From Fragilaria crotonensis (Eukaryota; Bacillariophyta; Fragilariophyceae; Fragilariales; Fragilariaceae): a stretch of 64,000 nt of DNA. The stretch spans positions 1 through 64,000 of the forward strand of contig JAKSYS010000062.1 of the NCBI GenBank assembly GCA_022925895.1, read 5' to 3'. Made by a program: the position numbers and the translations under genes. Shown here piece after piece: positions 1 through 64,000 of this stretch. Each line of letters opens with the position of its first letter. Position 1 is the first letter of the stretch. The notes beneath the pieces were generated by a model. It was not told the origin of the DNA. It was given only the letters and a program-made list of their open reading frames with translations, and searched no databases.

Positions 1-472
1 TAACCCCTAACCCCTAACCCCTAACCCCTAACCCCTAACCCCTAACCCTAACCCCTAACCCTCAACCCCAACCCCTAACCCCTAACCCCTAACCCCTAAC
101 CCCTAACCCCTAACCCCAACCCCTAACCCCTAACCCCTAACCCTAACCCTAACCCCTAACCCCTAACCCTAACCCCTAACCCCTAACCCCTAACCCCTAA
201 CCCCTAACCCCTAACCCCTAACCCCTAACCTCCCTAACCCCTAACCCCCTAACTCCCTAACCCCTAACCCTAACTCCCTAACCCTAACCCCTAACCCCTA
301 ACCCTAACCCCTAACCCCTAACCCTAACCCCTAACCCCTAACCCTAACCCTAACCCTAACCCCTAACCCTAACCCTAACCCTAACTCCCTAACCCCTAAC
401 CCCTAACCCCTAACCCTAACCCCTAACCCCTAATCCCTAACCCTAACCCCTAACCCCTAACTCCCTAACCCT
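1..472. repeat. Left telomere, mixed CCCTAA / CCCCTAA repeats
   Basis: An uninterrupted run of C-strand telomere repeats, seen directly. Most units are the 7-mer TAACCCC, mixed with the 6-mer TAACCC and some TAACTCCC or CAACCCC variants. The C-rich strand reads 5' to 3' into the window, as expected at a left chromosome end. The G-strand would be TTAGGG/TTAGGGG, so the telomerase template seems to allow slippage. The array stops at a short CTTCATG joint with the satellite. Confidence 0.97.
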
Positions 473-2661
473 TCATGTAATCCAACGTAATCGATTACTC
501 GCCACATCAAACACATGACGAAGTTTTCAAGCACTCGACGTAATCGACATTATCGCCACCTTCAAACACATGACGAGTTTTCATGCAATCCGACTAATCG
601 ATTACTCGCCATAACAAACACATGACGAGTTTTCAAGCAATCCGACTAATCGACACTCGCCATAACAAACACATGACGAGTTTTCATGCAATCAGACTAA
701 TCGATTACTCGCCACATCAAACACATGACGAGTTTTCCTGCACTCCAACGTAATCGATTACTCGCCACATCAATCTCATGACGAGTTTTCATAAAATCCG
801 ACTAATCGATTACTAGCCACATCAAACACATGACGAGTTTTCATGCAATCCGACTAATCGACATTCGCCACATCAAACACATGACGAGTTTTCATGCAAT
901 CCGACTAATCGACATTCGCCACATCAAACACATGACGAGTTTTCATGCAATCCGACGTAATCGATTACTCGCCATATCAAACACATGACGAAGTTTTCAA
1001 GCAATCCGACTAATCAATTACTCGCCACATCAAACATATGACGAAGTTTTCATGAACTCCAACGTAATCGACACTCGCCACATCAAGCACATGACGAGTT
1101 TTCATGCACTCCAACGTAATCGATTACTCGCCACATCAAACACATGACGAAGTTTTCATTCAATCAGACTAATCGACACTCGCCATAACAAACATGACGA
1201 GTTTTCAAGCAATCCGACTAATCAATTACTCGCCACATCAAACATATGACGAGTTTTCATGAACTCCAACGTAATCGATTACTCGCCACATCAAGCACAT
1301 GACGAGTTTTCATGCACTCCAACGTAATCGATTACTCGCCACATCAAACACATGACGAGTTTTCATTCAATCAGACTAATCGATTACTCGCCGCATCAAA
1401 CACATGACGAGTTTTCATAAAATCCAACGTAATCGATTACTCGCCACATCAAACACATGACGAGTTTTCATGCAATCCGACGTAATCGATTACTCGCCAC
1501 ATCAAACACAAGACGAGTTTTCATGCAATCCGACGTAATCGATTACTCGCCACATCAAACACATGACGAGTTTTCATGAACTCCGACTAATCTATTACTC
1601 GCCACATCAAACACATGACGAGTTTTCATGCAATCCGACTAATCGATTACTCGCCACATCAAACACATGACGAGTTTTCATGGAATCCGACGTAATCGAT
1701 TACTCGCCATAACAAACACATGACGAAGTTTTCAAGCAATCAGACTAATCGATTACTCGCCACATCAAACACATGACGAGTTTTCATGAACTCCAACGTA
1801 ATCGATTACCGCCACATCAAACACATGACGAGTTTTCATGCAATCCGACTAATCGACACTCGCCACATCAAACACATGACGAGTTTTCATGCAATCCGAC
1901 TAATCGATCACTCGCCACATCAAACACATGACGAGTTTTCATGCAATCCGACGTAATCGATTACTCGCCACATCAAACACATGACGAGTTTTCATGAACT
2001 CCGACGTAATCGATTACTCGCCACATCAAACACATGACGAGTTTTCATGCAATCCGACTAATCGATTACTCGCCACATCAAACACATGACGAGTTTTCAT
2101 GCAATCCGACGTAATCGATTACTCGCCACATCAAACACATGACGAGTTTTCATGCAATCCGACGTAATCGATTACTCGCCACATCAAACACATGACGAGT
2201 TTTCATGCAATCCGACTAATCGATCACTCGCCACATCAAACACATGACGAGTTTTCATGCAATCCGACTAATCGATTACTCGCCACATCAAACACATGAC
2301 GAGTTTTCATGCAATCCGACTAATCGATTACTCGCCACATCAAACACATGACGAGTTTTCATGCAATCCGACGTAATCGATTACTAGCCACATCAAACAC
2401 ATGACGAGTTTTCACCAATCCGACGTAATCGATTACTCGCCACATCAAACACATGACGAGTTTTCATGCAATCCAACGTAATCGATTACTCGCCACATCA
2501 AACACATGACGAGTTTTCATGCAATCCGACTAATCGATTACTCGCCACATCAAACACATGACGAGTTTTCATGCAATCCGACGTAATCGATCACTAGCCA
2601 CATCAAACACATGACGAGTTTTCATGCACTTCGCCTAATCGATTACTAGCCACATCAAAAC
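473..2661. repeat. Subtelomeric satellite, 52-54 bp units, about 41 copies
   Basis: Tandem units run back to back, each with a stretch like CATGACGAGTTTTCATGCAA, then TCCGAC(GT)AATCGATTACTC and GCCACATCAAACA. Units are 52 bp, or 54 bp when a GT is present after CCGAC. Most carry the 10-bp palindrome TAATCGATTA; some have lost it (for example ATCGACACTCG). Units next to the telomere are more variable than those near 2 kb. No ORF of note lies here. This is a typical telomere-associated satellite. Confidence 0.95.
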
Positions 2662-2879
2662 ACGTTATATATCTGTAATCTTGCTACTTTCAAATCAACA
2701 CACTTTTTTATTCCAAAAATGATCGTTTCTATTTGTAGTAGGTTAATGATAAACGGTCCATTTTTAAACTACGTTTAAAAATTACTATATGTTTAATATA
2801 TCCTTTGGTGGCGCTAGAGATTACGTGGATTTAAACTTCCTTGTGGTCATCCAACCACTCTAAAATCATCAAGAAAGGA

Positions 2880-3608
2880 ATGATGCCGTCAGTAGAAGGT
2901 GACGAGTGTATGTCTGACATTTCAGAACAAAAGCTGCTGATCGACTTGTTGGACACTTCATTTTCAGACAAGGCTGATGAAATGCAGATCTCGTCGATTC
3001 ATGCAAATGAGTCGTCTTTGTTTGAATCTCCAAAAAAAGGTATCCCACGTGAGATCTATGTTGCCGGTGACAGTGTTCTTATGATGGCAGTTGATTCTCC
3101 TTTGTCTCAAGTAAAGGAGGAATGCAAACGGTCGGACGGTTCCCCGTTCATTATTGATTTAACAAATACTGACAACGATGGTCCATCGATATCCATCGAG
3201 GATAGCGATGGAGTCACTGTTGCTGTGGTTGTCGAATCAAAATTGGCGAAAGTTGCTGCGGAAAAGTTGCGTACTTATATGTACACTCTTCCGCGTGTGA
3301 AAGCACACAAAGTTCATGACGACGACGTTAAAGAATACTTCCCGATCATGGACAAAACAGGAAAAATTACAGGAATGTGCTATTCAAGCAGATACGGTAA
3401 AATCTTCTCCCACAGTGGTCGCGCTTGCATGAGGAAATTTGTTTGGGTTGACTTCATGGATCGACTTAACAGTGAAGAAGACCACTATCGTGTTGTAGAC
3501 AAGTATGGATTCATGATTGGCATAAAAAGCATTCGCAAGCATGATCGGAATGATGGTTCTGTTTTGTCCGTGAGGTATCAGAAAAAATTGTCGACTACTT
3601 TGAGTTGA
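2880..3608 (+). CDS. Unknown protein, 242 aa
   Basis: First gene inward from the telomere and not recognised. I start it at the ATG at 2880; the frame is open from 2841 but only with a TTG codon there. The N-terminal ~100 residues are acidic and Ser-rich (likely disordered). The C-terminal half (from about residue 110) looks folded and basic, with segments such as SKLAKVAAEKLRTYMYTLPR and DKYGFMIGIKSIRKHD. No signal peptide or membrane segment is seen. The frame is unbroken for 243 codons and ends just before a 15-bp inverted repeat shared with the convergent gene on its right. It could be an orphan gene or part of a mobile element. Confidence 0.6.
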   Translation: MMPSVEGDECMSDISEQKLLIDLLDTSFSDKADEMQISSIHANESSLFESPKKGIPREIYVAGDSVLMMAVDSPLSQVKEECKRSDGSPFIIDLTNTDNDGPSISIEDSDGVTVAVVVESKLAKVAAEKLRTYMYTLPRVKAHKVHDDDVKEYFPIMDKTGKITGMCYSSRYGKIFSHSGRACMRKFVWVDFMDRLNSEEDHYRVVDKYGFMIGIKSIRKHDRNDGSVLSVRYQKKLSTTLS

Positions 3609-3626
3609 AAAACACGGTTAGGGCTA

Positions 3627-3666
3627 CATAATTGTTAAGAAATGTTAATCGTTCTTAACAATTATG
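3627..3666. terminator. 15-bp perfect inverted repeat between convergent genes
   Basis: CATAATTGTTAAGAA at 3627-3641 is matched by its exact reverse complement at 3652-3666, around a 10-nt loop. It lies where the + gene ending at 3608 meets the - gene ending at 3645, and the stop codon of the - gene falls inside it. A two-way 3'-end structure is the simplest reading; a tiny MITE remnant is possible. Confidence 0.45.
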
Positions 3667-6600
3667 TCAGGAATTACGCTCCTACGCGTGCATAATGTAT
3701 CATGATTCGTGTGCATCGTATGGTTCGCTTTCATCACGTGGCTGTGTGAGGTCCACAACGCCCTCCTTGTTTCCACGAACATCGTCGTTTTCGTGAAAAC
3801 ATATGTGTCTTGTGTATTTTTGGAAAGGTTGGCCAGGACGTTGCTTAAAGACACTAGTTCTCGTTGAGAAGTCAGGTCTTCCATACCCGATCGGTCTTCC
3901 GTTTGCGAATTAGTCCCTCCATCTTCGTTGTTTGTTTCAGGTAAAATTTTGTTTTCAGGCAGAATAAATTGGGGTCCTCTCTCCAACTGTGGAAGAACCT
4001 GGTTTTCCACTGGAACGTGAGGCATGAGTTTTTCACACCCCAGGGACTCTTCTGGATTTGGCGCGATTTCACACACATTAGGTGGTGAGTTCGACGAGGA
4101 CACGTCTAAAGCTTTCTTTTTTCTTGGAGGCTTTTTCTTGGAAGTGGTGTTTGCAACTTTGGGGATAGTCATCTTTGCAACGACAGTTTCTCTATTCGTC
4201 CTTGCATGAGCAGCGAAGGCTTGTCGAATTTTTCTCATTTTTTTGTTCTCCCCTTCCAGGGCAATCCAGACTCCATCTTTGAAATCCATGAATTGGTAAC
4301 CATCGCCATCCAATTTTTCCATGAACTTCCTCAACGCATTTGTTCTGTCCTCACTTAATGGGGGTAGGCTTTCGTATTGGGGAGAATATTCCTTCATTCT
4401 TCTTCGAAATTCCTTGTTTGCTAAACTACCCTTGTAATAAGGATTTCCCATTCCCAAAATCCAAGTTGGTGCAGGGGGTCCTGGGCCACCAACGGCACTG
4501 CCTGTTCGCCGATATGTTCGACGGAATTTGTGTTAGTTTTTCTCTTACTGTCAACTTTTGTTGTGTTGGTTTCAACTCGTCTCAAATTATTGAATCGCCT
4601 CTTAAGCACCTGTATTGCAGGACCGATACACATTTCGGACCAAGGTCCACCTTCGCCGGAAGGTTGATGGACAAATTTGAAGCGTTCCCGCTTGAGTATC
4701 CAGTACATCTTGAAATAAGCAGTTTCACTTGTAGTACCTGCTTTGATGTGCTCCTCGTAAAGAACTTTGAGTTCAGCAGTGCGTTTCAAATATGACTTTG
4801 GGAAGTTCGAGTGATTGCTTTTTTTACATACGCGTACTTCCACAAAATCGGAGTCTTCGTTGGCGCAGCCACCATCTTCCTCATTAGGTTCCGGTTCCTC
4901 AAAGCACTTTCTTATGTGAGTGAGTACTTCCGACACGACCGTAGATGGATTTTGTAGATGTGAGAACTTGAAAACTTCCCATAATAGGATTTCTTTTTCC
5001 AATTCTGACTTCACTTCATCGTATCTTTCTTTGAAAATGGAGACAATACTGGAAACACCATCGAGCGGAATGGTGGGGTAGCTCATACCCAGATCTGTAT
5101 GAGCTGAACCCTCGGCCGCTGTCAGTCCTGGTCTTCTTGCCACATTTGGAACGGACGCATCCAAAGTGATCACAGGTACTCTGGCGACGCTTGTAATGGA
5201 AGTCTCGTCTTCCCAGCAATTTTCTTCAGCACTTTCTGCTGTGTTGACATTATCATCTGGAGGAGAAGTAACTAGACCTTCTGGCACACTTGGCTGGATG
5301 GTTTCAATACGCCGCTTTTTTGTCGAAACAGTGCGACGCTTTGTTTTTTTGCTGCTTCTTGGAGTCAAGCCATCCTCTTCTGACGTATCCTCAAATGTTG
5401 GTTTGCGCAAGCGCTTAGCAGCTTCTTTCTCGCCAGGTCCCCAACGTTTCTTATCTTTCCCTTTTTGTTTCGGAAGAGACGGTACCCAATTATTCAGAAA
5501 AGAAAGGTCAGGAATGATTTTGTCACCTGCCATCTCGTAAAGTTCCAATTGAGGATTTTTTAATAGACGTCCGTCCCCCAATTTGCATACTTTGTATTCC
5601 TCGAATTCGACCACATCACTGCCCAGTTGATAACTTGCAATTCTGTCGACAAGTTGATACAAGTTGACCTGCATATGAAAGAAATAGGAATTCCAACCTT
5701 CTTCGGTATGGCCGCGTACGTTGTCAAAGCGCATCTCTTGCAAATTTGTTTTGGGATCGTTATGATTTGGTTTCATCAATGTGCAATACTCGAGCAGAAA
5801 TGTGAATGAAGCCATGGCAGTATCGGCTGTTGTTGAGTACGGCATAGATAAGGCTGGATGACCTTGTGGCAGATCGAAAGTGCGGAACCGACCCTTCGCG
5901 ATATCGTTCCTGTCCATATCGTGATCAAGAACATATCCAAAGTTGACTTTTTCATTTCGAAACAGTCTCTCAAAGTGTCTCATTGTCTGAAACCACGGAG
6001 CAACGGACTCATCAATCCATGTACAGTTCAAAGGAACTGTACTAGAGTTTTTCGGAGTTGAATGGCATACATGATAGGCCAACTTGAGGAAAAAGGAGTA
6101 CTGAAGTTGTCGGAGGGAATCGGTGCGTTCAAATTCGTTGTCGGGCACAGGAAGTGGTTCGAATTGTATGTACCCACAATCACTTTCTGTGCCATCGTTT
6201 GTGTCGTGCTTTTTATTACCAACTGCTATCTTTCCAGCATTGAAGGAAATGAAACAACCCCAAATGAAGTCAACTTCATCGCATGTTAGCATGGCGATGT
6301 ACGGCTTCTCAAATAGATCAGTGTTTCCAAAATAAACTTCATGACACATGAAGAGGCCTCCATAAACTTCTTGTGGTCTATATATGGATGAAAAATGTGG
6401 TTCAAACTTCCATCCGGTTGACCATTAGTCGACAACATCATTTCGCGGTGCAATAACGTCATTTGGCGGTATTGCTGAAACAGGTAAACCATGAGCCTGA
6501 CTGCATCCATAACGGCAATAGGAATGAGGGTCATGTACTTGTTCCAAATGACCGCGTGCGGATCACGCTTCAGCCAAGAAATGGCAATCTGCAGAAAATC

Positions 6601-7544
6601 GGAGGTGCAACCCTCATTTTTCTTGGTGAAACATCGCGTTACCCAAGACATGTGGACGACGTCGCAGGCAGGAGAGGGTACATCATTGCCCGACGAGGTT
6701 GAGAACACGTGATGCTTCAGTTTCGAAGCTGAAGTTGATTCAAAGTCAGGTGCACAATGGTTGAGACTTTCCAGGCCCAACGTACCAGGCAAATATGAAT
6801 ATGTCGAAGGGGGAACCCATCCAATTTGGGTCCGTGAAAAATCGTGCTTTTACCTCCTTCAAATAAGGATTCCAGTTGTATTTGGACTCTTTTGCGATGC
6901 ATTTTTTGTAAAGCCATTTCAATTCCTTTTCCGTCGAATCAAAGTAATTACTGAGCGGACTGCCTACCGCCTCATCTTTGAATGCTTCGACCAATTCGTC
7001 AGGAAATTTCTTCTTCGTCATATCCTTAAATCCAAGCTTTTTTTTGTAGTACCTCGCCGTTGGTTTATTCTCTGTTGGATTCACTTTCAGATACATCCAA
7101 ATCTTCATTTTTCTTTAGTCTGGACCGCATGATGACTGATACGAGGGAAAACAACAAGGTGGCCATTCCTGTATTCTGAATGTACACCTCAGTTGCGACG
7201 TACAATATAACGCAAGAATCACCAGCGGCTGCAAAGGTGATTGCACTGATTGCGTTCGATTTGTCAGGGTTCAGAATGGCAATTGTTTCTCCCTTCGTTA
7301 ATGCAGGCAACAACGCTTCACGATCGTGCACATTTTCAAATATGAAGTGATACAAGGAGTGCACAGGAAGGGATACATCAGGTGATGATCCAGTATCGTA
7401 CACAACCCAATAATGACGAAGAAAATCTGGCAAATCAAAACTCGGGTGTATGAGTGGATGATATGGGAGGACGTCCTCAAATTTGCAAAACACTGTGTCA
7501 TCCTCTCCCTGTAGGGGATGAATAAACTTGACTGATTTTGACAT
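3645..7544 (-). CDS. GNAT-like and DUF6824-like protein, frame broken
   Basis: Reading leftward from the ATG at 7544, five overlapping frames (7544-7065, 7108-6746, 6792-6286, 6349-4421, 4457-3645) read as one protein of roughly 1,290 residues. The first part resembles an N-acetyltransferase: a core beta strand followed by NTGMATLLFSLV (acetyl-CoA loop), then ARYYKKKLGF typical of the last GNAT helix. The long middle part is unrecognised, with a Lys/Arg/Ser/Thr-rich stretch near 5,400. The last part (ending 3645) has GNPYYKGSLANKEFRRRMKE and FKDGVWIALEGENKKMRKIR, resembling the DUF6824 domain common in diatoms. The overlaps are only 36-63 bases with no GT-AG introns, so these are frame breaks (two net -1, two net +1). 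It may be a decayed gene or a gene with consensus errors; its role is unknown. Confidence 0.5.
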
Positions 7545-8037
7545 CAGTTACGAATGACAAGGGGAAAAGAAAGAACAAAAGGGAGAAGGAGAGATCTGCA
7601 AGATTTTAATGACATCGAAAGTAAGAGATTGACTGTAGATTGTACACGAATGTAGTGGTGCTGCCATTGGTGACGTTTACAACTGTGGCGAGTTTTGGAT
7701 GAGAAGTCGACGTCAACATCCAAATCTAACAAGCATTGTCAGCGGGGTATACGTAGATATGCGCGTAGGCGTGTACGTACGAAAAATCTAGTATCAATAC
7801 ACTGTGTGGAGCGCAGAAACTCACTCCTAACCTCACATTTGCATCGACATGAAATGACCATGCTGAGTTTTGCAAGTGGTGTTGGCGAATAAAAAGACAA
7901 CAAGGAAAGTAAGTTGATGCTTAGTACATTTGTGACAGGACACCGCTAGCTGTGGCATTCCTCGCGGTAGCAGAAGCGCCGAGATTGACAAGGAAACTAT
8001 CCTGAGTCAAAGTACGGTTGATATCACGAGTTACAAC
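7545..8037. other. Intergenic stretch between divergent genes
   Basis: Upstream of the - gene at 7544 and the + gene at 8038, so it should hold both promoters. The only structure seen is the first copy of a 138-bp repeat from about 7935, which continues into the + coding region. No unit terminus (hairpin plus GAACCCC tail) is seen here, so the left end of the first array unit is not defined. Confidence 0.5.
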
Positions 8038-8330
8038 ATGGAAATGAAATGGGTGTGCAGTACAGTTGTTAACCAGGACACCGCTAGCTGTGACATTAGT
8101 CGCGGTAGCAGAAGCTCCAACCTCAACTTGGAACCCATCATGATTCATAGTACGGTTGATAGCACGTGTTCCAACAAGGAAATGAACGTGATTAGTAGTA
8201 CTGTTCTGAAAAAGGACCCTGCTAGCCAAGAGGAATGTCGCCGTAGCAGAAGATCCAACATCAAATTGGAAACCATCAAAAAACGTAGTACAGTCGTCAA
8301 AATAAAAACCAGTGCTTCAAAAAATGAAAT
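7935..8330. repeat. 138-bp direct repeat, three copies, running into a CDS
   Basis: The GCTAGC marker of each copy falls at 7945, 8083 and 8221, a spacing of exactly 138 bp (46 codons). Copies 2 and 3 are translated in frame at the start of the oxygenase-like gene (NQDTASCDISRGSRSSNLNL then KKDPASQEECRRSRRSNIKL). Copy 1 is upstream of the ATG. Identity falls from copy to copy. Confidence 0.75.
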
Positions 8331-9399
8331 CATGGGAAAGAGAGGATATCAACACCTATACAAATCAAGCAAAGCACCATCGAGCAAAAAAGTGCGCGAG
8401 GCATACAATGAATCTTTAAAAATTGAAAACAAAAAGAACAAGAAGGCGGCAAGACGCGATTATAAAAAGCAAAACAAGATAGGAAAACTGACCCTTGTTA
8501 AGGCATCGCCAGTGCACTGCATTTGCCCATTACTTTTGAAAAGCGGAACGCCAATTTTCTTCAGCGGAACGAGAGATAAGGTAATGAAGAATCTGAAACA
8601 GCACCGGAACGCACATGTGCTATCAGCAATTGAAAATCTCAAGGTTGTTGATACAGTGCTCGGTGCAAGAATGGAATCAGAAGGTGGGGACACTGTGTTC
8701 ACATTGATTCCACGGGAATATGCAATCGAAAAATTGACGCATGTGCATGAAACACTTCGATCACTATACGCATTGGATGGTTCGCAAACGAAAGCTGAAG
8801 TGAGAGGGAAGACGAGAGTGACTGTGGCGGAGGATGATGGAAAGTACATCACTGTGGGGTTAAAGCCAAATAGAGGTAGAAAAGGTATTTCCGAATCGTG
8901 GCCAAAAAAGTTGAGCAACGTTGACAAGAAAAAAATTTGCAAGCTGATTAGTACATGTCAGGATGTTGCCAAAGGATACGTGCCGGCAAATGAACTACGA
9001 GGATTGCAATTTGCGAAGATGATGGCACAGTGGCCAAATCTGAAAGGAGTGTCATCGCAGCAAATATGGGGAAGTCTTGCTTGTGGCAAGAACTATTACT
9101 TGAACACACATTTGGACGAGGATTTTTTTTATTCCTTGACAACAATTGCTTCCGCGTGGGGACTACGACAGGATATCGATCGGTACAGCATGGAAGCTGA
9201 AGTGTGCAATTACTTCACCTTTGCTGAGGAAGGGATAGCTGTCGCGCTCAGGCCAGGGGACATGCTTCTTTTCAACCCATTGTATCAACACTGTCTTTCG
9301 TCGCGAACATCCAATTATGAAAACAAGGATGTGTTTTGCTTGTCGTTGTACCTAAAGACTGCAGTGGTGGGAGGTAATAACAACAGTGTGCAAAAGTAG
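8038..9399 (+). CDS. HxD...H oxygenase-like protein of array unit 1
   Basis: An unbroken 453-aa frame starting at the ATG at 8038. Residues 1-95 are Ser-rich 46-residue repeats, followed by a basic Lys-rich stretch (about 95-150, nuclear-localisation-like). The C-terminal ~110 residues look like a double-stranded beta-helix Fe(II) dioxygenase: HLDED gives an HxD pair (H358, D360), then GIAVALRPGDMLLFNP and a distal His (H418) in YQHCLSSR. This pattern is known from 2-oxoglutarate/Fe(II) enzymes including the TET/JBP group; substrate and family assignment are inference. It converges on the helicase gene with a 95-bp gap. A second, broken copy sits in the same place relative to the helicase in unit 6, so the two genes travel together. 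Confidence 0.7.
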   Translation: MEMKWVCSTVVNQDTASCDISRGSRSSNLNLEPIMIHSTVDSTCSNKEMNVISSTVLKKDPASQEECRRSRRSNIKLETIKKRSTVVKIKTSASKNEIMGKRGYQHLYKSSKAPSSKKVREAYNESLKIENKKNKKAARRDYKKQNKIGKLTLVKASPVHCICPLLLKSGTPIFFSGTRDKVMKNLKQHRNAHVLSAIENLKVVDTVLGARMESEGGDTVFTLIPREYAIEKLTHVHETLRSLYALDGSQTKAEVRGKTRVTVAEDDGKYITVGLKPNRGRKGISESWPKKLSNVDKKKICKLISTCQDVAKGYVPANELRGLQFAKMMAQWPNLKGVSSQQIWGSLACGKNYYLNTHLDEDFFYSLTTIASAWGLRQDIDRYSMEAEVCNYFTFAEEGIAVALRPGDMLLFNPLYQHCLSSRTSNYENKDVFCLSLYLKTAVVGGNNNSVQK

Positions 9400-9494
9400 T
9401 TGTCAACCAATCATTAGTTCAACTTATTCTTTGGTGAATATATTTGGCCTCAATGGCAGCCATAAACAGGCAGAGACTGAACAACAATGCCTGT

Positions 9495-12400
9495 CTACCG
9501 GGACGCAGGTGTCATAAATGCTGTCTCCTGTGAGGCCAAAAACTTGGAAAATGATGCTTCTGAGGTGTAAATTTGTTCAACGTAAGCCTGGAAGGTACCT
9601 GTCACTTTTGCTCTGAGGAAGGTATGCGACAGTAATCGTCGCAGTCTGCCCTTAACTGGGCAGCTGTTGCTTTCGTGCTTCGTGGAACCGGCAGCGCCTT
9701 TAAAAACCCAACACTCGCAGCATGCTCGGTTGTTCAAATAATCTTTTTTAAAGGGACAAAGCTTGCGATCATGTGTACTCACACCACATGCGTAACACAT
9801 TTTCCATTGGAAACAAACTTGTTGGTTCTCTGGCAAGGACTTGCTACCTGGTCCTCTCAAGAGAGGTATTCCTCGACACGTGGGTTTCCCACACACAAGA
9901 CAGGCCGATGACAATTGGAGTAAGACGCGTCGCGAGGCACATTCATCCTTTCGGACTTGATGAATGCGGTTGGTTGCCTCGCTTTGGAGACTCATCAACG
10001 GAATGTTGCGACAAAAGTGGCAGGCTCCACAATTGTCTAACGTTTCTCTCCCAAACGAAGCCGACAAAATCTTGATCGCACAACCCCTCTGTCCTTGGGA
10101 GGTGTCAGATAACCAATCATGAACTCCACTCGATGTCATAACCGCTTTGAAGTTGCAATGGTCTTTTGAAGAAATAAAGTTCTCATTCAAAAGCCGAGTG
10201 TAGCGATGTTCATCATCCTTAGTTCGGTGATCGGACAATTTGTCGGGAACCGCGAATAACACTTGACCAAAAGAGGTTCGCATGTAGTTTCGCAATCGAC
10301 CGAACGCTTGCACAATCTGCATGGAATCATACAGATATCCTACGCAAACCAAATATCTGCAGTATGGATTTTCATTGCCGACCAAGCCCATGGTTGTTGA
10401 TATGAGGATGTCTAACTTTCCATTGCTCCATGCTTCGGCGGTTTCTTTCACTTCCTTGTGAGTGGAATCAGAAGAAACAAACTTGCATTTATACCGGGTG
10501 GTGGAAAGCTGCTCGAATAAAGTCCTGCCATCCTTCTTCTCGGCAACAACAACGTGAGCAGCACAACGTGGACCTGATAGTCCTCCACCTGAGTCCATCT
10601 TTTTCTGGACGAATCGGGCAGCGAGGTTTACGTACAGAGACGAAACCGCTACCTTTATCTTAAATCCGCTTGGAAACTTTCCGACAACATGATTCCCAAG
10701 AATAACTTTGACATCACTCATGTCATCAGCGTTGGACAATCCTAGTTGCTTTGTGAATTTAGAAACTGCAAACGTAGGCATTGATCCACTCAACATGACA
10801 ATGGGAATACCCAAACTTGGAAGTTTGGAATATACCTTGTACTTGTCTCGGAAACATGTCTCGGAAAGGATGGTGTGCGCTTCGTCTATTACAATTTTGT
10901 CGACGACATCCAACCACGACTTGAAAACTTCCCCGAAGTAATGGAACAAGTTGTTTAAGGCATCAAGGTTTAAAAACAGTAAACTCGGAAGACGTTCTTT
11001 CGTGTAGAGTCCTTCCGGCAACACACCATCAGAAGTGATGTCTTGCCCGGTGAAAACACGCATGTTGGAATCGAGTCCAAGCTTCTTAAAGGCTGCTGAA
11101 CATGTGGCGAACTGATATTCGGCCAGGAAGCGATACGGAGAAACATGGATGATGGTCTTCGTACTTTGGTTTGCGAGGACGCGAGCAATGGTTGGGATTA
11201 TGTAGCATTCTGACTTCCCTCACCAGGAGCTAGTAGAGCAACGCAATGCTGTGGCTTGGTGAAGGTCATACCATACCCAAACTCAACCAACTCTTTTTGT
11301 TGCAAGGAAAGGTAGTTGTGACCCTCTGGTGTTGAGGAAGTTGGATATCGGAGTTGCATTGCCGACCGCAGATTAGCCAAGGATAAAATATTCTGACATC
11401 TCGAGAATCCATATGATGTATCTCCTAAAGCAAAGTGATAGGCATTGAAGTGGGCCTCTTCTGAACCGACTCGTTCACTGGAATAGGTAGATGCATGAGT
11501 AAATGTTGAATGACCCATTTTGATGCTCCGATGGTGCTTGAGCACAAGTACTTGTGTTGCTCACCACCAGTAACAAAATTTGAGACGCAAGCCCAGAACT
11601 GACGAACCTGTGTCATGTCTGGTAATGACGACAAGTTGAAGAGATCCCGAATCACATGAGATGGTCCAAAATCTGATCGATTGACTCGCCTTGGAAAGAT
11701 TAATGATTGAGAGTCTTCATCTGAGAAAAGCTTCCATTGTTTTGGATCAGGGATCGAAACAACAAAAAATATCGGGAGATAATTGGTGGAAGCTTGCGTT
11801 CAACTTGTTTACACTTTCGTCGTGAAGCATTGGTGAAACCTTTCAATGATGTAAGGGAGTAGTAGATAGTATCATTGCTGTAAACGCAGTGAAACATTGA
11901 TGGTTCAACCAATTCGGTCATTCGTGCCGAGCCACCACCAAATCCATGAAAAGACATCTCGAGTTGTGCAGTTAAATAATCCAGATGCTCAAGAGGCAAG
12001 CACAAACCTTGCTTCCAAACTGAGTGAATATCGACAAGAGCAAGGTCCCCTGTGTCCTTGTCTACCCTTACCTTGACATTTGTTGCAAGGTCAACAATGG
12101 GTTCCCACCATAGCCCGTCTGCCAATTCAGTAATTGCATCCCGCATCAAGAACACTGTCCGAGGTACGATTCGAGACCATTCATCAAATAAGAAAGAATA
12201 TTGATCAACCATAATGTTGCCAACCGTATCAAGTGTTGTCTTTCTCCTTTTAGGCATGCGACGATGCATTTCACGAATTTGACGAACCATCGGTGACAAA
12301 ATGTGAATCACTGGTGATTCACGTACTGATTTGACAAGTGCAGGACCAAAATTGTAAATGACTGGTTGGAAAATGAACAGATAACGGAGCAAACGGCAGC

Positions 12401-13488
12401 CTTCAGAACTGATGAGATCTTTGAGAAGACAGAGGACACTGTGTCACAAGAGATCATGTTGATTTCTGAACCATTGGTTGAGACTCGGAAAGCAAACATT
12501 AAACAGAACTCTGCAACGAAGGGAAGAGATGCCACCGATTGAGGGACTTCAAGCAACAAGTCCTTCAAAAAGTAGGGCACTGCAAAGGCATTGCTTGTGT
12601 CAAAGCCTCTCGATGCAAAGAGACCTCGTCTGTAAGAAAAGGATAAAAGCTTTTTCAACTCTGGAAGCAAACTCCGTGGATCGTGTTGCATTGTGTAGGT
12701 ACAACGATGTGATATCTCTTCTATTTCACCACCTTCAAATGTTTGAAGTCCAGCGGAGATTGCCAGGAACCATCAATATATTTTTTTGCACAAACTTAAG
12801 GAGCCAATCCTCAGCATGCTTGTGGATTTGAACCAACAAGAACTCAGTTGATGAGCACGGTGATGAATGGATCGAAGAAAAGTCGGATTTTATCTTCTGG
12901 ACAAATTGTTTGCCACCACCGCATCCATGAATAAGGGGTGTAAACATATGTGTGTACGTATGATCCTGTTTTTCCCTTTTGGAAGAATAGGAAAAGCACA
13001 GCTCTTGCCTCACAATAATCAAATTGCTGTTTTGAATTGTGTGGTGATTCGTTGAAAAATGAAGTGACTTTAGCATGAGTCACATACCTGCCGCAGCAAA
13101 GCTTGATGAGATCAACTTTCTGTAGTTTTGAAGAATCACAACCCACAGTCTTGCAGTGTCGATTTGCATTTCCAATCTTTACAAAGGATTGACCACACAC
13201 ACAAGAAAATCCAGCATATGTTTTGCTGTCGCTCCGATACGGATCGATACTTCCCAAAGCCTTTGCATGAAGTAGTTCCTTTTTATATTCTTCAAGGAGA
13301 GAACGGACTGTCGAAAGCCTACTGTCCATACCATGTTTTTTCAGGTGAATTTGAATGGATCTCTCGTCTGACTGAATTGAAGCAGACCGAATACATTGTC
13401 GACAACCTAGACCAAACGGAGAGAATGTGAAAAGTTGCAAATGTGTCCCATCCGATGCGTTTCCCTTCTTGGTTGCAATCGACAGCAT
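9495..13488 (-). CDS. RecQ-like SF2 helicase, array unit 1, frame broken
   Basis: Reads leftward from the ATG at 13488. It begins with a Cys/His region (FSPFGLGCRQC ... HLKKHGMD) and a second Cys cluster (CVCGQSF ... RHCKTVGC). A long unrecognised middle follows, then a helicase core: QQKELVEFGYG (Q-motif-like), APGEG at the Walker A site, VIDEAHT (motif II), LSGSMP (motif III) and ILISTTMGLVGNENP ... QAFGRLRNYMR (motifs V-VI). The C-terminus is Cys-rich and holds a CCHC knuckle (CYACGVSTHDRKLC). The frame changes several times, including one right at Walker A where the next frame supplies KSE. The 9495-11063 part alone is 522 open codons. In order of parts it resembles fungal telomere-linked RecQ helicases. 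Probably nuclear and encoded by the repeat unit itself. Confidence 0.7.
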
Positions 13489-13562
13489 GGTACAACTTTA
13501 TTGTGATTGCCAAGGGATGAATGGTATGGAGTTTAAATTCATGGATACCAGAGTCTACAGAA

Positions 13563-13729
13563 GCAATCCGTAGCTCCCAATGCATATTTCCTTAAGTAAT
13601 CAGTGGCTCTTGATGCAGAAAAATGGCTCCCGATGCAAATTTGCCTAAGTAAAATGGCTCCTGATGTATCAAGTAAAAATATACATATTTGAGGAAAATT
13701 TATCTAGTTTGAACCCCGCCCCCTTAGGG
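13563..13729. repeat. Right terminus of unit 1: iterons, hairpin, constant tail
   Basis: Holds four copies of an iteron like GGCTCCYGATGC at intervals of about 30-40 bp. Next come a hairpin (TCAAGTA ... TATTTGA) and the constant tail ending GAACCCC then CCCCCTTAGGG. It lies just upstream of the unit 1 helicase start. The hairpin and tail recur at six other places further right; the iteron sequence is particular to this unit. Confidence 0.75.
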
Positions 13730-13734
13730 TTTTT

Positions 13735-13946
13735 TACACTAGTAGGTACTCGTACTAGCAGGTACTTGTACTAGTAGGTACTTGTACTAGTAGGTACTTG
13801 TACTAGTAGGTACTTGTACTAGTAGGTACTTGTACTAGTAGGTACTTGTACTAGTAGGTACTTGTACTAGTAGGTACTTGTACTAGTAGGTACTTGTACT
13901 AGTAGGTACTTGTACTAGTAGGTACTTTTACTAGTAGGTACTTGTA
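13735..13946. repeat. 16-bp minisatellite, about 13 copies (unit 2)
   Basis: Tandem ACTAGTAGGTACTTGT with few changes. It starts directly after the unit 1 terminus and a short TTTTTTACA linker, and leads into a ~190-bp stretch also found after the second minisatellite at 16195. It contains the palindromes ACTAGT and GTAC. Confidence 0.9.
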
Positions 13947-14300
13947 TGTGACAAATGCAGACAACAGTATGATGAATCAACTGTATTTCGTTTAAAAACT
14001 ACAGTATTGTACGTTACAGCGGTATGACACTGTACGTATTTAGATTTACTGGATGTCATACTCCACTTTTTTGGTGGAAAAGTGGCTACGCAAGAAGTTA
14101 TTACCAGAAAATAACACACGATGAGCTCTGTGCCTCCCTGTGTAGCTCCGAATGCACATTTCCTTAAATAAACAGGCAGCTCCGGAGGTTCAAAATTGGC
14201 TCCGGAGCTAAATTCTCTAAATAAAGTTGCTCCGGAGGCCTCAAGTAAAAATATGTATACTTGAGGATTTTTTATCTACTTTGAACCCCTTTTCCTTAGG
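13947..14300. repeat. Unit 2 body and right terminus
   Basis: About 190 bp of non-coding sequence (from TGTGACAAATGCAGACAACA), then CTCCGGAG iterons (three), then the hairpin CCTCAAGTA ... TACTTGAGG (9-bp perfect stem), then the tail GAACCCCTTTTCCTTAGG ending about 14300. Nearly the same sequence forms unit 5 (16195-16548). No coding sequence is seen, so with its minisatellite this is a short non-autonomous or truncated unit. Confidence 0.8.
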
Positions 14301-15456
14301 AGAAGGAGCAGATGACCGAGCAAACCGCTGCCTTCAGAAGGGAAGAAACTTTGGAAAACAAGGAGGACACAGTGTCACAGGAGATCATGGAAATTCGAGA
14401 ACCATCAGTTCTCACTCGGAATGGGAACATGAGACAAAACTCCACGGCAAAGGGATGAAAGGCAACCGATGGGGGAACTTCCAGCAGAAGATCTTTCAAA
14501 AAATAGGCAACAGCAAAATCATCATGGTCATCAAAACCCTTGGATGCAAAAAGTCCTCGTCTGTAGGCAAACGAGAGGAGTTTCTTGAGTTCTGAAAGTA
14601 GACTTGTCGGGTCATGCTGCATTCTGTAGGTTTTTCCTTGTGACACATCATCAACTTCACCTGCTTGCAATGTCTGTAGCCCAGCACGGAGATTCCCTGG
14701 TACCATCAATATATTCTTCTGCGCAAAGTTCAGAAGCCATTCTTCAGCTTGCGTGTGGATTTTTGTAAGAAGTAACTCTCCGCATGGACTTGGTGGTGAA
14801 TGGATCAAGACAAAGTCAGTTTTGATCTTTGCAATGAATTGTTTACCACCGCCACATCCAGTAATTAGGGGAGTGTACATATGTGTGTAGGTGTGATCTT
14901 GTTTTTCTCTTAGTGGGAGAAAGGGAAGTAGAGTATCTCTCGACTGACAGTAGTCAAATTGCTGCGTGATGTGAGGCACATCATTGAAAAAAGATGTGAT
15001 TTGAGCCTGGGGTACGTATCGGCCACAGCAGAGCTTGATGAGATCAACATTCTTCAAATGAGAAGCCACGCAACCTTTCCTCCCGCAATGTCGAATTGCA
15101 TTCCCCTTTTTCAAAAATGATGAGCCACAAGTGCAGGAATAGCCGACAAATATTTTGTTGTCAATCCGAAATGGTTCAATTGTTCCAAAAGCCTTAACAT
15201 TGTCTAGCTCCCTTTTATATCCTTCAACAAGGGAGCGGACTTCTGTCACACTGCTGTCCACACTATGCTTTTTCAGGTGACGACGAATGTATTTCTCATC
15301 AAACTCGAGTGTTGTAGACTTTGTACATAGAAGACAGCCTAAGCCAAATGGTGAGAAGGTGAAACATTTTCGAATCGACACCGGATTAGTTGAAGATGGA
15401 AGATCTTCAAGAACATATTGCACCTTTCGTTTCTTTGTTAGAGTGATCGGAGGCAT
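14301..15456 (-). pseudogene. Helicase N-terminal fragment, unit 3 (truncated)
   Basis: The first 386 residues of a third helicase copy, unbroken from the ATG at 15456. It has the same start as the two long copies: FTFSPFGLGCLLC ... RRHLKKHSVD, then CTCGSSF and RHCGRKGC, then TYTHMYTPLITGCGGG and FAQKNILMVPGNLR. It is cut off at about 14300, exactly where the unit 2 right terminus begins, so the helicase core is missing. Because the joint lies in a coding region, truncation came before or during the joining to unit 2. The intact frame suggests the truncation is recent. Confidence 0.8.
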
Positions 15457-15504
15457 GACAAAGGTATTTTATGTGGTGATGTATTCCGAGAGGAAAGAGC
15501 CAAA

Positions 15505-15700
15505 GGGCTGTTTCAACAGTACTGAAACCCACGGGGGATCTCTGTAGCTCCCAATGCACATTTCACTAATTAAACAGGCAGCTCCGGAGGTTCAAAATTG
15601 GCTCCGGAGATCAAATCTCTAAATAAAATTGCTCCGGAGGCCTCAAGTAAAAATATATGTACCTGAGGATTTTTTATCTACTTTGAACCCCTTTTCCTTA
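15505..15700. repeat. Right terminus of unit 3, first copy of 196-bp duplication
   Basis: From GGGCTGTTTCAACAG through CTCCGGAG iterons, hairpin and GAACCCCTTTTCCTTA. It is repeated directly at 15701-15896 with about two mismatches. It lies immediately upstream of the unit 3 helicase fragment, the position the terminus has in units 1 and 6. Confidence 0.85.
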
Positions 15701-15896
15701 GGGCTGTTTCAACAGTACTGAAACCCACGGGGGATCTCTGTAGCTCCCAATGCACATTTCACTAATTAAACAGGCAGCTCCGGAGGTTCAAAATTGGCTC
15801 CGGAGATCAAATCTCTAAATAAAATTGCTCCGGAGGCCTCAAGTAAAAATACATGTACCTGAGGATATTTTATCTACTTTGAACCCCTTTTCCTTA
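15701..15896. repeat. Unit 4: 196-bp minimal unit, terminus only
   Basis: A direct second copy of 15505-15700. The joint is in TTAGGG: the tail CCTTA of unit 3 runs into the internal GGGCTG of the next unit, so GGG is shared at the joint. With no more than iterons, hairpin and tail, this is the shortest member of the array. Confidence 0.85.
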
Positions 15897-16194
15897 GGTA
15901 CTTGTACTAGTAGGTACTTGTACTAGTAGGTACTTGTACTAGTAGGTACTTGTACTAGTAGGTACTTGTACTGGTAGGTACTTGTACTAGTAGGTACTTG
16001 TAGTAGTAGGTACTTGTACTAGTAGGTACTTGTACTAGTAGGTACTTGTACTAGTAGGTACTTGTACTAGTAGGTACTTGTACTGGTAGGTACTTGTACT
16101 AGTAGGTACTTGTACTAGTAGGTACTTGTACTAGTAGGTACTTGTACTAGTAGGTACTTGTACTAGTAGGTACTTGTACTAGTAGGTACTTGTA
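15895..16194. repeat. 16-bp minisatellite, about 19 copies (unit 5)
   Basis: Same ACTAGTAGGTACTTGT unit as at 13735, with more copies. It begins inside the tail of unit 4: CCTTAGG and the repeat's TAGGTAC share TAGG, so this is again a microhomology joint. Confidence 0.9.
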
Positions 16195-16548
16195 TGTAAG
16201 AAATGCAGACAACAGTATGATGAATCAACTGTATTTCGTTTAAAAACTACAGTAACTTACGTTACAGCGGTATGACACTGTACGTATTTAGATTTACTGG
16301 ATGTCATACTCCACTTTTTTGGTGGAAAAGTGGCTACGCAAGAAGTTATTACCAGAAAATAACACACGATGAGCTCTGTGCCTCCCTGTGTAGCTCCGAA
16401 TGCACATTTCCTTAAGTAATCAGGCAGCTCCGGAGGTTCAAAATTGGCTCCGGAGCTAAATTCTCTAAATAAAGTTGCTCCGGAGGCCTCAAGTAAAAAT
16501 ATTTATACTTGAGGATTTTTTATCTATATTGAACCCCTTTTCCTTAGG
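16195..16548. repeat. Unit 5 body and right terminus
   Basis: Near-identical to 13947-14300 (a few substitutions and small indels): non-coding body, CTCCGGAG iterons, hairpin, and tail ending CCTTAGG at 16548. Immediately to its right is unit 6, starting CGCCTGTAACTAAGC. Confidence 0.85.
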
Positions 16549-16649
16549 CGCCTGTAACTAAGCATGTTTGGAATCACTTTTTTGGTTTTTTCTCATTAAT
16601 CCTGCATCGCTTCTGTGTTGCCCTTTAATGTTTGTACTCTTGTAGCGAA

Positions 16650-17914
16650 ATGGACGCTGCTCACCATGATGTACCAGGTAGCCGCAGAGCCGAGACCAAT
16701 GACTGGGGGAACATGATTAATGCGACGGCATACATGCTTCCTCCTATCATTGAGAAAATGGACACAGCTAGTCTGGACATCGGGAATGGTGGCAGAGCCC
16801 AGATCCACATGAATACACACAGCAAAGACAACTCGGATGATGATGTAAGTGATGACAATCCCAATCCCAAGAAACGGGGGTTCCAGCACGTCTACAAGTC
16901 GAAAACGAATTCGAGTCACAGAGTGATGGTTGCACATGAAGCATCCATCACAAAAGGTACGCCAAATAGCAAGCTGGGCAAACGTAGAGATTATAAAAAA
17001 TCAAAGAAAATTGCCGGCCTGCAGGAAGTGTCACCTTCGAATGTGCATGCATTGGGAAGGTCATTCTTGAGCACGCGCCCTGTGTTTTATAGTGGGACAC
17101 CCAGGAGAAGTCTCCCCAATCCCATTGACAATGGCATAATGCTTTCAGCAATGGAAGATCTAAAGGTAATCGACACCATTTTTGGAGCCAGAATGGAGTC
17201 TGCTGCTGGTGACACTGTGTTTACCTTGATCCCCGTCACGATGCAATCCATAAAATGACACATGTGAAAAGACAATTGCTTCTCTGTATGCCTTAGATGA
17301 TGCGAAGCGAGCAGCTGAAGTGCGTGGAAAGACTCGAATCACAGTGGCGGAAGACAATGGCAAGTATGTGACAGTGGGCTTGAAACCAAACCGAGGCTCT
17401 GTGGGCGTTTCTGAGATCTGGCCGCAGAAATTGAACATTGCTGACAGGAACTCAATTAGAAAGTTAATGGCACGTTTGAGGAAGCTGCCAAGGGCTACAT
17501 TCCATCAAACGAACTCCGTGGTCTGCGCATTGCACAAGTACTTGGTGAGTGGAAGGAGATCAGTGGAGTGTCCTCCAATCCAATCTGGGAAGTCTTGCTT
17601 GTGGGCGGAACTACTATTTGAATTCCCACGTTGATGAGGATTTCTTTTATTCTTTGACAACCGTTACTTCTGAGCACGGACTGCAGCAAGACATTGACAG
17701 GTACAGCATGGATGCTGATGTCAGTAACTATTTCACTTTTGCTGAACAAGGAATCGCTGTTGCATTGAGACCAGGTGACATGCTGATTTTCAATCCGCTG
17801 TATCACCACTGTTTGTCCTCTCGTACTTCTGCATTTCAAAGTGTGGATGTCTTTTGTTTGTCCTTGTACCTGAAGACGGCTGTGGTTGGTAAGAATGATA
17901 ATAGTTTGAATTAG
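16650..17914 (+). pseudogene. HxD...H oxygenase-like gene of unit 6, frame broken
   Basis: Second copy of the gene at 8038. The chosen ATG is at 16650 (MDAAHHDVPGSRR). It matches copy 1 through KKRGFQHVYKSK, the basic stretch, FGARMES..GDTVFTLIP, GKTRITVAEDNGKYVTVGLK and the C-terminal NSHVDEDFFYSLTTV ... ALRPGDMLIFNPLYHHCLSSR. The HxD pair and distal His are all kept. The frame changes twice (the three parts end near 17258, 17634 and 17914). The N-terminal 46-residue repeats of copy 1 are absent. It converges on the unit 6 helicase gene across the 65-bp repeats. Confidence 0.75.
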
Positions 17915-17994
17915 CTCTGTTTTAGTAGTTGTGTGTTTACAGGTGCAAACAATCTGGATGATTGTTACGCACTTCATGGTTACTTGATAATATT

Positions 17995-18262
17995 CCAGTG
18001 CCCCGCGTTCCCGGGTTGACGGACAGTAAATCTGTGCGGGGCTACTCGAACAAAACATTCCAGTGCACCGCGTTCCCCGGTTGTCGGACAGTAAATCTCT
18101 GCGGGGCTACTCGAACAAAACATTCCAGTGCACCGCGTTCCCCGGTTGACGGACAGTAAATCTCTGCGGGGCTACTCGAACAAAACATTCCAGTGCACCG
18201 CGTTCCCCGGTTGACGGACAGTAAATCTCCGTGGGGCTACTCGAACAAAACATTACAGTGCC
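17995..18262. repeat. 65-bp tandem repeat, four copies
   Basis: Units containing CACCGCGTTCCCCGGTTG, GACGGACAGTAAATCTC and GGGGCTACTCGAACAAAACA, at a spacing of 65 bp. They lie exactly between the 3' ends of the convergent oxygenase-like and helicase genes of unit 6. The equivalent gap in unit 1 (9400-9494) lacks them. Confidence 0.9.
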
Positions 18263-18283
18263 TTCCAACAACTTAGCTCTTCT

Positions 18284-21200
18284 CTAAATAGAATTATTTT
18301 TTGTATTGTAAGTACTATCAATCACAGCCATGAACTCACAGAACGAGGTCGAGGAAGTGTAGATACCCTCAAGGAAGTCCTTGAATGATCCCTTAACCTT
18401 GGTGTTAACAAAATGATGTGACAACAACCGCCTCAACCTACCCTTTACTTCACAATCTGTCTTTGCGTGATGTTTAGAGCCTGGTACCTTTTTGAAAACC
18501 CAACACTCACAACAAGCCACATTATTCAAATAGGTCTTATCAAAACAAAGCTGGCGGTCATGAGAACTCACACCGCATTGATAACAGTTTTTCCAGAGGA
18601 AACAACAACCTTTATTCTCAGGCAGTGATTTGCTGCCCTTCCCATTCAATAAGGGGATTCCACGACAATAAGTCTTGTTGCACGCAAGACAACACAAAGC
18701 GAGCTTTTGAAGGACTCGTTCAGTCGCTTGTTCGTTTCGCCTTTCAGTTGCCATCCGTTTGGTGGCCTCAGCCTGAGCATTATGGGTTGGAATGTGGCGA
18801 CAAAAATGGCAAGCACCGCAATTCTCCATCTCTTTTCCAAATGACTGTGACATAACCTTCAATGCACAGTCACGGTTTCCTGATGCTGCATCCATGGTCC
18901 AGTCACATACACCGCCCGAAGTCATTGTTTGTCTAAAAAGTGCATGATCCCCCTCAGATACAAGGTTTTCATTCAGAAGCCTTGTGAATCGCTGTTCATC
19001 GTCCTTGATTCTTCGTTTTGACAAGGCTTCTGGTGCCGCAAAGAAGATTTGGCCGCTAGGAATTCTCATGTACTGTCGAAGGCGACCAAACCCTTGAATA
19101 ACCTGCATAGCATCGAACAGGTACCCCGCGCAAGCAACGAATCGGCAAGCAGGGTTTTCATTCCCAACTAATGCAATCGAGGTTGATATCAGGATGTCGA
19201 ATCCTCCCATGCCCCATTTTTTAGCAACAGCCTTCAAATCTTCTGCGGGGGTATCAGACGATACGAAGACACAATTTACAGATTTGGATGTAATGCGCTG
19301 TTCAAGAAGTTCTCCATCACACTTGTCAACAACAAAGATATGAACTGCTCCCACACCCTCATGCACACGATGAATAGCAAAACTGGCAACTTGGTGTATG
19401 TATCTCGGTGTGACTGAAAATTTGATTCGAATCCATGAGGAAAATGTCCAAAAGGACCCGCCGTGAATAATCTTGATGTCATTCATCTGTTTGTCACGAG
19501 ACAAACAAAGTCGCATTGCAAATTTAGAAAGAATGAACAAAGGGACTGATCCACTCAATGCCACAATCGGAATCCCAAGAACAGCAAGTCTCCAATAAAC
19601 CTGATACTTCTCCCGAAAGCTTAATTCTGTAAGAAAAGTATGGACCTCATCAATAACAATCTTATCCATGACGTCAATCCATGACTTGAATGTTTCAAAA
19701 TGAAACGTGAACAAGTTGAAGAGAGCATCCAGGTTGAGAAAGAGAATGTTTGGGAGATCCTCCTTGTTGGAAAGCTCATCGGGTAGCAATCCAACATTGA
19801 TGTCCCCGCCAGTGAAGATGCAAGTGGAAATGCTTGTTCCAAAGCCGACTTTGTCAAAAGCAGTGGTTGCATTATTGATTGGTAGAGGCCAAAAATTATA
19901 GGGCGACACATGAATTATCATTTTGCTTCTTTGATTGCCGATCCGTCTTGCAATGGTGGGAATAATGAAAACTTCAGATTTTCCTTCACCAGGGGGAAGA
20001 AGTCCAAAGCAATGTTGTTTCTGCATTGAGTCATTGTGACAACCGTATCCAAACTCAACAAGTTCCTTCTGTTGAGATGAAAGATAGTTGTGACCATCTG
20101 ATGAAATAGCCTTCGGGTACCGTAGCGACATTGCCATCCGAATATCACCCAATGATAGTTTGCACAATTGGATTTTTGACATCTCGTATGATGTGTCCCC
20201 GATGGCGAAGTGATAAGCATTGAAGTGTGATTCTCAGCCCCAAGTCGTTTGCTTGAATAAGCAACACCATGTGTCATCTTTGAGTGCCCCATTTTTGATG
20301 CCGCCACAGAACTTGCTGTGGATGTCAAAAGCCTTTCCATCCTCATCATCACCAGTAATGAAATTCGATACACAAGCCCAAAACTGTCGAATCTGCCGCA
20401 TATCGGGTGATGAATCCAAATTGAAAATATTCCTGATCAAATTTGGAACACCAAAATTTGAAGGTGTTCTCCGCTTTGGAAAAATGAAAGGGAATCGGAT
20501 TGCTCAAAAGATTTACATTCGCATTGACGAGAGATCGGTACAACAAAAAGTATCGAGTGATAACAGGAGGGAGTTTTTGCTCGACTTTCTTGAACCGACG
20601 ACGAGAAGAACTGTTAAAACCCTTCAGTGACGTCATGGAGTAATAAAAGCATCATTGCTGTACACGCAGTGGAACATAGTCGGTTCTGTCAACTCTCTCA
20701 TCCTTGCCGATCCTCCTCCAAAACCATGAAACGCCATCTTCAACAGTGCCATAAAACAATCCAATTGATCAACGAGGAATGAAAGTCCAACATTCCAACA
20801 GGGAGTGACATCAAGCAACGAAATGTCTGCCGTGTCATCATCGACACGGATTCTGATAAATGTTGATGGATCAACCACAGGCTCCCACCAGGAACCATCA
20901 GCCAAATGAGTTAATGACTCACGCATCAAGGTGACAGCTGTGGGGGACTATGCGTGACCAGATGTCGTATGGAAATGCGTGTTGGTCAACAATGATATTT
21001 CCACCTGAGTCAATCATAGTTTTTTGCCTTTTTGGTAGTCGTTCGTGCATTTCTCGTATTTGTCGAACCATCGGTGACAGAATGTGGAGTACCGGAGCCT
21101 TGCGAATAGATGACACAAGCAAATCTCCAGAATGGGTGGATGACTGCTCTGAAAAAGAGCAGATGACGGAGCATACTGCTGCTTTCAGAAGGGATGCTAC

Positions 21201-22312
21201 CTTGGAGAATAACGATGACACAGTGTCACAGGATATCAGAGAGATTTTTGATTCCTGAGCAGATACACGAAAAGGAAACATGAGACAGAATTCCACCGCA
21301 AAGGGATGCGTGGCAACTGATGGTGGAACTTCAAGCAAAAAATCTTTCAAAAAATATGCGACTGCAAATTCATCGCTTTCATCAAAACCCCCTTGATGCA
21401 AAAAGGCCCTTGCGATAGGAATAGGATAAAAGCTTCTTCAATTCAGGTAGTAAGCTGGATGGATCATGCTGCATCGTATAAGTCTTCCTTGTGACATACC
21501 ATTGACTTCACCAGCATCAAAATTTTGTAGTCCAGCGGAGATTCCTGGCACCATCAAAATATTCTTCTGCGCAAAATTCAAAAGCCAATTTTCAGCTTGG
21601 TTATGAATTTTGATCAGAACTGTCTCATGCATTTGGCTCGGTGGAGAATGGATAGAAATGAAGTCATTTTTTATCCTTCTTACAAAGTCTTGTGGACAAA
21701 CACAACCATCAATGATGGGGGTGTACATGTGTGTGTACGTATGGTCGTGCTTTTCCCTGGGTGGAAGGAAAGGAAGCAAAGCCGCTCTTGCCTTGCAGTA
21801 ATCAAATTGCTGCGTGATTCGAGGTACAGTGTTGAAGAACTTGTCAATTTGCACCTCTGAAACAAATTGACCACAACACAATTTGATGAGCTCAACCTTC
21901 TGGAGACAAGACGGATCACAACCCAACCTTGTGCAGTGACGGCGTGCGTTGTCCTTTCTTGGAAAAACTTCACCGCAGATGCATGAAAATCCCTTATAAG
22001 TACTGTTGTCAATTCGAACGGCTCAATTGTTCCAGCAGCCTTTATGACTTCCAGTTTTGTTACAAAAGTATCAAAAAGGGAACGGATAGACGCGGCCCTG
22101 CTGTCAAAACCATGTTTTTTGACATGCTCACGGATGCATCTCTCATTGATCTGGATAGACACTTTTTTTGGGCAGAGTCGACACCCAAGTCCAAAGGGAG
22201 AAATGGAAAATATACCTTGAAGTGATGCAGGGGGGTGATCAAGTTGATCAGATGCTTGCAAAGGAGACATGTTGTTGGTAGTCACCTCTTGTATCTCAAG
22301 GGTGGTCATCAT
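18284..22312 (-). CDS. RecQ-like SF2 helicase, array unit 6, frame broken
   Basis: The best helicase copy. Its 632-codon 3' part (20182-18284) is open and shows: SSQQKELVEFGYG, Walker A as LLPPGEGKSEV, motif Ia-like IIHVSPYNFWPL, motif II VIDEVHT, motif III ALSGSVP, then ILISTSIALVGNENP and QVIQGFGRLRQYMR (motifs V-VI). A Cys cluster CGACHFCRH follows, then a CCHC knuckle CYQCGVSSHDRQLC. The upstream part, with frame changes, gives the N-terminal fingers (FGLGCRLCPKK ... REHVKKHGFD). I take the ATG at 22312; the frame is open back to 22402. The full length would be about 1,340 residues. Predicted ATP-dependent DNA helicase acting on the unit's own DNA or on chromosome ends (inference). Confidence 0.75.
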
Positions 22313-22620
22313 GATGTGATAATGGCGCTTGTACCAGGAGTGCCGAGTGCATAGTTCAAAAATTGGGCGGCAAAAACATTTTGACCATACCTGGTTTAAC
22401 ATACGTAAAGACTATCATTCGATGAGTTGATGCACCTAAATTGCGCCATATTTTTGTACGAGCAAATTGTACGGATAGCGTTTTCCCTCCGGACGTAGTC
22501 GTTCCTAAGTAAAAAACCCTCCGGACGTATAAAATTCCCCTCCGGACGTACAAATTTCCCCTCCGGCCGTATCAAGTAAAAGCATCTATACTTGAGGACA
22601 TTTTATCTAATTTGAACCCC
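22176..22620. repeat. Right end of unit 6, first copy of 446-bp duplication
   Basis: Includes the 5' end of the unit 6 helicase gene and its upstream region: four CCTCCGGACGTA-type iterons (22493-22572), hairpin TCAAGTA ... TACTTGA and GAACCCC. It is repeated at an offset of exactly 446 bp with no difference that I could see. Here the tail stops after GAACCCCT and runs into AGTCGAC of the next copy, without the TTCCTTAGG end. Confidence 0.9.
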
Positions 22621-22621
22621 T

Positions 22622-23078
22622 AGTCGACACCCAAGTCCAAAGGGAGAAATGGAAAATATACCTTGAAGTGATGCAGGGGGGTGATCAAGTTGATCAGATG
22701 CTTGCAAAGGAGACATGTTGTTGGTAGTCACCTCTTGTATCTCAAGGGTGGTCATCATGATGTGATAATGGCGCTTGTACCAGGAGTGCCGAGTGCATAG
22801 TTCAAAAATTGGGCGGCAAAAACATTTTGACCATACCTGGTTTAACATACGTAAAGACTATCATTCGATGAGTTGATGCACCTAAATTGCGCCATATTTT
22901 TGTACGAGCAAATTGTACGGATAGCGTTTTCCCTCCGGACGTAGTCGTTCCTAAGTAAAAAACCCTCCGGACGTATAAAATTCCCCTCCGGACGTACAAA
23001 TTTCCCCTCCGGCCGTATCAAGTAAAAGCATCTATACTTGAGGACATTTTATCTAATTTGAACCCCTTTTCCTTAGGG
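22622..23078. repeat. Unit 7: second 446-bp copy plus complete tail
   Basis: Direct copy of 22176-22620, here followed by the complete tail GAACCCCTTTTCCTTAGGG. It contains only the first ~45 codons of the helicase finger region, so it is another left-truncated unit. It is the innermost unit; unrelated sequence starts at about 23079. Confidence 0.9.
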
Positions 23079-24060
23079 GGACACGACAGCACAATGAACA
23101 AGAGCACGGCGATGTCAAGAGGTGCGCGTCGGCATCAAAATTCTCCATTAGACCAGCCAAGTCAGTTATCGCAGGCCGTCCGTTGCCGATCAAGCCAACT
23201 CTCCAACCAACAGTCAACCAAGAAGTTGAGATTCACAACATTGTGCCAGGCACAACTGCTTCCCCAAGAGTTCAATAATTGGACATGTCATTGAGTGTGC
23301 CTTCAATGATTCCATCACGGACCCGCCAATCGGGAATTCAATCCGCCCGCCGGCTATCAGTCTCATAGTCTTGGCGGATACTCGGATGAGCAATCAGTAA
23401 TGCCGTCAAACATTCCATCTGACAAACCCAGTGCTCTTTCTTCCTAACTCTCATGTCCACTCCAAATCTTTTCCTGCCATGATGCCTTCGTCAGTCAACA
23501 GCCATCCCCCATGAACTACGATTGAGTAAGCCGTCTGACCCTCATGTTCCATCCGGCCCAAAGGCATTCCTCGATTATTGTTGTCGTAGTCAGGAATTCC
23601 CTTAAGCCTGCCATCGAGCATTCTATCAGATGACCAGCCAAGTGATGTTCCAGAAGAAAGTCCAATGGTGGTCCAACCAACAGTCGATTGAGAAGTTGAG
23701 TTTCCAAAACCTCCTTTCGCAATTCCTCCGAGTAACTTGGAATATGAGACACCGCCATCAATTGTGCTGCTTTCCATGATTCGTCCATCGAATACACCAT
23801 CACAAATCAGAGTTGTAGTACATGTGGAATGATCTCATCAATCTCTTAGAATAGGAGAAGACTTGTCCCCAAAGGATGCTAACGGGTAGTTTGGCCAAAA
23901 TATTGTTGTCAATGTTGTTGTGTTGTCATGTTGCTGTTGCGCCGCCGTCTTATTTGTGGACATACCAGGAGCTCGTACATGATACACGTTCTTTCAATCC
24001 TATCCTGGGAGTGTTCTTCAGTTCGAGTGGACTTGATTGAAAACTCCTGTAGAGATGTAC
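23079..24060. other. Old flank with degenerate internal repeats; no clear gene
   Basis: Between the array and the piggyBac element. Segments such as GACCAGCCAAGT and CCAACCAACAGTC occur at about 23150-23230 and again at about 23635-23690, so it looks like an old duplicated coding region. On the - strand, 23777-23451 gives 108 codons rich in Gly and Ser (GWTTIGLSSGTSLGWSSDRM), not recognised. Probably a relic of a repetitive protein gene. Confidence 0.4.
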
Positions 24061-26818
24061 TAGTGTCTAAAGACCCGGACCACTTGCCTTAATTAACCCC
24101 GTCACTTGCCTTAATTAACCCCGTCAATACTTTCCGAGATTATGTAGAGATATTACTGCCTTGCACTCAAAAATGGTGTTGACCATGACGGTCAATATGA
24201 ACATGTTGACTCTAATGAAAGCACATTGAACTAATTATATTAGGCTTAGAACTCATCAAGGTGTGCATGGTTGCGAGCCAGGTGGTTCAAAAAGCACCGT
24301 TTCCCATTTTTGGTAGCACAAAGATAGATGATTTTTCCATCATCATCACAATCCGAGCATTGCCATGTCGTCTTCTTCTGACACTCCTTGCACCTCCCTT
24401 GATACCTAAATGTGGTTTTCTCACCTTTACTATTCTTAAGGCGCTTCACAGGAGTTAAATGAGTGAGCACACCGGCGCGCGGCCCTCCGCTTTCAAGTGC
24501 CCTCATGCAGGCATCTTGAAACGACATCGAATTTGGTGAGGATCGGGGTTGAGCTGATGGACGGCCTCTACTACCATACATGTTGTCAATCAATTCCTCA
24601 GCCAGCACAGAATAGAACTCTTTTTGATTCATTTGGACTCTTGGAGTGTTCCTCATTGCAGAAAACACCAACCACGTATCGATCATCGAAAAAATCGACA
24701 AGTTCACACGCGTTGACCAATCCTTTGTTTCAATCTTCTTCTCCATACGAAGGTCATCTTGACGGAGTCTATTGTGCTTGTCAATTGCCCCACAGGAGGT
24801 AGTGTAATAAATTTCTGCAATTTTTGGTTGTGCAATTGTAAACATCACTTGCTCTGGAGGTGCATTCGGGGTCGCATCAACTTGCCTCCATCGGCAACGT
24901 TCGTACGGAGCTCCAGCTTCGAAAGACCCGGCTGTGGAAATAAAGTACCGACGCTCCCGATCCATCCACACCATTGCCCCCAATTCCGGACTGTCTTCTG
25001 TTGCATTGGACCGAAGAAGCTCCACACTTGTCAGGAAGGTTTTGGGGTAGCCGCGTGTCGCAGTTTTAACAACTCCAATGAATCGCAGGCCATTGCGATA
25101 CAATTCCTTAGCAGCACCAACAGAAGCAAAGTAGGAATCAGCACAAACAATACGATTTGTTCCAAACCAAGGCGATACAACATGTTTAAGCACATTGGTA
25201 CCGTGAAGCAGACTTTCTTCGTTGTCCCCAAGCACCTCATCCTCCGAACCCGGCAGGTTAACACCTTTGACAAGTTTGAGTCGCAGCATGACTCCACTTC
25301 TGCCGCACGCTGCGTTTTGGATCTCGCAGCCATTTTCAGGCTTTCGGTCAATAGCAACATATTGAGGGAGGCCATGATTGATCCAATGGCCTCCCTGCCC
25401 ATACCAGCGACTCATACTCTCATCAACACAGATGAGCTCGGACGGATTGAAATAGTTGGCTCGATGCTCGTTAAAGTTTTTAACAAAGTCATCCACCAGC
25501 TTCCACCTATACTCCTCGGACGACTCACCTTCACCAGGAGCATCAGGTTGATTACTCCACCTCATGGAGCTGAAGAGGTCTTTGAACCTGTGCTTTGACA
25601 TACCAGTCAACCCAAACTGCGGTGCCGGTCGATACTTTGACCATGCTGTTGTGTTCCACAATGATGACCTTGTCGTGAACTCAAATTTTGTCATGAGAAT
25701 GAGGATGCCAAAGAATTTGAGGACCTCGCTTGCGGTTGTCTCTTTCAGTGAAGCTTTATTAAGCTCAACATTTGTCCAGTGGACCATATCTGACAACTGC
25801 TTTGGCGGAAACAAGAGCAAAAAAAATTCGAGCGGCGAAATATCTTGTGTTGCAACTCTATTTCCTCCAGGAACCAAAACATCACCGACAGAATTGCGGA
25901 TGCTCCACATTCGAGCAGGAACATTACCATTCAGTGGTAGGTCGTTTGTTGATGCCCTGACCCATTCCATGCCATGAACAGTGGCAACAATCTGAGGTGA
26001 TGCAGCAATATTATCATGCTCGGTGCCTGCTTGCTCCTCTACATCCTCTTGAGGGAATTCTTCCGCACCAACAGCAAAACCAGCCGGCGCAACTATTTCA
26101 CTTACATTGTTCTCGTTAATGTTCAAAGGTGTTGGGTTGGGATCATTCACTTCAGGGGCTGCAGAAGTTGGATTTGTTGCAGCAACTGCAACGGAGTTTT
26201 GATTCACGCTTTCAGTCCCGAGTCCATTACCTTCGTTGGGAATGCTTGTAACGTGTCCGGCCTTCACTGACCTTGAATTCAATACAGTTGTCTTAATTGT
26301 ATTGCCACCAAGGTAATAGTTTGCCGTGATCAAAGTCACGGCACGCTTCTTGCCGGATGATGGGGTCGTATCAACGCGACAGACCACTCCTTGACGAACT
26401 TGGTTTTGCGTTGCTTCCGTATCTTCGATGACACTCAATCTGGGAAGTCACATGGATAGCTTTCGCGCACCTTTGCACCAAACTGGAAACGAGGATCAGT
26501 TGCGCTCATTTTGAGATCGATTGATGAAGTTGGAGATGAGCAGTGACGGCATGAATATCATGGTCAGGAGAATTCCCAGAACCCAAAATTCACGAAAAAA
26601 ATTAAAGCTCCAGAAATTCTTTAATAACTCAATTACAAACAACTTCCACCGATTGCCTATTTAGACCATGCAACCATTTACTGTTCCAAGGAGATTGGCC
26701 AAGTTTGGAGGCCAACGGACCTTCTCGAAGATAAGGGGAAGCATATCCGAGATTGGCAAATACGGGGTTAATTAACCCCAAATGGGGTTAATTAACCCCG
26801 TCGGGCCTTTAGACACTA
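24061..26818. mobile_element. piggyBac-family DNA transposon with paired ends
   Basis: Outer inverted ends TAGTGTCTAAAG[A/G]CCCG occur at 24061 and (reverse complement) at 26818. Inside each are two copies of TTAATTAACCCC (left) or GGGGTTAATTAA (right). The innermost pair, TTAA then CCCCGT at 24115 and CGGGG then TTAA ending 26771, fits the piggyBac rule of TTAA target plus CCC-starting ends. The outer pair could be a larger TIR or an older insertion. It holds one transposase gene on the - strand. Confidence 0.75.
24246..26438 (-). CDS. piggyBac transposase (DDE_Tnp_1_7), 730 aa
   Basis: Unbroken 730-aa frame from the ATG at 26438. Residues 1-180 are variable and acidic. The piggyBac core starts near 200 (SPLEFFLLLFPP). 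The catalytic triad is visible as D339 (ICVDESMSRW), D434 (VCADSYFAS) and D553 (CGAIDKHNRLR). The C-terminus carries a Cys/His zinc-binding region (CKECQKKTTWQCSDC ... RCFLNHLARNH), the family's usual end-binding module. Length and motif order match active family members, and it lies within recognisable ends, so the element may be intact. It would catalyse cut-and-paste transposition at TTAA sites. Confidence 0.92.
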   Translation of the reverse strand: MSVIEDTEATQNQVRQGVVCRVDTTPSSGKKRAVTLITANYYLGGNTIKTTVLNSRSVKAGHVTSIPNEGNGLGTESVNQNSVAVAATNPTSAAPEVNDPNPTPLNINENNVSEIVAPAGFAVGAEEFPQEDVEEQAGTEHDNIAASPQIVATVHGMEWVRASTNDLPLNGNVPARMWSIRNSVGDVLVPGGNRVATQDISPLEFFLLLFPPKQLSDMVHWTNVELNKASLKETTASEVLKFFGILILMTKFEFTTRSSLWNTTAWSKYRPAPQFGLTGMSKHRFKDLFSSMRWSNQPDAPGEGESSEEYRWKLVDDFVKNFNEHRANYFNPSELICVDESMSRWYGQGGHWINHGLPQYVAIDRKPENGCEIQNAACGRSGVMLRLKLVKGVNLPGSEDEVLGDNEESLLHGTNVLKHVVSPWFGTNRIVCADSYFASVGAAKELYRNGLRFIGVVKTATRGYPKTFLTSVELLRSNATEDSPELGAMVWMDRERRYFISTAGSFEAGAPYERCRWRQVDATPNAPPEQVMFTIAQPKIAEIYYTTSCGAIDKHNRLRQDDLRMEKKIETKDWSTRVNLSIFSMIDTWLVFSAMRNTPRVQMNQKEFYSVLAEELIDNMYGSRGRPSAQPRSSPNSMSFQDACMRALESGGPRAGVLTHLTPVKRLKNSKGEKTTFRYQGRCKECQKKTTWQCSDCDDDGKIIYLCATKNGKRCFLNHLARNHAHLDEF

Positions 26819-27112
26819 CCGGTAGGTTTGAACGAGCTGAGAGCTGACGCAGAGTTTTTGCATGCTCCGCCTATTTTTATCGGAGGTACACGTGCAACCC
26901 GTTTGGAGCTAGTATTCTATACTCGCCCCAAAATTACAGTACAGTAAATTCCCACGGGGAGCCCCGTAACCCCCCGTACATAGTACCACTTTGGTGGAAT
27001 TTTCGGACTTTGTAGTGGTACTCCAGTACAAGTACAGTAGTACACTTTAGTTGAAATTTCGAACCTTGGTGTACGACGTATTGTGTGTATTGTGCATACT
27101 GGTACCGGTGCT
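26819..27112. other. Short intergenic spacer, GTAC-rich
   Basis: Between the piggyBac element and the LTR element. Contains dense GTAC/AGTAC motifs (GGTACTCCAGTACAAGTAC at about 27019) and no ORF. Confidence 0.5.
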
Positions 27113-27117
27113 CGTAC

Positions 27118-28015
27118 TGATAGGGTTCGGGTTAACGGAACCTGTCGACGCGCATGTCGGCATAGGGTTCAGGTTAAGAACCAGGACGTAACCGTTACGG
27201 GGTACGCCCCCAGTAGGTAAGTGTCTAGTACGACACTGACTACTGCTTAGTGTGTCTATAAACGGTACAGCAATACAATGCTGTCTACCGCTACAGACAA
27301 CGATACGTATACTATCTGTCGGTCTATCGCTACATAAATGTGCGAGGGACGGACTAGTAATAATATCGCTTTGGTCATAGTGGGCACTGTCTAATAGTTT
27401 ATCGTTATGTACGGTAACGATAGACTCAGACGTGCACGGACTATGGCCGGGCAGAGAAGTGATGTGCAGGAAGTACTGTTGTACTGCTTGCCGTGCTGTG
27501 TGCTGTCGTAATAGTGAGTACCGTCGTACTGACTACTGATATATGTACAGTATGGTGAGGTTGACAATTTGACGACCGGCGGTAAAAATTCGTCATGGTC
27601 AATTTCATTCATGATTGTGCAGATATTCACAGTATGTGCAGAAAAGGTAAGTGGCACTAAAAATGAATTATTTCGACAATTGTGAGAAGAGTGATGAGGT
27701 GCAAGGGATGAGAGGTCTGAGAGAAGGGAGTGTTCCTTTGGAACAATGAGGAACACTCCTCGTTTCTCGGAGACGTCGTTTCGTGTCGCGGCGTGGTCGT
27801 CCGTATACGAGGCGTTGAGTCTCGTTTGAAAATGAGTGTTCAATCTCATGGGATGAGATGAACATGAAATTCAAATCGACGAGAGTTTTGATTCCAGTCG
27901 TGCAGTGTCGCACTGGTTACTGGAGCACGGATGTAACGTTTTACTGTGCACACGGGCGACAGTTAGGGATCGGGATAGATGTAAAAATATGTAGGGCGAT
28001 ACTGGAAGTCTGTCA
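27118..28015 (-). repeat. Left LTR (3' LTR in element sense), 898 bp
   Basis: Starts TGATAGGGTTCGGG and ends GTCTGTCA; paired with 32189-33080. Its - strand ORFs have matching counterparts in the other LTR and are not genes. Confidence 0.9.
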
Positions 28016-28026
28016 CCCCTCTTGAA

Positions 28027-31000
28027 TCAAATCTCTGTTGATTTCTGATGTTGTAGCATTTGCTTTGGAAACATACAGAATCTTTTGATCTGAAGATTTG
28101 TTTTTTTGTGTTTTTTTGGGAATGTCTGTGAAGTGTGATTCACAAGGTTTTCAGTGTAGTTGATGTGTAGTGTGTCTTGTTGTTGGCCTGTATGGAGATA
28201 TTGGAACTGATGGTTAGAAATCATTGAGTTATACTCTGTTGATTGCCATCTGCTCAGGTGTGTCAATATCAGGCCATGAAGTAACTGGTTTTGGGCAGTT
28301 GAAGTTCTGGTCATTGCAGGAGGCAATGTATGCTTGATGGTGAAAAGCATGTGATTGAGATGGAATTGAATCAGTGATGTAATAAGCACGTTGGTTGTGG
28401 GTGCGGTTTCATCATTGTTTGGATTTGTGTTTGGAGTCCTCCGTGGTTGCTGTTTTGTGATCTGTTGACGGTTATGCATCGATTAGCATAGTGGCCAAGT
28501 TGTCCACAATTGTAGCATGTAATATTTGCAGCATTGGGTGAGCTGAAATTATCTGGAGGACGCCTTTGATTTGCATTGTTTGAAGAATTTTGTCTGAAAT
28601 GAGGTCTTGTGTTGCGATGTTGCTTTTGAAAAGGTTGAGGCTGTTGCATTGCAATACTGCAATCATTGTCATTGTTTTGTCTTCTTGGATGCTGTGCAGA
28701 GGCCAGAGTGTTTGTTTGATTTTCAACTTCTTGTGGTGGCCTGTTATTGTTTTTGGCTGCATTTGGTTGCATCATTGAAGAACTGGTGAAGGCTTGCTGT
28801 TGATGTGGTGGAAAATCATCATAAGTTGTGCCTTGATGTTGAAAAGGCAGACTTGATGAAGGTTGGTGTGCAGAATTTGCATGTTGGTTGTAATTGTGCT
28901 GGTTTTGGGAAGGAGAGTAAGTCCACAGGAATCATCAATATTCAATAAGTGGCTCTCAAGTTCCGCAAAAGTTGGTAGTTCTTTGTCATGTAATTCTGCT
29001 CGACGGATGTCGGCATCAAAGCGTTGGTAGGAAGCAGCATAGAAGTGGTGATTGCTGCCGCCATGAATGGCTCGTTTGATTATATCAGCATCGGTGTTTG
29101 TGATTCCGGCGTGATAACAGTCGCGCGATAATGTCCGAATGCGATTCAAGTAGGATGTTGCAACTTCTTGATGTCCTTGCTTGATGGAGTAGAAGGATTC
29201 GCGTGCGTTCAATGTGATCTTGGGTGAGCGGTGCACAGTGACGTCTTAGAGTCAGAATGGCTGTTCTGGCATCTGGGGAACAGTCAATAATGTGTGTCTG
29301 GCAGGGCTCACAGATGTTGGTGAAAATCAGATTGAAGATTGCAATACCAACACATGGATGAGAGTAATTGATTTGTCTCGGCCAAAGGTCAAAGACTTGG
29401 CGTGTCCATGGTGATATGCTGCATATGATTCGGAGGTTATCCATGAAGGCATTGAATTGTCGTCTTCGTGAGAGAAGGTCAGTTGGGAAGCTAAGTTCCT
29501 GAAGGTTTGCAATCTTGGCATATTTCAGGAGCGTCCTTGTGAGGTCTTCAATCGGTGGATATGTGAAGTCGGTTCTGGTTGATGATGTCAGGGCATCTGG
29601 GGAGGTTAAGGGAATTTGAGGCAGTTCATCATCATTGTTTTCATGCTCATTGTCATCAAAAAATGTTTCACAATTAGTTGGCGTGTTTGCAAACATTGGG
29701 TGGTGCACTTCTTGGTGAGCATTTGCTCCTTCTGGAGGTGCATTTTCTGTTGACGGAGCGTTTGTTGTTGATGTCTGCGTTTTCGGATTTTTTTTGGGTA
29801 AAATTAATGATCTGGGAGTTTGAACAGCAAGGGCATTGTGTTTGCAAAGGCTTTGTTGTTTCTCCAATTCATATCTTATCACATTGCAATAATCCTCTGT
29901 TGCTACATTCACATCATTGTGTCTGTGGCCAGGAGGAGTAAGTGAGTTGCAAGTAATAGATTTTTCTTTGTTTTCATTGTTTGAACACACAGAACTAGAC
30001 TCACCAGGAATGACATGAAGGAGTGTCTCTGGTGTCTTGTTTGTGTATGGGTATTCTGGGGGATTGTGTGACATTGTCTTGATCAAGTTGGTGATGCCTG
30101 CAGTCGTAGATAGTAGGCAATCGGAGGCGCTGTCGGTGGTGGGATGCAACTTGTGAGAGTTCTCAGCAATTGACAGAAAACTGAAGGGATTGCAGCTTTC
30201 AAAAGCTGCAGGCTTTCTGTTCAAAAATTGTGGAAGTGTGACTGAGAATCGGGTAGTTTTCTTGTTGTGCAGGATGTCTGTGGCAGGGTAGATCTTGGTG
30301 TCCGGCGGGTGGCGGAAGGCGGACGTAGTCTGTGGCTGTGCTGGAATCGTAGTCGTCAGCATGTCCGCAGATTCGTAGGTGGTGTCCGCGGGAGTCTTGT
30401 CTGTGTAGGGCGGCGTGGGAGGGGAATTCGACGTAGGGAATTTCGATTTCTCGTCCGGGGGAGTCTTGATGAATATCTCTGTCATCATTCGTTTCCATCG
30501 GATTCCGCATGACATGTTACCTATGTCAAGGCCGTTATCGGAAATGTCGTCGTTGAAGTTGGGGTTAACGGCATTTTCAATGCGGGATCGCGTGCAGACA
30601 TCGGACCAATTCCGTCGTGCGGAACAGGGCCATTGATGGCGTCACTGTGGACGGGGGTGTTCTCATCATTCTGAGTAGCAATTGAAGTGCTGACAGTTAG
30701 ATGGGAAGTTGTAACCGGAGGGTCACAGGCAAGATAAGGATGCTGTCATGCTGTATGACTGCTTTGTTATGGTGCCTTACAAATGGAATGACCTTCTCAG
30801 GTAAAGTTGGGAAAGAAATTCTGTGAAGTTCTTCCAATCTCATAGGAAGCTGCATCATTGTAGTACTTGGAGGTGGATTCAGCAGTTCTGGAGACTTGGA
30901 GAGGCACTCAGAGGAGAATTTGCAATTTTGGCCATGGAACTTGTCCATTTCTGTTGGCACTAATTTCGCTTGTTCTCCGTCAGTTCTTGGTGCCTGAAGG

Positions 31001-31926
31001 AAAGTAGACATGTTGTGGGAAGCTCTGGCTTCGCTTGATGTGATGTCGTCGTCAGAATCGCTCTTGCGAGCTTCGCGCTTGCACGGCGTAGTAAAACGTA
31101 CGTTCTGCGCTAATTCTTTGATGCAGTCCACTGTTCGGACGATTTCTCCTCGAGTATTCGTCGGAATTTTGATTGAGGACATGCATTGGAGAGCCCTTTT
31201 CAAGGCGGTTTGGATGATACCCCTCTTGTCGTAGTGGAGGTCTTCGGCGTTCGTCGCCGGAATCTTGAAAGAGTCGCATTTCGCGACTTCATTGTTGCTC
31301 TTGATCTTGAAAATTTGGACATTAAAATTGAATCTGACACGTTGGTTCTTGATAGGCCTTTCGTAGGAGGCGAGTTGGGGGTCTTCTTGGCGCGGGATGA
31401 TGGTGGAAGCGGAGGTATTGCGCGCATAATTGTCTTGAATGTCTTGGAGTTCGGCGGCTGCGATGTCGTTGATGGCGCCGTTTTCGATGGAAAGAGAATG
31501 GGAGCGACCCATATCGGTAGATCCTGCTTCGTAGGAGAGTTCGCAGGCGTAGTTAACTCTGTTGTTGGTGTCTTGACCTTGGAGGCGTTCTTGATCGATG
31601 GTTTCAAGGAAACGCGAGATGACGGCGGACTCTTGCTCTGGAGTCAGGGCCGTTGCGGTGCGCTGAAAATGGCCTGGAGCTTGCTTGGGGCTCTTCTTGG
31701 GCCTGTAGGTGTTAGATTCAGCAATAGAAGAAGTGTTAGTAGTTGCAACATAGGAAAAGGAATGCTTCTTGAAAGGTAGGACAGCATTTTTGAGTGCATC
31801 AAAAGGAGCTGTAATGTCGCTGTCGGCGGCGACATAGTTCACCATGTGTTTCGTTGGTTTGACACAATGGGAGGGTGGGCAGTTGGCCTCAGTTGGAGGC
31901 AAATGGGTTAGTGCTGGGTTGACCAT
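28027..31926 (-). pseudogene. Gag-like remnants of the LTR element
   Basis: Several - strand stretches. The first (to about 30697) is Pro/Ser-rich and unrecognised. The second (30515-29085) has a Trp- and Arg-containing helical part (RRRQFNAFMDNLRIICSISP) like a capsid/retrotrans_gag core. The last (28775-28371) carries a CCHC knuckle, CYNCGQLGHYANRC, as in nucleocapsid. Treated as a fossil: it looks broken and no pol follows. Confidence 0.7.
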
Positions 31927-32188
31927 GGTGAGAGTTGCAAAGTTGAGGATGAAGGGTGAGTTGGGTTAGACAAGTTTTGCAAAAAAAAGTGAGCACAAGG
32001 AATGAGAATTTCAATTCTCTGGCAGTAGGAACATGTACTGCTGGTATTGATTGAGGTCTGGAATAGAAAAGAACAAAGGTTAGAACAATTTAAATCGGTG
32101 CTAGGCACCAAATTTAAATTGAATAGGCTCGGAGTTTCGTCGCGAGCAACCAGGTGAGCTACCAGGATAGCAACCTGGCGAGCAACCA

Positions 32189-33080
32189 TGATATGGTTCG
32201 GGTTAACGGAACCTGTCGACGCGCATGTCGGCATAGGGTTCAGGTTAAGAACCAGGACGTAACCGTTACGGGGTACGCCCCCAGTAGGTAAGTGTCTAGT
32301 ACGACACTGACTACTGCTTAGTGTGTCTATAAACGGTACAGCAATACAATGCTGTCTACCGCTACAGACAACGATACGTATACTATCTGTCGGTCTATCG
32401 CTACATAAATGTGCGAGGGACTGACTAGTAATAATATCGCTTTGGTCATAGTGGGCACTGTCTAATAGTTTATCGTTATGTACGGTAACGATAGACTCAG
32501 ACGTGCACGGACTATGGCCGGGCAGAAGGATGTGCAGAAGTACTGTTGTACTGCTTGCCGTGCTGTGTGCTGTCGTAATAGTGAGTACCGTCGTACTGAC
32601 TACTGATATATGTACAGTATGGTGAGGTTGACAATTTGACGACCGGCGGTAAAATTCGTCATGGTCAATTTCATTCATGATGTGCAATATTCACAGTATG
32701 TGCAGAAAAAGGGTAAGTGGCACTAAAATGAGTAATTTCGACAATTGTGAGAAGTGTGATGAGGTGCAAGGGATGAGAGGTCTGAGAGAAGGGAGTGTTC
32801 CTTTGGAACAATGAGGAACACTCCTCGTTTCTCGGAGACGTCGTTTCGTGTCGCGGCGTGGTCGTCCGTATACGAGGCGTTGAGTCTCGTTTGAAAATGA
32901 GTGTTCAATCTCATGGGATGAGATGAACATGAAATTCAAATCGACGAGAGTTTTGATTCCAGTCGTGCAGTGTCGCACTGGTTACTGGAGCACGGATGTA
33001 ACGTTTTACTGTGCACACGGGCGACAGTTAGGGATCGGGATAGATGTAAAAATATGTAGGGCGATACTGGAAGTCTGTCA
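32189..33080 (-). repeat. Right LTR (5' LTR in element sense), 892 bp
   Basis: Starts TGATATGGTTCGGG and ends GTCTGTCA, then target duplication CGTAC. About 1-2 percent different from the left LTR, mostly small length changes in homopolymers. Confidence 0.9.
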
Positions 33081-33085
33081 CGTAC

Positions 33086-33659
33086 CACCTTGTACAGCCT
33101 GCCATTTTGCCACATCCAAAGTACGATGGTACGAGACGTATCGACATATCGACATATCGACAGATCGTATGCATTCGCCATTCGCTAATACTAGCTCTTC
33201 CTGCAATTCCAAGTCACTTTTGGAGGATCCCAATTCGTTTGAAAGTTGAAAGACGTCGATGCGGTGAATCGATCGTGCGTGCATGACTGGATTCGAGTGA
33301 CGACCCGACAAATCTGAATGGATGTTCCGATCCGAAACTTGTGGGTGGGTTTCTGGCAGGGCACATCACTCAACTCCAAAATGCCACACTACTATCGCCG
33401 CATGGCGCTCAGTGGATCCAAAGCTGAACCATAAGACTCATCATCGGAATAAGTCGTTCGAAAACACTATGAGTAATTGATGATGGCATCTACTGCAAGA
33501 GGGTCATGCGGGTACAAATGTGCATCAATCTACGAAGACAAAAACAACAGTTTGGACAATGTACATCCGTTTCAAAGGTCTGTCATATCTACTTGATGAT
33601 ATAGCTCATTATTGCTCTTCGCGGTATCAGTCCCGACGGTTGTACTCGATTGTTGCACT
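33086..33659. other. Intergenic, no gene seen
   Basis: Between the LTR element and the next gene. A short TATCGACA triplication lies near 33137-33165; otherwise I see nothing. The 3' UTR of the 33660 gene should be here. Confidence 0.5.
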
Positions 33660-34226
33660 TTAAGGTTTCGCGGAGTCACCATCGGAATGGGCGAACATGT
33701 CCTTCACCTTGTCCTTCGTCTCCTTCGCTGCATCTTTGGCTCCATTCTTCAACGAGGCCAACTTTGCGGCAGCACTGTCGGGATCTGGATCAGTCGAGTC
33801 GGCATCTGGATGAGCAAACGCTCCTTTCACTTTGTCTACGACCGTCTGCGCTGCATCCTCCGTTCCTGTCTTTAACGCGGACACCTTATCCACCACCTTC
33901 TGCGCGACATCTTCAGTTCCGGTCTTGATCGCCTCGACCTTTGCGGACGCACTTTCGATGACTGGTTCCGTCGAGGCTTTCACTTGATCTACTACCTTTT
34001 GCGCTGCTTCCTCAGTTCCAGTCTTGAACGCGGCCACCTTGGCAGAAACACTTCCGGGGACTGGATCAGTCGCATCGTCACCCTTTGGATGAGCAAATAT
34101 GCCCGTCATGGTTCCCATTGCCTTTTGCACGGAATTTCCACTTCCAATGCTGAAAGCGGATGCACTCACCACAAGGAGGAGTGCAGTTGTAAGGGCAATA
34201 CGAAGGGAAATACTACGGAACGACAT
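33660..34226 (-). CDS. Secreted amphipathic-repeat (LEA/apolipoprotein-like) protein, 188 aa
   Basis: Unbroken frame from the ATG at 34226. The N-terminus is a clear signal peptide (MSFRSISLRIALTTALLLVV then SASAF, with cleavage likely around ASA/F). The rest is low in hydrophobics and built from repeats close to AFKTGTEEAAQKVVDQVKA, three times, separated by DATDP or DSTDP linkers and FAHPD/FAHSD motifs. These alternating Lys/Asp/Ala-Val patterns predict amphipathic helices, as in LEA group 3 or apolipoprotein-like proteins. The ASAF at the cleavage site is also the diatom plastid-import signature, so a plastid location is possible. Stress protection or membrane coating is only a guess. Confidence 0.75.
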   Translation of the reverse strand: MSFRSISLRIALTTALLLVVSASAFSIGSGNSVQKAMGTMTGIFAHPKGDDATDPVPGSVSAKVAAFKTGTEEAAQKVVDQVKASTEPVIESASAKVEAIKTGTEDVAQKVVDKVSALKTGTEDAAQTVVDKVKGAFAHPDADSTDPDPDSAAAKLASLKNGAKDAAKETKDKVKDMFAHSDGDSAKP

Positions 34227-35078
34227 GATAACAAATGTTTTTGGTTTTTTTGTGACGTGAAGTAGTTGTTCAGCTTTTTTATGAGGAGAAGTGTGGTTCC
34301 ATCGACTTTTGAGCTTGTGATTCTTGTGCTTGTGGACCGTCTTGAGGCCTACAGAAAAAAAATTGAACGTGGGATCATGTCACATCTGGGAAGGGTGTCA
34401 AACATGTTTTAGCTACGGTAGTCCCCGGATGGTTAACGGCGGGTAGTTTGCTTTTGTCCCTATACTGAACCGAAAAATCTAGAGAGAGTAGTTAGAAACT
34501 TATATCAGCACAAAGTGTGGGTATTGTAGCTGGTATTAGAGTGCAATTGAAAGCTTGGATACATCTTAAAATGCTTTCGATGCGCTTGTGACATCAATCC
34601 TCAAGTCTTGTGCACAGCGTGTTGTGCCCAAGTGTCCGTATGGATCGGGATTCCCACGCAGACGATACCATCGGCACACGAAGACGGCACGTACACGATT
34701 CATGAAGGACGGACATTAGGACTGTCGTAAATGACAATCGTCAGTCAGGCCTCTGCCTCGCAGGCTCAGCCAACCATCAGACTCAAGATGAGAAATCTCA
34801 GCGATGGATGCACACTCCACACGGCAATCATACGTTGGATGTTGGCTTTTTGATTCTGTTGGACTGCTTGAGCATCACCAGTCACCAGCATCATCATCAT
34901 CACTCCCTTTTCAGTTCGGCGTCAGTTGTAAGTGCTGGAGTTGACCATTCTTTCACCACGACATGATGAGTCAATGAAGTTGTCATTTAGCAAACACTAT
35001 AACTTTGTAACACAGTTCATAGCACATCACACACCTTCCGGTAACATTGATATCAGCAACACGCATAGCGCATAACCG
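34227..35078. promoter_or_regulatory. Divergent promoter region, no specific site identified
   Basis: About 850 bp between the start of the - gene at 34226 and the + gene at 35079, so it should hold both promoters. No TATA box or known diatom element can be called with confidence. A short CATCATCATCATCA run lies near 34890. Confidence 0.4.
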
Positions 35079-36565
35079 ATGACACACTCAACAAAACTTT
35101 CTTGTCAGTTTGTGATGATGATGATTGTTGGCATCGTTTCATCACAGTCAGGACGATTTGTTGCCGGCTTTGCGTCGCGTTCAAGTTTTCTCTCCTTCAA
35201 TCGACTCAATGCGAGAAGCTATTCGTCGACAAGAATATCCATGAAGCTGCAAACGGCAATCGTCGGTTTGCCCAATGTTGGCAAGGTACGTACATGCTGT
35301 CATTCAGTTTACTGTGGCGTATTTGGATTAGGATTATGGAGATTCTTCAAGTGTACCTGGAGAATCTGATAACACATCCGACAACGGCTCACATCTCATG
35401 ACATTTTTGCAATTTGGAACCATCGCAAACATACAGTCGACACTCTTTAACGCCCTCACTGAAAGTCAAGGAGCTGAAGCTGCCAACTGTGAGTTCAAAG
35501 TTATGTACATTGCAGTTGCGTCAAGTCGTTTTTATCACCCTAACAATTGTACCCAACTATCACTACGAAGACCCATTCTGCACCATTGAACCAAACGTCG
35601 GCATAGTTGAAGTCCCAGACCAGAAACTCCAAGTCCTCCAGGGCATTCATCAGGCAGTCAAGGTCGTTCCTGCCACTCTTGAATTCGTCGATGTGGCTGG
35701 CTTGGTCAAGGGGGCCAGTACTGGCGAAGGATTGGGTAACAAATTCCTGGCCACCATTCGTCAATGCGACGCCATTGTCCACGTGGTCCGTTGTTTCGAA
35801 GATGAAAATGTCATTCACGTCGACGGCAACGTCGATGCTGTGCGAGATGCCGAGTTGATTAATTTGGAATTGGCATTTGCTGATCTGGCGTCCGTAGAGA
35901 AACGATTGGAACGAGTGAAGAAGGATCGCAAGGCTGATTCCAAAGAAGGGACTGCCCTGGTGAAGTTGATGGAGGTTTTGTACAAAGATGAGCCTGCCAG
36001 GAACGCAGTGTTGGATGAAGAAGAAGAGCTTGCTATCAAGTCGCTCGGACTGCTGACTCGTAAAAAGATGATTTATGCTGCCAATGTTGCCGATTTCGAT
36101 TTGGCCACAGGCAATGCCATGGTGGATAAGTTGAGAGAAGTTGCAGAAAAAGAAGGCGCCAAGGTCGTCATCGTGTCAGCTCAGGTGGAGGCTGAACTTG
36201 TAGAATTGGAGCCTGCCGACAAATTGGAGTTTCTGGAATCCCTTGGTGTCTCTCTCGAAGACTGCGGCCTTCGTGCTCTGGTCCGAGAAGCCTATGACTT
36301 GTTGGAATTGCAAACCTACTATACGAGCGGTCCTACAGAAACCCGCGCGTGGACGATCCGAAAGGGTTGGACGGCTCCCAAGGCTGCCGGTGTGATCCAC
36401 AATGACTTTGAACGTGGTTTTATTCGTGCCGAGACCGTGTCGTACGAGGATTTGGTGGAATGTGGCAGTGAAGCGGAAGCCAAGAGCAAGGGTAAGCTCC
36501 GCAGTGAGGGAAAAGATTATGTCGTGCAAGATGGCGACGTTATCCTGTTCCGGTTTAACGTGTAG
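35079..36565 (+). CDS. ychF: YchF/OLA1-type GTPase/ATPase, probably plastid-targeted, 3 exons
   Basis: Exons 35079-35285, 35437-35488 and 35571-36565 (introns 151 and 82 bp, both GT-AG) give 417 residues with no break. The G1 loop GLPNVGKS is split by intron 1 between K and S. G3 is DVAGLVKGA. The G4 position reads NVAD, as in this family, which often prefers ATP. A coiled-coil part follows and a TGS domain ends the protein (YYTSGPTETRAWTIRKG ... DGDVILFRFNV). The ~54-residue leader has a hydrophobic segment (FVMMMIVGIVSSQSGRFVAG) then FASRSSF and a Ser/Arg-rich stretch. That is the bipartite plastid signal of diatoms, with Phe just after the likely cleavage site. The protein binds ribosomes in bacteria and probably acts on plastid ribosomes here. 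Confidence 0.92.
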
Positions 36566-37354
36566 ATGCAGTTTGCTGTAGACTCTGTCTTGCTATACTG
36601 TGTGCCTGGTTTTAGTTTGTTTAGGGACATGTTTGACCTCATCATTCCCCGATCAAGGGGAACATTTACCACTATTACGATGCAGAACTAAACACATTAA
36701 AATGTGAAAATACTGTCCAAACGTACCGGTAGCTGAGTACAGTACCTGGTACAAGTACTACACATCCTCCATCCTACTACCGGTAGAGGGCCGTCCCACG
36801 TTGCAGGTTCTATGCGTACCAGTGCAACCAGGTCTCAATAGTCTAGTACTCTGTATTGAGTGCTAGTACAGAAATCTTTGTACAGTACAGTTGTTCGGTC
36901 ATTTTCCGCAAGATCCAGTTTTCCTGGTCGTAATGACTTTCCGGTGATGTTCGCATCGCTACTGTGCTAATACGACAGTACTGTCGAGAAGTTTAGTTCT
37001 TTTCACATCTGATTGAAACCGCGTTTTACTGGACGTGGTAATTCTTGTTCGGGCATCGGAGCTAGTAGCGGTGTGGTAGTAACGCAGTACTCGTAGAACT
37101 ACGGTACATGGGAGCAAACACGTTGGAGATAAAAAACCTACACAATGATTGTACCACAGTGAGTTACAGACGATCGGTTTCACGACAAGCCGCGATTGCA
37201 AGTATGCGCTCCACTTGACCTCCAGATGGTAGGACTGAAGTGATCACGATCACTGTGTTCCTTCCATTCCCTTCAAAGTTAGATTACTCTCACTTTCCAA
37301 CTTCCACATCGAAGCTTCTACTGACTGAGTGAACTAACGACTCTTGTGAACAAC
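36566..37354. other. Intergenic, GTAC/ACCGGTA-rich; holds BEACH gene promoter
   Basis: No ORF of note. From 36720 to 37110 there are many GTAC, AGTAC and ACCGGTA words (for example GTACAGTACCTGGTACAAG), like those at 26930-27110 and 50790-51010. CTTCCATTCCCTTCAAAG lies about 90 bp before the start. Confidence 0.4.
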
Positions 37355-40300
37355 ATGGCGTCGTCGTTCGATGATGAAACGGAGGAAGAGAATGTTCCGA
37401 TGACCGTGCCTGCGTCTGAGGCGTCTGAGACTGAACCTGAGACTGAAACGGCGCTTGGGTCTTCGTTTCATCAACAGGAGGATGTACAGAAGGATGAAGA
37501 TGAGGGAGAAGACGAGGATAAAGATGTTTCCTTGAGTGAATATATTCATTCGGAATTGGTTTCGTTAGTCAATGAACCATCTTCTGTGCATCGATGGAAG
37601 CCTCATTTGCGCCAGATTGACGCGGTTTGTATTTTAGGCGATGACTCACACGGTGAATTGCCTCCGTTGGACTGGAAGGGTTCGTTCCGCAAGTCATATA
37701 CGATTCTTTTTTGGATTCGTCCAATCGTAGGTCATGAGCTGGATGAATCGGAACTATCAGAGCTGGCCGACCGTCACAAAGGAATAGGCCAGGATGCTGT
37801 CCAAGAAGTCGAAAGGCGACGCCTTTGGTATCGATTTAGTACAGCAACTCTAGATGATTCGGGAGTGGGCATCTGTATACAATGCGGGGACTGGATGTTG
37901 GGCTTGGATGGTAATCTCACATCGACCTTGATGGCGTATGGATTACCTCCGAAAACGCAGATGATGCAGCTTCCGCTTCAATTGACGCCCAACGAATGGT
38001 CGCTCATTGGTTTTTCACATTCCTTTCCATACCTCAAAAGACCAGAATGGACTGTCACCGTCAATGGGAACCTTGTTGGCCGTGCCGAGCTGTCGTATCC
38101 TATTGTGGATCAACCACTTCAGCACTCCTCAGTCTTGCACAATCTTTGCTCTGGAGGTGTCAGTGTTTTGCTACCATCGACCAAGTCAGATGATCAGAAA
38201 TCAGCTTCGGAATTGGCACAGAAGCCACCGTCTAAATTGCATTCGCTGCACTTCCAACTTGCGAGTATGGCGATTCATTCTGAAATCATTGACAGTGACA
38301 TCCAAGCGCTGCTCTTTAGCGGTGGGCCAACATTATCCTTGCAGCACTATGGCAAGATTGTAACTCCGCTGCCACCCATCGATAATTGGACCAAGGGGTC
38401 ATCCTTGCATGGTCCCAATGTTGGAATCCCCATTGCTGTGGACAAGTTAGCCCTTGAAGTACAGCACTTGACGGATTCTGTTGTTCACTATTTTGGAGCG
38501 ACGCACGCCAAAGTCTTACGCGGGCGCATTGTTTTGCAGCAGCCATACATTCCAGGAGAGTCGGACGCAACCCCGAAAGTTGGTCTGTTGCAACCAAGTT
38601 TGGTGCGAAGAGATGAAGAAATGCAAGCTCTGAACTTGTTTGGAAATGTGCATCTTCTTCACGCTCTTTCTGATTTTTTGCTTCATTGTGACAATGGTCA
38701 CGTCGATCCGAATCTGTTTGATTCAACAAAGCACTTATCCATTGCATTGCTCGAGCAAGGCCTGTTGCCAGCACTTGTCCTTCCATTTTTCCTCGCGCAA
38801 CTGCCTGTCGGACATGGCATGAACTTGCAGAAGCCCCTCGTCGACAAAAGTTACACCTTTCTATACAACTTGTACACCAATAAAGGAGAATGGGCCGCCG
38901 AACTCATTCAGCTGCTTTCCGATCTGGTGTACTTTGGAGGTGGTCGGGTGCATGAACAAGTCTTGCAGCATGGCGTTATTCATGTTTTGGCGTCAAGTTT
39001 ACGACTTTCCCTATTGCGAGCAGAGCAGTTGCAAGTCCACAAGTATGACTCGTTGGACAAATTCACGACCCCTCGCGACGAAGATGTCTGGGGAAAGACG
39101 ACGCATGACTTGGCATGTCCAAAAGCTGTACCTATCAGAATTGCGCAATCATGCTCGAATCTTGTTGCAGTGTGTTGTGGAATCACCATCGAAATTGACT
39201 TCTCTCCTGCAACGCGATTGCAACGTTCCTCAGATCTTGCTCTAAGTGCAGTCTTTGGCCTAGCCCTCAACATGGATTTGTGGGGAAAGAGTGAGGCAGC
39301 CTTGTTGAGCATACTGAGTGAAGTCTCCTTGCGTTATGGAAACGTGCAAGGTGGGCAGATATTGCGTCGTCAGTTACCTGTTCAAGCGTTGTTGGATTTG
39401 ATCCGCAGTCGTCTGGAGTTTGCTGCCCACCCAGAGATTGCTGCCCGTCTTAGTGACATCATTCAACACATGCTTTTGGCAAGCTTGAGTCATCGCAAGA
39501 ACACAAGTATTGGTGAACATGACATCGCGGCCTGTATGGGAGCTCTGAGCGACTGCCCACTCGGTAGCGTCGGGTCCCACGTTATTTTATCATCGCTCAC
39601 AAATATCTTGGAGTTTTGCAACTCAGATGATGATCAGTTGGTGCAGATTGCAAGTCGGATGGGACGGAATCTTATTATGAGTCAGTACCATGATGTTGTG
39701 GCGCCTATGCTGTTGTCTAGAACGGTCTTTTGCGGAGAACGGAGTATGTCGCCTGAGACGCCCAAAGATTGTCGATGGGAAATCCATTGGAGAATGGCGC
39801 TCACGTTGTTTGCGGTAAGTCCTGCATTGCTTCACTGTTGTGTTTCATGACGTCGACTAACCTGATTTATCTGCCATGACAAGTGGGTAACTTCAATTTC
39901 CGGCCCCGAGGGCGTTATAGCTGCTCAATCCACTGGAAGTCTTTTGCTTGCTTCTGGATTTGCCGGTTCTCTTAAGAACTGCCTTGTTGACGAGACAGAA
40001 GGGCGCCCTTTATTGATGAGAAATCTTTTTTTGCCGCCACCCACAATGGCGCTCATGATTGGGGCTCGAAGTAACTCAGACGCGTGGACGTACACGGACT
40101 TGTTATCAGACAGACTGCAAGTCATGATGCCGTTAGTTCCTGGGTTTGTCATGTCCTTGGTCGCTGGCGGTGGCATTTCGGAGGGAAGCATGCTCGTCTT
40201 GGGAGAGTTGATGTCGGCCATTAGCGGCTCATTCCATCGAGTTTTGGCAGTTCTTATGCAGAACTGTATGGCTGCTCAGGGTCGCAAGAGAGGCGTTGCA

Positions 40301-43300
40301 AAAGAGCATTTAGAGCTTGTCAAGGCAGTAAATGATTACGCGCCGCCGTTAGTGTTGATCGCGGTATGGATTGAACATCATATTCGCAAGAATGAAATCT
40401 CCCAGCATGGGCCTACTGTGGTGTATAAATCTGTCAGACCTTCACAATCGAAGACCGAGGCGGAAAGCTCGTGGGTCGAAATTGCAGCATCTACATTGTC
40501 AGATTCTGATGGAGACGTTGTTCTTGACCCGCAGCTTGAGAAGCAAAACCTCGGCGATGAGAATTCCTTGTTGAAAACTTTCCGTTCGTCGCAGAAATCT
40601 GTTCTATCCATTGTGACAGACCTCATAACAAACGCGATGAAGATGGGTGGTGCCGAGTCGTCAACCCATTTGTGGCGAAATGTGGTTGCCGCTCTCCGGA
40701 ACTCGACTAATTACACAGGAGGCAAAAGGTCCGAGGCGGAAATGAACTGTCGCGCGATATGCTTTGTCGCCTCACCGCTGTCATCCTGACGAAAGCTCAA
40801 AACGAACGTTCTTTCGAATGGGAAATGTGGAGTGCACCGCTTTGCGGGGCTGTTGCTCGTGTCTGTGACATGATTGAAGAGAAGGATCTCCTGAAGAGAC
40901 CGAGCGATGGAAGTCCACACAGTCGAGACCAGATTCTGTTGGAGGCAGCTCTTGTAGACCTGCTCAGCTATGGTCGAGAAATGACGGGTTGGTGCCAACT
41001 CACACTTCCCGCCCCTCCAGAACCGAACCTTCAGCTCGCTCAAGGGGGTTCGTTAGAAGTGCCGGAGGAAACAGTGTTTTTTGACGGTGCTGAGTCGCTT
41101 GATATGACAGATGTTGGTGGTGGAATCGTAGAGGGACCAAGTGGCGTTGAAGATGCATTGGATGGTGGTCGTCAGTACTTCGTCCCTCCCCAAGTGCCAG
41201 GTGCATCATCTAAGGTGATGCTTCCGATTTTGCAGCCTGCTTTTCGAGTTGCCATGGCTAGCCTTGGCAGCATCGACCCTGCGATGCGAATCTTGATTCC
41301 ATCCGCAATCAACGAAGCGAAGGATACTGATTCCTTCCAGACCATGTCGCTTTTCCTTCATTTAGTGGAGGAGCTGAAGTTAACGTTGGTGGCAGCCATA
41401 GTTGGATTATCGTTCCCAAGTGCTCGTGACGTCGCCTTGCACGGCATGACATCTCTTCGCCACATACTGAGCGAGCAACCTATCGATGGCAGCGATGCCA
41501 ATGCCATTATGTCCGAACTCTTTGCTTCGCTAGTCGAAGAGATTCGCGCCCGTTACGAAGGCGAACGACGTCGTCGTGAACAAGCTCTTTTCGATGCTTA
41601 CGATGACGAAGGAGAATCTGGCGACGATGAAGCCGAATCATCTCAAGAAGTCGAACGTATGATTTTAGGTGGTGACTTGATTCCAAGTGTCGGCTCCTTG
41701 CTGAAACCCCAAGAAACTGAGGAGATAACATTTGATGCCGGGAACGAAAGGCCGACAAGGCGACCGTTTTGGACGGGGCTGAGGACTTTGTCATGTTTCA
41801 CGAAACCTACGAGAACATGTTCAACGCAAAACCAGGAAATGCTCATCTTGGCTGGGATCAGTACAAGGTGAGATCTCCTCGTGTCATCATTTTGTCTCAC
41901 GTTTGTGTTTTTGTCTGACTCCGTTGCGTACGTCAATTCACTAGGGATTTGGTTCTGCCTTGGAGGAATGCTCATCTCTTGCCAAGAGCCACGATGGAAA
42001 CTCTGGCGCCAAGGCTACTATGCTCTTGGAACTGCTAAGCCCGTACCTCGATACATGGGACGCGAGTGCCCTTCAAGATGCTGAAGATGCGGAGATCGTG
42101 GGTCTTTACGACGAGACAACCATTTTCAGAGAAACAAACAATATTTCAACGGATAGCGGACGTAAAGTTCCTCTTCCTAGGTCCGAAACAGCTGCAGATG
42201 CGATGAGTACTTACATTGAAATGGCGTCGATCGAAAAGTCACGCTTGAGCGACTTCGTGAACATGTTTTTGCCTTCGCATCGTTACAGCTGCCAAGCTTA
42301 CAGTGAGCGTTATTGCTGGTCACGGTACTTCGAAATTGTGACCGATGGCGATGCATGCGGCATGGACGCACTGTGGGAACGCGGCATTGCCGATGGAAAT
42401 AGAGACATACGAAGTCGCTTGGTAAGCATGCCTTGCAATCCTCAATTCAAACGATACATCCCGAAATACCTTGATCACGGAACTGATCGCGACGATGAAG
42501 GCAATGCGGCAATATCAGCATCGAATGTGGCAGAGCTCAAGGATGACGAAATTGATGCATTGGGTCCTTTGAATGCTTCGAAATGGCCCGGCACGGACAT
42601 TTTGTCTGAAGCGCAGTTGGGCATCAGGACGCTTGTTCAGACTGGCAATCTTGAAATCATTGATATCACAAAAAGAGAAATAGCCGAAGAGGAGCTCCCG
42701 GAACTGTTGGTCCAAACTAGTCCTGAAGGCGTTGCAAGTGAGCTGGACGACCAGGACGACGATATATTTGGTGACGGTTCACTCGGGTTCCCTACTCGAG
42801 ACGAGATTTCCTCGAAGGACTCGGACGAAGCTGCTTTGGTTGATGCTTTGTCAGAGGACGTGGCTTCATTAGAATTGCAAAGCGGAATCACTGCCACCAA
42901 AGTTGCAGATAAAAGCCAAGGGACTGCAAACCATCACATTGCGTCCAGCATTTACTCGCACCCGCCTGACAATTCTGCGTCGATTCTCAGTCTACTTCAC
43001 TCGTCTGCTCCGCAGTCAATAGAAAAGCATTTCGACAATTGTTTGCACGTCAAGGCGGAAGGAAGTCGCAGGTGCACAGTTCTGCTTTCTCAAACTCATT
43101 TGATCATCGAGTATGATCCTGAGTGTGGTGGACTCTTCGAAGGTGAATTGATGGCTGTTCGTGAAGAAGCGGAGCGCCAGAGATTAATCGAGGAAGGCGG
43201 CGGTCCTCGCAGCAGGTCGATCGTGATGGTGTAGTCCAAGACAAAATTCAAGAGCAATTGGAACGAAGGCAAAAGGAGATTGCTGCGATGCGCCCTAAAT

Positions 43301-46100
43301 CAATTCGGTGGAACCTATCTGAGCTATCTCATGTCTACCTCCGCCGTTGCCGTTTGCGGGACTCTGCGTTGGAGATGTTTTTCATTCCGTCCGGGGGGTC
43401 GTCTTTTGGTGGCTTTGGGTTGTATTCCCCAGCGACTTCGTTGTTTTTAGACTTCGGATCGGGACACGACGGAAATCGCCGGCGCGACGATGCTGCGTCG
43501 TCGATTATGAGAAGATCACCTCCGCAAACCATTAAACAATGGCCAGACCGTAGCGGTCAGTTCTTGCATGAACAGCTTAGTCGACTTACCATGGGTTGGG
43601 TTGATGGTCGCATCACCAATTTTGATTATCTGCTCCACCTCAACATGCTTGCTGGTCGAAGCTATAATGATCTTTGCCAATACCCGGTCATGCCTTGGGT
43701 GCTCTCAAATTACACGTCAGAGGAGATTCCAGATTTGACTGATCGTTCAAATTTCCGCGATCTTACAAAGCCTGTCGGCGCTCTGAATGCGGATAGACTC
43801 AACGATTTCATGGAACGCTTTGAAACATTTGCTGACCCAACAATCCCTCCATTCATGTACGGTTCCCACTACTCAACAAGTGCCGGTGTGGTATTCCATT
43901 TCCTGGTACGGATGCATCCATTTGCAGGCTTGCATCGACAACTGCAAGGAGGCTACTTTGATGTCGCTGATAGATTGTTCAGTTCCGTCCCAAGAACCTG
44001 GGAAATGTGCACCGGTTACTCGGCGGCGGAGGTACGTTTTAATTTTTCGGGCACTGTACTAGGGCTCGTTCGACTTTTCTAAATAAGCCGTTTGGTCACA
44101 CTACAGGTCAAAGAATTGACTCCGGAGTGGTATTGCAATCCAGCGTTTTTGAAGAATACGAACGAGTTCAAGCTAGGCACCTCACAGGACGGCGAACTCC
44201 TCGGCGATGTCATCCTTCCACCTTGGGCCAAAAACAGTCCCGAAATTTTCGTCGAAGTCATGCGCAATGCTCTCGAAAGTGACATATGCTCAGAAATGCT
44301 TCCAGATTGGATTGATCTTATCTTTGGCCGAAAACAACAAGGACCTGAAGCAATCAAAGCCCACAATGTTTTTTTCTACTTGACGTACTACGGCAGCGTT
44401 GATGTTGCTGCCATTGAAGATGAGGGGCTACGAGAAGCGACAGAACTGCAGATAGCACACTTTGGACAGTGTCCGATGCAAGTTTTTGTTCGCCCGCACG
44501 TTCGTCGCATTCAGAAGGGTATCAACGTCCATAAACTTACGTTTTATCAAATGTTGAGTGCATATTCACAAGGAGCTACGTCTCCTGACGACTCCCACCG
44601 CAGCGTGGAAATCAGGGTCGATGGTTCACAGCGACTGTTTGGCGAACCTCTCTTCTTGCCCTTTTTCTCCGCTCCTGAGTCGCATTGGATTCAGTTGGAT
44701 GTCCCTCCTCCTGGTCCCCATGCTGACTTGATCGCGGTTCGTTTGGCTGGTGCAGATCGATGTTTAGCCATCGACGCCTATGGCATCTTCCATTCATTCC
44801 GATGGGGATGGAAGCCAAACGACGACCCCGATGACCAGAGCAGTGATCACCAATTTATCGACAAGGGCAGTTTTATTGCTCAGCGCGAGCTCCCACGCTT
44901 TAAGACTGTTCCTCGTCTGATCCATACACCATCAACTCGTGACGACGTAATTCCAGCTGTTGCGATCTCTAAGACGCTATTTGCGAGTCGATCTGTGCTA
45001 CTGGTTCTGAGTGATGGCGACGGTTGCGGAGGGCTCGCTATGCAACTTGTCGATCCAGCCAAGGCCAGCGTTAAGGGAGAGGCCATTGTTCCATCAGTAC
45101 ATTCATCCCGCATTACGTGCATTGCCATGGATCCAATCGGTACAGCAGCTGGTCACGGCGGTGTTGGTGGTGAACTTGCGATTGTCGGAGCAGCGGATGG
45201 CGGTGCAACCCTATGGCGATTCATGTCATCCCACTATCTCCTCTACGGCCTCGTATTCGCATGCGAGGACATGGCGGCAGCAAGGTCCAAGCTGTGGCAC
45301 TGAGCAGTGCAATTCATATTTGTGCCACGGTGTCGCGTGAGCGATGCTGTATTTTCAGTATTGGAAATGGCGCGATGATTCGTTCTTGGCCTCCGCCTAC
45401 CAACACGCTTCCCATGCTATCACCTGGCACGCATACTAAGACTGTCTTTTGCGATACACCCGCACTTGGACTGAGTGTCCAAGGCTTTGTCGTAACGGTA
45501 TGCATGACGACATTCGCAAGTGGCAACAACTATTCCACACGAAACGTCATCACCCTCCATCTGTTTTCACTTGAGGGAGTATCGCTGGGAAGCAAGGCGT
45601 TGGAATCGTGGAGGGGCGTTCCTCACAAGATTTCCTGCACTCCTGACGGAACCGCCATCATGGTTTGCAGTGGGCGGGGAGTGACAATCCATAGACTATC
45701 AGCGATAACTCCTCTGGAATTTATTGACGAGTGGCATATCACCGAAGCGGATGAACTTGATGAGAACACACCTGCTGCCTGGGATGTGGATTTTGGTCCA
45801 TCTCTTATGCGGCCGATCGTTGCCGCAGCAGCCTGCAGTTCAGGGGTTCTGCGACTTCATGCATTGCCAGGCATTTCAACTTGGAGCGATCGTCACCGAA
45901 AGTCAACAATGGGTATCGGTATGGCCTTCTCGAAACCTGTCGGCAGAATCAGGGATGCGGTTGGCAAAGGCTTAGTATTTGGCAAAAGCTTTGTTGGTGC
46001 AGGCAAGGATGTCGGAAAGGAAGTGAAATCTGAAGTAAAGGAGAGAGGCGTTGGGGGATTCTTGGCAGGCACTTTGTTTCGAAAAAATGCAAAGCCATAG
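37355..46100 (+). CDS. BEACH-WD40 scaffold protein (neurobeachin/LYST/NBEAL type), 4 exons
   Basis: Exons 37355-39814, 39884-41867, 41945-44031 and 44107-46100 (introns 69, 77 and 75 bp, GT-AG). The ATG at 37355 is in AACATGG context. Parts in order: acidic N-terminus; ConA-like fold (FRKSYTILFWIRPIVG ... WYRFSTATLDDSG); alpha-solenoid; PH-BEACH (CTVLLSQTHLIIEYD ... RPKSIRWNLSELSHVYLRR); BEACH (KQWPDRSGQFLHEQLSRLTM, NFDYLLHLNMLAGRSYNDL, QYPVMPWVLSNY, FMYGSHYSTSAGVVFHFLVR); WD40 repeats; basic tail. These proteins organise vesicle traffic, lysosome-related organelles or autophagy. Frame breaks lie near 40755, 41740, 43200 and 45250. Each is net -1 and, with one base allowed at each, the coding total is exactly 2,843 codons, so sequence error is likelier than a pseudogene. 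Confidence 0.9.
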
Positions 46101-46427
46101 GAAGTGTAGTGGTTGCTATTCTCCTGCACCTTAGTTGTATTTGTGAGTGACTTCGTTATGAATCTTTAGCCAATTGCATATACGTATACTTACAAACGTC
46201 CACGCGCGCTCTCATATGTGCAACGACACCACCCTAGACGTAATGGTCCGACATCCCTTGCATCACCTATAAAAAAACTCATACACATTAATCCAGTGGC
46301 TAGTAGAGAATAGGAGCGCAATCAGAGTCGTCCATTGAGGGCTACTAGCCTGCTTCCTATTGGTAACTACTTTTCTAAGAAATAGATAACATTTACTGAA
46401 GCTTATGGCTAACATCCCATCACTATT
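46101..46427. other. Short convergent intergenic region
   Basis: Between the 3' ends of the BEACH gene (+) and the membrane protein gene (-). No feature seen; both 3' UTRs must lie here. Confidence 0.5.
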
Positions 46428-47375
46428 TTACCGATTCAAGTCATCGGAGTAAGTAAGCCACAGCTTTAGCAGATCCGCGTCGGTTGTATTCGGTTTTCGT
46501 CGGTACACGCACAGTTTCTCACCCGAGTGGTGCACAAGGTCCAACAGATGATGACCTTCTCTGTAAACCATTCGTGTCCCATTATCCAGACGCTTATGAG
46601 TCTTTACAGACCACCCACAGTCATGAAGCAGAACCATTGTGTGATTGTGTGGTGCACCATGTCTCGATGCGTGAAGAAAGCTCGCTATCATGCACGCCAA
46701 CCGCATCCGTCCATCGACCATGTATACATCAAATGCACTTGGTTCCACGAGCAGAGGAGCGATTTGATAGTTCAATATTGTCTTTGGCAGAGTTGAGCCA
46801 TTCGGAAAGCCCCACTTGCCGGTGCTGCCTATATCGGCGAGGTAAAACCGAAAATGTGGATGAACCGCATCGCGAGACTGACTGACCCAAAGGGCATCCG
46901 AATCAATACCTGAATAACGCGGAACTCCAACGTGACTTGCAATCAACGTCGACTCTCCCAGACCGAATTCAAATACTGACGATGCATTTCTGTAAATCTG
47001 AGCGAGCAACACGCGATCTTTATCCCGCAGTCCTCCCGTTCCCTTATTCTTCCATTGGGAAAGGTCAAACTCCTGGCGGGGAGGTGTCGCCAGCGTCGAA
47101 AACGCCATGTCGTATGCAACCTGAACAATGATATCAAACGCTGCCATGTCAACAAGTTTGTCAGAGTGCGGGCCTGGTAACCCTGTCGGTACCGTGACAT
47201 CGACATTGGCAGTTCTCAAAGCCACCTCCAAGACGGCATATCCTGCTCCTGATCTCGTATACGGAATGATATTGCCAAGGAATACAATTAGACACGCGGA
47301 TGCCACGGTGGTAAGTGTTTGGCCTCTGCCAGATTTCTTGCTGGATGGCGGTGTCTGTATTTTTTCTTGATTCAT
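46428..47375 (-). CDS. Type II membrane protein, SAM-methyltransferase-like, 315 aa
   Basis: Unbroken frame from the ATG at 47375. A short basic N-terminus (SSKKSGRGQ) precedes one hydrophobic anchor (TTVASACLIVFLGNIIPY), so the body is probably in the secretory lumen. The body has a Rossmann-like start, SVFEFGLGESTLIASH, then RYSGIDSDALWV as in methyltransferase motifs I and II, then FYLADIG and the late strand AFDVYMVDGRMRLAC. Sites of the NGT/NHT type are possible N-glycosylation positions. The overall pattern is of the methyltransferase-fold family seen in plant and algal Golgi proteins (for example IRX15-like glycan methyltransferases). Substrate unknown. Confidence 0.65.
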   Translation of the reverse strand: MNQEKIQTPPSSKKSGRGQTLTTVASACLIVFLGNIIPYTRSGAGYAVLEVALRTANVDVTVPTGLPGPHSDKLVDMAAFDIIVQVAYDMAFSTLATPPRQEFDLSQWKNKGTGGLRDKDRVLLAQIYRNASSVFEFGLGESTLIASHVGVPRYSGIDSDALWVSQSRDAVHPHFRFYLADIGSTGKWGFPNGSTLPKTILNYQIAPLLVEPSAFDVYMVDGRMRLACMIASFLHASRHGAPHNHTMVLLHDCGWSVKTHKRLDNGTRMVYREGHHLLDLVHHSGEKLCVYRRKPNTTDADLLKLWLTYSDDLNR

Positions 47376-48408
47376 TGTGTTTGTAAATCGTCTTCAATCG
47401 GAGTGCAATATAATTAGTAGGTACTCTGCGCTCTACTATACAGATTATTGGTTGTTGCAGGTACTTTGTGGTGGGAAAGTGATCCTTGGTTTCGGATGGC
47501 TTCAAAGGTTTCTTGCTGCTCGTTGAGAGTTCCTGTTTCACGTTCGTCGGCGCACACGGTGTGCATGCGTTGGAATTATTGGGCGGGAAAACCAACAATA
47601 CCATTCTGCGCATATGATATGATCCGACGTTTTGTGAGTTTATATTTGTCAGAATCTGAGAAACACGGTTGTCTAAAACGTCAAGATAAGGTCCACTTTT
47701 TCGATAATCACAACAAACTATTACAAACACCTGACAGTTTAATCGAACGGATGAGACATTATTTCACCCCACGGAATTGATGTTCTGTCGTTCGTCTTTG
47801 ACTTTGAATACCCTGCATGTGTAGTTGTCACTTTAGAAATGAACGCTTACGCCGAGAATGGAGCCAGTTGCAGGAAAGGTATACTATACCAACATTGAAG
47901 TCGTCACATCGCGAACGGATATCGATGGGGCAGAGGCGCGATCCAGAACATCAAAAGGAGAAAGAACGTTGACTGCGATTCACGAGTTTCGGGGGGCAGC
48001 TATTCCTACTAGTAGAGCCGAGTATTTCACCAAAACTGTGTCGCTTTCAATAACTTGTTCTCCATTACTGAAGTAGATCCGTTGTTTCTACGGGTCGGTT
48101 CGTCACTACGTCGTCCCAAGCTGATGCGGGGACAGGGCTCTTGCGACGTGTTGTTGCCAACAAAGATAGCGTATGACGCAGAGGCACATGAGACATTACT
48201 GCCTTAGCTTCGTAGAGCGCGTGGCAACACGAAAGAAATACGTAAAATACAGCTCTTGCTTAGTCGATAACGTACATCAAGTGTATCAAGCACATCAAGT
48301 CGGATCGCAAAATCACGTCAGCAAAACTAGGCCGTTTCTCTAGTCTTGGTGCCACAGGCACGCATCAGATTAAGTGTGGTAGCATTTCACTGGAATTCGG
48401 AACAAGTT
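47376..48408. other. Intergenic, about 1 kb, no clear gene
   Basis: Small + frames (47448-47780, 47858-48076) have no recognisable content and lie where the promoter of the - gene at 47375 and the 3' end of the Omp85 gene must be. I do not call them. Confidence 0.45.
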
Positions 48409-50543
48409 TCAAGCCTGAAAATCAGGACCGAGACCAAAGAACGCTCCAATCTTTCGGTCTTCGGTCAGGCTGATGTCATATTTAATGGGCAGTCCCTGGA
48501 ACGTTTTGCGCAAACTCACGCCAACACTGGACCGCCTCTTGAATTTTTGATTCATACCCGCGGAAGCCAAACACCAATCGCCAAACACGACGACAGACGC
48601 TTCATCCAGTCCCCGAGGCAGCTTGAGAGGAATTCGCAGCTCGGTAGTCCCCACGAGTGAATTGGAAACACGCTCCGAACGACTCCCACCTTGATATCCA
48701 CGAATCTTGCATGCGACGCCATGGGCGTTCGCCTCGTGACGGGGCAGATGACGAGTCGAAGCCGTTGCGGAATGTTGAAGTGCCAAGACAAGAGGACCGG
48801 CCGCCAGTTCTGAAAGAGGAAAGATTTGACGTGTCGTTGCGGTAAGGGAGGCAAATGGCAACAGGGACGACAAACCTGACGGGGATGAGGTGCTTGATTC
48901 TCCAATCCGAGTTCCCGTCGTTACTTTTCCAAAGACGCTGGTGCGAGCGTCCAGTGGAAGATCGCTGGAGATGGGTCCCAAGTTCAGCGTCGCACTACCG
49001 ACGCTTTCGTGGCGACCACCCTTGGTTGACGTGCGTTCCAAGGTGGCACTGCCGCTGTTGGCGACCGGCAAGGATGACAAGGGACTGCGAATAGACATGG
49101 AAACCCCCTTGCGATCTAGGAGCTCATCATGATCGTAGTCTTCGTTGCTCTGATTCACTTCAACCTCGACACCATCTTCCTCCTCCAAATACTCACCAAT
49201 GAAATCAGAAAACACCTCGACATCGTACCCGCCAGGGATAGTGCCAAACTTGTCATCCCGAAATCGAACACGTATCGACGGTTCAGCATCGTGAGTGCCT
49301 CGTCGCACCAGAACTCCCAACGATTCTCCTCCCCCCAACAGATTCCTGTGATGGAAATCAATCTCTCCTTCCCAACTATCTGTATAGAGCGACTTGGTAA
49401 GGCCGTATTCAAGATTCCGTGCGGGTGCTTCTTGTACGACCAATTGCAATTGGACAGATCCATCGGCCATGCGTTCGGGTGTGGCACGGATCGTTGTTTG
49501 GAACAAACCACTACGGATAATACTCCTCCACCGTTCGGGATTCCAACAAAAGGGTGCACCAGGACGAATCCCCAATGCCGCCGCAACTGATTTGGATTCG
49601 TCCGTCCTGTGGGAGTTGGGACAAAGGTTGTGTTGAGGGAGGAACGATTTAACTTTTGTGCGCGGTGGAGCTTACGAACAGAGTTGTCGTTACTGTTGGC
49701 AGTGAATAACATTTTGTTTCGATATTGTTTGAATGTCAAGAGGGATCCATCGTCTGGGTCAATCACCATTTCCTTGCAGAACACAATCGCAACTGGATCA
49801 GTGGACGAGATGGGTTCTTGGACACTCAATTCCGCCGTCTTCGTTTCGACTTGCAAGGTGGCTCCTGTCATGGAGTGCAAAACGTATCCCTTTCGCTCGT
49901 ACCATTGCTGGAGCGATCGTGCGACGTCTTGTACAGCCTGTGTTTGAAGGGGTCGTCCCAATAGGCCTGCTCGTTTGGCAGCAATCTGCAACACTTCATT
50001 GGGCACGACTGTGGAGTTGGGAACAATCGTAACGTGTTCAATAGGTGTGGTTTGTAGTCGTTCAAGCAGTTCATTATGACGACGTGTCGCCTTGGATTGG
50101 AGGAAGGTTGGTTTTCGAATGTTGCGGATTGGTTGGATCAATGATGACGTGAAATGATTGAAAGCGTCGGACCAATACTGCATTGTCGATGCAATCGTTG
50201 ATTTAGATCCTTGTAGCACCTTGTTGGCCCTGTTTGTTTTGTTGGCACTGGAACTCCCTCCTCTCACTTGAGCTGCAGCTGTGTGAGTTTGGGTGCACGT
50301 TTGAGTCGGAACTGACAAGTCTGGATCGACAGGTTGGTCGGTGTCGAGGCGTAAACAAAGCAAGTTGGGGAAGTGCCGCTCCTCGTCGTTCCAGAACTTT
50401 GTCGAACTCGATCTCCACGATGGATTCAGCGCAGAAACAACGGTGATGTCAATAATTTGCTGCAGCAGCATCGGCAGCAGCAGTAAGCCAAGGGTGATTG
50501 GGAGCCCATTGGAGACATCGATGGTCTTTTTCATCATCATCAT
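48409..50543 (-). CDS. Omp85-family beta-barrel protein (plastid OEP80/Toc75-like)
   Basis: Starts at a run of ATGs at 50543 (MMMMKK). The leader has a hydrophobic segment (LPITLGLLLLPMLLQQIIDI) and TVVSA, an ER-type signal as needed for complex plastids. A POTRA-like part follows (IEHVTIVPNSTVVPNEVLQ ... QQWYERKGYVLHSMTGATLQ), then the barrel: LEYGLTKSLYTDSWEGEIDF, the L6 motif IRGYQGG with TTELRIPL, and the last strand FQGLPIKYDISLTEDR ... FFGLGPDFQA. One frame change occurs near 49590, where TGGGG gives WGF in one frame and WGIRPGAPF in the next. Adding one base gives 712 whole codons, so this is probably a homopolymer error. The family inserts or translocates proteins in outer membranes; diatoms use one in plastid import. 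Confidence 0.85.
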
Positions 50544-51223
50544 GATACAAATCCAAATTAATTGAAGACTGTGTACTCCTCAGAACAGGTCAAAAGAGAA
50601 TGATGAAGATTGGCGCACACAAATGCTCAATCTGATGTGAAATACAGTCAAAAGATCAACGATCCACAATTTGGACAGTTGACACAACTCGAAACCTTCG
50701 CACTTCGCACTCGAGGAGTCATAAAAATGAGTGTCACCAAGTTGACGAAGATAGATCCAATAAAAATCCATCAAGATGAAACTCTACCGTACTGGTACTG
50801 GTACACTGTGCAGTAGATCGGACACAGTAGCACGCACTAAAAGGAAGTTGACACCAAATCCATCCGAAGACTCCTCCTGTCTCATCGTACACATTTGAGT
50901 ACAGTGCCGGAGTCTGGACGGTATGGAAATTGCACTTTCAGTACAGTGCTACAGCACTGTATTCTGGTAATACAGTAACTCGTCCTCTACCGGTACTGTA
51001 GTTCAAGGACCGCACCATCAAACAGTCAACCTCAAATACCATGTAGAATGTACCCTTTACTCACATGTAATTGTACTTTACAATGTATACATGTCTAATT
51101 ATAATAACAATATGTTCATATACATATAAAACAACTCCAAACTTTCATCTATTTTCAATACGTGTTCCCCTGAACTTCCGTTACATTACTGTCGGTGGCG
51201 GAATCCTAAGGACTGTAGGATTC
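50544..51223. other. Intergenic, AT-rich and GTAC-rich
   Basis: Holds the promoter side of the Omp85 gene and the 3' side of the gene at 51224. A GTAC/ACCGGTA-rich patch lies at about 50790-51010 (TACCGTACTGGTACTGGTAC) and an AT-rich part at 51050-51140. No gene supported. Confidence 0.4.
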
Positions 51224-51871
51224 CTATCCAAAGTTTGGCTCTCTTTTCCTTATGTTGCATGTTCGCCTTCGATTCCGATGATACGTGTGGATGCATTTGA
51301 CAATATCCTCTTCCGACAGTCCACTCTCCAACAAAATTGACATTCGAGCCAAAATTGTTAGCTTTGGAACAATAGCACGCTTTCGGCTCGTCATCGTGTC
51401 AGGAGGAAACGTAGTTATATGACACATGGGAACATTGTGAGTCATGTTCGGAGTACTTGTACTATTGGAACTCATAGTCCGAGTACAATTCCGATCCCCG
51501 GTGTCGATGCCGCTGTTGACTCCACTGTTCTCTTCACAGCCGTTGTGCAAGTCATCATTATCATCATCACAATCATGATACGTCCAACCAAAAGTCAGAG
51601 GGAGACCATCACTGCAATGAGGATGATCTCCCAAGATAAGCTGGTAGTATCGCGTCTTGACTCTTCCGAAATGTACCTTTCGCAATGATGATGCCGTCGA
51701 CGATGACGATGATGCTGATGATGCAGCTATAGCATCATTCACGGGCATTACCGCAAGGTCGACATGTACGAATGTAGTGCCATCCTCAAGTTCCGGCGTG
51801 TACGGGTGAATGTCCTTAATGACAGCCTCATCATCTTGGAGTTGTTCCATGCTTGAATTCGGAGGCATCAT
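51224..51871 (-). CDS. Conserved diatom-type hypothetical protein, 215 aa
   Basis: Unbroken frame from the ATG at 51871. The N-terminus is acidic with an Ala/Ser run. The central segment VHFGRVKTRYYQLILGDHPH then PLTFGW matches a pattern that I know from many diatom and other stramenopile hypothetical proteins (V.F..V.V..Y...LGD.P then G.PL.LGW). An Asp/Asn-rich low-complexity stretch follows, and the C-terminus has two short basic helices. No signal peptide or known catalytic motif. Function unknown; probably cytosolic or nuclear. Confidence 0.7.
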   Translation of the reverse strand: MMPPNSSMEQLQDDEAVIKDIHPYTPELEDGTTFVHVDLAVMPVNDAIAASSASSSSSTASSLRKVHFGRVKTRYYQLILGDHPHCSDGLPLTFGWTYHDCDDDNDDLHNGCEENSGVNSGIDTGDRNCTRTMSSNSTSTPNMTHNVPMCHITTFPPDTMTSRKRAIVPKLTILARMSILLESGLSEEDIVKCIHTYHRNRRRTCNIRKREPNFG

Positions 51872-52618
51872 CGGATTGATTTAGTTGATTTTTTTGCGTG
51901 TATGAAGTGGACAATGATGAATGATGATAAATGAAAAAATGATTGATTGAAAGGGGAGGACTCCGACGGCACGAAGCGTTGCGTTCAAAATTGTGATACC
52001 GAGTCAAGGCGGGGAAGAGGGAATCTACCATGTCAAATTGTCAAAAACGAAATGAACCAGAATACGAACGAACGTGTGAACAGATTGTGTTGGCGTGGGT
52101 GTGGCGGGTGCGCCGATAATAGGAGCTGCCATACTACTTGTACTCTACACACGTTGATATGCCGTCAGCGTGAAAGAAATGGTATGCGAACTGCGAATCG
52201 TGGGTCGATAGTATTTCACATTTCCTGTTCTGGATTGTCACGACACACACCCCCACGGTAAAAAAATGTTGATGCTTTCGCTATAGTTTCCAGCGGCATG
52301 CGTGATAACAATACTTTCGCCATTTTCACCGCTACATTTCGTGGAAAGCAATCGGGCGAAACGAACACTACTATAATTGGTTTATCAAGATGTTTCAACA
52401 ATCAGAATTGTCGAATCGACCGTACTCTGAAGTGTACCCTGTCTCACTGGGGATTCACTGCCATTGTGCTAGACGTTCGTAGAGTACAGTTTCACGCCAG
52501 TGAATGTTTGTGGTCCGTGGGCAGATATATACTACAAAAGAATCCATCGCGTAAAGTCAGGGTGAACTGCGTTCATTGTTCCCCCTTAGTAGAAGGCGCA
52601 AAAGACTATCCTTGTGAC
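51872..52618. other. Intergenic, no supported gene
   Basis: Between the - gene at 51871 and the 3' end of the - gene at 52619. Contains a small + frame (52298-52744) that overlaps the neighbouring gene and has no recognisable content. No repeats seen. Confidence 0.45.
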
Positions 52619-55600
52619 TTATCGCTTAGTCTTCCTCGCCGTATAAATCTGAACAATGAAGAGGGCGGCAGTGATGGTACTGATTCCGATGACGACCCCC
52701 CAAAAAACAGGTGTCAGGTCATTGTCGTCAGGGAAACGTTCTAGGAAGAGCCCGATACCATCCTGCACTTGCCACCAGCTCATGGCCAAAAGGGCAACAC
52801 CCAAAATTTTATGACCATATTCCCAAATGATGCGAGTCGTACTCTTGTCGGACTCCACAATGACCTGCGGGCTTTCGGGTTCTTCCCTCGAGTCGTCGTA
52901 ATCATCATAATCGTCATGGTCATCAGACTTCATTTCGACATGCTCCTCCTTCTGTGCGAGATGCGGACGGAAGATGCCGTTCAATGCTTGAATCAGGGTG
53001 AGAATGAAAATGACCAGTCCCCACGTTTGGTGCGGGTCCTCTGTAAAGTGTACGGCGCCGGGCTCCTTGTTGAAGATATACACGGCAATCGAAAATGAAA
53101 CAATAGTCAGCAGGGCGGCTAATATATTGAGTCCCCGATGAAGTGAAAACCAAATTCCCTTTGGAAGTCCCACAGCCTCCAAAAGCTTGCGGATGAGCGC
53201 CGACCCAATGGCCAAAGGAACTAAAATGCCCCAAGCCGTGGACGCTGTCGCTCCATGAGCGATCCACAATGATCGATTGTCATCATTGACCGAAGCGACA
53301 CCCTGCGCCAAATTCCCTGCATTCGTCACCACCCCACCTTCCGTGACAATACATTGGTTTACTGTTAACGATATTCCCCCTCGACGCCCATGAATACCCA
53401 TGCCGTTACTCGTACCCACAGCCCAGACGAATGACGAAGGACCAGTGGCAGAAATGGAATTCTCATTCGATTCTTCCAAGAGCTTGGTGAACGTCAGGAC
53501 CGTATGCGTGCCATTCTGAACAATGGTCGCATTTTCAAGGGTTTGTCGCGAGTTATCCATGAGAACTACCCCGGATTCAGATTCGGATGTCATGTCATAC
53601 TTTCCCGGATTTGTTAGACTTAACGCGTCATTTGGCCAACCAATGACTGCCTGCGCTCCAATCATGGTAGTGTACCCCGGTGCAAATCCAAGAGACAACC
53701 ATCCCTGGCCCAGATAAACGAGTTCCGCGATCAAGACTTTATCCACTGGATTGATAATAGCATGCATGACAAGGTCATTATTGACCAACTGAACGGGATT
53801 ATCGCGCAGGCTGGTACAGTCGACAGTCGTCGATTTGCTGGATGTCGCAGATAATTCTGATGAGGATTGGGAGGGTGTCGTACTTGCAGGTGCTGCGGAT
53901 GACGCTGGTGCTGGTGCAGCAGCGTTAGATGGCGTCTCTGGCGGTTCTGACGTCGAGTCGACAACACACTGGTTAAGTTTCGCGGAGATTCCTCCTCGCT
54001 GTCCATGAATGCCCATGCTGTTACTCGTGCCCACGGCCCACACGAGCGACGCAGCAGCTTCTGCAGGGATGGAATTCTCGTCAGATTCCTCCAAGAACTT
54101 GGCGAAGGTCAGGACCGTATGTGTGCCATTTTGAATAATGGTCGCATTTGCAAGGGTTTGTCGCGAGTTCTCAATCAGAACTACCCCGGATTCAGATTCA
54201 GCCGTCATGTTGTACTTGCCCGGGTTTGTGAGGATTTTGGCGTTATCTGGCCAACCAATGACTGCCTGAGCGCCAATCATGGTTTCATAGCCCGGCGTGA
54301 AGCCAAGTGACAACCAGGCTTGGCCCAGATAGACGAGTTCTGCAATCAAGGTTTTATCCAGTGGATTGATAATGGCATGCAAAACAAGATCATTACCGAC
54401 TAACTGAATTGGATTGTCACGAAAGCCAGAGCAGTCGGCAGTATTCGAATTGAATGTGCCGGCGCCACCTGTAGGGGGTGATGATGGAACTACTGCTGGT
54501 GCAGCAGTGGATGATGGTGTCATTGTCGCGCCTGGTGATTCTGTGCCCTTCGGTGTTGCGGGCATGGATGATGCCGACGCATCAAACGTTACAATGGCAG
54601 GAGTCTCTGCGGTTACGTAGGCAACTTTTCCGGCGTTTGCAGATACTGATAGCACCTGCCCTTGGACTGATTTGGCTACTCGTAGCTGAGGGAGGGCCTC
54701 GGTTTCCAAAATGTCATAGACAGCCAAAGCACTACTTGTTTGATTCATCGAACCACCGACAACCAAAACTCCATTCAGTTTATCAACTGACAAACACGTG
54801 GCAATAAAATCATTGAAAGGTGGTTCCAAAACAACACTCGCGGTTCCTCCTTGAATTTGGTGGACCAGCACTTCTCCATGGGCGACGTATAAGGTACGAG
54901 TCCCAATTTGCGACATGTCATAAAAGTCGCTTACCAACGGATAGTCGGTGGGTGCGACTCCCAAATTCGACTCCATGGAATAATCTAGCTCGACTCTCCC
55001 AATTTCTTGTTGAGTACTGAGATCCACAAGCATGATACCTGCTTCATTATTTTTCCAAATGGTTGAAAGAATCGCCGCAGGTGTCCCATCTTCCTGCATC
55101 ATCAATTTGACATCTGGCCACTGCAACACGTCATCACCATCCATGGTACAATTCATGCAGTCGAGTGTACTATCGACAATTCCAGATGTCGTATCGTACC
55201 TTGCCACAGTCATCCCTCCCTCCCCGCCTGAAATGACAATGTACCCACCCAATGCGCTAATGCCTGTGAACGGACCTTGGGACCAATCACCAGTAATGCA
55301 ACTGATGGGTGTGAGGCTTGAAGTCTCAATTTGAAAGCTGCACAGAGCTGGGGTATCAATGGATAGTCCAAAGAGGAACCCTTCGTTGGAGATGGATAAA
55401 TCGTCCATGGACAATAAACCTCCTGGTAATCCCATGGTAAAGTCCTGTCCATCAAGAATGGAAAATCTCATTGGACCCTGATTGCTGGACGTGGCAATGA
55501 CTTGTCCCGTTCTCGAGATTTGGATCGATCTACTCCCTGTCGATGTTGGATCGGATGATCCTAGAGTTGGAGTATCGATTGGGGCATTATCTGTGGAACC

Positions 55601-56913
55601 TGGAGTTGGGGTATCTGTGGCAGTGGTCTCTGTGACCAATGGATCTGGGACATTTGTAGGCATGGCCACTGGTGCTGGAATGTTGGTCGCCACGGTTTCT
55701 GTGGGTGCTGGAGTTGGGGCATCCGTGGCCGCGATTTCTGTGACTAATGGAGTTGGAACATTTGTGGGCACGGGGATTGACACTGGAACATTGGTCGTCA
55801 CGGCATCCGTGGGTGCTGTAGTTGGAATACTTGTAGTCATGGCTCCCAACGTTGGGGCATCGGTAGGCAACGTATCAACGCAATAGTCAGGAGGACTTCG
55901 ACTCAAACGACAAATCTCACTTTGAATGTATGGGAGAAAGTAGCTCACGCGAGAGTACACTCCTGGGTATCCCTATGAAACATTCATAACAACAAGTGAG
56001 ATTGGATCACATTTCGACATGGAAGTTGCAAATCGATATTCTGCAATATACATCAACACACCTGCTCGGCGCATCCAGTACCAAAACTAACAATTCCAAC
56101 TTGCACAAAGGACTCTCCATTGGCAGATAAGAGAGGACCTCCCGAATCTCCTTGACATGAATCCTTGCCAAGTGCCGCGGCACATAGTTCGATAGTTCCA
56201 TTGATGGGCAAGATCCGTGCGTAATCTGTTTTACATGTGGTGGAATCGACAGTTTGCAATTCGGCAACTTGCAAATACTGAGGAAATTGTGGTGTGACTG
56301 ATTCATACAAACTTCCGACACCAATCACCTCCACATTCGCACCATCACTCGGTGCGGTTGGATCGGCATTGAGTGTGATTGGAATCACTTGCGTGACTGG
56401 CTCTGCCAGTAACAACACGGCAACATCATTGGTAAATATCTTATCATAGGCGGGATGTTGTTGGAACAGGGAAACATCACGCTCGTATTCGTATCCAGTG
56501 CGTTCCTGGTAGTTGGTGAAGTTCACATACGCGATGACTTGTGCCACTGAGCCTGTGGTATTGAAACAATGTGCGGCCGTCAGTACAATATCTGGTGCCA
56601 CCAAAGTTCCTCCACATTGACTCGTTTGTATCGTTTGATCGGGATGAATAATGGAAATTTCAATATAGGTGAAGAATGGGTAACTTTCAGGATTGGCATT
56701 GACACCACCGACAATTCGAGCAAGGTCCGCAACGTCCAAGGATGATGGATGATCCAAGACTGCGTTTGAAGGAGAGGTGCGCGCACTGCTGCTACCGCCT
56801 TTACGGTCAAAGATACTAGTTGATTCCCCCAAGACTGATGACGACATGATTGCCATGCAAATGGCGATCGTTGCCGTTAGAATTCCCTGAAATGACCGTA
56901 GGTGATTCATCAT
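52619..56913 (-). CDS. Trypsin-like protease fused to two DOMON and a cytochrome b561
   Basis: Two exons: 56913-56062 and 55972-52619 (89-bp GT-AG intron). The intron splits the end of the protease: GTGCAEQ, then GYPGVYSRVSYFLPYIQSEI. I choose the ATG at 56913 because it begins a signal peptide (MMNHLRSFQGILTATIAICM); the frame is open back to 57039. The chymotrypsin-fold domain has IVGG and the triad His (LTAAHC), Asp (NDVAVLL) and Ser (CQGDSGGP). Next: a Thr/Pro-rich linker with TDAPTPAPTET-type repeats, a beta-rich propeller-like part, two DOMON repeats (each with LIAELVYLGQ.WLSLGF and GTSN.MGIHG), and a b561 membrane domain with paired heme His residues (WIAHG, SLHRG, DPHQTWG, YGHKILG). 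About 1,401 residues. Likely a cell-surface transmembrane electron carrier with an extracellular protease. Confidence 0.85.
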
Positions 56914-57880
56914 TATATCAAAGCTGAATCTACATGGTTGAGAGATTATTGAAAGAAGTGTTAGCTTGAGAAACGAGAGGAGTGATACTGGCAAGTGGCA
57001 CGCAGCGAGTGGCGAGTGATGCTGAATCCAGCCAGTCATGTGAATTCGTGCGAAATGGCGACATGGTCGCTCTCATCGCAGGTCAGGACGCCACGCCCTC
57101 ACTTACATCTTCTTCGATCTCTCTATCTATGTATCTATCAAGGATGCTGATAGGTAGTCTCAGTAATCTTATCTTGCCTTGTCTTGTCTTGTGTAATACT
57201 CCGAGTACAGAGAGTGCCTTTTTCTCACTCCTCTGGATTGGTGTGAATACAAGGTTTACAAATTTTGATTTCCATTTGAAAAAGTCACACCGTACTTAGA
57301 CTATTTTACATACCAGCACCACATACGCGGTCTACAACCGGATACCATCGCCTACTCTGATGCCCTTGAACAACGTCTTCGTAAACTTGGTATGCATACA
57401 AGTGCAGGAGATAACTGTATATGTAGTAACACTGTAAGCTGTGCAGCAGTCGTGTATAGCATATAAAATGATTATATGACTGATGGACATGGGACATGGG
57501 ACTCGGGACTGGCGACGGATCCGATTAACTGGCACTCCAATTTCGTCATCATACGACACGCTACTTAGGACCCCCTCTAGAAAATTTAGCTCCACGTGAA
57601 AGCCATTCACGACAGGAATTTCAGTTTTGTTTTTTTTGTGTTTTATTCCAACTTAATTTGTCGCCGGCGCTGCCCTCTGACAATTCAAATTTGAATTCAT
57701 ATTCATAAACACCTATGTATACTTCCATAGATTCAAGCAACTCAGTCACTAATTGTCACATCTGTCGGCAAGAACATCGGCAACAACACACCTATTCTGA
57801 TGAATGGTTGAATTAAATTTCTTCTCTTCACACCATTGTGCACAGGATCGGCCCAGTGAAGGGATTACAACATCACCAGC
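56914..57880. other. Divergent intergenic region; left edge of MULE unit not found
   Basis: Between the protease fusion gene (-) and the MULE transposase (+). Holds both promoters. No long inverted repeat or 8-10 bp target duplication could be placed, partly because the right end of the unit is beyond the window. A tract TTTTGTTTTTTTTGTGTTTT at about 57625 is the only simple sequence. Confidence 0.4.
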
Positions 57881-60817
57881 ATGCAACCATTACAGGCAAG
57901 CCAGGCAGAGGTAACGAGGTCTTTGCAGAACGCTTTGGATGCAGCATCATGGGACCTGAAGCAATGGACAGCTAGTTTGCCTTTTATTGTCAGGAATCCA
58001 ACCGACCTTCCGGGTGGTGCTGCAAATTTTGCTACAGAGGGTCTGTGTCACAACATTTTGGAATACCTCAAACCGATGTACAAGGGTTACAAGATATATT
58101 TTAGTTCCAAGTACAACAATCAGCAACCTAATTTGGCTTTTGGCGGAGACAGTGGCTGGAAGGATTTGCTGAAGGACATTGAGATTGCTGGAATGCAGGC
58201 TGGGTTTTATCCTGTCAGCAACGGCGGTAACTGCAGCAAGCGTATTATGATTTGTCGAGGAAGCCGCCTGTACCAAGGGAAAAAAAGAGAGGAGCACAGT
58301 CCCAGTAAACAGAATTATAGGAATGAAACCCTCCATTCGGATCGCAACAATTCTCGAGGAAATACGGGGAAACTTCAGCCTCGGAAGACGCGGACGACAC
58401 GTGCACTCCACCGGAATGTTTCATGTCCTTTCCGCTTCAACATCCGTGTCGATGACATCGGATATTACCTTGTCGGTGGTTCAGGATGTGCTCATCATGC
58501 ACACCACCCAAAAGTATCAAACCTAGAGTTCGCAATTCCAACGCGGCTTATTTGTGCTGCCGAGAAGGACATCCTTGTGTCGGTTGGATGTGCTAAAGCA
58601 AATGATGGGGTTGGCAGGAACATACATTTTTCACGATGTGGGCATGTCATTCCAAGAAGTCAGGTTCGTTACATCAATGGGTTTCAGAGTGGCAATCGTG
58701 CTGGTGCTGAACTTGAGAAGGACATTTGTGAACTGGAATGTGAACCAAGTACGGTTGATAAGCTTCTTAAGTCCTTTAGGGAGAAGGGATATGACCATTG
58801 CGTGCTGTATCATCATGTTAGGGTGGGCCAACCTGGGGAAACAGAGATGATCGGTGATGTACCTTTGATTCATGAAAATGACGACCCGGGTTCCAAAGAG
58901 CTGATGGTAAATGAGACTTATGGCACTAATGATGGTGACGATTGTTATGCATTGCCATCGACTCCTTTGACTTCACTAAAGGTTGTCATGCTTCCCAATA
59001 GTGAGGTTGATGATATGCACTCCTTTGCAGAAGCCCACCGAAACTCACTGTTGGTAGAGGATAAACAAGATTTGATGATTGGATGTGCTTGGACCACACC
59101 TTCGGAAAAGCGTCTCTTCAAGATGTTCAGCGAGGTGCTACACATCGATTGCACTGCAGACACCAATCATGAGGATCGTCCCTTCCTCACCATTACCGGT
59201 CGTGATTCAAATGGTAAGATGTTTACCATTGTGCGTGCTTTTCTTCCAAATGAAAGGGCATGGGTTTTCCGCTGGTTGTTCCAAACGGTGATGCCCACCC
59301 TGCTTGGAAAGGAGTACATTGGAAGAGTTAAAGTAATAGTGACTGATGGTGACTCACAGGAAACCTCACAATTGGACATTGCAATTGCCCTGCACTTTCG
59401 CAATGTCTGTCGGGTGCGCTGTGGTTGGCACATTGTTGACCGCGGATGGATTCGTTGTTGCCCTGGTGTCAAATCTGTCTCTAGGGAAAATGAAAAGGCA
59501 TTCAAGGCGGCCACCAATCACATCAAAAATTGGATCTATAGCTGGATGCAAGGTTGTTGCGAGACCGAGGAGGAATACAAAATTTCGAAAGCACTATTGG
59601 CGGCTTATCTTTGTGAATCTGCATTTGTTGACATTGCTACTGAGCCTGTTGCTCAACGGATAAGAACATTCATCCAAGAAAATGTTGAGCCTCTTGAGTC
59701 GTTCTTCTGCTTCCATTCTCGCCGTTGTGTTCGTCATTTTGATACGTACACCAACTCACCTCACGAGGGAACAAACAACGGGTTGAAAACAGGAGCTGCA
59801 CCTGTCCTGCCACAACATTCACTTGATCGTTCTGCATCAATACTGAACCATAATGCTCAGATTAAGGCAGCCTCGATGCAGATTCTGTCTGCAACTGCAG
59901 TTTCAAGCAGTGCTCTCTGGTCAAACCTACCGACATCACAGAAGTTGACTCGTAAGGGAGAGGGTCTTGTGACCCAGCAACAGTGGAAGCTGCGTCATGA
60001 ATACAAAAGTCAAAGGATTGGAAAGGACCACTGGCTTGTCGTTTGGAAGAACCGCGATAACAATCCGACATCAGGGCTAATTCCACGCTTCTCAAGGGTT
60101 CGACAAGTATCCATTGTTGATGACTGCATCCTTCTTTGTTCATGCATGCACTTTGAGCGTATAGGTATTCCGTGTCGTCACCAGATGCATGTTTTGAGTG
60201 CAATTGATAATAAGTATGAAGGTATCTGCCACCACGATGTGGCAGTCACCTGGTGGAAAGAGTTTATGAATTATGGGTTCAGCACTGACCCAAGCTGTCA
60301 GAAGGTTTCTTCCCTTTACAGCAAATTGCTTTTCAATGATATACGTGGTCCATCTATCCCAAAGGGATCCAAACTTCCACCCATCATGTCCAACATAATT
60401 GATGAATCCTTTTTTGTGAAACAAACCAAGGAAACCTGCATCAACTATAACATTGCAACCATCAATGTTGCTTTACGTCGGTCTGGTGCCTCGAGATTCA
60501 AGTCGTCAACCTTGAGTAGTGACGACCTTCTGTTGACAGGAGGAAGCGGAGCAGAGGATGATTTCAATGATGACGAGTGTGGGGGGCCTTGCAACACGCA
60601 ACAAGAGACAAACACATACGGAAATGATGATGGCATGATGGTGTTTCCAGATCCTGATACGTGTGCCATTATCGGTGTGGACAGCACTCCGTATAGTGTC
60701 CTTGTTCCCCTTGCAAAGGAACTAGCCCAAATTCTGGACGGGAATTGTTCTCCCGACGAACTCCAAACTTACAAAGATTATCTATCAAGTGCAATAGCAG
60801 AGAAAAAAAGGAACTAA
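57881..60817 (+). CDS. FAR1/MULE-family transposase with SWIM finger, 978 aa
   Basis: Unbroken from the ATG at 57881. A basic, Arg-rich stretch (about 130-175) precedes a FAR1/GCM-like zinc region (SCPFRFNIRVDDIGYYLVGG with CAHHAHHPK). The MULE DDE core runs from about 415 to 640: D423 in LHIDCTADTNH, D489 in VKVIVTDGDS, WHIVDRGW, and E630 in HEGTNNGLK as the third-acid candidate. A SWIM finger follows (C753, C755, C765, H767 in LCSCMHFERIGIPCRHQMH). The C-terminus is acidic. Length and domain order are those of Mutator-like transposases and the plant FAR1/FHY3 factors. The intact frame suggests a live or recently live element, or a domesticated copy. It converges on the gene at 61837. Confidence 0.9.
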   Translation: MQPLQASQAEVTRSLQNALDAASWDLKQWTASLPFIVRNPTDLPGGAANFATEGLCHNILEYLKPMYKGYKIYFSSKYNNQQPNLAFGGDSGWKDLLKDIEIAGMQAGFYPVSNGGNCSKRIMICRGSRLYQGKKREEHSPSKQNYRNETLHSDRNNSRGNTGKLQPRKTRTTRALHRNVSCPFRFNIRVDDIGYYLVGGSGCAHHAHHPKVSNLEFAIPTRLICAAEKDILVSVGCAKANDGVGRNIHFSRCGHVIPRSQVRYINGFQSGNRAGAELEKDICELECEPSTVDKLLKSFREKGYDHCVLYHHVRVGQPGETEMIGDVPLIHENDDPGSKELMVNETYGTNDGDDCYALPSTPLTSLKVVMLPNSEVDDMHSFAEAHRNSLLVEDKQDLMIGCAWTTPSEKRLFKMFSEVLHIDCTADTNHEDRPFLTITGRDSNGKMFTIVRAFLPNERAWVFRWLFQTVMPTLLGKEYIGRVKVIVTDGDSQETSQLDIAIALHFRNVCRVRCGWHIVDRGWIRCCPGVKSVSRENEKAFKAATNHIKNWIYSWMQGCCETEEEYKISKALLAAYLCESAFVDIATEPVAQRIRTFIQENVEPLESFFCFHSRRCVRHFDTYTNSPHEGTNNGLKTGAAPVLPQHSLDRSASILNHNAQIKAASMQILSATAVSSSALWSNLPTSQKLTRKGEGLVTQQQWKLRHEYKSQRIGKDHWLVVWKNRDNNPTSGLIPRFSRVRQVSIVDDCILLCSCMHFERIGIPCRHQMHVLSAIDNKYEGICHHDVAVTWWKEFMNYGFSTDPSCQKVSSLYSKLLFNDIRGPSIPKGSKLPPIMSNIIDESFFVKQTKETCINYNIATINVALRRSGASRFKSSTLSSDDLLLTGGSGAEDDFNDDECGGPCNTQQETNTYGNDDGMMVFPDPDTCAIIGVDSTPYSVLVPLAKELAQILDGNCSPDELQTYKDYLSSAIAEKKRN

Positions 60818-60935
60818 TGAAGGCAAACCCGGTAGCAAAAGGAAAAATGGTCTCGTCAAGTGTGGCTTCTAACAAGAAAATGAAGACACACGGAACAAAG
60901 CACATGGGGTTCCGATGATCTGATCCTCGTTACTT

Positions 60936-61836
60936 TTCATGCTGTTTGCAAAAACCCACGTTATCTTTTTTTTGTACGCTCATTGGACAAATCCTCGTTA
61001 CATTTCACACGGTTTGCAAAAACCCACGTTATGTTTTTACATATACTTCACGCTGTTTGCAAAAACCCACGTTATGTTTTTACATATACTTCACGCTGTT
61101 TGCAAAAACCCACGTTATGTTCTTACATATACTTCACACTGTTTGCAAAAACCCACGTTATGTTTTTACATATACTTCGCGCTGTTGCAAAAACCCACGT
61201 TAAGTTTTTACATATACTTCACACTGTTTGCAAAAACCCACGCTATCTTTTTGCATATACTTCACGCTGTTTGCAAAAACCCACGTTATCTTTTTGCATG
61301 CTGTTTGGACAAATCTGTTTTTTGCAATACACCTCGTTATCTTTCTGCAGCATAAGGAACTTAAATGTTTACTCTTCAAACCGCGTGAAGTGTATGTAAA
61401 AACAAAACGTGGGTTTTTGCAAACAGCGTGAAGAATATGTAAAAACATAACGTGGGTTTTTGCAAACAGCGGGAAGTACATGCAAAAAGATAACGTGGGT
61501 TTTTGCAAACAGCGTGAAGTATATGTAAAAACATAACGTGGGTTTTTGCAAACCGCGTGAAGTGTATGTAAAAACATAACGTGGGTTTTTGCAAACAGCG
61601 TGAAGTATATGAAAAAACATAACGTGGGTTTTTGCAAACCGCGTGAAGTGTATGTAAAAACAAAACGTGGGTTTTTGCAAACAGCGTGAAGTATATAGAG
61701 GATTTGTCGAATGAGGGTGCAAAAAGATAACGCGGGTTTTTGCAACATGGTGAAGAATATCGAGGATTTGTCCATTGAATGTGAAAAAAGGTAATGAGGG
61801 TTTTCGCAAACTGCGGGAAAGGTAACGAAAACTTTC
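60936..61836. repeat. Minisatellite arrays in inverted orientation (43-bp unit)
   Basis: From 60936 to about 61300 are some eight tandem copies of a 43-bp unit (GCTGTTTGCAAAAACCCACG, then TTATGTTTTTACATATACTTCAC). From about 61375 to 61830 the same unit runs in reverse complement, about nine copies. The two arms meet near 61340-61375 and could pair over roughly 400 bases. ORFs in this stretch (FAKTHVMFLHILHAVCKNPR) are only the repeat read in all frames. The arrays sit exactly between two convergent genes. Confidence 0.9.
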
Positions 61837-63984
61837 TCAAGAATTATACTTGAGGGCCTTACCCGCTGCCAAAATTTTCTGCTTTGCTGAAGTGAAGGTC
61901 CCGAAAAGATTGTTTTTGAAGTTCTGTCGGTGTTTCCCAACCCTCTCACCATCCTGGCCATCAGGCATGGAGATGGAGGTGCAGTGACGCAATGCTCTGC
62001 CATCCCAACTGATTGCTGCCCCATGGCTAAGGCGAACCGCAAGACCAAAAAATTGTACTCCATTAGGACGCTTACCATGCACGTTTGGCATCACAAAGTA
62101 CCAATTGGAGCCCATGGACGGGATTTCCTCAGTCCACACAGCAAAGCCCTGTGACGCATCATGGACGTCAAAATGGGATGAATTTCCCAAATTAACACTC
62201 GTATCAATGGTAAAGCCAACTCGTTTCCCATCAGTTCCATCCATTGGCTCTACCGGTTCCAATCCAGAATCTGCCTCAGTGCTCAGGATCACGCTTAGGA
62301 CATCCGGGAAACATAAATGACCAATTTCATGCATCGCAACAACCATATCGCGAAGTGTTTGGTGTGGAACACAGTCATTGGTGACAAATGGGACGGCGAC
62401 AAGGTCGCCATTCTGCACCCTGGTACCTAGAGCATGCATTGACCCCACATCGCCTGTGTTATTCCGTACGCTTGGTGAGGAAAGTGCCTCATGAATTGCA
62501 GAATTGCAGGTAGTGATACTCTGCAACCATCCCTGAACTTTCTGACGGCCAGAACTTTGAGTCTTGCCAAGCTTCACAGCGTGCCTGACTTGGAGAACAG
62601 TCTGCATGTTCAGGCAATTTCCTGAGGGTTCCACATCAATCATCACATCAATGATCGGATCGATCGTAGGGTCGAGGACCCAACACGTGCTGGGCAAATT
62701 GAAATGGTGGCATCCTGTTGCGTAGTGACGACCACCCTCTCTTGCAGAGTTTGAAAATGCCAATTTGTGATTGTATAATAATTTCAGCTCCTCTATTGGC
62801 CATGTGCCAGCATCCTCTCCTGAAAACACGTCTGGTGGCATTTTGGGGCCATTGCTATCGAGACAATGGCCTGCTCGGTAGATGAGACGGCGGCCATCAG
62901 GTTGTAGCCCCAAAAAACCAAGTTTCCACACAGAAATAAGCTTTCCGTCATCCTGGAACAAACCCTTGACATAACTATCATCTCCAAACGTATAGTACGG
63001 GGTACCGTCCGGGTTGTAACAACGTTGGAGGCGTAGCCAACTCATTGGAAGTGGGATCAATGATTTGTCAGCACCAACATCGGGGTGCACTCTATCCCTC
63101 GCACAATAGAAAATCCCAGCATTGGGAATGAATGCAAGGCAAGTCCTGAACAGGTAATCGAGAGGGTCGTCACGTTCTCCAGAGTCATAACACTTCATCG
63201 GGGCAACAACATCAGGATCAACAGAATTACTACTCTTGCCTGCACCCCTTGCACATGTGCGAGGACAGGCAGTGCGGTCAAGTACCACATCCATCAGATA
63301 GACTTCGCGCAAGGAATCCTTTGATGACCCCAATTTCACACCGTTTTCCTCAAACATTTGGGACAGCGATGACAGTTGACCCAGCTGAGGACACGGATAA
63401 CACACCTGCTTCAGTGCACGCACAATGTAGGAAAATGGAGTACGGCACAGCTTTGACTCATCAGGGGAACACGAGCCGTCCGTGACGGCATCACGAAATT
63501 CCTTCTCGAATTTCTTTTGCTCCAGAGAATCAGGTACAAATGGGAGAGCCTTCACGAGCAAGGACAGCATTTCTTCCTGTGACGGTAGACACTCCCTGGG
63601 TGAGCGATGGGGAAGGTGTTGCCCGACACCATCAATACAATGGCTCTTCCTTTTCTGGGTGCACTCCTGTTCTGTGTGATCAGTTGCTTTCCGGGTGGCC
63701 GTGCTCGTCTTCTTGCTCGCACGACGTTTTGCACGACGTTTCGCGATATAGATGTCACGGCACTTCTTGTTTTTCAGAACAAGAACATTGTTATCGAGAG
63801 CCTTGCTTGTTTTTGCGGCGGCAGCATCAGCGATGCCGCCGTTGTTCCCAACGCCATTTGCGGTCGTCACTGCCTTCCCGGTATTCCCATCCGATACCCC
63901 CTCCCGAACAGATTCGTCAACGTTCGGGCACAGGTTGTTGTCCGTAAATGATGACGCGGGAAAAAGTCTTGGGGAGTCACCCAT
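61837..63984 (-). CDS. Transposon-linked protein with HxD...H C-terminus, 715 aa
   Basis: Unbroken from the ATG at 63984, just inside the window edge. Residues 70-100 are very basic (AKRRAKRRASKKTST), nuclear-localisation-like. A Cys-containing middle (TACPRTCARG, CYPCPQ) and a unique central part follow (MSWLRLQRCYNPDGTPYYTF). The last ~110 residues look like an Fe(II)/2-oxoglutarate-type barrel: SSHFDVHDASQGFAVW (H604, D606) and ISWDGRALRHCTSI (H667). The assignment rests on these three residues and strand pattern, so it is a hypothesis. It pairs convergently with the MULE transposase; similar proteins seem familiar to me as repeated genes in pennate diatoms. Possible role in modifying DNA or chromatin at the element. 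Confidence 0.65.
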   Translation of the reverse strand: MGDSPRLFPASSFTDNNLCPNVDESVREGVSDGNTGKAVTTANGVGNNGGIADAAAAKTSKALDNNVLVLKNKKCRDIYIAKRRAKRRASKKTSTATRKATDHTEQECTQKRKSHCIDGVGQHLPHRSPRECLPSQEEMLSLLVKALPFVPDSLEQKKFEKEFRDAVTDGSCSPDESKLCRTPFSYIVRALKQVCYPCPQLGQLSSLSQMFEENGVKLGSSKDSLREVYLMDVVLDRTACPRTCARGAGKSSNSVDPDVVAPMKCYDSGERDDPLDYLFRTCLAFIPNAGIFYCARDRVHPDVGADKSLIPLPMSWLRLQRCYNPDGTPYYTFGDDSYVKGLFQDDGKLISVWKLGFLGLQPDGRRLIYRAGHCLDSNGPKMPPDVFSGEDAGTWPIEELKLLYNHKLAFSNSAREGGRHYATGCHHFNLPSTCWVLDPTIDPIIDVMIDVEPSGNCLNMQTVLQVRHAVKLGKTQSSGRQKVQGWLQSITTCNSAIHEALSSPSVRNNTGDVGSMHALGTRVQNGDLVAVPFVTNDCVPHQTLRDMVVAMHEIGHLCFPDVLSVILSTEADSGLEPVEPMDGTDGKRVGFTIDTSVNLGNSSHFDVHDASQGFAVWTEEIPSMGSNWYFVMPNVHGKRPNGVQFFGLAVRLSHGAAISWDGRALRHCTSISMPDGQDGERVGKHRQNFKNNLFGTFTSAKQKILAAGKALKYNS

Positions 63985-64000
63985 GAGTAGAACCGCAGTG

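Follow-up and report, generated by a model that had tools for sequence, protein, structure and literature searches.

Telomere-facing arrays of a candidate one-ended element with a putative recombinase-helicase gene in the diatom Fragilaria crotonensis

The window, 64,000 nucleotides from Fragilaria crotonensis (GCA_022925895.1, contig JAKSYS010000062.1), begins at a chromosome end. Its contig is called C592 here; other contigs of the same assembly, which comprises 881, are labelled likewise. Positions 1–471 (+) are telomere, (TAACCCC/TAACCC)n, and 41.8 copies of a 53-bp subtelomeric satellite follow (472–2659). The next stretch is an array of units with full right ends at 13728, 14300, 15702, 15898, 16548 and 23077, each of them a C-rich stretch followed by CCTTAGG. 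An earlier note had let the array start at 13563. This is merely where the right terminal region of unit 1 begins (13563–13728, +), with four GCTCCTGATGTA-family repeats, AAGTAA motifs, an inverted pair and the tail CCCGCCCCCTTAGG, which ends at 13728. Unit 1 itself, the most distal one, is far longer (2660–13728, without a defined left limit). It also holds an oxygenase-like gene for 355 amino acids, open and with an HxD...H signature (8332–9399, +), and a gene with zinc-finger, tyrosine-recombinase-like and RecQ-like helicase parts, as read from relatives, that is interrupted by stops (9495–13497, −).

The other units, all on the plus strand, are shorter to very different degrees. Unit 2 (13729–14300) consists of a 16-bp minisatellite and the right terminal region with its tail, and unit 5 (15899–16548), built in the same way, is 97% identical to it over 563 bp. 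Unit 3 (14301–15702) is cut within the helicase gene, of which it keeps an N-terminal part of 390 amino acids (14296–15468, −); at its left joint a relative runs on leftward and has GG exactly at the joint. Unit 4 (15703–15898) comprises only the final 196 bp and repeats in tandem, at 99%, the last part of unit 3. Unit 6 (16549–23077) carries an oxygenase-like gene that is broken (16629 to roughly 17914, +), a 65-bp repeat (17992–18261), CTCCGGACGTA repeats and an interrupted recombinase-helicase gene (18284–22411, −). The RecQ-like SF2 helicase part of the latter is open over 649 amino acids (18284–20233, −), with a DEAD match at E 8e-8 and a Helicase_C match at E 3e-4, just under its cut-off in Pfam. 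Where unit 6 has its left joint, CAGG stands in the intact copy at C411:1664. The left cuts thus lie where they had been reported: in the minisatellite at 13729 and 15899, in the helicase gene at 14301, in the upstream region at 15703 and before the oxygenase-like gene at 16549. Seven units had been counted, all with the same hairpin and tail, and six of them do carry the full tail. The seventh right end, at 22620, breaks off after GAACCCC. It is not an independent unit: a 446-bp stretch is exactly duplicated in tandem here (22176–23067, +; 22176–22621 against 22622–23067, 100% identity), and this extra partial end belongs to the left copy.

The terminal motif recurs in the genome beyond chance. 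Sites matching GAACCCCTTTTCCTTAGG number 34 when as many as 2 mismatches are allowed, as opposed to 4 for the reversed control; for CCCGCCCCCTTAGG, with a single mismatch allowed, there are 79 as opposed to 2. The constant right end is real; its proposed hairpin structure is not borne out. Across 20 end families no pair was changed on both sides, and paired cells (82.7%) equal the shuffled mean (82.3%), so the “hairpin” should rather be termed a conserved sequence motif. The pattern used for the ends requires CCTTAGG and hence misses trimmed ends. A looser search was made by reading six stretches in full (C592 1–26 kb, C754 1–20, C490 1–16, C23 1–34, C411 1–40 and C121 72–89 kb). It yielded, as judged by reading, 34 terminal motifs, of which 30 end intact, 1 differs by a single base and 3 lack the end (22620 in the window, C23:13673 and C121 near 80.45 kb).

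The ends within a contig point in one direction. The constant ends face the centromere and the truncated ends the telomere, as had been proposed from the window; all 19 multi-end contigs have a single orientation, and the genome lists of GAACCCCTTTTCCTTAGG and CCCGCCCCCTTAGG sites contain no mixed contig. Among 31 contigs compared, the contig end lay nearer on the distal side in no more than 21 (P 0.07). The joints lie mostly at GG and not at random eroded points, GG being absent at 10 of 37; a G comes next after CCTTAGG at 40 of the 73 unique joints. Terminal blocks are common to different chromosome ends.

The element appears to encode one large protein with a zinc-finger-like N-terminus, a tyrosine recombinase, a RecQ-like helicase and a cysteine-rich C-terminus. 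An open copy of the gene, a frame of 1,324 residues, lies on C490. For the helicase, PF00270 and PF00271 were matched, and its copies sit in telomeric contigs. A structure search with the 995-residue model of a relative returned RecQ helicases, including BLM and RECQL5, and other SF2 helicases; it was filled by the helicase part and carries no information on the recombinase part. For the latter, the candidate catalytic residues are conserved among relatives as in tyrosine recombinases (R 42/42, K 41/41, R 46/46, H 46/46, Y 46/46), while the position of the box II His is held by T, R, V, I or L. The predicted fold of this middle part is of the tyrosine recombinase catalytic type, with low confidence: the two models have a mean pLDDT of 63.3 and 57.6, and much of the Arg-His-Tyr part falls below 50 in both. 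By sequence, no significant match to a recombinase was obtained in PDB profiles, Pfam or PHROGs. In hhalign against Xer, Cre and lambda Int the best probability was 4.4, and 1.6 with more relatives, and the Xer scores were not clearly over those of unrelated controls. The overlap used by tyrosine recombinases is usually longer than the 2–3 bp shared core of the present joints. No relatives were found in viral_contigs.

It seems to us somewhat probable that the units are the remains of a one-ended mobile segment whose recombinase exchanges chromosome ends at a fixed signal, with no copying of RNA. The only defined end would be the right terminus, in which four repeats peculiar to the family are followed by a conserved inverted AAGTAA motif and then the C-rich stretch ending in CCTTAGG; the other end of the element would be the chromosome end itself. 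The encoded protein would bind the repeats of its own family, cut at the tail and exchange strands with almost any GG, best with AGG followed by G. Between two arms, a single crossover would move everything from the tail to the telomere onto the acceptor, which would lose all DNA on the telomere side of its GG. If the reaction took place within one arm, the following unit would lose its left portion. Either route would set a constant right end directly against a unit truncated on its left. An exchange in the opposite orientation would give dicentric and acentric products, and only telomere-facing arrays would therefore survive. The helicase may serve in unwinding or branch migration. Unsystematic inspection revealed no reciprocal crossover product and no circle. 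Against the exchange also speak the weak models, the missing sequence match, the short shared core, the box II position, the joints without GG, the trimmed ends, the tail-less joints inside units, the interstitial-looking copy on C273 and the weak tendency of the distal side towards the contig end. That ends might be capped or extended by a process based on DNA or recombination had already been suggested as an alternative, for which there is now a candidate enzyme. The structure of the joints, their preference for GG, the single direction of the arrays, a block shared by two ends and the conserved residues of catalytic type are observations, and the recombinase-type fold comes from a low-confidence model; that this protein makes the joints, and what the repeats and the helicase do, is inferred.

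Repair of broken ends has to be weighed against such an exchange. Broken subtelomeres could be healed by microhomology end joining or break-induced replication, the donor usually breaking at its tail because this is a fragile or nicked site, and the protein being only a passenger or the nuclease. Overlaps of 2–5 nt, as found at the joints, are typical of such events, and terminal blocks shared by several ends are in line with them, as are the unit interiors that are sometimes joined without a tail (C411:15384 and C121 near 73.6 kb). The trimmed end on C121 near 80.45 kb is joined via five shared bases, ATCTA, and looks like microhomology joining; because of it we gave this explanation more weight and the recombinase less. 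Ordinary joining, however, is expected to trim the tail more often and to use other microhomologies. The donor is instead an intact tail in 30 or 31 of the 34 terminal motifs read in the six stretches, and the acceptors share only GG. We consider this explanation rather unlikely.

A reverse transcriptase acting in trans is improbable in our judgement. An RNA ending in ...CCUUAGG would pair, through its two or three terminal bases, with a broken chromosome that exposes a CC(T) 3′ end, and would be copied, the truncations being aborted copies or erosion. Synthesis primed at a free 3′ end is in keeping with the terminal GG or AGG overlap and with truncation on one side only. HeT-A, TART and TAHRE and the telomeric Penelope-like elements (Athena, Terminons) likewise line up at chromosome ends in a single direction, are truncated to variable degrees and turn their constant end to the centromere; the head-to-tail diatom arrays resemble them in all these respects. 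The genome also contains 111 RVT_1 matches. None of them lies in the six stretches and none is listed on C592, in line with the earlier note, which had found no reverse transcriptase. Weak matches do occur on end-bearing contigs: C121:42865, which sits between two ends, C722:134351, and others on C125, C271, C273, C300, C413 and C508. They look like a dispersed element, because the profile stretch they span is matched dozens of times on contigs that lack ends. The nearest case, on C722, lies 3 kb from an end on its distal side and shares the strand of the tail, yet it scores 30–32 bits in a broken frame, and the surrounding frames contain no other Pfam domain; having examined it we raised the weight of the RNA explanation slightly. 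Also in contrast to the HeT-A and Athena types, the diatom ends show neither poly(A) nor a signal of RNA structure, and their chromosomes carry telomerase-type TTAGGG/TTAGGGG repeats. A ribozyme or structured RNA at the ends was rejected, Rfam having given 0 families in 138 kb and the hairpin no covariation. The joints, unlike those of Terminons, are free of telomere repeats: the hexamer is absent, on either strand, from the first 20 bases of all 73 unique joints, and the stretches scanned contain a single, short interstitial telomere run between units (C411:23104–23131). Between the ends C23:13673 and 31503, about 18 kb without a recognised end intervene, subtelomeric DNA included; satellite related to the 53-bp one of the window lies at C23:2157–2433 and 31598–31924. 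Copying of RNA would, moreover, leave the recombinase domain unexplained. With telomerase-type repeats, one interstitial run, joints mostly at GG and no RNA signal, the HeT-A-like reading from which the analysis started is not supported.

An ordinary two-ended transposon inserting into its own copies is very improbable. At least one copy looks interstitial, that at C273:33564, whose nearer contig end is 33.5 kb away and the farther one 155 kb, and the 196-bp repeat at 15504–15898 can be read as a nested insertion. Copies in both orientations and with two defined ends, the case named beforehand as contradicting growth at chromosome ends, were however not found; none of the 19 multi-end contigs is mixed, and the distal units of C23, C411, C490, C592 and C754 showed no left end in common. 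Nested insertion was rejected for a further reason. Of the 19 joints in the six stretches that have an intact relative, 5 have the missing left half somewhere on their distal side, and only one, the tandem repeat at 15702, has it immediately next to the supposed insert, adjacency being judged by reading. Helitrons combine Rep (HUH) with a Pif1-type helicase, terminate in CTRR and insert at AT; the terminus CCTTAGG and the target GG do not fit, and the general Pfam scans contained no Rep family. An assembly artefact, i.e., collapsed repeats or chimeric contigs, is conceivable with 881 contigs and repetitive ends but hardly credible, since the same joints recur on separate contigs (C411/C121, C588/C783, C273/C578, C300/C665 and C349/C703) and joints at GG are not expected from misassembly.

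Exchange of chromosome ends by a recombinase would have relatives in several quarters. Phage integrase genes lie beside att sites with several arm-type repeats, and integron cassettes stand head to tail in one orientation. The diatom candidate recombinase gene similarly adjoins a multi-repeat site, and its arrays are head to tail; the acceptor, in contrast, would be nearly any GG, and the product a terminal truncation with transfer of a chromosome end. Crypton and Starship elements have two ends and reside inside chromosomes, and in Starships the recombinase gene sits beside one terminus and is read inward. The diatom element shares this arrangement and the short common sequence at its joints, but has one terminus, with the telomere as its other end. 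In the Pfam scans the diatom protein has no recombinase match. The terminal direct repeats of CryptonS measure 5–6 bp and are mostly TATGG, and the text of the Crypton paper does not contain the word helicase (PMC3212892).

A RecQ-like helicase gene repeated at chromosome ends, with many truncated copies, is described in reports on Agaricus bisporus (PMC7473861) and Mycosphaerella graminicola (PMC4522978). The diatom gene resembles these fungal telomere-linked helicases and the yeast Y′ elements in both respects, and a weak OrsD-like N-terminus (E 0.38) in one of its relatives is a further likeness. Apparent distinctions are that the diatom helicase is attached to a domain of recombinase type and that its units close in a fixed terminus, the joints being mostly at GG. 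We suggest, tentatively and with more doubt than conviction, a class of one-ended elements that swap chromosome tips at GG, a site-specific terminal translocation, to which the fungal genes may belong. Literature pairing telomere-linked helicases with a tyrosine recombinase was not found, and a text that mentions Crypton, RecQ and telomere together treats them as separate items; subscription papers and preprints lay largely outside this search. We know of no agreed job for telomere-linked helicases, present as they are at many chromosome ends. If the proposal is true, they would gain a testable activity, the fungal ones may be recombinase-helicases and not plain helicases, and it would be shown how arrays that look like HeT-A can arise without reverse transcription. 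A selfish element moving by exchange of chromosome tips would also shape the diversity of diatom subtelomeres. As to the second gene of the units, the oxygenase-like protein has no Pfam match at E 0.1 and no PDB match below E 0.04; it belongs to a large family with mostly unnamed relatives.

The repeated units at this chromosome end share a constant right end, the tail (CCTTAGG), which faces the centromere; their truncated left sides face the telomere. Genome pattern searches for two end types, each run against a reversed pattern, yielded 34 places versus 4 for the first and 79 versus 2 for the second. The fetched stretches contain 91 full-motif ends on 31 contigs, a count in which four pairs 14 bases apart are each entered twice. 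There, the 19 multi-end contigs (79 ends together) are all unidirectional, like the array of the earlier note, and neither pattern list holds a contig with ends on both strands. Among the contigs with at least two telomere 21-mers (C23, C427, C490, C592 and C754), all have inward-facing ends except C427, for which none is listed. C411 starts with telomere-associated repeats. The expected telomere-facing side is nearer the contig end in 21 of the 31 contigs (P 0.07), many of which are fragments; taken alone, this position is only suggestive of telomeric placement. The copy at C273:33564 adjoins another repeat-like gene and appears to be interstitial.

Grouped at an alignment-score threshold of 0.8, the terminal regions form 20 end families, with a good alignment over the terminal 63 bases. 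All of them finish in an unchanged CCTTAGG, though the search pattern required it. A looser motif without this requirement was run on six stretches (C592 1-26 kb, C754 1-20, C490 1-16, C23 1-34, C411 1-40 and C121 72-89 kb; 153 kb). It gave 51 matches, 30 with the intact end. By inspection, true termini account for four of the other 21: C754:13121 has one base changed, and three lack the intact end (window 22620, C23:13673 and C121 near 80.45 kb). The remainder are chance. Four short, regularly spaced repeats precede the tail, similar within a family and dissimilar between families. The fourth repeat scores 0.70 against the others of its own end, 0.59 against those of other families and 0.49 against shuffled sequence (0 of 20,000 permutations), a contrast reduced by automatic windows that were misframed in several families. 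The terminal inverted pair, read as a "hairpin" in the earlier note, shows no compensatory change among the 20 families.

What the tail is joined to was examined by seeking, for each end, a relative of the sequence on its right that continues leftward without the tail. Such relatives have GG exactly at the position of the tail's GG in 29 of 36 unique joints (P 3e-31; 5.2% expected). With a larger library, in which other best relatives were chosen, it was 27 of 37 (P 3e-27). The intact relative of the 16548 joint reads CAGG. Of the 27 GG joints, 13 have A at -3 (P 0.016), and positions +1 and +2 are enriched in G; other positions are not significant given the number tested. Inspection of the ten non-GG joints revealed four with GG one or two bases rightward, three in tandem repeats, one whose relative has the same tail, and two true misses (C121:84419 and C754:15168). 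At most joints the overlap measures 2 to 5 bases. On the donor side, therefore, the joint nearly always lies at a single fixed base; on the acceptor side it usually lies at GG.

In phage integrases and Starship captains, the recombinase gene adjoins a terminus with several binding-site-like repeats. The units appear to be built alike: beside their repeat-bearing terminus lies a predicted zinc-finger, tyrosine-recombinase-like and RecQ-like helicase gene (recombinase-helicase), and we infer that its protein makes the joints. A crossover of the tail with a GG on another chromosome arm would move a whole tip; one with a GG in the next unit would remove that unit's left part. Both outcomes would leave a constant right end beside a left-truncated unit, as is observed. 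One-way arrays would need no special targeting device, because exchange in the wrong orientation would create a dicentric chromosome. Since the chromosome ends carry telomerase-type repeats, there is no evident need for a telomere substitute. Some observations fit this recombinase less well, however. Confidence in the predicted structures is low around the catalytic Arg, His and Tyr, and the common core is short for tyrosine recombinases. About one quarter of the joints lack GG at the exact position, a trimmed end is linked to its neighbour by ATCTA, tail-less joints occur within some units (e.g., C411:15384), and one copy looks interstitial. Unsystematic inspection identified neither reciprocal crossover products nor circles.

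Microhomology joining would explain the joints, too, terminal GG included, if the donor was mostly cut at the tail. RNA copied by a reverse transcriptase supplied from elsewhere would likewise account for the terminal GG pairing. The units themselves, as the earlier note had it, seem to lack such an enzyme: none of 111 genome matches to the Pfam profile RVT_1 falls within the six stretches. Weak matches (24-33 bits) occur on other end-bearing contigs. The one at C121:42865 lies between ends at 29065 and 57786; C23 has a strong match 146 kb inward. A broken RVT_1 gene on the tail's strand (C722:134252-134875; match at C722:134351, 3 kb distal to the tail) adjoins a recombinase-helicase fragment; no other Pfam domains were found beside the broken frame. 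Further weak matches are on C125, C271, C273, C300, C413 and C508. All the weak ones fall in a single stretch of the profile, which is also where dozens of matches on contigs with no listed end fall. Simple nested insertion as a general rule is spoken against, because the lost left half lies directly beside the presumed insert at only one, a tandem repeat, of the 19 joints with an intact relative (six stretches, 32 ends).

Whole blocks are shared between ends. C754:433-10445 and C490:247-10243 have 10,023 bp in common at 99.6% identity, from a minisatellite near each telomere to the final tail base. Beyond it the two differ: the next unit in C490 is truncated within the helicase gene and resembles window 19883-22621 at 96%, and C754 continues with other repeats. 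C411 and C121 have five proximal ends in common and differ distally; C588 and C783 share one acceptor carrying different end families.

The putative working of the units resembles that of tyrosine-recombinase elements. Because the units lack a second end and flanking target halves, however, we do not assign them to Crypton or Starship. Their location is that of fungal telomere-linked RecQ helicases (PMC7473861, PMC4522978). Whether the latter possess a recombinase domain is the most useful question raised here; in the literature searched, we found no paper joining them with tyrosine recombinases.

C592 measures 149,592 bp in a genome of 62.1 Mb and 881 contigs. A repeat scan of its first 64 kb, the window, detected telomere repeats (TAACCCC/TAACCC) over 471 bp at the start, directly followed by 2.2 kb of a 53-bp satellite. 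Of the seven units previously counted from 13563, six right ends stand (13728, 14300, 15702, 15898, 16548 and 23077); the one at 22620 is a product of an exact 446-bp duplication. Nor does unit 1 start at 13563: it extends far leftward, with an oxygenase-like and a helicase gene. An oxygenase-like HxD...H protein is encoded at 8332-9399 and again at 16629 to about 17914 (plus), convergent with the recombinase-helicase gene. Its relatives number 181; 120 of them were listed, mostly unnamed or "hypothetical". A second, different one (C754:2286-4691, plus), also convergent, gave no match in a Pfam scan. Unit 1 holds additional uncharacterised genes distally (7065-7547 and 3645-6849, minus; 2835-3608, plus), with no confident Pfam match among the frames scanned. 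Just proximal to the array lies a transposase gene (24246-26447, minus; DDE_Tnp_1_7, E 3e-44, 733 residues open), which we take to be of the piggyBac type. Farther inward are a MULE transposase gene (57860-60817, plus; E 6e-12, weak SWIM finger, 985 residues open) and a pair of mutually inverted 43-bp satellite arrays (61004-61299 and 61377-61696).

At C588:8561, C588:12139, C754:12757 and C783:10420 one or two additional copies of the 14-bp end GCCTTCTCCTTAGG come after the tail. These copies may represent units of which just the final 14 bases remain, or may have been left behind by exchange that took place at the tail more than once. An interstitial run of three to four telomere repeats at C411:23104-23131 adjoins a unit cut within the recombinase-helicase gene, as though the cut had at one time been healed by telomere formation.
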